NCBI GenBank assembly: GCA_947184155.2
Contig: CAMXCT020001751.1
Span: forward strand, 17,501 to 81,500
From: Cladocopium goreaui
Taxonomy: Eukaryota; Sar; Dinophyceae; Suessiales; Symbiodiniaceae
Direction of reading: 5' to 3'
DNA length: 64,000 bases
The notes beneath the pieces were generated by a model. It was not told the DNA's origin and did no database searches. It saw nothing but the letters and a program-made list of their open reading frames with translations. Below are positions 1 through 64,000 of this stretch, in pieces. Each line of letters begins with the position of its first letter. The first letter of the stretch is position 1. Made by a program: the position numbers and the translations under genes.

Positions 1-377
1 GGTGCGAGTCAAGCCATCCCCGAATGGTTGTTGTTTGTGGCATTGTGTGAATCCCACATTGTTCATTTTGATAGTACCTATCCTATTAACAAATACATAA
101 AAAATACTAATCTCCGGTAGCTATTGCTTAAACCCCAACGTAGTGATTAACCCATGGTAGGAGCATTCTTGATATTTTTATAACTATCCGTTCAAATCCC
201 AGTTCAGCATTGTTCAAAACCCCTGTGGGTTGATGCTTGTAGAGGGTTATACACTGGTACTATCCAACATGTTAAGGATTAATATTGCTATCCGAAAGTT
301 ATTAATCAACATTGATATAGGATCATGAATATACCCGTGTCAAGAATGATCCATAGAGGGATTATCATATGTAGGTT

Positions 378-481
378 TCCTGAAATGGGGGTACCCCCAG
401 TCATTATCCATTTTATTTTGGGATTTTCCATGAAATAAACGCTCTATTTTGGAGTACCCCCCCATTTCAGGAAACCTCCAT
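378..481. repeat. Inverted-repeat element, GGTTTCCTGAAATGGGGGTACC ends
   Basis: The sequence around 378-402 (core GAAATGGGGGTACCCCC) recurs as its reverse complement at about 453-478, separated by roughly 50 bp that include a TTTCCAT core. Related, more degenerate copies lie near 33455-33555, 37335-37365, 53230-53310 and 58745. The shape is that of a short non-autonomous hairpin element. Confidence 0.6.
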
Positions 482-488
482 ATGTAAC

Positions 489-560
489 TAATAACTAACA
501 TAGCCATTGAAAATTGCCATTTACACTTGATTTACCCATTAAAAATTAAGATTTTCCATA
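489..560. repeat. Partial MITE-like hairpin (family A)
   Basis: This stretch has the family-A core (CATAGCCATTGAAAATTGCC and a later TTTTCCATAG) but lacks the outer TACCCTCTGGT ends, so it looks like a decayed copy of the element that is intact at 6264-6366. Confidence 0.5.
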
Positions 561-562
561 GT

Positions 563-630
563 TCCCCAGACAGTGTGGCCACACTGAAAGGTTCTTACAG
601 TCACAGTTAAGGCCCAGTGTTCAATCGAGG
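563..630. repeat. Dispersed repeat, inverted copy at the right edge of the window
   Basis: Bases 563-620 (CAGTGTGGCCACACT, then GGTTCTTAC, then GTTAAGGCC) match, in reverse complement, bases at about 63900-63945. The adjoining 105-bp array motif is also matched near 63780-63845, so both edges carry the same family in opposite orientation. Confidence 0.65.
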
Positions 631-643
631 TGGTATCGGGGGC

Positions 644-1122
644 GTCTGGCATTTTCTCTGTAAATCTCCGCACAAAATGCCTCTTGTGACATGTCCATGT
701 GCATTTCGACTGCGCAGGCTCGCGCAAAATGCTGGCCGCGGGATTTTGCGTCCAGCATTTTCCCTGTAATTTTCCGCACAAAATGCCTCTTCTGACATGT
801 CCATGTGCATTTCGACTGCGCATGCTCGGGCAAAATGCTGGCCGCGGGATTAGCGTCCGGCATTTTCCCTGTAAATTTCCGCACAAAATGCCTCTTGTGA
901 CATGTCCATGTGCATTTCGACTGCGCAGGCTCGCGCAAAATGCTGGCCGCGCGATGAGCGTCCGGCATTTTCCCTGTAATTTTCCGCACAAAATGCCTCT
1001 TCTGACATGTCCATGTGCATTTCGTCTGCGCACAAAATGCTGGCCGCGGAGGTGGTGTCCTCGGCCATTTTCCATGTCTCTTGTGACGTGCCCATGCATT
1101 TTCGACTGTGCAGGCTCGCGCA
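644..1122. repeat. 105-bp tandem repeat, about 4.5 copies
   Basis: Units start at 644, 750, 855 and 960 with a degenerate partial fifth unit. Each contains GGCATTTTCCCTGTAA, GCACAAAATGCCTCTT, ACATGTCCATGTGCATTTCG and CTGCGCAGGCTCGCGC. The open frames through it on both strands are products of the repetition and are not called as genes. Confidence 0.85.
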
Positions 1123-1136
1123 TCCACCACAGCATC

Positions 1137-1235
1137 AGCATTATTATCATCATCATCATCATCATCATCAGCATCATCATCAACAGCAACATCACCATCA
1201 CCATCATCATCATCATCACCACCATCATCATCATC

Positions 1236-1266
<31 letters not shown>

Positions 1267-1365
1267 TCATCATTATCATCATCATCATCATCATCATCAC
1301 CATCATCACCATCATCAACATCATCTTCACCATCATCAACATCAACATCACCATCATCAACATTA
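1137..1365. repeat. (CAT)n / (ATC)n trinucleotide array
   Basis: About 230 bp of nearly uninterrupted CAT/ATC repeats with CAG, CAA and CAC variants. The poly-His, poly-Ser and poly-Ile frames here are repeat artefacts. Confidence 0.95.
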
Positions 1366-1506
1366 TAATTTTAATACATTTTCCTTTGACTTCCCCCACA
1401 CTGTTTGGGGTCTCTTGCCGTTTTTTGGTATTGGAAACCCTATGAATCCACTGTTCGATGCCCTAGAATCTTAGAACGACAAATGCTCCGCTGAACGCTG
1501 GCGGAG

Positions 1507-1560
1507 GTGGTCGATGCCGAAGTGGACCGCGAGAGGGGTCGTATCAACATCGTGATGGAG
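1507..1560 (+). CDS. Kinase exon: strand before the hinge and hinge (INIVME)
   Basis: Follows GGCGGAG and ends at GAG|GTGAAA. It reads [18 protein letters not shown] in phase 0, with GC-rich codon use unlike its surroundings. The last residues match the IxMVMExG hinge of Mps1 kinases; methionine sits at the gatekeeper position. The next exon supplies AGDMDL. Confidence 0.78.
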
Positions 1561-4500
1561 GTGAAACAAAACGGGGGACCGTTTGCCGTCAGTAAAACCG
1601 TTGGATTTAAGGAGCAAAAACAGGGGGACATTGAATTCAAAGCGAGAATATCTGGGATTGAATAATGAGAAAAATGGAAGTTCATCTTCGAAGATGGTTT
1701 CTGAACTGGTGAACCGCAGTGTTTTTTTGTCTCGGCCACTTTGGCAGAAAAAAAATAGGTGTCTTACCAAAAATCAGCTTATCTACGTCTACAACATGTT
1801 GTGGAAATGGATCAAGCCACCTCATGGTTGATGCGATTTTTGTGGCTAGCCCCCAAGGATTGCAGATGAAAAGGCCCCCCAGACAGTCAAGTTGGTCTGG
1901 GTATCGTTTACGATTGGGCAGACCACAGGCTTTTGGGGTGTGCTATTTGGTTGATCGTCAGTCAGTTTAGTCATTATCCATTGTGGAGAATCATTGTCAA
2001 CCAACCAGCAGAAGTGGATGGCAAAGGTTCTTGATTTGCTTGTACATTGGTATTGTCATTCAACCACACGGTTGATGGCCCAACTGTATAGAGGACTTAT
2101 CTCACAACCATGGGGATTTCGGAACTAGCATGAGGACGTTTTGTTGGAGATACACTAATACACTGCAAGATAAGAATCATTCCAACCTCCCTCTTTGGGT
2201 ATCTTTGGATGGTGGTTTTCCCGCGAGAAAAACCGCCTTGTTTCCGTTCCACCTCCTTGTTGAATTGTTTTGGGGTCTCCGGTCTCCCAAGCCAGTCAAG
2301 CGAGCCACCAAACGACCATGGTGAGTAGGGACGGTCCCTGAGAGTGCTGTTGAAATGATTATGATAACAAGCCGGTACTTTCTAGCCTCAGGGTCAGCAT
2401 GGGTCAGCCATTCTTCCAATGTCTTCAGAGTCCTCCCACTCTGCCAGCATGGAGATTTTTCGGTATCCATCATCCTGAGATGATGTGGGCGAACCCACCC
2501 ATGTAATCCTGTCATGATTGGATCTATTTACGACTTGTATATGGCCTATTATATATACACAGTACATGTATGTAATGTAATGTAATGTAATGTAGTGTAA
2601 TGTAGTGTAATGTAATGTAGTGTAATGTAATGGTATGTAATGTAATGGTATATAATGTAATGGCATGTAATGTAATGGCATGTAATGTAATGGTATGTAA
2701 TGTAATGGCATGTAATGTAATGGCATGTAATGTAACGGTATGTAATGTAATGGTATGTAATGTAATGGTATGTAATGTAATGGTATGTAATGTAATGGTA
2801 TGTAATGTAATTGTATGTAATGTAATGGTATTTAATGTAATTGTATGTATTGTATTGTATTGTACTGTATTGTATTGTATTATATTGTATTGTATTGTAT
2901 TGTATTGTATTGTAATGTAATGTAATGTAATGTAATGTATGTATGTAATGTAACGGTATGTAATGTAATGTATGTAATGTAATGTAATGTATGTAATGTA
3001 ATGTAATGTAATGTAACGTAATGTAATGTAATGTAATGTATGTAATGTAATGTAATGTAACGTAATGTAATGTAATGTAATGTATGTATGTAATGCAATG
3101 TAATGCAATGTAATGCAATGTAATGTAATGTAATGCAATGTAATGCAATGTAATGCAATGTAATGTAATGTAATGCAATGTAATGCAATGTACTGCAATG
3201 TAATGCAATGTAATGCAATGTAATGCAATGTATGTAATGTAATGTAATGTAATGTAATGTAATGTAATGTAATGTAATGAACTTTAATGTAATGTAATGT
3301 AGTGTATATATGTATGTTTAATATATTTGTATTATAATTTATTATAGTATATTATATTTTGTTCTATTGTTTTCTATTATATCATATCATATTATATTAT
3401 ATCATATTATATTATATTATATCATATCATATCATATTATGTTATATATTGTACAATCGGTATGTATACACTATGTATATCGTACACAGATCTACAGACA
3501 TCACCAGCCGACCCCGGTGCCTTTCCGCCAGTGGCTCCCTTCAGGCCGGGGACATGGACCTGGGCCGTTTCTTGCAGTCACAGCCGAGGCATCTGCGGCC
3601 GGCTGCGGAGATTTGGAGATTTATATTTTTCTTATTGTTAACGAATATATCATTCTTGCTATGATTAGTGTTTTGATATATAACTATATATTTTTGTAGG
3701 GGGGCTATAACATGTCGTAAGATTGAAGCTAGGGTCGAAAAACACTTACTTCTTGGATTGCCCATCGAAACAAGATGCCTTTGGGGTTGGAAACAACAAA
3801 ACTTCGGTGCAACCAGCCAGATGGAAGTCGCTCGATCAAGTTGTGAGACAAGAGAAGAAAAGGAAAAAACTGAAACAGACGCCTGTAACCACCATCCACC
3901 ATCAAGTACCCTAACATAGCTGTGGAACACACATAGTTTTCCTAGGAAACTGATCTACAAATGCTGTGGGATTTTCCAAATTAACGGTTGCCCATATGAG
4001 CATCGTCAGAAACCTTTGTATACACTCTACGAATCTTTACGAAGAGTTGTGTCATATGTGACTGGGTCGCTCAAGCAAAACCCTGGGTTTCGGAAGATGG
4101 ACCAAGCCACTTTTGCGAAATAAAGCGCGTAAGCTCCGGCGTAAGCATTATCATGCCTTGCGGCGTAAGCAGTTCCTATGCGGTTTAAGTCAAACCTATC
4201 AGCGTAAGCTTCGCGTAAATCATTTTATGTACAAGCTAAGTCAAAATTGTGGTGGCGTAAGCATAGCATAAGGTCTCGAGTAAGCAATGTGATGCGACAT
4301 AGGCTCGTAATGTCCATATTGGTGGTTTTCCACTGAATTTTGGTACCGTACACCAGCGTCAACAATGTCAGTTTTCGAAAATCCTATTGTTCTAGTTGCC
4401 ACCTAAGACTGTTTGGCAGGTGATGTACATCCTCCTCCGCATCACCACCACCATCACCATCACCATCACCATCACCATCTCCATCACCATCACTATCACC

Positions 4501-7500
4501 ATCATCATCATCATCATCATCACCATCACCACCACCACCACCACCATCACCATCACCATCACCATCACCATCTCCATCACCATCACTATCACCATCATCA
4601 TCATCCTCATCATCACCATCACCACCACCACCACCACCACCACCACCACCACCACCACCACCACCACCACCACCACCATCACCATCACCATCACCATCAC
4701 CATCATCATCATCATCATCATCGTCGTCATCGCCATCGCCATCGTCATCATCATCATCATCATCATCAAAATAATAACCATCATGATAATGATAGTAAAA
4801 ACAATCGTCATCATGATGATGATCATCATGATGATCATCACAATACTGACAAGAAGCATCAGCATTTATCATTATTTTACATTTCTGCCGCCATGGAGGT
4901 TGACGCTGATTCAAATCCAACATCTTTGGAAGCAGATGCTGGAGGCGGTGCAGGTGGGTTGGGTTGGGTGGATGGTACTGGGGGGAACAAAAGAAGCTGC
5001 AGAGATTGCCATGAAATTGAAAAATTGGAGAAACCAGCGAAAAAAAAAATATATATAGTTATTTTATTTGCTCTATAAATATTGTTCTATAATTACTGTC
5101 GTATGAATATTGTTATTTTTATCGACATGAATTTGATACATCTGATACACGAGAAACATGAAAAACTTGGATCAAGCAATCGAAACAAGGAGTTCTCAAA
5201 ACAGAAATGTGGAGTACTCACTGAGAAGTTTGGGGTTTATTGCGAAGTGGGAATGGAAGCAATCAAACTGGGTCTTAAGATGGCTGACTCACACAGTCCA
5301 TTGTCCAGGACGCGTGAATTTCTTAATTTCTTTGTTGGTCCCTGTATTGCATTTTGTTTTGGGCAAGCAACTTATCTTTGGCTCGAAATGATTTTGCATG
5401 GGTAATACAGGTGCAAAGACTAATCTTATCTGCTGCTGTAGTTGAGTCAAACACTCAAAACCGGTAGATCTATTCCATTCATGTCTACAAGTCAGGGCAG
5501 CACCTTGAACACGGACAACTTGTGATGGGACAACCCATTACATGCCTTACTTACCTGGCAGTTCAAACTGACCACATTGAGCTTGTGACTGACCATGTGA
5601 AGGGCTACTGTAAGTGAACTTACAAGCTAGCAATCTAAACTGAGAGAGGCAATTCCACAATTTCTCATGATGTTGCTATTACGACTGGCCAATTGCCAGG
5701 TTAGATTACAACAGGAAAAACTAGGAAGTAAGAATGTCTCTTTGAATCTCTTTGCAAGGTTGATTGACTGATAGAGGAGCGACCCTTGATTTTTTTAAAA
5801 AACCGCAAGTGATCCTCAGAATTCCCCAGATATTGGATTTGTAAAAAAAAGAGTGTACTCAAAATCCAGCTGGGCTTAGATTGGATAATCGTTTCTTCAT
5901 TTTGCATTGCCACTAATTTTTGACCTTAAATCCCACACGTTTTGACAAACCCTCATGCTGTTTGTCTTACATCCGATTGATATCGACTATACAGTGAGAA
6001 TGAACCCATTATATGAGCATAGAAGTATACATAAATTTGACATAAACTTGACATGAACATTATTGCTGATGACCCTATGGATATTAATTAATATGTCTAT
6101 TGTCTATACACGCATCATGTTCCCCTTTTTTAGCCTTTGGACGGCCTTCCAGCATCTCCCAGCATCGCAAGGTCATCCATCAGGAACGCATTGTGCACTC
6201 AGTGGGAGCCCGAGCCGTGGTGGTTTCAAGTGACCCTAGCGGCACAGTTCGATGTGGAAAAATTACCCTCTGGTAAGCTAACATAGCTATTGAAAATGGC
6301 CATTTATAGTGGATTTTCCATTAAAAATGGTGATTTTCCATAGCTATGTTAGTTTACCAGAGGGTAACCATGAATGTAGATCATTGTCCAAGAAACTGGA
6401 GATGTTCCATTGGTCCATCGATGTTGGGAAATGCCAAATGGGCATAGCCATTTTGAACCACAGAGATGGGATGGATGTTTCCAAGCTGCAAAATTTGGAA
6501 GATGTTCACCTGCTGGGATGAGTTTACTGGCTATTTCACAGATTACCATCTGGTTATTTAACATAGCTATTGAAAATGATCATTTATAGTTGGTTTTCCC
6601 ATTAAAAATGGTGATTTACCATAGCTATGTTAAATTTCCCCATGAATTTCCAGATGTCCCAGTCGGTCAGCTTGGGCTTCCCAGTCGATCATTTCTCTTT
6701 CAGAAAGGGACGCTCTCAGTCCCCACGTTTACACATGTCTGGATGGATGAGGTAAAGATAAATATAAAGAAAAAAAATCAGTAAAACAATGCTACATATA
6801 TGGAATTTGTACAAATGAATATATCATGTTACAAAAAAAAATGATTGAAGGACACCTGGCCATAACCTAATTTCCAAATCTCACAGGAAAGAAGGAGCCA
6901 CACAGAAAACAAACGAAAAAAAAAAAATTGGGCTGACCCCCCCCCCTCCCCTAGATGGGCTATCTTGGCTATCTTGGTGGCTCTAGGTGGCTCTCTGGGC
7001 CATCTTGTCTGCTACAGCCTCATATGGTATTCTTATGGGACTTCCACTGGGTTCTTATGGGATTTCTATGGTATGTCTATGATATTTCTATGGAATTCCT
7101 ATGAGATGTCTGAGGGAAATCTATGGTATTCTTATGGGATTTCTTTGTGGTTCCTATGCTATTTCCATGTTATATCTATGATATTTCTATGGGGATTTCT
7201 GTGGGATTTTCCATGATATGTCTATGATATTTCTATGGGGTTCCTATGGGATTTAAACAGGATTTCTATGGTACTTCTATGATATGTTCAGAGGATTTCT
7301 TTGGGAATTCTATGGGATTTCCATGAGGTGTCTTGAGAATGTCTATGGTAGTTCTATGGTATTTTCTATGGGACTTCTATTGGATTCCTGTGGGGTTCCA
7401 TGGTAGTTCTATGATATTTCTTTGGGACTACTATTGGATTTCTATGGGATGCCGATTGTATTTCTATGGGATTCCTATGGGGATTCAAAAGGATGTCTGT

Positions 7501-10500
7501 GGGATTTACATTGGAATCCTATGGGATTTCCATGATGTTTCTATGATATTTCTAGGGGATTTCTATGGGATTTCTGAAGGGATGCTATGAGAATTCTATG
7601 GTATTCTCATGGGAGTCCCATTGGATTACTATGGGGGTTCTAAGGTGTCTTTGTGATGTTTCTATGGGATTTCTTTGGGATTACTATGGGGTTCCTATGG
7701 CATTCCTATGGGAGTTCCATGATGTTTCTATACTTCTATGGGATTACTATGGGATTCCTGAGGGAATTCTATGGGATTCTTTAGGGAATTCTATGGGATT
7801 CTTTTAGGATTTCTTTGTGGGATTCCTGTGCTATTCCATGTTAATTCTATGATCTTTATATGGGATTTCTGTGAGATTCCTAAAGGATTTCTATGATATT
7901 TCCATGGGATTACTATGGGGTGCCAATTGAAAGGAAGTTGAAACCATTTCAAAATAAATTCAAACTAAAGTGAAAAAACAACATCCAAACATTTTTTTCA
8001 AGGGGTAGTCCATGAGCAAGAGATGAATCAAGACCAAAGGTTTCCCAAAAAAGATGAACTTCAGCCAACCAACAAAATCCATGAATGACAATGATCTTCA
8101 ATAGTATGTTTGTTGTGGTGGTCCTCTATTGTGTCCAGCTTTTTTTTTGGCAGTAAACATTTTCCAAAATCATGTTCTCCTTCCCTTTTCCTTTGCTAAT
8201 ACGTTTCTCTTTTTTACTTTCTTAGCTCATTCTTTTGGAATTCTCAAAATGTCTAAATGAAAAGTTTTTTCCTAAGGGTGAGCTTCAGCCAGCCAAGGGA
8301 TTTCCATGGGATGTCTGTGAAATTTATTTTGGATTTCTTTGATATTTCTATGGTATGCCTATTGGATTTCTATGGTATTCCTATGGAATTTCCATGATGT
8401 TTCTATGATATTTCTGGAGCATTTCTATGGGATTTCTGAAGGAATACTATGGAAATTCTATGGTATTCTTATGGGACTTCCAATGGATTCCTATGGGATT
8501 TCTATGGTGTTTCTATGATGTTTCTATGATATCTCTATGGAATTTCTATGGGATGCCTGAGGGAAATCTATGGTATTCTTATGGGATTTCTTTGTGGTTC
8601 CTATGCTATTTCCATGTTATATCTATGATATTTCTATGGGGATTTCTGTGGGATTTTCCATGATATGTCTATGATATTTCTATGGGGTTCCTATGGGATT
8701 TAAACAGGATTTCTATGGTACTTCTATGATATGTTCAGAGGATTTCTTTGGGAATTCTATCGGATTTCCATGAGGTGTCTTGAGAATGTCTATGGTAGTT
8801 CTATGATATTTCTATGGGACTTCTATTTGGTTCCTGTGGGATTCCATTGGTATTGTTTAATATGATGTTTCTTTGAGACTAGGACTAGAAACTTAATCAG
8901 TGATAAATAACTAGAAAAAAATAGTAAAAAGCAGCTAAAAATCACGTAAAAACTGGGGACCCACAGCGTCCCACACTCTTCTCTTTAAGGGACGGCCATC
9001 TGTGGAACGAAGGAATGAAGCAATGTGGTGCCCCAGTGAGGTAAATCGCATTCAGTTGGAGTTCACATCACTCCAATTTCCCGGGAGGGTTTATGGTAGA
9101 TATACCGAACTACTTTTCATGGGGGTTATAAACCAACGTTCACATCACTGGGTCATCACCTTGGTAGCCATTTGAGCTTCGGTAGCGTATTCACGTCTTT
9201 CCTTACTACCGCGACGCTCGGGAAAAGTTTCGAGCAACCCATCTGGATGGCGCCAGCAACAGAGACGACGCCACTCAGTGGCTGCGAGGACCTAGCGAGC
9301 ATCAGCGACAGGGCTGTTCGACATGGCTTCATCCAAAAGGCAGGGTGTTGATCGAACGGATCCTTTGTGAAAACCCGGTAAATAGGGAAATATAGCCCAA
9401 ACATGCCCAAACAAATGCATTTGTTGCACGGTGTCCAGGATTGCCACTGGCCATTTTATAATTAGTCAAGCTACATGTGTTCGACATATCGGTGAGTCTA
9501 TCAGGTTTTGGGCATTTTGGGAGTGCAGTTGCTCACCACCTGCGTGGTTGCGGGACTCATCACCATCTTTGGTGAAAAATTGGTGGTTCAGAATCCGAGT
9601 TTCTTGATGGATTATTAGCCAATATTAGCCATACGCTTTGACCGACTGTTTGATAGTTTTGGGGCTAGATATGGATTTTTCACCCAACCGTACTACTTTT
9701 TTTAAAGCAGGAGATCAACAAGCCACCAAGGTTTGGTAGTGGTGTTGATGGCCATGTCGGCTGTGACGCTGTTGAGTGTTCACTGCGTCTTCATGTGCTT
9801 TCGGGAGACCATGAGGAAAAGTCCGCAGAACTATGTCTTGCTGGCACTCTTCACGTTGGCAAAGGGCGTCTTCTGATTGGTGGTTTCACATATTTTTCTG
9901 TTGGAACATGGTGGTATAACCCAATTTATTGACTTTCTTCAAAGGCCAATGATGATAAAGCATCAAATTTGGGCATTGGGGACACCCGATTTTAAGACAA
10001 ACACCCAACTATATCTATATCATTCTATATCTATATATATATTCTATATATCTTAGAAATGAGATGATTATCCCACTTGATTATGATAGCAGAATATGGA
10101 TGGTTATCTCCCACTTAACTTCCATTAAGAACCTATCCGCACAGGGAAAATCACCATTACTTGTTGCTTGTTTAAGCCCCAGTTTTGTTGGTCAATAACT
10201 CCCAGTGTGTGGATTGCCTGAAACCAGCAGGTTTTGCTGGGCTTCATCTGTCTGCAGTACACCATCCAATCTGTGTTGGTGCTGGTGCTGATAACAGGGA
10301 TTGTCACGTTGGGATTGATGCTTTTCGCTTTCCAGAGCACATATGATACTCGGACGTTGATGTTTATAGTAAGCTCAAACATGATTAGAGCTACAATGGC
10401 CACAAAGGCAAGGTTCATTTATTTTCAGTTGGATTTTACTTTTCTACTGGTATCTTTTTTGAAGTTGCTAATAGCTGCCATGGTCGATTTTTAAGACTCT

Positions 10501-11076
10501 CATTCAATGAGCCACTACTTCCACAGGTTTGCTGGTTCAATAAAACTTAGACAATATATATATATATGTGTGTGTGTATAAAATATAGAGCAATATATTC
10601 AATATAGAACATTACATACAATTTAAGTGTACAGTATATATTATATATATGATATGCACGGTTAAAAAAATATTTTCATGCAATGTCCAATGCATCATAC
10701 GTAGTGTTTGAACTGATAATATATAACGTGTGATGTGTATGTAAGATGTGATATTTACACAATATAGCAATCCATAGTTTATCATTATAGTATATATATA
10801 TATATATTAAATATGTATATATATATATATTAAATATGTATGTATGTATATATATATATATGTAATGTAATGTAATGTAGTGTAGTGTAGTGTAGTGTAA
10901 TGTAATGTAAAGTATGTATACATATACATATATATATATAGAGATATATAAATACATGTTGTATGTGCATATATATATATATATGTATGTATGTATATAT
11001 ATAGGGCAAGCGCCGTGATGCTGCCGACCCCGTTTTAAGGGGGAGGCCTGCACAGACACGACGGACACCCTACGTG

Positions 11077-11107
<31 letters not shown>

Positions 11108-14100
11108 TACCAGGAGCCAATGAAACCATGAGTATAGGGGTTGCAAGATTGTGAAAATGTTGGTTACGACCAAAGGTGTGTCCAAAACACTGTTTTTGAC
11201 CATGGCATTGCGAATCAAGCATCGACATATCCGGGGTTTCGGATTGGCAGAACGAAAAAGTGCAATGGCCTGCAGGTCCAACGGCAGGTTTTGAAACCTC
11301 GAACGGACTCGCGGAAGCTTGTGGAAGCTTAGGATTGGGCCCCGAAAATCCTTTGTCTGCGCCTCAGACCAAAGGCCCCACTTGTATCTGCAAAAACATG
11401 CAGTTGTGACGCTGTTGATCTGTTTCTCTTCATGTATCTAGAACCGGTCATCCAGGCAATGACCTGCATCGGGGAAAAATTATTTGCGGGGCGGTGGGAG
11501 GACGTCGCCTTGGAGGAGGTGCACCTATATGCACACTTGGACCTGTGCACCTGAATCGCTTGCCTCCCGGCAGGGACTCCAGGCACAGCTGTTTGCTTTG
11601 TCAGCAAGGCATTGAAAGTAGGGTGACTGCTAATATCTTCCTGACAGGACTATGTCCTCCAGAACGACGCCCTGCTCCACGAGTTGCAGTGGAGGCCCTT
11701 CAGTTTAGACATTCCATCGTGTTGTGCGATAAGAAATGCAGGTATTGCTTGCCTCCTGTCAGGTGCCTTTGACTCCCCCCACTTGCGCCGATTTCAAGAC
11801 TTTGAAAAGGAGTTCGGCAAGAAGAAGGCGACGGTCTGACAACACGTTTCAAGAGTCATTCGTCGTGCTGGTTGTGCAGGCACCGCACCATCGCGATAAA
11901 ATTTTCTTTGTCGACGACAACGTCCGTCCGCATGCATATGCATCACCCATGCACACACTGCACAGAGCCCCCTCCGTCATCATCGCTGTCGCTTAGGGAC
12001 TCACCACGTGTGAGACGAGCTGGCGCAACAAGATCGCGAAGGAGCGTGCGAAGGCAAGACTTCAGAATTCAGTTTGCTCTCGTGTTGTTGCACCCCTCAA
12101 TGTTTGAGGCGGCAATTTGCACGGCACCGCCATTTTATGTAATATAGCCATGTTTAATATAGCAACATAGAATACGATATATACGAAAATATATGCCAGC
12201 TTCATTTAGTATGATATAATGTGACATGAAATGATGTGATATACAACGTGATATGATATAGTAAAACGTAATGTAATATTCTTGAACATACGGTAATATG
12301 TTAAATATATTACTATATGATATTGCATATACTGTAATGCAGTACAAGATAATATTGTTAAAACAAGTATAATATATAACATAATACAATATGATATAGC
12401 ATGATATGCAACAACATTAAATGCAATATGATACTTGCACTTATTCTTAATGCACCTAATAGTTGACCGTGCAAACTCAGGATTTCACGGGTTTCCTGCC
12501 CTACATGTTCGCTTGTTGCCTGGCTCTGGTGCTGATGGGTTTGTGCTTAGCCATCTCAGCACGTCTTGGAGCTGCAAGCACTGGAGCCTTCAAGACGCTG
12601 AACATCGTCTATGCCTCGATGGGTGCCCAAGTCATGAGAAAACCAAGTTTCAAAACATGCTGATGTTTCATAGGAAAACTCATGGTTTAGGGGTAAACAA
12701 CCAGTTGTAAATGGGGTGAAGGAACTAACCCAAAACATAGGATACAAACTTAGGTACCGGTTTGTTTTTGCAACTGAACAAGGGGATTGAAACACCAAGG
12801 TGTTTAGCATCCCATGAAATGAGGGGATGAAACCGAAAACCGTTCGGAGGGTCAAAACCAGGTGCTCTTTTCTGCTCCTTTGGCATTATCCTTCATACCC
12901 AGATGATTTTGGGCGACAAGAGCAACAAGTACAGACACTTGAATCTGTTTTTTTTTTTGCGATTTCCTGCGTGGCAAATCAGAAACGCATAAATGGGGCA
13001 TCTATGGGGCAGATGTTTCTATTGTTACTTTTCAGGATGGACCATTTAACTTCAGCAAATCCAGGCGAAACCTAGTTGATGTGGATTTGTCCAAATGGCA
13101 ATTTTAGTGTGGAACATGATGGTAAACCACTGAATTTTGGGGTGCCTTATTTTCAGATAAACCCATGTCCTGTTCTTGTTGGTTGATTGATGAAAAAAGT
13201 ATACCTCTCGGTTTTCACAACCAATTGACAAGTGGTAGCAAATGGTACCGGTAACAGACCTTTTTTTTTGTCAATACCATTCTGGGTAACATCATAGGTT
13301 TAAGCATGTTTAAGCAACATCCTTCAACATTCAGGGGGTCCCGCGCCGATGCAACTAGGTACTTCACCCTATTTAGCAGGTATTCAACTCACTAAAACCC
13401 TGGTAGAGGCTATGGTTGCGACCCCGTTTTGCAACTGAACATTGGTCCTTTTACCACTTGTTGATTGATGAACATAGAGGGACTACGTCACATTCTCACA
13501 TCTATTTTAAGTAAACCCAAATTATGTAAATCATTATAATCCCTAGAAAATATGGGTATTCTACTGGCCCCAAGCCTCCTTCACTTCGGCTGTGTCACAA
13601 ACCCTTGGCGTTGGTTATACTACCCTTTATATCAATTGGGGATTATCCGAATTGGCTGAGAATTCCGAGAATTCCCACATTTAATTTACGCTCTCCTTTT
13701 CTTTTGGGGATGGTGAAAATGATGAACATCACCATCACATTCGGAGTTCTCCCCACCAAATTTTCAGACAAACCCACATTTTTCGGCATATACCATCCCA
13801 TTATATATCATTATATCATATGATATCTCCATAGAATGGTATGAGCAACAGCCATTGGTGATATTGGTGACCGCGTTGAAACCCAGGATATCGCCTGGAC
13901 GACTATTGTATGGCCGCCATCGCCCTGTATGCCGACATGGTCCACCTCTTCCAATTCCTCTTGCGGCTCTTGGGTCAGCGGAAATAAGGTCGCCGAGTCC
14001 TTTCAGAAATGGATACGGCTCGATCTTTCGCGCGTCGCAAAAGGAATCACTTTGGAATGAGGCAAAAACAAATGGTGATTCAATGGTGATCATCCCTTTT

Positions 14101-17100
14101 GGATGAGATGCATCTTTGATATCATGTGTGCATGTATGTGCCATATGTGTAAATATACATATTTATCCAGCAAATTTGTGGTCCCTTTTCTGCGTCACCT
14201 TTTGAGCTGTATCTTAATCGGTGTGGAGAGGAGATTCCCAGCCGTTTCATGGTTAATCGAGCCTCAATCCTTTCCTGAATGTCTTTTTGGCTATTCGCAT
14301 CCTCATGTTTCGTCCAAAAGCACTGCTCTGTTTTGATGAACGAAAACAAATTCAGCAGATGGACCTTTGTGCGATGTCAGAGATGTTTTGACCCACGGCC
14401 AACGACCCAACCATTCCTTTCATGTCCGCAGCCAAGCATCTAGCCACGCAAAAAGCTCAGCTGCACTCGACATCTCTGCGCTCTAGACATGGCCCGTCTG
14501 ACCGCTGTCTGCGTTTTGGCTGCTGCACCTTGATGGAAGTTGATGTTTTGGGTGTTGTGAACCGATGAACCTGAACCATTTCAAAACCAATTTTTCGTAG
14601 TTAATCACCAGGTTTCATGGGGATCACGGGGACTCTGGGAGGCTTGTGAACAAGCCAACTGTTAGGTGGTTTGGATGAGCGCTTTATCAATGTTTCGATT
14701 CTTATAAAGATGGTTTGCGGGTATTGGAGTTCATGTCCTTCTCTTTTGGTATTCTTTTGGTAGAATAGCTCGGGATGTATGAATTATGCACATTTGCAAC
14801 TGTATCTGCATCGTTTTCTATATGTCCTATATATACATATTGCATGCAATACCGGGTTGAGATTCTTGCTGATAGACAATGAGTTTTGACAACGGCTCAT
14901 TCATATGTATTTATATATATATAGATAGCGTAACCCCCAGCCATAGAAACGGTTCAATTTATCCAAATCCTTTTTCCTTTTCCGTTCAGGAGTCTAGGTT
15001 GGTTAATCATTTTTTTTTTCCAAATCCACAGACATCCAAAGATATCCAAAGATTCTGGAGTTACCCTCCAGTAAATGAACCTAGACCCTGGCATTCATCC
15101 GGGTTGGAAGATTAGTTTCCACAAAAAAAAATGTGACATTTTCAGTGTCAAACCTTTTCATTTACTGGAGGGTAATGGATTCTAGTAGATTCTAGTGTTG
15201 GTATCAACGTGTTACATAATGATGCATAATGTCTAAAAATAGCGGCCAAGGGTCACTTGCTGCGTATCCATTCTGTTCCATTTACGAAGTCTTGACTGGG
15301 ATGATTGCCAATGGCAAAATGGGAATGTCTATTTTTAGTGGACTAACATAATGGTACACATCCATATATGTAGTAGATTCTAATGTTCATTTACACCATC
15401 ATTAGTCACTATTAAAGTCACCATTCAATTTACATGACCACAACAACCGAGGCCTTGTGCCTTCTGCGAAGCCTTGCCTTTGTCCCTGCGCCTCGCAACG
15501 CAGCCCCATCTGTGGAAGTGGCTGCCGGTGCTGCGCTGATGGCAACGGCACCAATGGGAGCTGATGCCTTTGTCTTCAAGGGTACCTTGGAGTCCCCGTC
15601 AATCCTATGTACTGTACATATATCTATCTACCTAGCTATCTAGCTATCTAGCTATCGAGCTATCTAGCAATACATCTATCTAGCTATCTAGCTATCTAGC
15701 TATCTAGCTATCGAGCTATCTCGCAATACATCTATCTAGCTATCTAGCTACCTAGCTATCTAGCTATCGAGCTATCTAGCAATACATCTATCTAGCTATC
15801 TAGCTACCTAGCTATCTAGCTATCGAGCTATCTAGCAATACATCTATCTAGCTATCTAGCTACCTAGCTATCTAGCTATCGAGCTATCTAGCAATACATC
15901 TATCTAGCTATCTAGCTACCTAGCTATCTAGCTATCGAGCTATCTAGCAATACATCTATCTAGCTATCTAGCTACCTAGCTATCTAGCTATCGAGCTATC
16001 GAGCTATCGAGCTATCTAGCTATCTAGCTATCTAGCTTCTAGCTATCTAGCCATCTAGCTATCTAGCTATCTAGCTATCTTGCTTTCTATCAATCTAGCT
16101 ATCTAGCTATCTAGCTATCGAGCTACCTAGCAATATATCTATCTAGCTATCTAGCTACCTAGCAATCTAGCTATCGAGCAATCTAGCTATCTAGCTTTCG
16201 AGCTATCTGGCTATCTAGCTATCGAGCTATCTAGTTATCTAGCAATCTATCTAGCTATCTAGCTATCGAGCTATCTAGCTTTCGAGCTATCTACCTATCT
16301 AGCTATCGAGCTATCTAGCTACCAAGCTATCTAGCTATCTAGCTACCTAGCTATCTAGATATCTAGCTATCGAGCTATCTAGCAGTATATCTATCTAGCT
16401 ATCTAGCTACCTAGCTATCTAGCTATCGAGCTATCTAGCTATCTAGCTTTCGAGCGATCTAGCTATCTAGCTATCTAGCTATCTTGCTTTCTATCAATCT
16501 AGCTATCTAGCTATCAAGCTATCTAGCTATCGAGCTATCGAGCTATCTAGCTATCTAGCTATCTAGCGTTCTAGCTATCTAGCAATCCAGCTATCCATCT
16601 CGCTATCTAGCTATCTAGCTATCGAGCTATCCAGCTATCTAGCAATACATCTATCTAGCTATCTAGCTACCTAGCTATCCAGGTATCTAGCTATCGAGCT
16701 ATCTAGCAATATATCTATCTTGCTATCTTGCTATCTAGCTACCTAGCTATCTAGCTATCGAGCTATCGAGCTATCGAGCTATCTAGCTATCTAGCTATCT
16801 AGCGTTCTAGCTATCTAGCCATCTAGCTATCTAGCTATCTAGCTATCTTGCTTTCTATCAATCTAGCTATCTAGCTATCGAGCTACCTAGCAATATATCT
16901 ATCTAGCTATCTAGCTACCTAGCAATCTAGCTATCGAGCAATCTAGCTATCTAGCTTTCGAGCTATCTGGCTATCTAGCTATCGAGCTATCTAGTTATCT
17001 AGCAATCTATCTAGCTATCTAGTTATCTAGCAATCTATCTAGCTATCTAGCTATCTATCTAGCTATCTAGCTATCTATCTATCGAGCTATCTTGCTATCG

Positions 17101-17672
17101 AGCTATCTAGCAATCTATCTAGCTACCTAGCTATCTAGCTACCTAGCTATCTAGCTATCTATTTTTCTATCTCTTCTTTTTTTAAATCTAGCTATCTAGC
17201 TATCTAGCTATCTAGCTATCGATCTAGCTATCTAGCTATCTATCTTTTTATCTTTCTAGCTATCTAGCTATCTAGCTTTCTATCTATCTTTCTTTCTTTC
17301 TATCTTGCTCGCTATCTATCTTTCTATCTATCTATTTATCTAGCTTCGATCTATGTATCGATCGATCGATCTATCTATCTATCTAATCTAATCTAATCTA
17401 ATCTAATCTAATCTAATCTATCTATCTATCTATCTTTCTTATAGCATCTTCTAGCTATCTAGCTATCTAGTTATCTAGCATCTAGCTATCTATCTATCCA
17501 CCTAGCTATTTATCTACCTACCTAGCTTTCTAGATATCTATCTATCTATCTAGCTATCTAGCTATCCAGCTATCTAGCTATCCATCTAAATATCTATCTA
17601 TCTATTTATCTATCCTATCTATCCTATCTATCCTATCTATCCATCCTATCTATCCTATCTATCCTATCTATC

Positions 17673-17704
<32 letters not shown>

Positions 17705-18441
17705 AGATCTATCTATCTATCTAGCTTTCAATCTTTCTATCTATCTATCGAGCTATGTAGCTTTCTAGCTTTCTAGCTATCTATCTATCTATCCATCGAT
17801 GTATCTAGCTATATAGCTATCTGGCTATCTAGCTTTCTAGCTATCTCGCTATCTATCGATCTATTTTTATCTAGCTTTCTAGTTTTTTAGCTTTCTAGCT
17901 ATCTAGCTATCTAGCTATCCAGCTATCTAGCTACCTAGCGATCAAGCTATCTAGCTATCTAGCTATCCATCTATTTATCTCTCTCTCTCTCTCTCTCTCC
18001 CCCTGTCTATCTATCTATCTATCCATCTATCTATTTATCTACCTATCTAGCTATCTATCTCCCAAACTATCTAACTATCTATCTATCTAGCTATCTAGCT
18101 ATCTAGCTATCTAGCTATCTAGCTATTTAGCTATCTGACTATCTAACTATCTAGCTATCTAGGTATCTAGGTATCTATTCATCTATCTATCCATCCTTCC
18201 ACCTAACCATCTATCTTTCTATCTTTCTGTCTATCTATCTTCCTATCTACCTACCTATCTACCTCCCTATCTACCTATCTATCAATCTATCGATCTATCG
18301 CTCTATCTACCTATATATCTACCTATCTACCTATGTACCTATTTAAGATCTATCTATCAACCTACCTACCGATATCTCTTTTTATCTATCTATCTATCTA
18401 TCTATCTGTCTGTCTATCTATCTCTCTATCTATCTATCTAG

Positions 18442-18473
<32 letters not shown>

Positions 18474-18635
18474 TTATCCATCCATCTATCTATCTATCTA
18501 CCTATCTATCTATCTTTCTATCTATCTATCTATCTCTGTCTATCTATCTATCTATCCTATCCTATCCTACCCTATCCTATCCTATGCTATGCTATCCTAT
18601 CCTATCCTATATTATGCTATGCTATCCTATCCTAT

Positions 18636-18677
<42 letters not shown>

Positions 18678-21600
18678 CATCTATATATCTATCTATCTAT
18701 CGATCTATCTATTTATTTATCTATCCTATCTATCCTATCTATCCTATCTATCCATCCTATCTATCCTATCTATCCTATCTATCCTATCTATCCTATCTAT
18801 CCTATCTATCCTATCTATCCTATCTTTCCTATCTTTCCTATCTTTCCTATCTATCCTATCTATCCATCCTATCTATCCTATCTATCCTATCTATCCTATC
18901 TATCCTATCTATCCTATCTATCCTATCTATCTTATCTATCTTATCTATCGTATCTAGCTTATCTAGCTTATCTATCTTATCTATCTTATCTATCTTGTCT
19001 ATCTTATCTATCTTGTCTCTCGTATCTATCGTATCTATCTTATCTATCTAATATATCTTATCTATCTTGTCTATCTTGTCTATCTTGTCTTTCTGATCTA
19101 TCTTGTCTATCTTGTATTGCTTTTCTTTCTTATCTATCGAGTCTATCTTATCTATCTTGTCTATCTTGTCTATCTTGTCTATCCTACCTATCTTATCTAT
19201 CTTATCTATCTTACCTATCTTATCTATCTTATCTATCTATCTATCTACCTATCTATCTATCTATCCATCTATCCTGTGGATAAAAAGGGTTGATTATCGA
19301 TAGTTGAAACATAATACAATTGATTACAAACTAACCAACTAACCAACGCTGGGTTGGGGGAATCATCCCCAGTTGGATGTGGATGATGCCCGGCATGGTT
19401 CACCAGAAAAACCTTGGTGATTTTTCATGGGCGATACTTAAAGTAACTATAATGGTACGCACTTTTTTATGGGTATGTAACAGGATATAGTCAACAGTAT
19501 AGGATACCTTCAATGTGAACCAGCCACAAGGGGAGATCAAATGAAGAAAATGGGATTGAACCAGCAACTAGTCAACAATGAAGGGTATCTGGATGGATGC
19601 CAAAATGGTTTTCGTGTGGTAACATGTTTTTTTTGGTGGAGATTCATGGGATATGATATAGCCAACAATAATTGATATATGCTTCTGTCTGAAAATGGTG
19701 AAAACAAACGCCCAGATAACAACTTTAAGATGGACCCAGTGATGATTTCTCCAGTGGAAACTTCGGGATTCTTTTGGGGTCGCCACTGGAAACTTTCAGG
19801 ACAAACCCGGCATGGCGGCTATGGCTGAACTCATCATGGGAATCATGTCACGGGAAATATATTAATCGGGACAGCGGTAGTGTTGAACAAGTGTTGAGTG
19901 TGAATTTCAGGCTTGTGTGATTTCGGAGTGATGTGATTGCCTCATGTTCATCAATACCGAAGGATTTTCAAAAGGTTCCTCCATTCTAACGCCTGGATTC
20001 CCTTCGGTTTTTCCTCTTTACAGCAATCCTAGCTGGGTCGGGTTTCATATTGTAACAGCTGGGTTTAACATCCATCAACCAAAGCAACTGAGTGATTTTC
20101 ATCCTAAGACCATTCAAGCGTTGGAACATTGGATACCAGCGAAAATGGGACTTGATATGTGAATTTGCCTTGTTTCTTGGACAATCTCCCCATATCTCCC
20201 CCCATGCTTGTTGGTTGCATTCCACATTTTCGTAATCCACTTTTTTGTTGGCTAGGTCTATATATTTTGTTGTGAAATCATCAAATTTGAACTTGGTGAA
20301 CTCTCCAGCCATCCTGAGATATCCTGAGGCAAGGAGTACTTTGACGTCTTCTACGGCATCTAAGCTGAATTTGGGGTCTTCGAGACGAGAGAATTGGTAA
20401 GCTGTGATTTGTTTGTGGGATTGATTCCGTCTATCAAGCACGCATGTTCAATGCATATCATGTGAACCTGTGGATACGTATATATATATATATATTATAT
20501 TCTATACATACACACATTTTATATACACTAATGCCAAGTTCGCATTAATAACCACCCATAAGGTCTGAATCCATGAGAAGGTTTTCACCCCCAAACAATG
20601 ATCAGCAAAACTAAAAATGGGATTCATGAGATTTAGTATGAGAAAGGCTTTGAAACCATTGGTTTTTCAATAGATTTCACGGGATTTAGTATGAGAAATG
20701 CTTTGAATCCATTGGTTTTCCAGTAGTTTTTGAATCCAAACAGTAGGATTTTCCAGAAGGGTGTTGTTGAATAGGGGGTGACCAGTGACCACCCATGTTG
20801 ATTAATAGGGAGGGAACAACCCAAGGTAGTATTGCCATTTTGTTTTTGAATGTGGGTGTTGATTAATGCGGGGGGGCTTATTAATATGAATTTACAATTT
20901 AGTTTAAAATTATCTTAACATATCTATGATTATTAATGTTCTACTGTTTTTCACCGTAGATGTTTGTTTTCTGATGTTCGCACACATTTCGGCGCACATA
21001 TGAGACATCAACCAGATGATATGTCTGGATCAATTTAATTTCCAGCATCCAGATCATTCAAATCATTCAGATCATTGAAAGTTCGCTTCCTGCCAATTGA
21101 GATTCCCAAGTTTTGTATGAAGCGCTTTGGTAAATTTCGCCAGAGATTTTATGTATGTATGCATATATATATATTGCAACCATTCAAAATTGCTAAATGA
21201 GACATCCCCAGAGGGACACAAACCGGGCCTTAGATGATGACAACAATTACATATGTTACATGTTTGTTGGTTGGTTCAATCCCAATTGCACTATATGTAT
21301 GTATACAATATTATATACAGACAATAATATATATAATATACATAATATATATATATATATATGTATATACATATATTATTATGTTTTATCAACCATCATT
21401 TGTGTGTTCAAAGCAAGGTTTGTGAAGCTCCATGTGTTGTTTACACGGTTTTGTAGCAACACGATTCATGTTGACAACATTTTAAACTGGAGTTTGGTTT
21501 GCACATGTTTGCACTATATTTGTACCACCGCATGTAATGAGGTGTATATGCATATATATATACTGTATATACATATGTGTGTGTTGGAGTTTGATTGTGA

Positions 21601-22947
21601 TTATTTGTATAATTGACTTTGAATAAACTCCAACCATCTCCAACCAACCAACAGCATGCATAGTTGGTTATTCACCAAATGATGTATAGTTGGTTGACAT
21701 CATGTGTGTTATTCCTCTTTCGTGTTACTCCGCATTTGTGTTATCTCCTCTGTACATATATTGAGTGTTCAATACCCCTGTTGGTTGAGGATGATTATAG
21801 GGGGTTATGTTACATATTGGGGAATCCCGTTCTGATCCAACCAGTATTTCACCGAATGACGTTGCGAATTTGCTGGCGGTTCTGACCGGTTTTTGCTGGG
21901 TTGTACTCAGATTGAACCATGAAAAATCTGGGATCGATTCATTCTGTGTTGCTGTGGTACTGTGGTACATCAATTATCTCAGATCAACCGAAAAAAACCA
22001 GCAATTTTCGGAAGAAGTTTCCACCAGCCATTTATATCCATTGCCCATAGGATCCATGTATGCTATATATGGTAACATTTACCATCAACATACCCCAAAT
22101 GTTAGCATATATACCAGCACCATGGATCCTATGGGTTGATGATTGGGGATTGATATTGGGGCCGGAAATCCCGAGGCATTGAGCCTTTGGCCTGGGCCTT
22201 CTGCGGATTCGTCACTGGGATCAAAACCTGGCCGCAAAAAAAAAACACAACCTGGTTATGACGAACAGTTCGCCATGGTATAGATGGCCCATAGAAATAG
22301 ATGGTTTACCTATTATAAATGGTGATTTTCCATGGCTATGTTAGTCATAACCAGGGGGTCTATCCATAAAAAAAACTAAGTCATAGCTGGTGAATGGATG
22401 TGAATATTTCCCCACGATGCTTAATAGCTGGTAGGGTTTTTCATGTACTTGTACCATGGTATATTTTCCCCAGGGACACCATAGCTGAATGGATGTGAAT
22501 ATTTCCCCAAGGTGATGAACGGTCATGACGTAACGGGTAACGATGGTTCTATGTTGATTCATTCACCAGTTAGATACGAAAGTCATAGATAGCCTGTATC
22601 AGTTTTCCCCAGGTAATTTCATAGCTTTTGACCCATCCCCTAATATGGATGGTGGTCGCATGAGGATATCATGGGACATATGTTACTAACCATGGGGGGA
22701 CACATGGGATATGATCTAATCAACAAATTTTACCGGTGCCACTGGGTAGGTGTCACTGGCGTGACACGCTGTGCCTATTGGGTTAGGTGATTGTCTACTA
22801 CGGCGCAGTGCTGAAGAATGCTGCCACCAAGTCTCTCGGCGGAAAGAGTCCGACTGTAGGACCTATAAAGACCTGTGACTCCAGAAAAATTGACAGGATT
22901 TCAAGTGGTGGTATCCATGTACTGGAAATCCAATCTGAACACATAGA

Positions 22948-22993
<46 letters not shown>

Positions 22994-25900
22994 ATATGTA
23001 TATATATATATATAGATATGCATATATATATTATATATATATATATATACATACATTACTATATATATATATATATATCTTAATATATATATATATTTAC
23101 ATACATATATATATATATACATATTAAATCATGTTAATATATATGTATATATACATATATATTATATAACATATACGCACCTATATATATATATATATTA
23201 ATATACGTATATATATATATTATATGCATATATGAGCATATATCAAAATATTTCGATGTCGTCCACCAGACAGTGATGATTTGTCCAAGGTACAACATCC
23301 CAGTTGACAAGACCAGATCACCCAAGGTGGGAGGATTCCAGGGCAAGGAGCCCGAGCAGTGTTCAAAACCCTGGTTGATGGCTGGGGATTACACTACAAT
23401 ATTATAGATAATGGTGCATCATAATCCCCAAATTGATATCATTATATTTAGATATCATCTGATTTTGATAGATTTTGATGCACCAAATTCTTGAGCGTCG
23501 GATTACAATGATTACAGATTATACGTCGTGATTTGAAAAACCGTCGCAGTTTCGGGCGCCCAGTAGCTCGACAATCAGCTGGCTATTCAAATACATATCC
23601 AAAGCTCAAATACATATCCACAATATTCCACATCAATATACTTACTTGGTCTTTAATACTTCTCCAAATACTTGATGGTGGTTTTGTCACATTGATCATA
23701 TTGCACCAATTGTTGCATCCATACTTTTTCAATTGACGTTCCTCTTACTTGATAGCTAAACACTGTTTGCATGCCCATAGGATGGTTGAGATGATCAGGT
23801 AGCCCTTCTTTTTCAACACCCAAATGGACTGCAAAAACAGTGGGTGATATTCGTGTGTCTTGGAACAATTAATTCGCAACCACGTAATGTACGATCTTTG
23901 TATTGATGCTCTTGAAAGCTGATACTGTCTGTGCGTGTTGAAACGACTGGGAACGGATCGATTCAAAGCAGGGTGGTGTTCTATTTTTTTTTGTCGGATC
24001 TCTTGTTTTATTTCAAACCGACTGCAGTACTTGTTGTGAAGTGGGTGGCTCAACAATCCGCCAGAAAGGGTCGCTGTTTCAGATCACCAGGAGATCGAGA
24101 ACAGTGAGGATATGGAGAAATTCTACAAGCCCAGCTAAGCGCGTGTTACTACCCTGGCTCAGTGGGTCTCTTTGACGAGAGGGGCCTTGTACTGAGCTTG
24201 GGCGCTTTTTTGAGGTCGTGGCTTTCCCAATGTGCCTGGCTGTTGGTGTGCAGGCCAGCTGTTTAAATTGGGATCCGGGAGCTCGACAGAGTTCCCGGAG
24301 CGCCAACCTGTCCGTCGTGTGCGGAAAAAGGTGAAGCGATGGCATGAGAGTGTTGGGACAGGTAGATACAGGTCCCCTCGAAAGGCATGTCTCAGAGAGT
24401 CTCGTTCCTCTTTTGATCGTGCTGCTGATGATGCTGCTGCTGCTGATGATGATGATCAATTCCCTCGTAGCAAACCATAATCTCAAGGATTTTTTGTCGT
24501 GGCTCCTCGACCAAGTCCGAGAAAGCTTACCAGTTTGCTCACCCATTCCCTATGGATGGCAAGGTTGTTGATTGGATAGATCCTGGCTGGCGAATACATC
24601 CTGTCCCACTACATCCGACTTCATTTCATGAAGGAGTGTATATCTGATTATTTTTTATTTTCCATAATATATGGGACAATCCTTCCCATTGACTAATATT
24701 TTTCAATATGGTTAAAACCACCAACCAGTATGGTTCACAAGCTTCGCCATCCTTTATCCCGGTCCTTCAGGGCAGCGCACCAAGGACTTGAAGCCTGGCA
24801 ACTTTCTGCTGATCAACGGGCGGTTGAAGGCACGCTTTTTGAAAGCACGGCCCGACAATCTATGTTGTCATGGAACATGGTATAAACAATGTCCAAAGGT
24901 AGAACAGGCCAGACCAGACTAAAATCGGAATTGTAAGGATATCATTTCAAGATACAGTCATTAAGGGTGACTTTGGCAAGGGTTTGAAGATACGGTTCAT
25001 TGGGATGATGTGTGGGGGTCATTAGATGACCGACCACAAATGTCAAGGAAACGATGAACAAACGCATTTGCCTGTTTTCATTGGCTCTGAAACTTGCTGC
25101 TGAAACCGCGGTTGGGTCAACTTGAAACGCTATGACTTTCGCAGGTCATTGACTTCGGCATTGCGAAGCGAATCTCCAACGACACCACCAACATCCAGCG
25201 CGATGCATCTGTTTGGGATCCAAAAAATTCCGGTTGCTGGGACAGCCGTGCTCAAAAAATGGTGGAGGATTTGAGAAACCAGGAAGTTTTTAGGGATTCG
25301 AAGGGATAGTCTCAACAAGTCTTGGCCACACGTTTGATGACTTTTTGTGCCATATATGATCATACCAGGATGTACAAACGGGTCTCAATTAGGCACCCCT
25401 TAAGGGGGGTAACCATTAGGCACCCCTTAATTTTTAAGGTTCCAAACTAACAGATAATGAGGTATTCATTGTAATATGTGTATTTTTCTTCGATTTCCCC
25501 ACGTTTGCTTCCAGAAATGCGTGTCATTTCGTGTCATTGCCGTGTCGTGTCGGTCATAAGTGGTCACGAGTTTTTTGGAGAAATCAAGAAAAACATGCGT
25601 GTCATTCCGTGTCACTGCCGTGTCGTCGGTCGGTAGGGGGTGTCCAATAAGCACCCCTTAGGCAAACGGGTGTCTAATAAGCACCCCTTAGAAACGTGTC
25701 GGGTGCTTTTTGAACAACCCCTGCGCGTGTCATGTCGTGTCGATTTTGACTAGTTTTCTTGAAATTTGGGAACATTTTACATCCGACGCGAAAAGAAACG
25801 CATGCATTTCTTCTCGCCAAAAATGAAGTCGGGTGCACCACAGATGCAACGCGGGTGGGATTGGAAGATTTTGGGTTGGAACTCATCATTTTCTGGTGTG

Positions 25901-27442
25901 CCATCTCCATGAACGCTAAGGGGTGTCCATTAGGCACCCCTTAAGAATCTCAATTTTTTGAAATTCATTAGGCACCCCTTTGAACGTGCTGTTATATATA
26001 TATATATACGTATATAAATATATATATATATATTTAAATATCCTGTTCATAATCGACGTTGCTTCCTGTAGTAAAGGGATGTATATAAATGGGTTGTTAT
26101 ATATTACATTATCACTGCTAGAGATTTGTCTATCCAATGTGTGGAAATAAAAGTACAAGTGCAGGTCCCTGGTTTGGTTTGATGTGCTCCATTGTAGGGC
26201 TAGTGCGCTTGATTGGCTTTGATAGGGGTACCTCCAAGGTAACAAAACTCCAGGATCGAATGACCATCCTTTGAGTATTTTGGTGATTGACCCGCCGCTG
26301 GTTGGTGGATTGATCGTTAAGCCTGGGTCGTTCCTGGGATGAAGATTCAAACAATCGCCAGATTAACAGTTGCCCAGAACGGTAAGATATGCTCAAGGTT
26401 CGAGGTCCATTGAGGTCGTTGTTCGTAGCTTTCATCCCTAACATGTCTCAGCTGTCCTTGTATACAATATGCATACACATTCATACCATATCAATCTATA
26501 TCATTCTATATCATATTGCATATACCATCATATACCTACTGTATATAATAAGTAATTCGGAATTGATCTGTATCATTTCAAAATTGATCCCAAGCTCTGC
26601 CGGATTCTGCTCCAAACCGCCAGGTGGGGACCTTGAGTTACATGGCACCAGAAGCCGTGAAACAAGGACAGTGGGTGACCCTAGCTCTCCGTGGAACGGT
26701 ACCGGCCGGCCGAAGGCACGGTTCGGCACGAGAAAGGATGGCCAAATTGGGCCACTGAAGACATCCCGAAGTTCGGGCCTCTATGAAAGTGTCATAAAGT
26801 TTCACCATACCCAAATATGTTGTTTGTTTTTACGGAAAGGCTTGTTGCCAGGGCCGAAACTACCAATTGTTTGTATATTTTCATGGTTCATTTTGTAAAT
26901 ATATTTATTGATATTTATTGGCACCCTCCAAGCATCTTCATTATTGTTGTGTTCATTTGCTTGGCGTCCATTCTTTGTTGCTATTGCTTGGTACTCCAGA
27001 AAATGGATTATGTGGGATTTTTCGCCTGCTAAAAAGCCAACACATCCCAACACTATTCGAAAACTAATTAGGCATCTTTCATCACATCAACATTATCGAT
27101 TGTTGGGAGCACACATAATTAGTAATTAGCCCTGACGGCCCTTACACATCCAACGCTTATTTGGAGCACTTCAAAAAAGACTTCGGGTCATTAAAAGCAC
27201 GCCACTTGGAGGTGACACAAGTGATCTTCCGCACCAAGGTTGAAACTGGGTCGCGCGTCCGACATTTGGTGCCTTGGTGGCCGGTGCAAAGTACTCCATA
27301 GAAGGGGCCTGTTGGAGCCCAACGATCTGACAATTTGAAACTCATCATTTCATCTGGTAGTTCCTCACTGATATATATATATATATTATATATATTTATA
27401 TATTATGTGTAATTAAATATAAAATACATGTATACACATGCA

Positions 27443-27474
<32 letters not shown>

Positions 27475-30400
27475 CTACTGTCATAATGTACTGTCATATT
27501 CATATTTGATCCATTTGAAATCCTTAGTGCTTAGTGATAGGATATTATAGGTGTGAATTCTGGCCCTCCTGGATGAGCGACCCGATTCCTGGTCTTTCCG
27601 AATGGTGGGGAAACCAATTTGCTGGGACAAATCCGCATAGTTTCCTGCAACACCCACCAATCCAATGATTACCCTGCGGAGATCAAATAAATAAATAAAT
27701 ATATATATATATTATATGGTAATGGAAAATCCACCATTTAGGACTGGCTCAGAAACCTGCTTGGGGAATCCATTACCATGTACTTCGCTGATGTTCCAAG
27801 CCAGCTCGGTGCCGCCAGTGCCGCCAGTGCGGATCGCCACCCAGGTCTCTGGGGATCATTCTCTATCAGATGGTCTACGGACATCCGCCCTTCGTTCGGG
27901 AACCTGGGGATTCCTGGGGAGTCCGGCCGCACGGCTCGTTTTCTTCGTGGCAAAATAGTAGGGTCCATATGACTTACTGGTGCTGAACGCAGGGAATTTT
28001 CGGGAATGATCCATAATAACTATTAATAATCATCCCAGCAACCCCCATGCCCATCCATTCCCTACTAAGCACCAGTAAGATGAGTAGCTGACAAAATTAG
28101 CGGAAGACTCAAGTAGTAGGGAGTGGACTTGGGATGTTCAAATTGGTGTGAAAACCTTCACAACCGATAGGGGGCCACCCACTTACCGATACCCTATTTT
28201 CACACATAGCATTGAAGGACAAACCTTCACAACTGATAGGGGACCACCCACTTTGGCCATGTCCATTGCGGGTAGTAAGATGTAGTAAGTAATTTTGTCC
28301 GCCACTCACATATGTGGTTAAAAACTATATCAGTTCAAAACCTTAACTGATTGGATTGGTTTTGTTCCCCACCTGCCAGGTGAGGGTTGTTAGATTTTAT
28401 CAGAGTTGTTCTCCTCCTCCTCCTCGGCTGGCTGTCCTCCTCCTCCTCCTCGTCCTCCTCCTCCTCCTCTAGTTTCTCCTCGACCATGTCTGCATCAACT
28501 TCCACCTCCACTTCCGCCTTGCCAACCCTTCGCCAAGCTCTTTGCCGACTTCCCAGCTCAGTGTGCACCGCTGGACCTCAACCTGGGACCGTCCCAGCTC
28601 AGTGTGCACCGCTGGACCTCAACCTGGGACCTGCCCAGCTCAGTGTGCACCGCTGGACCTCAACCTGGGACCTGCCCAGCTCAGTGTGCACCGCTGGACC
28701 TCAACCTGGGACCTGCCCAGCTCAGTGTGCATCGCTGGGACCTGCCAAGCTCAGTGTGCACCGCTGGACCTCAACGGCCAGATAGAATGCCAGAAGATAT
28801 GCCCGATAAAATGTCAGATAGAATGCCAGAAAATATGCCAGATAAAATGCCATGAGACATGCCAGTTAGATATGCCAGAACATATGCCAGAAGATATGCC
28901 AGATAGAATGCCAGAAGATATGCCAGAAGATATGTCAGAAGATATGCCAGATAGAATGCCAGATAGAATGCCAGATAGAATGCCAGAAAATATGTCAGAA
29001 GATATGCCAGATAGAATGCCAGATAGAATGCCAGAAGATATGTCAGATAGAATGCCAGAAGATATGCCAGATAGAATGCCAGAAGATTTGCCAGATAGAA
29101 AGCAAGAAGATATGCCAGATAGAATGCCAGAAGATATGCCCGATAAAATGTCAGATAGAATGCCAGAAGATATGCCAGATAAAATGCCATGAGATATGCC
29201 AGTTAGATATGCCAGAACATATGCCAGAAGATATGCCAGATAGAATGCCAGAAGATATGCCAGAAGATATGTCAGAATATATGCCAGATAAAATGCCATG
29301 AGATATGCCAGTTAGATATGCCAGAACATTTGCCAGATAGAATGCCAGAAGATTTGCCAGATAGAATACCAGAAGGTATGCCAGAAGATATGTCAGATAG
29401 AATGCCAGAAGATTTGCTAGTAAGCAAATGTATAAATGTCATGATGGGGATCACACGAAGTAAAGTATTTGGGAAAATTTTAACCGGAAACCATAGGTTT
29501 TCCCATTAAATATGGGGCTTTCGGGCTTTCCTGTAGATTTTCCCTTAAACCAATCCAATGATTAAGCGATCTTTTCATCAGGACCAATTGGGGCCATGTT
29601 TGGTGGCGATGGATGGCTACTGCTTTCAGGGACAGGAAGGGGGCCGACTTCATGGGATGCCCAAAGCCCAAAACAGGATGTACTTTGTTGAATTTCACAC
29701 ATCTAAATGTATGACATACGCATGATACATAGACATTAATAAACATTATATATACATATTATATACAGTATATATATGTACGTTTATTATAAATGTATAT
29801 GATTCATTATATATATATATGATATTATATGTTATGCACTCCATTTTCATTGCAGGGCATGCGCTAAAAATACATCCGAATACGCACTCTGTCCAAATCA
29901 TCCCAAATGGTAGTTCTATCATTGGGACCACATGATCCTCCTGAAAAACATCATACAGTACTAATCGAATCATAATCAAGTTTTTACATGATCATATAAG
30001 GATGATAACAGAGAAAACAACAACACGGTCTATGATGATGATTATATGAAACATACTGAATGATAAAAATCATCATCCCCTTAGACTATGAATTCTGAAC
30101 CATAATTCATGACAATTTTCTCAGCAACGTATCATCATCCCCTTTGGCCATGGCCGAAAAAAAAAACAGGCGCACTTGGAGCCCATGCAACGCCTGTTGC
30201 GCCTCAACGACCCCTCCTTGCGCATCGAGTCGGGCTCGCCGAGGGGGCATGAGGTAATATGGTGATGCTTGCGGATGGTTTATGATGGTTTATGGGGATT
30301 AGAATAATGTTGGGCTCTGATTAGTGTGAGCCCCCCCTCAACAATTTTAGTCTACACTAATCGGAGCCCAACATTACATTGGATGGATTATGAATGATTT

Positions 30401-32104
30401 AGAATGACTTAGATGGATTTAGCCGTTCTTATCCGAACAAACTCTGAGAATCTAGTGCTTTCGAAGCTGTGTTTCCTGCATCGCTACTTGGGATACTCCC
30501 AGATGGGACAAAATCAGGCCAAATTTGGGTATCTACCCATCCCATCCCATCCCCAAATGGGGGACAATGATTTTGACTGGCCAATGGACATGGCCTCCGC
30601 ATGATGCTTGCAGGAGTGCTGTGCTAGGTTAATGACCACTCAAATGGTGACTGCTCAACAGCATGTGTGCTTTGTCTCCCAGGGTTTCAGTCTGGTTACA
30701 TCACAAAACGGGAAAGATCATGACAGATCATGGAAATTCAAACATGATGGAAATCATTGTTTTTCAAAACCCCGGGTTTTGATGCAAAACCCCGGGTTTT
30801 CTCTCAGATCCTACTATTTCAATCGATTTCATAGGTTCTTGGTTCCACTGTTATATATATATATATACATACTCTGATGAGACTATCCAGAAATCAGAGT
30901 ATATATGATATCAGAAATCTCAATCAATATATATATATATATGTATGTATATATATACACATGATATACTCTGATATCCATTGCGAGTTTTTTTTTAATT
31001 ATTGAGTACTTCGTACTTCGTCCCTTGAACTACCGCAAAATGGTTATTTTCTGGCACTAAAAAAACCCGGTTTGCTGTGGTGCTTGGAGTTAGTAGCACA
31101 ACATCAGATTTCTTCGGGCCTGACACACGTTGTACTTGTAGATCACAAAACATGTTGTAGATCACAATAGATCACAATAGATCACACATCTTAAGATCTC
31201 AACTTGAGAAAACATAGAACCAATCATATTTTTTTTGCTTTAGAGGTTCTTCTGACTTCGCTGATAGCGAGTTCAAGTAACTGTTCGTTCTCGTTTTTGA
31301 TGATTTGCCGATTTGCGTTTTTTCACAGAATCCTTTGGGCTCCAGCGGGGCAGGTTTTTGTTGTTGTCAGCCCCATGAAAATCATGTCCGATGGATCAGA
31401 TCTCCACCGTCGATGCATACTAAACAAATAGTGCATTTGACGCGGCTGACGATCATTTTCAGAGTGCAGTATATATTGTTTGACGGATTGTGGAAACATG
31501 ATGAGTCTGAGAATGTCACCAATGGGTCTGCTATATTCAGATCATTTAGCGAAAGCATGGCTACCTGGTCAAAGGAGTAGAAAAGTAATATCAAGCTGCC
31601 GCGTTGCGCCGTATCAGCAATGGTGTTTGACGGCAAATCAAACGCAAGTGTCTTGGCAGTGATCTTCTCCCAGGAATCATGACAATTTCACGAAAGTATT
31701 GTCAGCATTAAAACAAGGAGTTCAAAGTCGACACTGAAAGGGCCTGACGTGGGAGTCCCAACAGCAAACACAGACCCCTTTGGTGCATTTTCTGGGACCA
31801 TGGTTTTGGGCACAGGCTCATGTTCCCTCTGTTTGCTTGTCAGAAGATTCGAGAGCATCAAGTGCTGGATTTTTTTTGTGACCAGCAATTACTGGTTTCA
31901 ATCCCCTTACATCATGTTACATCAGTATTCTGGAAATTCAAAGCCGTGTATTTGGTCCCTTCAACCATTATTTTGGATGCTTTTTGCGACTTGTTGACTT
32001 GGGAATCTTGGGACATCACCAAGTTTGCTCGGCATCCGTGCCGAGGTGCTGATAGCGCGGCACAGCCGCTACTAGAGCTGGGTGGCCCAGTCTGGCCTCC
32101 ATGA
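1507..32104 (+). CDS. Mps1/TTK-type protein kinase, multi-exon, 5' end outside the window
   Basis: Catalytic domain of a serine/threonine kinase of the Mps1/TTK kind, known in other eukaryotes as a spindle-checkpoint kinase acting at kinetochores; that role here is inferred from sequence only. Exons in order: 1507-1560, 3545-3597, 4899-4953, 6172-6201, 24785-24829, 25145-25210, 26624-26670, 27239-27268, 27845-27893, 30170-30253, 32024-32104, with a possible 9-nt exon at 30614. Visible motifs: hinge INIVME followed by AGDMDL, catalytic loop HS|DLKPGN (HSD as in Mps1, not HRD), IDFG, MAPE, SDIW and a C-terminal CC..AR.P segment. Phases agree at the joins. The glycine loop and VAIK lysine are not in the window. 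The fourth intron (6202-24784) contains two other complete genes. Alternative explanations are a misassembly or two kinase fragments that only look continuous. Confidence 0.82.
1561..2565. other. Kinase intron 1, first part
   Basis: About 1 kb of ordinary AT-rich sequence. No exon, hairpin or structured RNA was recognised. Confidence 0.5.
2566..3308. repeat. TGTAA / TAATG pentanucleotide array
   Basis: About 740 bp of TGTAATG-type repeats with periodic GGTATG, GGCATG, TGTAT and TGCAA variants. Long frames on both strands (up to about 230 codons of Met-His-Tyr-Ile or Val-Cys-Asn-Val) are repeat artefacts. Confidence 0.95.
3365..3450. repeat. ATATC/ATTAT short tandem array
   Basis: Short run of TATCATATCATATTATATTAT units directly upstream of the second kinase exon, inside the same intron. 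Confidence 0.8.
3545..3597 (+). CDS. Kinase exon: [18 protein letters not shown]
   Basis: Acceptor CTTCAG|GCC and donor CTGCG|GCCGGC, a GC donor in phase 2. [10 protein letters not shown] continues the hinge into helix D, where Mps1 kinases have G-[ND]-I-D-L. The first base of the next exon completes the final Arg codon. Confidence 0.8.
4125..4290. repeat. Cluster of GCGTAAGC-like octamers
   Basis: At least seven near copies of GCGTAAGC are spaced about 15-35 bp apart (GCGCGTAAGC, GGCGTAAGCA, CAGCGTAAGC and others). Spacing is irregular, so this is a degenerate minisatellite or a clustered motif. It lies in the intron before the helix-E exon. Confidence 0.6.
4433..4795. repeat. (CAC)/(CAT) trinucleotide array with an internal duplication
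   Basis: Alternating CACCAT, CAT and CAC runs. An approximately 120-bp block ending CATCTCCATCACCATCACTATCACC occurs twice (about 4440-4510 and 4555-4600), showing segmental expansion. The His-, Asp- and Thr-rich frames are artefacts. Confidence 0.95.
4899..4953 (+). CDS. Kinase exon: helix E ([10 protein letters not shown])
   Basis: Acceptor ATGGAG|GTTG in phase 2, donor GTGCAG|GTGGGT in phase 0. It reads [18 protein letters not shown]; the W-K-Q-M-L-E-A-V pattern matches helix E of Mps1 kinases and leads into [10 protein letters not shown] of the next exon. Confidence 0.82.
5060..6120. other. Kinase intron 3, no feature recognised
   Basis: About 1 kb of AT-rich sequence. Short open frames exist, but none has exon-like composition, splice context or a recognisable motif. 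Confidence 0.5.
6172..6201 (+). CDS. Kinase exon: [10 protein letters not shown], start of the catalytic loop
   Basis: Ten codons between ATCGCAAG|GTC and CACTCA|GTGGGA, phase 0 on both sides. IHQERIVHS is the strand leading to the HxD catalytic loop; the Asp is the first codon of the exon at 24785. The frame stays open rightwards, but the kinase join fixes the end here. Its similarity to a catalase ERVVHA motif was considered and rejected. Confidence 0.82.
6264..6366. mobile_element. MITE-like hairpin, family A, best-preserved copy
   Basis: Begins TACCCTCTGGTAA and ends TTACCAGAGGGTA, with inner arms CTAACATAGCTATTG and the reverse-complement-like ATAGCTATGTTAG. The centre is TTCCATTAAAAATGG. 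No coding capacity. It starts 62 bp after the donor of the 6172-6201 kinase exon. Confidence 0.85.
6543..6645. mobile_element. MITE-like hairpin, family A, degenerate copy
   Basis: Starts TACCATCTGGTTATTTAACATAGC and shares the CATTTATAGT and CCCATTAAAAATGGTGATTT core. The right end (ATAGCTATGTTAAATTTCCCC) has lost the CCAGAGGGTA terminus. Confidence 0.75.
7020..7925. repeat. Degenerate tandem array based on ATTTCTATGGG (block 1)
   Basis: Irregular repeats of about 11-21 bp built on GGGATTTCTATGG, giving frames rich in Trp, Asp, Phe, Tyr, Gly and Met. No gene is called. Confidence 0.85.
7090..7358. repeat. Segmental duplicate, near-identical to 8538-8806
   Basis: From GAGGGAAATCTATGG to GTCTATGGTAGTTCTATG the two blocks are almost identical over about 270 bp, including the unique TTTAAACAGG and CATGAGGTGTCTTGAG segments, with a constant offset of about 1448 bp. 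This is more recent than the surrounding divergence. Confidence 0.8.
8290..8872. repeat. Degenerate tandem array based on ATTTCTATGGG (block 2)
   Basis: Same unit family as block 1, separated from it by about 365 bp of ordinary sequence (7926-8289), and containing the second copy of the segmental duplicate. Confidence 0.85.
9247..9339 (+). CDS. TMBIM exon 1 (N terminus)
   Basis: ATG followed by 30 codons ending [11 protein letters not shown], the conserved segment just before the first membrane helix. Donor AAG|GCAGGG is a GC donor in phase 0. Confidence 0.88.
9247..13987 (+). CDS. TMBIM / BAX-inhibitor-1 (Lifeguard-like) membrane protein, seven exons
   Basis: A multi-pass membrane protein of the BI-1/TMBIM family, which in other eukaryotes sits in ER, Golgi or other membranes and influences calcium handling and cell-death sensitivity. 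Exons: 9247-9339, 9505-9598, 9731-9867, 10231-10344, 12481-12622, 12862-12921, 13887-13987; total 741 nt, 246 residues plus stop, normal for Lifeguard-4 types. Family landmarks in order: [19 protein letters not shown] near the N terminus, [52 protein letters not shown] and the C-terminal [20 protein letters not shown]. Every join is phase-consistent. Donors are GC, GT, GT, GA, GT and GC. The start is the first ATG before the conserved R-x-G-F-I-x-K; an upstream non-coding exon is possible. The whole gene lies in the kinase intron. Confidence 0.9.
9505..9598 (+). CDS. TMBIM exon 2 (first membrane helix)
   Basis: Reads [20 protein letters not shown] and onward to VVQNP. Acceptor ATCAG|GTTTTG, donor CCGA|GTTTCT in phase 1. 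The intron start GTTT repeats the start of the next exon. Confidence 0.88.
9731..9867 (+). CDS. TMBIM exon 3 (membrane helices 2 and 3)
   Basis: Reads [14 protein letters not shown], then [20 protein letters not shown] and KG. The N-Y-V-L-L-x-L-F-T block is typical of the family. Donor GGC|GTCTTC in phase 0. Confidence 0.9.
10231..10344 (+). CDS. TMBIM exon 4 ([10 protein letters not shown])
   Basis: Reads [19 protein letters not shown], then [19 protein letters not shown]. The family signature F-A-x-Q-[ST]-x-[YK]-D-F-[ST] is completed by the next exon. The donor is TAT|GATACT, a GA donor; a GT or GC donor would break the motif or the phase. Confidence 0.88.
10552..10990. repeat. TA-rich and TGTAG microsatellites
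   Basis: Several TATATA runs and a short TGTAATG/TGTAG run within TMBIM intron 4. Confidence 0.85.
11270..12110 (+). other. Possible nested coding island inside a TMBIM intron
   Basis: About 840 bp with exon-like GC content and open plus-strand frames. One reading is a continuous frame at about 11457-11771 rich in Cys ([16 protein letters not shown]). A second reading starts at ATG 11459 ([20 protein letters not shown]) and strings short exons with introns of only about 45-75 bp through [10 protein letters not shown] (11574-11603), [18 protein letters not shown] (from 11648), [20 protein letters not shown] (up to 11833), [11 protein letters not shown] (up to 11921) and [17 protein letters not shown] (about 12018-12068). 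Neither product is recognised. It could be a nested gene, a retroposed fragment or chance. Confidence 0.35.
12481..12622 (+). CDS. TMBIM exon 5
   Basis: Starts [10 protein letters not shown] after CTCAG, contains a membrane helix ([12 protein letters not shown]) and ends [10 protein letters not shown] plus one base. Donor ATGG|GTGCCC in phase 1. The pentamer GGTGC occurs at both the donor and the acceptor of the following 239-bp intron. Confidence 0.9.
12862..12921 (+). CDS. TMBIM exon 6 ([18 protein letters not shown])
   Basis: Acceptor AACCAG|GTGCTC in phase 1. It reads [19 protein letters not shown], matching the [GA]-A-L-L-F-x-x-x-[IL]-[IV]-x-D-T-Q block of the family, with His in place of the usual Asp. 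The end is either the GC donor at 12922 or a GA donor at 12934; both keep phase, the latter adding four residues. Confidence 0.85.
12923..13886. other. TMBIM intron 6
   Basis: About 960 bp of AT-rich sequence. No hairpin element or second exon-like block was recognised. Confidence 0.55.
13887..13987 (+). CDS. TMBIM exon 7 (C terminus and stop)
   Basis: Reads [20 protein letters not shown], then [12 protein letters not shown] and TAA. E-Y-x-x-A-A-x-x-L-Y-x-D-[IM]-x-x-L-F is the most conserved C-terminal block of Lifeguard proteins, here as D-D-Y-C-M-A-A. Confidence 0.92.
13988..14488. other. Intergenic stretch between the two nested genes
   Basis: Only about 500 bp separate the TMBIM stop from the next start codon. 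This is compact for this window and fits tandem same-strand gene spacing. No promoter element was recognised. Possible trans-splice acceptor AGs precede the ATG, for example GTCCGCAG near 14431. Confidence 0.5.
14489..14524 (+). CDS. Plastid protein exon 1 (start of signal peptide)
   Basis: ATG then [11 protein letters not shown]. Donor GCT|GCACCT is a GC donor in phase 0. The hydrophobic core continues in exon 2 (ALCLL). Confidence 0.82.
14489..24138 (+). CDS. Plastid-targeted small single-pass membrane protein, seven exons
   Basis: Exons 14489-14524, 15452-15581, 20329-20355, 22176-22210, 22787-22855, 23327-23353 and 24091-24138 give 372 nt, 123 residues plus stop. Order of parts: ER signal peptide ([19 protein letters not shown]), then AFVPAPR with the Phe typical of peridinin-plastid leaders, then an Ala-rich hydrophobic segment ending near ADAF that resembles a thylakoid-transfer signal, then a short mature protein [20 protein letters not shown], one membrane helix ([14 protein letters not shown]), a Gly/Lys linker and the polar tail [15 protein letters not shown]. 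All joins are phase-consistent; donors are GC, GT, GC, GT, GT and GA. It is probably a minor thylakoid-complex subunit, possibly of a photosystem, but I cannot name it. A 3.65 kb tetranucleotide array sits in intron 2. The gene lies inside the kinase intron. Confidence 0.85.
15062..15174. mobile_element. MITE-like hairpin, TACCCTCCAGTAAATGAA ends
   Basis: TACCCTCCAGTAAATGAA at the left is matched by TTCATTTACTGGAGGGTA at the right, a perfect 18-bp terminal inverted repeat around about 77 bp. The outer TACCCT resembles family A but the interior differs. It lies in plastid-gene intron 1. Confidence 0.88.
15452..15581 (+). CDS. Plastid protein exon 2 (FVP motif and thylakoid-transfer segment)
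   Basis: Acceptor ACCGAG|GCC, donor AAGG|GTACCT in phase 1. It encodes [15 protein letters not shown], then AAPSVEV, then [21 protein letters not shown] frame open further upstream (ATG near 15434) would give a leaderless protein and is less likely. Confidence 0.87.
15610..19272. repeat. 3.65 kb CTAG/CTAT tetranucleotide array with higher-order structure
   Basis: The first 1.5 kb is built on CTAGCTAT with CGAG, CTAC and CAATACAT variants in higher-order units of about 69-70 bp. The middle mixes CTAT, CTTT and AATCTAATCT runs. The right end is CTAT, CCTAT, then TCTATCTTAT and CTTGT pentamers. It lies in intron 2 of the plastid protein gene. The Ser-Ile-Tyr-Leu frames (up to about 316 codons) are artefacts. 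Confidence 0.95.
19273..20328. other. Plastid-gene intron 2, right part
   Basis: About 1 kb after the array. A 151-codon minus-strand frame (19986-20441) overlaps exon 3 on the other strand; it has no recognised motif and is not called. Confidence 0.5.
20329..20355 (+). CDS. Plastid protein exon 3 (KEYFDVFYG), 27 nt
   Basis: CCTGAG|GCAAGGAG in phase 1 to TACG|GCATCT, a GC donor in phase 1. It supplies GKEYFDVFY; the next exon continues GIEPLAW. Both flanking joins start with GC in intron or exon. Confidence 0.82.
20356..22175. other. Plastid-gene intron 3
   Basis: 1.8 kb. It holds TATATA runs near 20480, 21160 and 21300-21380 and one long hairpin element at 22044-22135, only 40 bp before the acceptor. 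Confidence 0.7.
22044..22135. mobile_element. Long hairpin, CCCATAGGATCCATG family, copy 1
   Basis: CCCATAGGATCCATG at the left end and CATGGATCCTATGGG at the right end form a 15-bp perfect terminal inverted repeat. The interior also folds (GGTAACATTTACC, and CCCCAAATGTTAGC). Further copies at 57779-57868 and 61139-61234. Confidence 0.88.
22176..22210 (+). CDS. Plastid protein exon 4 ([11 protein letters not shown])
   Basis: CCCGAG|GCATTG in phase 1 to GGATTC|GTCACT in phase 0. It begins the single membrane helix of the mature protein. Confidence 0.85.
22251..22358. mobile_element. MITE-like hairpin, family A variant
   Basis: CCTGGTTATGACGAACAG at the left and CATAACCAGG at the right flank the GCCATGGTATAGATGGCCCA and GATTTTCCATGGC interior shared with the copies at 45678, 48573 and 50297. 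It lies in plastid-gene intron 4, 40 bp after the donor. Confidence 0.8.
22787..22855 (+). CDS. Plastid protein exon 5 ([19 protein letters not shown])
   Basis: GGTTAG|GTGATT to CCGACT|GTAGGA, 23 codons in phase 0. It completes the membrane helix and adds a basic Gly-Lys linker. Confidence 0.87.
22949..23240. repeat. TATATA-rich microsatellite cluster
   Basis: About 290 bp of alternating TA with GTATATAC interruptions in plastid-gene intron 5. The Tyr-Ile frames on both strands are artefacts. Confidence 0.9.
23327..23353 (+). CDS. Plastid protein exon 6 (VGGFQGKEP)
   Basis: CCCAAG|GTGGGA to GAGCCC|GAGCAG, a GA donor. Using the GA donor gives phase 0 and the next exon starts GAG, so the intron start repeats the exon start. 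Confidence 0.78.
24091..24138 (+). CDS. Plastid protein exon 7 (C-terminal tail and stop)
   Basis: ATCACCAG|GAGATC, reading [15 protein letters not shown] and TAA. A polar, charged tail after a single membrane helix. Confidence 0.8.
   Translation, partial: EIENSEDMEKFYKPS
24139..24784 (+). other. End of the kinase intron: open-frame island and a hairpin remnant
   Basis: Between the plastid-gene stop and the kinase exon at 24785 lie two GC-rich plus-strand frames: about 24232-24480 (basic, then a [10 protein letters not shown] stretch) and about 24486-24647 (contains [14 protein letters not shown]). They may be 3' UTR, exons of another gene or chance. A hairpin-family-C remnant ending in CCACCAACCAG lies at about 24645-24728. 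Confidence 0.35.
24645..24728. repeat. Hairpin family C remnant (…CCACCAACCAG)
   Basis: Shares ATTTTCCATAATATATGGGA, CTTCCCATTGACT, ATATTTTTCA and the right end ACCACCAACCAG with the more complete copies at 48325-48420, 51020-51145 and 54730-54836. The left CTGGTTGGTGG end is missing here. Confidence 0.65.
24785..24829 (+). CDS. Kinase exon: catalytic loop ([15 protein letters not shown])
   Basis: CACCAAG|GAC to TTGAAG|GCACGC, a GC donor. The Asp completes HSD from 6172-6201, with Lys and Asn of the catalytic loop and the L-I-x-x-G-R-L-K strand usual in Mps1. The upstream frame stays open but carries no kinase N-lobe. Confidence 0.9.
25145..25210 (+). CDS. Kinase exon: DFG and activation segment
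   Basis: Reads [20 protein letters not shown] and AS. The D-F-G Mg2+-binding motif and the I-A-K-x-I-x-x-D-T-T-[NS]-I activation segment are typical of Mps1/TTK. Donor TCT|GTTTGG in phase 0. Confidence 0.93.
25385..25985. repeat. Element with repeated TTAGGCACCCCTTA motifs
   Basis: Six or more copies of A[TA][TA]AGGCACCCCTT or AATAAGCACCCCTTAG bound a 600-bp block. One copy at about 25917-25946 is itself a hairpin (AAGGGGTG with CACCCCTT). Inside, a CGTGTCATTTCGTGTC-type motif is repeated about 100 bp apart. This looks like a composite or decayed mobile element. It lies in the kinase intron 25211-26623. Confidence 0.6.
26624..26670 (+). CDS. Kinase exon: [16 protein letters not shown]
   Basis: CCGCCAG|GTGGGG to GGACA|GTGGGT in phase 2. 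G-T-L-S-Y-M-A-P-E is the P+1 loop and APE motif; Mps1 kinases have G-T-x-x-Y-M-x-P-E. Confidence 0.93.
27239..27268 (+). CDS. Kinase exon: [10 protein letters not shown], 30 nt
   Basis: CACCAAG|GTTG in phase 2 to ATTTG|GTGCCT in phase 2. It encodes LKLGRASDI plus most of the Trp codon, the helix-F S-D-[IV]-W motif. Confidence 0.9.
27845..27893 (+). CDS. Kinase exon: [16 protein letters not shown]
   Basis: CACCCAG|GTCTCT in phase 2 to CCCTTC|GTTCGG in phase 0. [16 protein letters not shown] is the helix-F continuation shared by nearly all Mps1 kinases. Confidence 0.93.
28553..28778. repeat. 41-bp minisatellite, about 5 copies
   Basis: Unit CAGCTCAGTGTGCACCGCTGG plus ACCTCAACCTGGGACCTGCC. Because 41 is not a multiple of three, each pass shifts the frame, which argues against a coding tandem. 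A CTC-rich stretch (28409-28480) precedes it. Confidence 0.88.
28779..29422. repeat. AGATATGCCAGA / TAGAATGCCAGA minisatellite
   Basis: Repeats of 12-15 bp alternating GATATGCCAGAA and GATAGAATGCCA with CCATGAGA and GCCAGTTAGA interruptions; the larger block around 28850-28920 recurs near 29185-29260 and 29300-29330. The plus frame encodes [12 protein letters not shown] and the minus frame a Leu-Ala-Phe-Tyr repeat. No conserved start or flanking exon was found, so not called as a gene. Confidence 0.88.
29485..29562. repeat. Hairpin remnant, TTTTCCCTTAAACCAATCCA family
   Basis: Shares TTTTCCCTTAAACCAATCCA and GGGGCTTTC…CTTTCCTGTAGA with the intact hairpin at 59324-59423; the left arm is missing. 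Confidence 0.65.
30170..30253 (+). CDS. Kinase exon: helix G region
   Basis: AACAG|GCGCAC to CATGAG|GTAATA, 28 codons in phase 0. It reads [20 protein letters not shown], then SGSPRGHE. The I-x-x-x-x-x-x-x-D-P-x-x-x-I pattern matches the helix-G region after PPF in Mps1. Confidence 0.85.
30306..30376. mobile_element. Short hairpin, AATGTTGGGCTC ends
   Basis: AATGTTGGGCTCTGATTAGTGT is matched in reverse complement by ACACTAATCGGAGCCCAACATT with one mismatch, around a loop of about 25 bp. It lies in the intron after the helix-G exon. Confidence 0.8.
30614..30622 (+). CDS. Possible 9-nt kinase microexon (ECC)
   Basis: TTGCAG|GAGTGCTGT|GCTAGG would add E-C-C with a GC donor and keep phase 0, giving ECC|FARHPC, which resembles the CL-x-R-x-P helix-H motif. 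Nine nucleotides are weak evidence. Confidence 0.3.
32024..32104 (+). CDS. Kinase last exon (C terminus and stop)
   Basis: CACCAAG|TTTGCT, reading [20 protein letters not shown], then GPVWPP and TGA. R-x-P-x-R-A-x-x-x-x-L-L-E fits the helix-H/I end of kinase domains. The acceptor is followed by T rather than G, and two other frames are partly open, so this is less sure than the middle exons. Confidence 0.6.
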   Translation, partial: FARHPCRGADSAAQPLLELGGPVWPP

Positions 32105-33627
32105 TCAAAAGCCTCATTTTGGTAGATATATAACTATATATATATATTATAGTTAATGGGGTTTGTAAACCAACAAACATAACATATCATAACATGGGGG
32201 GGCACCATCCTGTATATTTCGGTACATGATTTCCAGGAGAGGATCTGTTTTTTTGTTATACGGCAATCCTTTTGTGCAAATCAACGCTGTAGCTAGCTAT
32301 GTCCGATTGCCTTTGATCCCCGAACTGGATCAGCGGCCTGTCAACAAGAGGATTGTTGGTGAAGCTCTGCATGTTGTTATTGGGACGTATCTCCAATGCA
32401 TCCAATGGATATCTCCAGATCTATTCCACTTCATTGGTGCCTTGAAACTTTCATAATGTCAGCCTCCGATTAGCATTGGATTGATTGATTCAGGGTCGGC
32501 AGACCACGACTGTTGAAAATGCTTCCTCCCATTTCCTCCATTTAGAAGCCAGCAACCCAGGGTTGACACAAGTTTGCCAACCCATTCGCGACCAGTTTTT
32601 GAGCCAACCCCAAGTGAGCAATGTCCAAACATCCCTGGTGATTTTTGATTATGTAAGGTTGTGACAGTTTTTTTTCCCAACTGATGTAAGGGGGGTTATG
32701 AACTCTAGCAGCTAGACTCAACGACCAAAAAGATAGAAACGTACACTTCTACTGAGACAGTTGTTGATTACTTTCTAACATTTTTGGAATCCAATCTAAT
32801 ATAATGTCAATATATATATATATATACATACATACACACACACATACACATCACATACACATCACATACACATGTATATATGGGAATTGGGAATCCTTAC
32901 CAACCAACCGGAAGCCCAGGGCTGAAACTGCTCGCAACTCAGGGGGAAGGGACGGCGCCAGTGCCAGTCATTTGTAAAATATTAAGATGTGGAGTTTCAA
33001 AACAGGCGTTGGTCGATGATTTAATCGGATTTATGCATGATTTTTCTATGATTTCACGTATGGTGGTGACACTTCTTCAACGGTTCAAGGTATGGTCATG
33101 CAATGATGAAGAAATCATGGTTGGTTGATGAACATCATTCGTCAACTGACATTTTTTTTAGGCACGTCCATGAGGGCATCCCTACATCCCAATGTTGCCA
33201 CTGTTGATCATCATTTTCATTACGAAATGGTCATATGTACATGAAACGAAATGGTCATAAAACCACATTTTCATTACGAAACTCGGTACATTTCAATTTT
33301 GCGGCTGGTAGTGCTCAGAAAATTTTCTGTCAACCCCGGTAGTTGCTTTCCCTTATTTTTGAAACGGTGAAACCATCTAATCTCATCTCAGCATATGAGT
33401 TAATGGCATGTGAATGGCATAATTAGTAGCCTTTTTAAATGGAGCAGCTGGTGGGGGTTTCCAAAAATGGCGGTACCCCAATAGCTGGATAGTTTACAAT
33501 GGAAAATCCTATTAAAATGGATGATTTAGGGCTACCCTCATTTTAGGAAATCTCCATGTCTGATATCCATTGATATCCTGTGTCACATGCAAGGGTCGGC
33601 ATGATTTAGATGGGGCAGCAGTCTCAG
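32105..33627. other. Intergenic stretch between the kinase stop and the ankyrin gene
   Basis: About 1.5 kb. It holds TATATA and CACACA runs (32105-32160, 32808-32880) and a hairpin remnant near 33455-33555. No start codon exon of the ankyrin gene was recognised here; the 5' end of that gene is unresolved. Confidence 0.5.
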
Positions 33628-33656
33628 GTTGATCGAGGCGGAGATCAAGAGTTTAG
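33628..33656 (+). CDS. Ankyrin-gene exon (LIEAEIKSL)
   Basis: TCTCAG|GTTGATC in phase 2 to TTTAG|GTGCCC in phase 1. First exon I can join; the next starts GT-GGA to complete Gly. Confidence 0.6.
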
Positions 33657-36600
33657 GTGCCCGCTGCGGGTGGGCCTACTTTTGGAATTGACAGGTAAAC
33701 ATCATCAGTTGTTTTTTTCTAGTTAGATAATGTTAGATAGTTAGTAACTGGTTACTTCGTGAGAAATAGGATAACAATGGCATATAACGAATCAACAATC
33801 GAGGTGTATAAGTTATAAGTGGTCGAAAATCCCGGTGATTGTAAGTCCCAGATTTGTGGGTCTACTATATCCCCATTTGTAAGAGGTAAGAGCCATAGTT
33901 ACAAGTTACAATTTCTTGGGTGAGCCTCCGAATACCAGGGAAATCACTTTCAGGTTGAACATTAAAAAAATGATATCACCAGATATCACCAGTTTTTGGG
34001 GTCTTCAATATAATTCCTCATATATATATAATATATATAGGATTATATATGCATATAATAATTCTTTAGTATATTCTATATATATATAATTAATACATAC
34101 ACATACATACACTACGTGTACCTATACAATAGGGAATGATGAGTTTGTCTCCAATGGATATGGGGACTTCTTGAACCAAGCAGGCGGCTGGCTTTTCGAT
34201 AGGGATACTCGTGGCATATTTCAGCTGCACAATGGAATATGATGTTGTGGGATGGTACAAAATCCAAGTTGCATATTTCACAAATCACTGGTGGGATCAT
34301 GATTCGAATCATGTTCGCTCTGAATCTATGAATGTTTTTTGATACCAAGTTCTTCCAACTCGATATTTGAACTGAAATGAGCCACCAACATGGGCAATCA
34401 GAGCTATGGTTGTTTCCCTTGCTGATAACCATGACTGCTCATAGGTTACAGTAACTAGTAACCATGGTTGTGAATCACCAGAATTCCTTGTTGATTGGGT
34501 TCTTTCACCGGGTATACTTAAGTTACATATTACGCCATGGTCAAGTTTAGCATGGCTCATTTTCCCCTATAAAAACACGGTCATCCGTTTGAAAACCCCC
34601 CCATCATTGATTCCAGGAACCCGGAATCCCATGGTGGGAGAATCAGGGCCCCCGAAAACCATGGGAAAACCCATGGGAAAACGGAGGACCAACCCACTGG
34701 ACAGGTGGAATTCGCGGCCTTGTCACGGAGGAGCAACGCAGAAAGATGAAGAAAGATGTCACCATGGGTGGTTTATGACTTAAAAGTGATACAATGTGGG
34801 GCCCCCAAGATAGCTAAGTTGGTGAGCATAACTCCAATAACTATGGTTTATAAATGTTTATAATACTTAGAACAACTATAGTTTATGGGGTTTATAAACC
34901 AACTTATAACTGGGGGGGCCCACATTGTACGTCGGTTTTATTACCTGAATTATTATCTTGAAATTCTTGAAACTGGTTTATTATTCAAAACATGCGGTGC
35001 TGCTGTGGGTACAATAATAAACCATCCCCCAAATGACGATGTTTATGGTTTTTTTGTTTACCATTCCCAGTCATGGGTGGTTTATGACATTGTTTTACCC
35101 ACATTACATTACCAAGTCTGGTAATTACCCACATTGCATGACCTACATTATAGTATGTTTACCCACATTTATAGTATGTTTTGACCTGATAGCCGTTCTC
35201 CTGGGTCTCCTGGGTTCCGCAGGACGCTTGCACTTGGCATCTTTGCATGGCGACGAAGAGGAGGCGAAGGCGCTGCGGCTCCACCGTCAATGGCGGTTCT
35301 TTGGAAGGGACAATGATGCAGGATCCTGCCCCCCCATGTTATGTTTGTTGGTTTATAAAACCCATGAAAACTGGTTCGTTATATCTACCATAAACATCCA
35401 TAAATTATCGAATTCAGCAACAGCCATATCTCAACTTGGCTCGCTATCTGCTTCGGGTGCCCCATCCTGCGAGAAAGCCGTGGAGTTTGGGATGCCCAAG
35501 AATCCTCAAAATTATTGGCTCAATTTTGTACGTTTGTAGCTTGACACACCCAAGTTGGCCAAACTTTCGGGTTTGTGAAATTAGATGATTCAGACCAGAT
35601 TCATCCACTTGAAGTTTGGTCATGGGAGAACCACATGTGCTCGTAACATGCCGCGATATCGTCTTGAAAAGGCGGCAAGGGGGTCAGGATTCTAGTCTGA
35701 GTCCAATTACTTTATGTCACCCACCAATTGAACCTGCTTGGTTAATTGGGGTAGTGTACCCCCACAAAGTGAGAATCCGCCGCTGAAAAAGGCTTCCCCC
35801 ATATTGGTGACAGAGAACGACATGTTTATTCATCATGGGTGAGAATCCTATTCTTTATCCACTCAGTGGCCTAAAGTGGTGGCACTGTGCCGTAAAAAAT
35901 CAACATTTGGCACCGATGTTTCCTGAGGCCTTACACATGGGGATCAAAATTGAATCCAAAGCGGACAGTTTCCGATCCTGAAATTCACCATTTGACCATT
36001 GGTTCCCCATTTTTCCTATTTTAAAACCAATATAGGCATACCCTCCGGTAATCAAATGTGGCAATGGACAAATCCTCCATTTATAGATGATTTTCCCACT
36101 GAAACCTTTTTTTTATGGGAGGTTTTGCCACCTTGTTTGATTACCAGAGAGTAACCCATATATTTCGGTTCTTTCGTGATGAAAATCAACGGCTAAATCC
36201 CACTTTTTTTGACGCCTTTTGACGGCAAAACATTGTCTTTCCGAGGCCGCCTTGGCCAATGGCGAGCAAGTGAACTCCAGATTCGTTTACGAAACTTACT
36301 TCCAGGGAAACCCTCAGGCGACGCGTCGGATTCGTCAAGCAGAGAGTTAGCTGCTCCATTTGAACATTTATTTTTAGTGAACTTGATCCAAAAGCTCTTT
36401 GGAGCCCTTCTCGATAAACCCCCTTTGGAAGCGTACGTGCATGTACTGCCTTTATTTTGCATATATATATATATATACCGACGCACATATATATATATTA
36501 TATGCGCTAACCTTTAGTTTTAAGTGTTCGACATTTCCTTTAACATTTCAAAACATGGGCATTGACCTATATGGTATACATTTATGAACACATTTAGCTT

Positions 36601-51600: not shown

Positions 51601-54600
51601 TATATGTATATATATATGCATATACTCTATATTATATTATATTATATTATATTATATATATTATAATATACTATATTATATTATATTATATTATTTTATT
51701 TTATATTCTATTATATTATATTATATTTTATTATTATATATATATTATTATATTATATTATATTATATTATATTATAATATTTTATATTATATTATATTA
51801 TATATTATATTATATATATTATGTATATATTATATATTATATATTATATATATATTGTTATATTATATTATATTATATTTTATTATGTTATATTATATTA
51901 TTTTATTTTATTATATTATATTATATTATATATATAGATATGTATATATATATTGACTATATGCAATCTGGCGTAGCCAGCCTTTTCCCAGCTCAAAATC
52001 TAAAGCGACCGCACCAGGAAGATACCTGGCACCCCTTGCCCACTCGCGTCAGCTTCGCGGCACGCTCCAGCAGCTTGGCGGCACGCCAATCTCCAGAAGA
52101 ATATCCCGAAAGTTGATACATCACTTGGAAAACGCAGTTCCCAAATTTGACAGGACACTTCTAAGTGGTTGTCCGTAATTATATTGATATTTATTGATAT
52201 CCAACAGAATCCAACATGTCACAGTCTCCACTGAATATTGGATCTCCTTCCACTTTGATGACACCTGGACTTAACCTACTGATGGTGCAGCTACAAAAGC
52301 ATTTTTGAAACCATCAAAAAGATAGAACAACAGCAACGCTCGAACTCAAATAGTGGTACAACGATGTAAATTGAACCCTGTCTATCTCTTTGCTGGTTAC
52401 AAACGTGGTGGCAGTCAATGATGGGCCCCTAGGCATCAAACAGTTCCCATGATTTAGTGCGCTGGATCGGCATATTTTGATGAAAACACACAGGATTGCA
52501 GCCGATGATCATCACTCATGACTGTTGGTGAAAAGGGAGTGGTGGCTACTGTACCTCCTTAGATCTCAAGTTTGCATTCCAATACCAGCGTTTCTGCTGG
52601 TTCGGTCCCCATGTTTGATGAATTCTCATTCTTGGTGGTTTAACAATGGACTTTCATTTGAGCTCATCCAGGGGCTGCAGGGCCGAAAATCATCTGTTGT
52701 TAATAGCATGCGGCATGCGTTATCTTAGTATTAATTTGGACGGATGATCCTAGTTTCTATACAATTGAGTGTATAGAGTACTAAGAACTCCTTTGAATGG
52801 ATTTACCCCAAGCCATGGCCTTTCTAAGGATAGCCCAGACATATTCTTTTGTATGTAATGAGATACGTAACCGACAATACGATATGTGTCCAAAAATGAG
52901 GCATACCGACCGCATGTACCCCGAAAGGGCCATTTTGAGGAAGAGCATCATAGTACATAAACATACATAAACCATCATAATCCCCCTGGATTTTGGGGTG
53001 CCTTGTTTTCGGACCAAGCTATCACAACGGTTAGCTCCAAGGAGCTATACGCCTTCGAATGATCTTCAATCCAGCCGAGCGGTACCTTACGGTACCGTGG
53101 TAAGCGTGGTACAGGGCAGTTGGGGGATCAAAAAATGCTCCCGTTGTATTCCATCGGCAATGCATGGGTCTGCAACATGACGTACGTCCGCATAAACTTC
53201 AATCATATGATATTATGATATGTTCAAATGTGGGTTTCCATAAACTGGGGAACCCCAAAATACTTGGTTTATAATGTAAAATCTCTGTCTAAAATGGATG
53301 ATTTGGGGGGCACTGCTTGTAGTTACATGTGTTTTATTACAAACTTTTGAACATATGGCCAGATAATTTTACCTGCAAATGCAGCGGCTCGCCGACAGCA
53401 CAACATGAAGTAAGCAGCAGAAGATACCTCTCCAAAACCGAAATAGCTATGGTCAAAAACGGCCCATATATATATACACATAGATATACATACGTACGTA
53501 CATATATTGTTTAAAAATGTATATATATATATACATAGGTAATTATATATATATGTATAGATGGAAGGATGGATAGATAGATAGATAGATGGGTAGATAT
53601 AGATTAGATTAGTTTATATAGATTAGATTAGATTAGATTAGATAGATAGATAGATCAATCAGCTTAGATTAGACTAGATCAGATTGAATTACATTGGATT
53701 GGATTGGATTAGATAGATGTAGATGTAGATGTAGATGTAGATGGATAGATGGATAGATGGATAGATGGATAGATGGATAGATGGATAGATGGATAGATGG
53801 ATAGATGGATAGATGGATAGATGGATAGATGGATAGATGGATAGATGGATAGATAGATAGATAGATTTAGATAGATAGATAATAGATAATAGATAATAGA
53901 TAATAGATAATGGATAATAGATAATAGATAGCTAGAGATAGATAGATAGAGATAGATAGATAGAGATAGATAGATAGAGATAGATAGATAGAGATAGATA
54001 GATAGATAGATGGATAGATAGATAGATAAATATAGATAGATAGATAGATAGAGATAGAGATAGAGATAGAGATAGATATAGAGATAGAAATATAGATATA
54101 GATATAGATAGAGATAGATAGAGATAGATAGAAATATGTAGAGATAGATAGAGATAGATAGAGATAGATGGATTGACAGACATATAGATGGATAGATGGA
54201 TGGATAGACAGATAGATAGAGAGATAAATTGTCCTTATTTCAAAAGTCGGATTTATGCTGGGTTTGTTTAAGGTGAATTTCTAGGGAGTATGTTTTCATT
54301 TTTTGGAGCCTCTCAAGGGAATCCAAGTTATTGCTGCAATGCCCGGCCAGGAATACCAAGCAGATATCCAGTGGCACTTCGACCGACCCATGTGGAAAGC
54401 ACCAGGTCCTAGCGGCAGTGTTTCATAGCCGGGTAGAGTTGGTAGAGCCTGGTGTGGCACATGGGGCGGTTGAGTCAGACAATATGGGAAATTACAATGA
54501 GAATCAATGAGATATAATGGGAACATGTTGGAAATATGGGATAACATGGGTTCCTATGGGATGGCAATTATTGGATAATGGGATATGCTGAGATAATATC

Positions 54601-57600
54601 AGGGCTTGGTAAACGTCTTGTTTTGGGGAGTTTGAATATCACTTGAATATGTACCTGGTTGGGTGATGTTCAACGACATTTACCAACCTCAGAAATGGAC
54701 ATCATGAGATATAACGGGATACAAAATGCTGGTTGGTGCTCTGGAACATTTTTTCCCCATATATATATATGGGGAATAATAATTCCAACTGACGAACTCA
54801 TATTTTTCAGAGGGGTAGGTCAACCACCAACCAGAAATGTCATTTGCCAGGATATTTCATGAGATGATGAAAATTTATGCCACAAATGGGACTTAACCGA
54901 CCTAACCAACTCGCCATAACCATCATGGTGATTTCTAGGATTCTAGGATCCTCAAAACGATGTTTTTTTTTTTTTCCGATGTTGGAATTTGATGTAATTT
55001 TCCATAATTTGCCCGGATACAGCGGGATGATACACATATGTATAATTATATGCATATATATATATATGCATAAGCAACAACATGATATAGTTGAGTTGGT
55101 GGATGAAGGATGCACCCCCAAAAAATCGGCCCCAACAAGGACCATCCAGGGCAACCTCTGGTAATCAATCATGGCCCGAAAACCACCTGTTACCTTGGCA
55201 CTTTCCCATTGCTAGGTCGGATTGGCAGATGGTATACCCTCCAGTAAACCAACATACAAATTGGCATATTTATTTTGATGAATTACCCATTAAACATGGT
55301 GAAATGTCCATGTCGCAAACTGTGAATTATTCCGGTACCAAGATTTTGGGCCTTTGGAGGCTGGGATTTCTTTGGTTGTAAACAGAACATGGTAAGAATG
55401 AAAACTTGGAAAGCCTCATTTGCGGAGAGGTATAGGAAGAGGTAACTGTATTCTCACAGCCAAGCATTTTATGTCCAACTTGATGCAACAAAAATACAAA
55501 TATAGTATCAACAAAATGGTCGGCTTCACTGTGGCATGTTCCAATCGCCAGAGCAACAGTAGTTTGGTTGGCCATCCCTCGGGTGTTTAAGTGGAATCAG
55601 CCACGATTGAAAAACACCACCATAATTAAGGTGAAAACGAAGCTGTTTGATTGTTAACCAGCCGATCCAATTTTTTTGTAAGGCATTCCTTTCTCACTAC
55701 TCGTAGTTTACCCAGATTATTGATCCATTATTCTGATGATTATTATTAGATATTATTAGTATTGCTAATCATTGTTATTATTACTGTTATTTAGGATCAT
55801 TTACTATATATATATATATATATACGTATATACAGTACATATCTTATTATTGTTTTTATTATCATCATTGTATATATATATACCTGGAACCCAAATGACC
55901 CCTCAGCTCTTTTGGATGGTTAACCTTCAATATTATGGGTCAAAACCTTCATTTTACAATGGTCATAATTGGGTTCCAGGTATATATAGATATACAATCA
56001 TTAGATATACATCATTATATATATACATACAATCATTGATCCTCAAAAAATTGGACGACAGTCTCCCCAAAAAATTCCTTCGCGGGTTCACCGCGCAGCT
56101 TGGCATAAAGCCTGGGTGGATCGAAGCTATGGGAAACCAATCATCGACGCTCAGCGGGGTAGCGGGCTGCTGATCAGCCTTGTGCTGTGGCATTTTGCGG
56201 CTGGAAATTATTGCATATATTAATATAATACATATTTATATAAAGATAGATAGATATATAGATAAACTGATGATATTATATAATAATGTAATAATACATA
56301 TATATATATAAATAGATAAACTGATGAGAATATCATGAATATCTTGATTTTTTTTGGGGTGATCTCAAGTAACACTAATTAGCAATAAGAAGTTGTTGGG
56401 GTTGATGGGTGTCTCTGAAAATGGGGCATACAGTTTTCTCAGCCAGCATCCATTCACTCGCTATGGCGAAATCATGACGGACGGATGGAATGGGGTGCAC
56501 CTCAGAGAAAGCCATGTACTTGAGTAATTGGATGTACCCTCTGGTAAACTAACAGTTTTTGCTATTGAAAATGCCATAGGGTAGGTTGATTTACCCATTA
56601 AAAATTGTGATTTTCCATAGTTTATGTAAACGTGTACCAGAGGGTACATGAGGATAATATAATATATTCATAGATGTGGGACTGTGCTGATATTCAAGGC
56701 CTGATTTCGGAGATTCTTGGAGAAGGCAGTTTTTGAAGAGTTTGTTGGTTCTTCCTGCTTCTGCCCAGCATGTGAAAGATTTGGAGCGAACATTGCTACA
56801 TGCTATTCTTACTTGTCAATCATGTGGGTTTGTTTCAAAACAGTGGTTACCCTGTGGTAATCAAACATAGCATTGGAACATGCTCCACTTAAACATCTTG
56901 TCCCATTCAAATCCCAATTTATTAGGGATTTCCCATTGCCATCGATCACCAGAGGGTGCTCAAAATTACTTTCGTTGAACACGGTGTGACACCACCGGAT
57001 GGTGGTTGGGATACCCGGCAGGATCCAGAATCTACACCATCCCTGGGAAAAAAGAACGGTTTTCTATTTGGAGAGTCCACTTGGAAATCAGAAATCGATA
57101 TGGTCAATTGTCAATCCAATGGAATATCATTGATCATTTTGGCTGCTGTCTTGTCTTTGACTCTGTCACCAACGAGGATGCAAACATCAATGTGGTCTTG
57201 GTGCCTGATTTGATCTGTGCCGAAGTGCCCCTTGGATTTGTGGATGGTCAAAAGGTTAGGTTCCGGGGAAATGTCCCCAATGTCGGTACGGATTTTCAAG
57301 CAAAAATTGAATTGAAACCATGTGCAGATTGAAGTAAATCCCAGGCTGGCCAGGAATGATGGGGATATACCTCTGGGTCCTCTATGGTCCCACTTTGCCA
57401 CTTGAGCCATGTCAAACAAGGCGCGAGGGATACCTGGAGATCCCTCTGTTCTTGAAATAGAACGCCTCCATGGTATCCCCCCAAAATCCAATGGATCAAC
57501 GCTTGATCAATATGTTCACGATGAAACAAAATTGTCGTTTTGGCATATCCCCGGCCCATTTGAAGGCAAAGGCCTACAGGATATCAGGTTCACATCAACC

Positions 57601-60600
57601 ATATCAAGCCTTAGTAAGTGGGGGCCATCATTTCAAACATAGGTGCGATGTATTATATACATAATTACATATGATGATTGAATGTTACTTGTATGATTCG
57701 TACATGTAATTGGATATTTTAATAATGGTACTACTGTAATACATATTATATATACATAGGACGAGTATATATATATATCCCATAGGATCCATGTATGGTA
57801 TATATGCTAACATTTGGGGTATGTTGATGGTAAATGTTACCATATATAGCATACATGGATCCTAGGGGTATATACACAAAGAATTATCTATGATCGAAGC
57901 CAATTCTATATACCATGGCTATACACTCCCCTAATTTTTACCACATCCCATGTGGCATGTGTCGTTTTCCCATCATTCTCAATGCCATGCCGTGTTCGCC
58001 CAGGTTCACTTCTCTGTGTGATAAGAAGCAGGACGACCTGACCCTCTTTGACAGTGACACCATCCATGTCTCCCGGTTCAAGTCGAGCGTTGCAGGTTGT
58101 GTTATTCTGTGGCTAAAAAAGGGAGGTTCCAAATTATGTATATGGTACTACATAGTATAATATATTAAGGGTGTATATCTTACTGTGGCTCAAAATGTGT
58201 TCCTCAGTGGAAATTCATCTTTCCAAGAACGCTTAGTAGTTCTCATCCTACCAGGTACTGAATTCCATCCTGCGTGCACGTGCAATGTGAGTATGGGCTT
58301 TTTTTTTTGTATTTTCCCTCGAAGACACGGTCGAAAAAATATTGGGAGAATTTGGTCAGATAAGCGCTGTTCTGCCCAATTTTCGCTATTTCCGGAACTA
58401 GCCATCCCATACAGTTCCCCGTGAATAAATGGCTCGACCCATCCATGTTTTGAACATCAAGCAATTATACGTTATGTACAAACATGGTTTCTGGTTCGAA
58501 CAGGCGCAAATAGTGCCATACATATTTTGATGTTGAAATCACAATCTTTGATGGTTAAATCAGTTAAATCACCATTTTTGATGATTAAATCACCACATTT
58601 TTACGTATGTTCAATGGATTTCAATGGTGACATCAGCATTCTGGGATCAGGTCATGACAAAGCACCTGTTTTGGGAGAGCGCCTTCGTGAACGACCTCAT
58701 CCTGGCGACCTGGTTGTGAATGGGAACACAACAGTGCTTTGGGGTAGCTTTTTATTTTAGGAAACCTCCATATTCTCCATATAGTGACAACTTATTCATT
58801 TGTTCTATCCCTGTTGGGGGTTCCTGTGCTATCCGTTTTTTGGTGGATGAACTTGGGGGTATGTCCCCCCAATTTATGGGCATTTTTAGTAGGGACAATG
58901 CTGACGAAGCATAAGAAAGACTGGGGCGCCACTCTTTCGGGCAAACCCATCTGGGAATGTGAATGATAGGTTGGGTGAACTGGGCATTGCTCAATTGGAT
59001 CCATCTGGCCCCATGAATAATATATATATAATATATGATAATTTTAATATATATATATATGCATGTAATGTACGTATGTATGTGTATATATATATATACA
59101 TATTATCCCAGTATGTTCCAATTTACGGTTCTCCACGTGTTTTTGCGACCGAAAATGGTCCGACGACTCATCCCTTGGCGTCCCCAGGTGATGCTGACTC
59201 TCTGGGGTCTGGCGATCCTCATTGGTGAAGAGGCGCCAGTAATGGCGATTGAAATCGGGATGTGAAGTTCAATGGATTGATACGAGTTATGTTGGTTGAT
59301 AAACCCATGAACCAGTCTCTTATATCAATGGATTGGTTTAAGGGAAAATCTACAGGAAACCATGGTTTTTACCATTTAAAAAATGGGGCTTTCCTGTAAA
59401 TTTTCCCTTAAACCAATCCATTGAGAAGTTGCTGGGAATTCTATCCTTCCCAAATGATTATGAACAATATCCAGCAAATTAAACTAGCTAACTGTGATAT
59501 TTTTTTGCACTTTCTTAAGTTGCTGTAATTACTATCATTCTTACAATTGCTATCAACTCATTATCATTGTTATGCATTTGTGTCCTAAACACTCTTGTTC
59601 TTATATCTTATGATCATCATTTGACATTTGTTTGGTATTATGATTATCGTGAATCATGGATTTTCAACAGAACATGCAGATATGCCCACCGGAATTCAAA
59701 CATAGAATTCAAACATTCGAAAGGACCATCAGCAACAATGATTTGCCAGACTACTTGCTGGGGGGTACATGTTTGCAATTGTTTTCACAAAGGTAGTGGA
59801 AAAAAATGCGGAAAGAAAACTGACATGATAAAAAGAAGAGGACACTCATCAGAATATCATGCTCTTCTGTTTAAAGAACCAGTAAATGATATATGATATA
59901 ATATGATAGACTAATCATGATGCAGATATTATTTTACAATCGGTACTGGACAAAGGCAACAAATCTGGACATGCCCCGATTGCCCGAATGATTCACCAAG
60001 ATGGGGCGGGACATGGGTAGAACTTGGGGGGGTAGGGCATTGTTTAACATGTTTTTTTAAACCATAAATGGGCATACACATTCACTAGTCACACATCGTT
60101 GAGGCTTGGATGGTATCAAACCAGGGAAACTGAAACCCCAAAGCTGTTGTTTTCCAACTGCAAGTGTCTTTGCAAGCTCAACTAAACTCAATTATGAACT
60201 CCTTGAGTTTCTATCCCCATTTGAGCAGCGATCAAAACCCGCCCAAGACTAAATTAGCCAAAGTCGTCAACTACAATACCTTCGCGGAAGCTGAAACTCA
60301 GTCGCGGAAGTGCCGCGGAAGGTCCCGCGGAAGCAAGTATTCTCAGTCCATTCGCGGAAGCTCCGCGGAAACGCTTGTGCATATACAAAATCACGATAGG
60401 ATGCGCACAGACGCACATGTCACCGCGGAAACCAAAACCTAAGCCGCGAAAACATGGCGGAAACTTTGGCGGAAGAGAATGGGAGTAGACAGGAATCGTC
60501 AGAGGCTTTTGAACACTGCTCATTTGAGGCATGGTCAAAAGTGGTGGTTGCCCATATCTGGAGGTTTCCCAAATTAACTGGGCTACCCCCAGAAACATCA

Positions 60601-62152
60601 TCTTTTTCATGTTTTTTTTTTTGTGAAACGCCATCCAGCGGGGTACCAGGGTAAACCTCCCCTGACCTGAAGAGGTCCTGGTGCGACTGGATTATGTTCC
60701 TGAGAGCACCTTGGCGGCACATCCCAAGACATGATCACCATTTTTAGCCACCATTTTTTCCCACGGCTTGATCATCATGGTTGATCAATAAATAAAAATC
60801 GGTTTATTGATGAATTCTTCACAACAGTAAACGATGTAAAGGTCCATTCTTTATACACAAAAAACTGGATAAAAGCTGATATCTATCTGATTATCTACAT
60901 GTGTATGAGAGATGTGCATATTCTATCCATATTCTGTGAATTCTGTGATGTCGAGCAACGAGCGAGGTAGCGATGGCAATGGCAGCAACAGCACTCATCT
61001 TGCTGATGACCGCCCGGTGGCACAGAGTCGTGGGGCCTTAAATCTTGACCCAGAATGACCCAGATCCTATCAGATCCTCTTCGAGGTGAAAAGGATGTAA
61101 AGGATGGCAAAACAACGTATTTTTCTTTTAAACCATGTCCCATAGGATCCATGGTGCTGGTATATATGCTAACATTTGGGGTATGTTGATGGGATCCATG
61201 TTACCATATATAGCAGCACCATGGATCCTATGGGTGTTGTTTTACCATCCTTTTCACAATCCTTTTCAAGAAAACCTGGCTTTACCGCGCTGGAACTGTG
61301 GAACGCCGCTGGAACGGTTGTTATAAAATGTTTTCCTCATGTCGTTCCATAAATGGAGGAATATTTGCGATCCTGCTTCAAAAATGGATGTATCTAAGGT
61401 ATCAAATGGATTCAATTGGAACATATATTATATGTAATTATATATATATATATTATTTTATATATATTATATTGCTTCGAAACTGTTTCAACTCGATGTT
61501 TTTCAGATCAAATTTTTGCCGTCGCGCCGTTTATGAGGTCTTTTGATACGTTCAGGGCACATTGGTCAGGGAGCCTCAGATTTCCCCAGATGGCCGATAG
61601 CATGGATAACCCCAGTCGGATCACTGGAGAGGAACGACCCCTGGGTCGACCATTTCGAATTTTTCAGCCGGTGAAATGAAGGACTTGAAGGCTGATTGAA
61701 GGCTGCAAAAAATGATGTTTTTCGCATCCATTCCCAACATTTTTTAATGGCCCCATGGAAATCCCGGTGTAGCATTGGATCGAGGATCCCAGCCCAAATG
61801 GGGCTGGTAAAAAACCCTTACACCCTCCATTTTGTCTGGTCAACTTCCTATTTTTGTTGCTGAACTCCTCATTTCATGGTTGATATTTGATAGATCCATC
61901 TGGGCAAATTATAAAGTCACTGTTCTCAGCCTGGAATCATGGTTTATTTTAGGGGAATCATCCCAAAATGGACCAACATTTCAGGTTAGTGAATTATTAT
62001 AATTTGCCCACTTGTTGATATTTTGATATATTTTATAGATCCATTGATCGGTTGATCGCTTAGGTCAAGCCCACATTGAGTTTCACAACCCTGTGGAACT
62101 TGTGGAAGCAAAAAAGGATGGGAAAGAGGGGGGGAAGTCTGTGCCGGCGTAG
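33628..62152 (+). CDS. Large ankyrin-repeat membrane protein, at least 23 exons
   Basis: Exons that join in phase: 33628-33656, 34705-34767, 35223-35308, 36740-36829, 37420-37444, 38453-38550, 39311-39392, 40021-40044 (weak), 40786-40908, 44598-44638, 46814-46868, 47476-47564, 50530-50619, 52018-52111, 53042-53091, 54318-54405, 56099-56145, 57177-57211, 58004-58095, 58255-58286, 58651-58704, 59188-59238, 61271-61316, 62064-62152 (stop TAG). The N-terminal half carries ankyrin-type repeats: LHLASLHGD and IHLAASRGN are exactly 33 residues apart, then DVLHAAMFAEG. A middle region without known domain (HPLPTRVSF, PAWHKAWVDRSYGKPI) leads to a hydrophobic segment (LILVMLTLWGLAILIGEEAP) and a polar tail. 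Ankyrin plus membrane segment recalls TRP-type or other ankyrin channels, but only one clear helix is seen. The first exon is missing, and it could be two genes, with ATG 44606 a possible second start. Confidence 0.68.
34705..34767 (+). CDS. Ankyrin-gene exon (GIRGLVTEEQRRKMKKD)
   Basis: GACAG|GTGGAA in phase 1. It ends at ATGG|GTGGTT (phase 1), which gives DVTMG before RLHLAS. An earlier GT donor at 34758 would be phase 0. Confidence 0.62.
34790..34930. mobile_element. Hairpin element, ACAATGTGGGGCCC ends
   Basis: ACAATGTGGGGCCCCC at the left and GGGGGGGCCCACATTGT at the right, with inner GTTGGT and TTTATAAACCAAC arms. About 140 bp, non-coding, starting 23 bp after the preceding ankyrin exon. 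Confidence 0.82.
35223..35308 (+). CDS. Ankyrin-gene exon (RLHLASLHGDEEEAKAL)
   Basis: CCGCAG|GACGC in phase 1. LHLASLHGDEEEAKAL is an ankyrin helix pair. The donor is GGAAGG|GACAAT (GA, phase 0); the 33-residue distance to IHLAAS in the next exon supports this frame. Confidence 0.68.
36039..36153. mobile_element. MITE-like hairpin, TACCCTCCGGTAATCAAA ends
   Basis: Left TACCCTCCGGTAATCAAATG and right TTTGATTACCAGAGAGTA are imperfect inverted ends. The interior resembles family A (CATTTATAGATGATTTTCCCA). Related copy at 56848-56957. Confidence 0.78.
36186..36488 (-). other. Antisense open frame with a kinase-like glycine loop
   Basis: A minus-strand frame of about 100 codons includes VHLLAIGQGGLGKTMFCRQK at about 36220-36275. 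G-x-G-G-x-G-K resembles the glycine loop of AGC kinases (usual Val replaced by Thr) or a P-loop. The frame ends soon after, with no DFG or HRD partner nearby. It is opposite to every gene here, so it is probably a relic or chance. Confidence 0.25.
36740..36829 (+). CDS. Ankyrin-gene exon (GEAIHLAASRGNVNVVKSLG)
   Basis: GTCAG|GAAGGG in phase 0, 30 codons. Clear ankyrin signature (IHLAASRGNVNVVKSL). Donor GCAGAG|GAGTTT is a GA donor; a GA donor at 36806 is an alternative. GAAGGGA occurs both at the preceding donor region (35302-35309) and at this acceptor. Confidence 0.75.
37420..37444 (+). CDS. Ankyrin-gene exon (VWLKITTK), 25 nt
   Basis: TTGCAG|GTCTGG to CCAAAG|GTACAC in phase 1. Eight codons. 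Supported mainly by splice sites and by phase to the next exon. Confidence 0.5.
38453..38550 (+). CDS. Ankyrin-gene exon (HYDVLHAAMFAEGRGGTLAA)
   Basis: CCACAG|GTTCCC in phase 1, with GC-rich codons. DVLHAAMFAEG…LAAWLL is an ankyrin helix pair. End at AAG|GTCATC (phase 0); other donors within the last 15 nt are possible. Confidence 0.72.
39311..39392 (+). CDS. Ankyrin-gene exon (EMISYLFEARAELTRTAA)
   Basis: TTGCGAG|GAAATG to GCGCTGG|GTAGAG in phase 1. EMISYLFEARAEL resembles the second helix of an ankyrin repeat (e-x-x-x-x-L-L-x-x-G-A). The acceptor is not certain. Confidence 0.52.
40021..40044 (+). CDS. Possible ankyrin-gene exon (DVESAYVAS)
   Basis: CATCGCAG|ATGTTG to GTTGCCA|GTGGGA. The phases fit the exons on both sides, but 24 nt with A after the acceptor is weak. 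The frame stays open for 120 nt beyond. Confidence 0.35.
40786..40908 (+). CDS. Ankyrin-gene exon (NVPAINLLRTFMRQQNITDG)
   Basis: GGCAAG|GCAATG in phase 1, 123 nt, ending SLRLRPADAVVVAGAL plus one base. The donor is TTGG|GTGGCG; GTGGC is also the first five bases of the next exon. A longer form ending at 40925 would break phase with 44598. Confidence 0.75.
41500..41985. repeat. CACT / CA microsatellite array
   Basis: CACTCACTCACT runs alternating with CACACACA, about 480 bp, preceded by CTCCTCGTCCTCCTCC. The same preface (TTTTTGTTTTTAGTTCTGTA) recurs at 43448 before the second CACT array. Confidence 0.95.
42005..43195. repeat. 78-bp satellite, about 15 copies
   Basis: Unit landmarks: CTCGGGCTCCGCGTCTTTTG, CGTGGCAGGCGTGGGACAAT, GTGCACTGCCAAGGGGTCGG and ATGTACGCCCTGGCGTCC. 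GC-rich, very homogeneous, with the first few units differing (GAGCAGCC instead of CACTGCC). As 78 is 26 codons, several frames on both strands stay open for more than 300 codons. No splice-linked start or family motif, so not called as protein. Confidence 0.93.
43200..43447. repeat. GATA-type microsatellite
   Basis: AGATAGATAGAT, GATCGATC and GAGAGAGA runs linking the 78-bp satellite to the second CACT array. Confidence 0.92.
43448..43690. repeat. Second CACT array with duplicated preface
   Basis: GGGTTTTTGTTTTTAGTTCT then CTCC-rich sequence and CACTCACT repeats, a shorter copy of 41445-41985. It suggests that the satellite was duplicated with its flank or bracketed by a mobile unit. Confidence 0.88.
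44598..44638 (+). CDS. Ankyrin-gene exon (GKMSEQELSDAAE)
   Basis: AGCCAG|GTGGCAAG in phase 1 to GCTGAG|GTGGGC in phase 0. The in-frame ATG at 44606 could alternatively start a separate gene, but GC-rich context and in-phase upstream exons favour one gene. Confidence 0.65.
44705..44813. mobile_element. MITE-like hairpin, family A
   Basis: TACCCTCTGGTTATGTCAAA…TTTACCAGAGGGTA ends with the AGCTATTGAAAATGGCCATT and TAGTTATG arms, nearly identical in the core to 6264-6366. Confidence 0.85.
44835..45075. repeat. Tandem repeat of about 55-70 bp, four copies
   Basis: TAATGATCATGATG, ACAGATGATGAGAATATAGT recurs four times with small length changes. Confidence 0.88.
45678..45786. mobile_element. MITE-like hairpin, family A variant in reverse layout
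   Basis: TACAATCTGGTTATTTAACATA…TATGTTAAATAACCAGATGGTA, with the interior ATGGGCCATCTATACCATGG, the reverse complement of the interior in 48573-48690 and 50297-50410. Confidence 0.85.
46574..46655. repeat. Hairpin, ATGCTCCATGTATGG ends
   Basis: ATGCTCCATGTATGGAATAT is matched by ATATACCATACATGGAGCAT with small mismatches around a TACCCCAAAAG loop. It resembles the GGATCCATG hairpins in layout but not in terminal sequence. Confidence 0.7.
46814..46868 (+). CDS. Ankyrin-gene exon (VTTEGRLGLVVEPFMAAR)
   Basis: TGCGCAG|GTTACG in phase 0 to CCCGGG|GTGGCA in phase 1. GGCAACG follows both this donor and the next acceptor. A 92-codon frame in another phase overlaps but has no splice partners. Confidence 0.66.
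47476..47564 (+). CDS. Ankyrin-gene exon (ERICQWWSPKHYQAHHVTG)
   Basis: GTCGCAG|GAGGCAAC in phase 1 to CGGTCT|GTGAGT in phase 0, 89 nt. No known domain. Confidence 0.7.
48325..48420. repeat. Hairpin family C copy
   Basis: CAAACATTTTTTCATTTTCC, ATATATGGGATGTCATCCTTC, CATTGACTTTCATATTTTTC and ACCAACCAG, as in 51020-51145 and 54730-54836. Confidence 0.7.
48573..48690. mobile_element. MITE-like hairpin, family A variant
   Basis: TACCCTCTGGTTATTTAACATAGC left end, CATAACCAGATGGTC right end, interior CCATGGTATAGATGGCCCAT. Confidence 0.82.
49196..49838. mobile_element. Family A hairpin split by a second element
   Basis: Left half TACCCTCCTGTAAACTAACA (49196-49247) and right half ATGCTAGTTTACCAGAGGGTA (ending 49838) are the two ends of one family-A element. 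Between them is about 537 bp bounded by TATAGTTGCGGAC (49249) and GTCCGTCGCTATA (ending 49785), imperfect inverted ends. A further internal TATAGCGACGGAC lies at about 49516, and GGCATGGATGCGTATAT occurs twice. This is an element inserted into an element. Confidence 0.8.
50297..50488. mobile_element. Two abutting family A hairpin copies
   Basis: 50297-50410 is a variant with the CCATGGTATAGATGGCCCAT interior. 50412-50488 is a shorter copy (AATAACCAGATTAGG…TTAAATAACCAGATGGTA). They lie about 40 bp before the exon at 50530. Confidence 0.8.
50530..50619 (+). CDS. Ankyrin-gene exon (VLREAPQAAVSLLSYATMTP)
   Basis: GTCCAG|GTGCTT to TGCACC|GTTGAG, 30 codons in phase 0 with strong GC-rich codon use. 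It continues QCVARHRRCT. Confidence 0.75.
51020..51145. mobile_element. Hairpin family C, complete copy
   Basis: TATCTGGTTGGTGGATG at the left and ACCACCAACCAGATA at the right form the inverted ends. Inside are AACATTTTTTATTTTCCCAT and CTGACTCTCATATTTTTCAG. The inner pyrimidine tract plus CAG resembles a 3' splice site. Confidence 0.78.
51585..51950. repeat. TATATTATATTA microsatellite
   Basis: About 360 bp of ATATT/TATATA repeats in the intron before the exon at 52018. Confidence 0.95.
52018..52111 (+). CDS. Ankyrin-gene exon (EDTWHPLPTRVSFAARSSSL)
   Basis: CACCAG|GAAGAT in phase 0 to CCCGAAA|GTTGAT in phase 1; ends AARQSPEEYPE. A second frame is also open over this exon, but only this one joins in phase on both sides. 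Confidence 0.7.
52112..53041. other. Ankyrin-gene intron, nothing recognised
   Basis: About 930 bp of mixed composition with no repeat array, hairpin or additional exon that I could support. Confidence 0.5.
53042..53091 (+). CDS. Ankyrin-gene exon (AIRLRMIFNPAERYLT)
   Basis: CTCCAAG|GAGCTA in phase 1 to CTTACG|GTACCG in phase 0. A later GTAAGC donor at 53100 would be phase 2. Confidence 0.65.
53560..54232. repeat. GATA / GGATAGAT microsatellite array
   Basis: About 670 bp of AGATAGAT, ATGGATAG, AATAGAT and GATAGAGATA units including about 14 copies of GATGGATA in a row. It lies in the intron before the exon at 54318. Confidence 0.95.
54318..54405 (+). CDS. Ankyrin-gene exon (GIQVIAAMPGQEYQADIQWH)
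   Basis: TCTCAAG|GGAATC in phase 0 to GCACCAG|GTCCTA in phase 1; ends FDRPMWKAP. Exon-like codon use throughout. Confidence 0.72.
54730..54836. mobile_element. Hairpin family C, complete copy
   Basis: CTGGTTGGTGCTCTGGAACA at the left, CAACCACCAACCAG at the right, with CCCCATATATATATGGGG inside and CTCATATTTTTCAG as in 51020-51145. Confidence 0.8.
55225..55340. repeat. Decayed family A copy
   Basis: TACCCTCCAGTAAACCAACA left end and ATTACCCATTAAACATGGTG core; the right end is lost. Confidence 0.55.
55872..55990. mobile_element. Hairpin, TATATATACCTGGAACCCAA ends
   Basis: TATATATACCTGGAACCCAA is mirrored by TTGGGTTCCAGGTATATATA, 20 bp perfect, with inner arms AATGACC…GGTCAT. A clean hairpin inserted in or next to TA repeats. 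Confidence 0.82.
56099..56145 (+). CDS. Ankyrin-gene exon (AWHKAWVDRSYGKPII)
   Basis: CCGCGCAG|CTTGGC in phase 1 to ATCATC|GACGCT, a GA donor in phase 0. The next exon starts GATGCA, so D-A is preserved. The frame continues open for 60 nt and another frame was considered, but only this one joins on both sides. Confidence 0.65.
56535..56646. mobile_element. MITE-like hairpin, family A
   Basis: TACCCTCTGGTAAACTAACA and GTGTACCAGAGGGTA ends with the GCTATTGAAAATG and GATTTTCCATAG core. Confidence 0.85.
56848..56957. mobile_element. MITE-like hairpin, TACCCTGTGGTAATCAAA type
   Basis: Left TACCCTGTGGTAATCAAACA, right CATCGATCACCAGAGGGTG, interior shared in part with 36039-36153. Confidence 0.75.
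57177..57211 (+). CDS. Ankyrin-gene exon (DANINVVLVPDL)
   Basis: AACGAG|GATGCA in phase 0 to CCTGATTT|GATCTG, a GA donor in phase 2. It links KPII to FTSLCDKK in phase. Longer open frames across 57006-57640 on both strands have no support. Confidence 0.58.
57779..57868. mobile_element. Long hairpin, CCCATAGGATCCATG family, copy 2
   Basis: Same family as 22044-22135 but in opposite internal orientation (GCTAACATTTGGGGTATG precedes GGTAAATGTTACC). The right end reads CATGGATCCTAGGGG. Confidence 0.88.
58004..58095 (+). CDS. Ankyrin-gene exon (FTSLCDKKQDDLTLFDSDTI)
   Basis: CGCCCAG|GTTCAC in phase 2 to GTTGCAG|GTTGTG in phase 1; ends HVSRFKSSVA. The other two frames hit stops within the exon. 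Confidence 0.75.
58255..58286 (+). CDS. Ankyrin-gene exon (TEFHPACTCN), 32 nt
   Basis: CTACCAG|GTACTG in phase 1 to TGCAAT|GTGAGT in phase 0, a strong donor. Confidence 0.65.
58651..58704 (+). CDS. Ankyrin-gene exon (VMTKHLFWESAFVNDLIL)
   Basis: GATCAG|GTCATG, phase 0. The end at ATCCTG|GCGACC (GC donor) keeps phase 0; a GT donor at 58687 or at 58714 is an alternative. It begins the hydrophobic segment. Confidence 0.68.
59188..59238 (+). CDS. Ankyrin-gene exon (VMLTLWGLAILIGEEAP), membrane helix
   Basis: TCCCCAG|GTGATG to GCGCCA|GTAATG, phase 0 on both sides. Together with the previous exon it makes one hydrophobic helix (LILVMLTLWGLAILI). Confidence 0.68.
59324..59423. mobile_element. Hairpin, CAATGGATTGGTTTAAGGGA ends
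   Basis: CAATGGATTGGTTTAAGGGAAAATCTACAGGAAA is mirrored by a right arm ending TTTTCCCTTAAACCAATCCA and TTG, a terminal inverted repeat of about 34 bp with one mismatch around a loop of about 30 bp. A decayed relative is at 29485-29562. Confidence 0.88.
59424..61138. other. Ankyrin-gene intron, central part
   Basis: 1.7 kb. A stretch at about 60270-60480 repeats CGCGGAAG-type motifs (TTCGCGGAAGC, TCGCGGAAGTGCCGCGGAAG). No exon was recognised. Confidence 0.5.
60278..60480. repeat. Clustered CGCGGAA motif
   Basis: About eight copies of CGCGGAA[AG] at irregular 8-40 bp spacing. GC-rich island of unknown meaning; similar in style to the GCGTAAGC cluster at 4125. Confidence 0.6.
61139..61234. mobile_element. 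Long hairpin, CCCATAGGATCCATG family, copy 3
   Basis: CCCATAGGATCCATGGTGCTG at the left end is mirrored by CAGCACCATGGATCCTATGGG at the right end, 21 bp perfect. It lies 36 bp before the exon at 61271. Confidence 0.9.
61271..61316 (+). CDS. Ankyrin-gene exon (KTWLYRAGTVERRWN)
   Basis: TTTTCAAG|AAAACC in phase 0 to TGGAACG|GTTGTT in phase 1. The acceptor is followed by A, so one or more exons may lie between 59238 and here. Confidence 0.6.
62064..62152 (+). CDS. Ankyrin-gene last exon (C terminus and stop)
   Basis: CGCTTAG|GTCAAG in phase 1, reading QAHIEFHNPVELVEAKKDGK, then EGGKSVPA and TAG. Exon-like composition ends at the stop, which supports this frame over the longer open one. Confidence 0.72.
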
Positions 62153-62650
62153 CTGCAGTTGGATCAAAATCAGCCTAGAGCGATCTATTGTGCCCATTTA
62201 TTTGATAACAATAATATACAATAGTGATGACAACGATGATAACACTATGATCATAATTATTGTTATCAAATAATAGATGATAACGATTATTTGTAATGAT
62301 TTTATTACAATAATGATGATAACATTTGATAATTTAAGGATTGTGGCTGTGTTCCACTTAAACGATTTTGTACTTGGCTGCGCATCTCCCTCTGCAAGTG
62401 TCTTGCAAGCCGTATGTATATTTCAACTCCTCTTCCACACAAAACTGGTGATGTGTTTATTACTCACTGTCTGGGATGCAGCCGCAAGTATGTGGGTAAG
62501 AACCAAACTTGGAGGATCACCCCACGACTCGTACACATATTTACAAATTGGATAAGCCACTGGTTACGAATCTGATCACCAGGGTTAGTGTAGGGTTTCG
62601 CACACCGGCGATGCCACAAGGGTTGTCGGTGTTGCCCAGAATGTCGCTCC
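62153..62650. other. Downstream of the ankyrin gene, nothing recognised
   Basis: About 500 bp with a short TTATTGTTATCA inverted motif (62200-62280). No gene start was recognised. Confidence 0.5.
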
Positions 62651-62654
62651 CTTG

Positions 62655-62702
62655 CTCTGTTGTTGCTGATGTTTATGTTGATGCTGATGTTGTTGTTGTT
62701 GC

Positions 62703-62733
<31 letters not shown>

Positions 62734-63045
62734 CTTGTTGTTGCTCTTGTTGTTGCTCTTGTTGTTGCTCTTGTTGTTGCTCTTTTTGTTGCTCTTGTTG
62801 TTGCTCTTGTTGCTGCTCTTGTTGCTGCTCTTGTTGTTGCTCTTGTTGTTGCTCTTGTTGTTGGCCTTGTTGCTGCTCTTGTTGTTGCTCTTGTTGTTGC
62901 TCTTGTTGTTGCTCTTGTTGTTGCTCTTGTTGCTGCTCTTGTTGTTGCTCTTGTTGTTGGCCTTGTTGCTGCTCTTGTTGTTGCTTTTGTTGTTGCTCTT
63001 GTTGTTGCTCTTGTTGTTGCTCTTGTTGTTGCTCTTGTTGGTGGT
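62655..63045. repeat. TTGTTGTTGCTC 12-bp minisatellite
   Basis: About 30 copies of CTTGTTGTTGCT with TTGCTG and TTGGCC variants. All plus frames encode Leu-, Val- or Cys-rich and the minus frame Asn-Lys-Ser repeats; no flanking exon supports a protein. Confidence 0.93.
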
Positions 63046-63099
63046 AGGGTGATTGGTGGTATTGCTTCTGCGCATCTGGCAGCCGTCTGACTACAGAGT

Positions 63100-63960
63100 T
63101 TTTTCTTTCACTCGTTTAGGAGCCAAAACTCGTCAAATAGGTGTTGTTTTCGCGTTCTTTTCGCGACGCTCAGAGCAAAAGACCTCCGTAAATACCGATG
63201 TTTTTGGCGTCTCAGAAGCCACATTTACAGTGTTTTGCGGACAGCAGGAGCACCATGCCACAACGAGAGCGATCTGACAGGCCCAAAGTGACGAGAAGGT
63301 TGCGCGAGCAACCTCAAAATGAGCACCACGCCGCAACGAGAGTGATCTGACACGCACAAAGTGACGAGAGGTTTGCGCGAGCACATGTTAGATTTTCACA
63401 AAACATTGCGCACACCACGAAATATGAACATTGAAGTCAAACACAACGTTTTACCTAGGTCTCGCCACTTTTTGTCGAGGTCTACGAAGTATTGCGCCTG
63501 CCACACGATGAGCCCGAGGCGTTCGAAGTGCCTGCTAGACGGAATCATCATCATGTCCCAAATCAAATTCGACATCGGTTTCACAAAACTGCGACGAAAA
63601 ATTACCTCCAAAAGCACCTCTCATTTTTACCCACGCTTGCCAACGTTTTAGCAACGTGCAGAAGTGCAACACCTGTCACGTGGATGAAAAAGTGGCCGAT
63701 GTCCCCCGCCTCTCACACAAAACGACGTTTCAGACCTCAAAATGTCCCGAAAGTGCCACGCCTGTACAGAGAATGGACATAGCTCAAAGCCTGCGCAGTC
63801 GAAATGCACAATGCATGGACATCTCACAAGGGAACTTTTGTGCTGTAAGGGTCATCCAAAAATGCGCACACGTATGATACCATGTCGATCAACCAGCGGG
63901 CCTTAACCCTGACCGTAAGAACCCCAAGAGTGGCCACACTGTTTGGGGACTTGTTAGGGT
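63100..63960. repeat. Right-edge copy of the left-edge repeat family, inverted
   Basis: Bases 63776-63850 (GCCTGCGCAGTCGAAATGCA, then GGACATCTCACAAGGGAAC) and 63898-63945 (GGCCTTAAC…GTAAGAACC…AGTGGCCACACTG) are reverse-complement matches to 563-720. The preceding 650 bp include two ACGAGAG.GATCTGACA.GC…CAAAGTGACGAGA units (63260-63370). Confidence 0.65.
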
Positions 63961-64000
63961 GGGGATCGACGAAAAGTTCTGGCTGTTTTTTTCTTCCATG

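Follow-up and report, generated by a model that had tools for sequence, protein, structure and literature searches.

Two complete same-strand genes very probably nested in one intron of an Mps1/TTK-type kinase gene of the dinoflagellate Cladocopium goreaui

In the dinoflagellate Cladocopium goreaui, two complete genes are very probably nested, on the same strand, in one intron of a gene for an Mps1/TTK kinase, and this as a genuine arrangement of the nuclear genome. The window analysed here is the whole stretch of 64,000 nucleotides taken from contig CAMXCT020001751.1, and all positions below are counted from its first letter. A gene of the TMBIM/Bax-inhibitor-1 family (9247-13987) and a gene for a plastid-targeted protein (14489-24138) lie wholly inside intron 4 of the kinase gene (6202-24784), all on the + strand, each with its own start, its own stop and a complete product. 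Gene nesting in introns is already known in dinoflagellates, and the kinase locus is a further case. The level of surprise implied by the initial annotation has thus to be lowered: in the main text published on Polarella glacialis, 8.4% and 6.5% of the genes of two isolates lie inside introns, as backed by full-length transcripts (PMC7245778). There too, in a dinoflagellate, multi-exon hosts carry genes in their introns, in some cases several at once; however, this is another species and another host gene, and that main text does not give the strand, so that same-strand numbers are not comparable (PMC7245778).

The host is recognized by ten small Mps1/TTK exons placed on the + strand, in order and joined in phase. 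Upstream of the nest, exon 1 of those seen (1507-1560) encodes beta4-5 and the hinge, exon 2 (3545-3588, donor GC) helix D, exon 3 (4899-4953) helix E, and exon 4 (6172-6201) ends with VHS before a donor GT at 6202. Downstream, exon 5 (24785-24829, donor GC) begins with DLKPGN after an acceptor AG, its first base being G; it is followed by exon 6 (25145-25210, DFG and activation segment), exon 7 (26624-26670, APE), exons 8 and 9 (27239-27268 and 27845-27893, both helix F), and exon 10 (30170-30228, its 3' end approximate), which had not been named before. Exons 3 and 6 to 10 were placed with the help of a selection of search matches. The end of exon 2 was set at 3588 by alignment with relatives, while 3597 was used for the identity ranking, the flank-repeat comparison, the two-contig comparisons and the divergence of the relatives. 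The adjacency in the protein of VHS (6201) and DLKPGN (24785), as well as the order and phase of the pieces around them, are as first proposed, with ordinary splice sites at the junction and homologues that continue across it: VHS-DLK is unbroken in P0010, P0012, P0013, P0014 and P0103. When a 46-aa query spanning this junction was compared with PDB, the best matches were TTK chains (2.8e-13), the next family being CDK7 (1.6e-6), and the spliced product of 159 aa, its ten exons joined with the guidance of homology, matched Pfam Pkinase with an E of 2.5e-37. A catalytic loop with HSD, DFG, APE, a family-like activation segment and helix F are all present, as in Mps1/TTK kinases; the last subdomains, by contrast, were not found, nor was the N-lobe in readable sequence. 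The eight other introns measure 315-2,276 nt, against 18,583 nt for intron 4.

That the intron holds two full genes, each running from ATG to TAA in seven exons on the + strand, also stood up to scrutiny. The TMBIM gene (exons 9247-9339, 9505-9598, 9731-9867, 10231-10344, 12481-12622, 12862-12921 and 13887-13987) encodes 246 aa that match Pfam Bax1-I (5.6e-28; 98.6 bits, cut-off 34.1) over the whole length, with no notable difference from TMBIM/Lifeguard proteins; weaker relatives are present elsewhere in the same genome. The plastid gene starts 501 bp past it, in a head-to-tail block. It encodes 124 aa (exons 14489-14521, 15452-15581, 20329-20355, 22176-22210, 22787-22830, 23290-23347 and 24091-24138), the donor of its first exon at 14521 being uncertain by a few codons and its later exons having been located with full-length relatives. 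Three of these relatives, P0132, P0133 and P0135, have 124, 124 and 129 aa; P0133, from another dinoflagellate, bears the label MMETSP, which we take to be that of a transcriptome project. The protein has no Pfam match at an E of 0.1 and no credible match in PDB, where the best (0.0023, a urea transporter) had no single stretch that passed.

Other explanations bear either on the unity of the kinase gene or on that of the contig; the two raised in the initial annotation, duplication and assembly error, were tested to the extent that sequence permits, and the same-strand nesting was upheld. After an old tandem duplication, the exons upstream of the nest would be what is left of the N-terminal part of one kinase copy, and those downstream would belong to a separate copy. 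Dinoflagellate genes are often duplicated, and a second Mps1 gene does exist elsewhere in the assembly (contig C1401). We searched the + strand (E up to 10, minus-strand matches dropped) with parts of 8 homologues, among the 120 listed. For the parts before HSD there were 27 matches in 1-6201, 10 in the intron and 5 in 24785-31000, with best E values of 5e-7, 0.59 and 0.65; for those after HSD the same three regions had 5, 7 and 50 matches, with best E values of 1.3, 4.5 and 1e-9. The halves are not duplicates, because sequence preceding HSD matches only upstream and sequence following it only downstream: at E up to 0.5, neither helix D, helix E nor VHS occurs in 6202-24784, and nothing of the catalytic loop or beyond occurs upstream. 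Duplicated halves were rejected, there being no convincing kinase piece either within intron 4 or on the side where it would not belong. Kinship points the same way: in a comparison with 113 of the 120 homologues listed, the seven that did not cover both halves being set aside, P0013 (labelled merc, presumably a metatranscriptome catalogue) has the highest identity for the part before HSD (80.5%) and the second highest for the part after it (92.4%). What speaks for duplication is that the short half upstream shows a loose kinship, since P0010 and P0075, another Mps1 type, outrank there several proteins of the closest type, again among 113 of 120; the rankings of the two halves correlate with a Spearman coefficient of 0.30. 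On balance we find duplication highly improbable. Dinoflagellates trans-splice a leader, and the kinase halves could be thought of as separate transcripts joined in this way, with no pre-mRNA extending across the nest. The order on the contig is compatible with such joining, but it is unnecessary for exons on the same strand of the same contig that are bordered by an ordinary donor GT and acceptor AG/G, and we give it scarcely any credence.

A faulty assembly, where the TMBIM-plastid block would be misplaced between kinase pieces or the right half of the kinase wrongly joined, is in our view very unlikely. Repeats are found in the left flank. No second full copy of the right flank was found, so that a single contig documents the right junction, and in this flank lies an interspersed repeat of 80 bp that is present in at least 40 other places, at least 39 of them with 94-99% identity. 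Against this, the window is free of N, and its contig runs unbroken through kilobases of simple repeats, as contigs built from long reads would; one long simple repeat is bridged by the plastid gene's own collinear exons, and the kinase halves would have had to meet by chance in one strand and phase. A left mis-join is itself unlikely, with contig C3147 repeating kinase exons 1-4 and then TMBIM exons 1-2 over 7.2 kb at 96.6% identity (alignments over 300 bases being those considered) before it ends, at present, just past TMBIM exon 2; this order, read from sequence, supports the left junction. All 379 exon bases of the two contigs are identical (379/379), and their introns outside repeats, two repeat stretches being left out by choice, match at 99.5%; with a probability of 0.19 for no exon change, exon identity is powerless as a test of selection. 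A repeat shared by the left and right flanks, which could betray an insertion, was looked for and none was found at an E of 1e-3; the left flank has two matches in the interior of the nest (63 and 47 bp, from one inverted-repeat element) and many to itself.

More weight, although we still find it rather unlikely, goes to the view that the kinase is dying or broken, its exons persisting while no full kinase is made and the nested genes lying between relics. This view is compatible with the nested anatomy, and it removes the puzzle of RNA processing. Helices G to I were not found on the 86 kb of contig that follow downstream (+ strand, stop-free matches, chosen stretches): the best E there was 0.35, whereas the paralogue, searched in the same way, gave 1.7e-6. 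Nor was there a convincing match elsewhere in the assembly; because of this a truncation of the host gene is conceivable. Searches for the N-lobe, one of them confined to stop-free + strand matches in chosen stretches, found no exon in what can be read upstream, a part of which reads N. Furthermore, retroelements lie downstream, and the second Mps1 gene could make a loss tolerable. On the other hand, ten exons are kept with 0 stops, 0 frameshifts and 0 lost splice sites, and the protein divergence of both halves is no greater than among five close relatives, picked by us: before HSD the comparison of the host with them gave a mean of 0.72, as against 0.71 among themselves, and after HSD 0.91 as against 0.90, both halves being as conserved as in those proteins. 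In the second Mps1 gene no nest is seen between the corresponding exons, which makes C1401, together with C3147 as a copy of the same locus, a natural control.

On the favoured reading, cis-splicing would bring the kinase exons together over a distance of 18.6 kb, and the two nested genes would be expressed from the same strand as separate mRNAs. Each of these would have a 5' end of its own, probably at a spliced-leader acceptor just upstream of the ATG, and would be cleaved separately at its 3' end. Any one RNA molecule could then serve for the kinase or for the nested mRNAs but not for both, unless the nested genes have transcription start sites of their own. Most likely, the two-gene block inserted into an intron of ordinary length or became trapped there, because intron 4 without the two gene bodies would measure 4.2 kb. 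Mammalian pairs of host and nested genes, for example H13/Mcts2, resemble the kinase locus as genes within genes, where interference between transcripts and polyadenylation inside introns become an issue, as discussed in the published account (PMC13309782), and differ from it in that two multi-exon genes share one intron here. Spliced-leader trans-splicing is not known in such mammalian pairs. The locus forms a well-delimited test case for whether same-direction arrays of dinoflagellates are transcribed separately or jointly; in the latter case the products of the host and those of the nest would have to compete for the same RNA.

Traces of the spliced leader and of 3' processing were also sought. 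The genome assembly has 172 exact copies of the leader, against 0 for a reversed control; together with AG/G acceptors and with GC and GA donors, these copies mark the genes as nuclear genes of a dinoflagellate. For a relict leader, a search with the 21-mer that allowed up to 3 mismatches gave no match, and the 15-mer had two, against 2.2 expected. The best + strand match to the 21-mer (14/21) is at 9162, at a distance of 85 bases from the ATG of the TMBIM gene that follows; it ties with one at 6442, and two places on the minus strand score 15, so that no relict is claimed there. The motif AAAAG/C occurs 52 nt past the TMBIM stop and 188 nt past the plastid stop, positions that are uninformative because its mean spacing is 339 nt. 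Modelled cis acceptors are AG/G in 22/22 cases, a count that is partly circular, some sites having been picked with that rule in mind; published values for AGG acceptors in Polarella and Symbiodiniaceae are 96-97% (PMC10666404). Our guesses at leader acceptors, AAAAG followed by T before 9247 and CTCTAG followed by A before 14489, are not of this kind, and the first exon base could separate the two classes of 3' sites. On this difference one may build a quite doubtful scenario, of a single long RNA whose two fates exclude each other: if 6201 is cis-spliced to 24785, the mitotic kinase would be made and the nested genes destroyed, while leader trans-splicing with cleavage inside the intron would give mRNAs for TMBIM and the plastid protein at the price of a truncated kinase. 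If true, a spindle-checkpoint kinase would be coupled to a plastid protein and a regulator of cell death. The modelled donors comprise 13 GT, 6 GC and 2 GA, so that GT has a higher share than in Polarella and Symbiodiniaceae, for which 24-37% has been published (PMC10666404).

The kinase gene that hosts the nest lies on the forward strand and has ten recognised exons (exons 1 to 4 at 1507-6201, exons 5 to 10 at 24785-30228), separated by introns of, in order, 1984, 1310, 1218, 18583, 315, 1413, 568, 576 and 2276 nt. As the initial annotation had proposed, the exons on both sides of the long fourth intron (6202-24784) are in phase: their join yields 159 residues that start at the hinge, end shortly beyond helix F and match Pkinase with an E value of 2.5e-37. 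The exon ending in VHS (6201) and the exon beginning with DLKPGN (24785) had further been held to be neighbours in the protein, and this is borne out by five homologues (P0010, P0012, P0013, P0014 and P0103) where VHS-DLK runs uninterrupted. For the 46-residue piece around this junction the best PDB matches are TTK/Mps1 chains, with a clear gap before the next family. Among the 120 homologues listed, of 576 proteins found, the host exons come closest to unnamed proteins and to mph1 of Symbiodinium sp. CCMP2456. We read the unnamed proteins as dinoflagellate Mps1; some of them bear the source label merc, which we take to denote a metatranscriptome catalogue.

Two genes had been described as complete inside the fourth intron, and both were recovered. 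The TMBIM gene, on the same strand as its host, extends from ATG at 9247 to TAA at 13987, its seven exons coding for 246 residues (Bax1-I, E 5.6e-28). A gap of 501 bases separates it from the plastid-protein gene (14489-24138). Only the two first exons of the latter were evident initially; five were added from full-length relatives, namely P0132 (with a name, symbB, that presumably refers to Breviolum minutum), P0133, bearing an MMETSP label, and P0135, from Cladocopium goreaui. The seven exons end with TAA at 24138, 646 bases ahead of the next kinase exon. The product has no Pfam match, and its N-terminus combines a signal-like stretch with an AFVPAP motif, which we assume to be typical of dinoflagellate plastid targeting. 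More copies of this gene are present on contigs C5682, C1739 and C6103, the last two carrying matching arrays; the C5682 copy encodes residues 49-106 in one stretch, and hence has fewer introns than the nested copy. Intron 2 of the nested copy contains kilobases of simple repeats of the ATCT type (about 15600-19300, seen in parts), and a 153-codon open frame without Pfam match lies antisense to exon 3 (19986-20447, minus strand).

The order of the kinase exons also stood up to a partition of eight homologues into parts before and after HSD. Convincing matches of the before-HSD parts fell in the upstream exons only, where hinge and helix exons had been placed, and those of the after-HSD parts in the downstream exons only; within the intron, the best E values for these eight were 0.59 and 4.5, respectively. 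Kinship of the two halves was compared using those listed homologues that span both, 113 out of 120. P0013 tops the ranking for the upstream half and takes second place for the downstream one. The remaining homologues rank differently in the two, and two proteins of another Mps1 type stand high in the upstream ranking. In both halves, divergence of the host from five hand-picked close relatives equals the divergence among those five.

The left junction of the nest is found twice. Contig C3147 carries kinase exons 1-4, then TMBIM exons 1-2, and ends just past the latter, as a near-identical second copy of 1-9628. Compared with C1751, the contig of the window, identity is 96.6% over the long block; the six exons are identical (379/379 bases), and in the introns, once two repeat stretches are set aside, 3558/3576 aligned bases agree and 19 columns contain gaps. 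This copy is either an allele or a recent duplicate; C1739 and C6103 likewise resemble a near-identical contig pair. For the right part of the nest no near-identical second copy was found in the assembly, so that a single contig carries the right junction. At 24000-25000, no second full copy was found elsewhere among the 40 of 703 candidates scored, very common words being skipped; what turned up was solely an interspersed repeat about 80 bp long. It lies at 24650-24739, inside the host intron and shortly ahead of kinase exon 5, and recurs in at least 40 other places. Close to exon 4, an inverted-repeat element of about 105 bp (6264-6370, CTAACATAGC ... GCTATGTTAG, with flanks TACCCTCTGG/CCAGAGGGTA) has many genome copies on both strands and is MITE- or introner-like.

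A second Mps1 gene is located on contig C1401 (about 77.6-88.2 kb), with N-lobe, catalytic and C-lobe pieces within some 10.5 kb. Its exon boundaries, deduced from protein matches, place the split after DLK, while that of the host is after HS, and the two exons are about 0.28 kb apart. No nest was seen between the exons corresponding to the host's junction exons, and this compact gene thus makes the nest a feature of one copy only. The host gene may continue beyond the contig or be truncated. Over 86 kb of downstream contig the best candidate for the last kinase exon had an E of 0.35, the same search giving that of the paralogue at 1.7e-6; genome-wide there were weak places only, the best (E 0.46) being the paralogue. 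Neither was any N-lobe exon found in the readable upstream sequence, part of which is N, and large retroelement frames follow the host on the contig. All this speaks for a broken host gene, a reading that we nevertheless deem rather unlikely; were it correct, the anatomy of the nesting would be intact and the puzzle of RNA processing would be gone. Beyond the window, very long open frames occupy 75677-91450 and 98502-104699 of the contig, counted on the scale of the window; a copia-like frame of 5258 codons combines CCCH zinc fingers and an aspartic protease with a weak match to RVT_2 that stays under the Pfam cut-off, and a second long frame has RNase H.

The simplest reading is that cis-splicing would remove the host intron whole, the nested genes being read off the same strand and their RNAs trimmed by leader trans-splicing and cleavage. 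In the literature, dinoflagellate genes are described as forming long one-directional arrays, with unit transcription and leader addition presumed by some authors (PMC11071213), polycistronic expression as apparently rare according to a review (PMC11453091), and leader acceptors as plain AG, a simple consensus being absent (PMC2488372). A study on two isolates of Polarella glacialis reports 4898 (8.4%) and 3359 (6.5%) intron-nested genes, mostly one per host with maxima of 18 and 24, supported by full-length transcripts, the gene caller having been allowed inside introns >10 kb (PMC7245778). On that account, the present locus is a further case, not a new kind. Our literature search found no publication on this locus and no strand-resolved counts of nested dinoflagellate genes.

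In the assembly (1.166 Gb, 6202 contigs) the 21-base dinoflagellate spliced leader occurs as an exact copy 81 times in forward and 91 times in reverse orientation, against 0 for a reversed control. In the kinase, TMBIM and plastid-protein genes together, acceptors are AG followed by G in 22/22 cases, a count that is partly circular since the AGG rule guided the choice of some junctions; G follows 20% of all AG within 6202-24784. The 21 donors comprise 13 GT, 6 GC and 2 GA. In published tables, 96-97% of the acceptors of Polarella and Symbiodiniaceae are AGG, and donors of the GC and GA kinds are abundant (PMC10666404; PMC9412976), a pattern with which the three genes agree, fitting the spliced-leader result; GT donors are commoner here (62% versus 24-37%). 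The best forward-strand match to the leader in the window (9162-9182, tied at 14/21) lies 85 bases upstream of the TMBIM start codon; it is not significant and is possibly a relict leader. Contig C1 of the assembly, of at least 7.2 Mb, carries many intronless kinases of bacterial type and is probably a bacterial companion.
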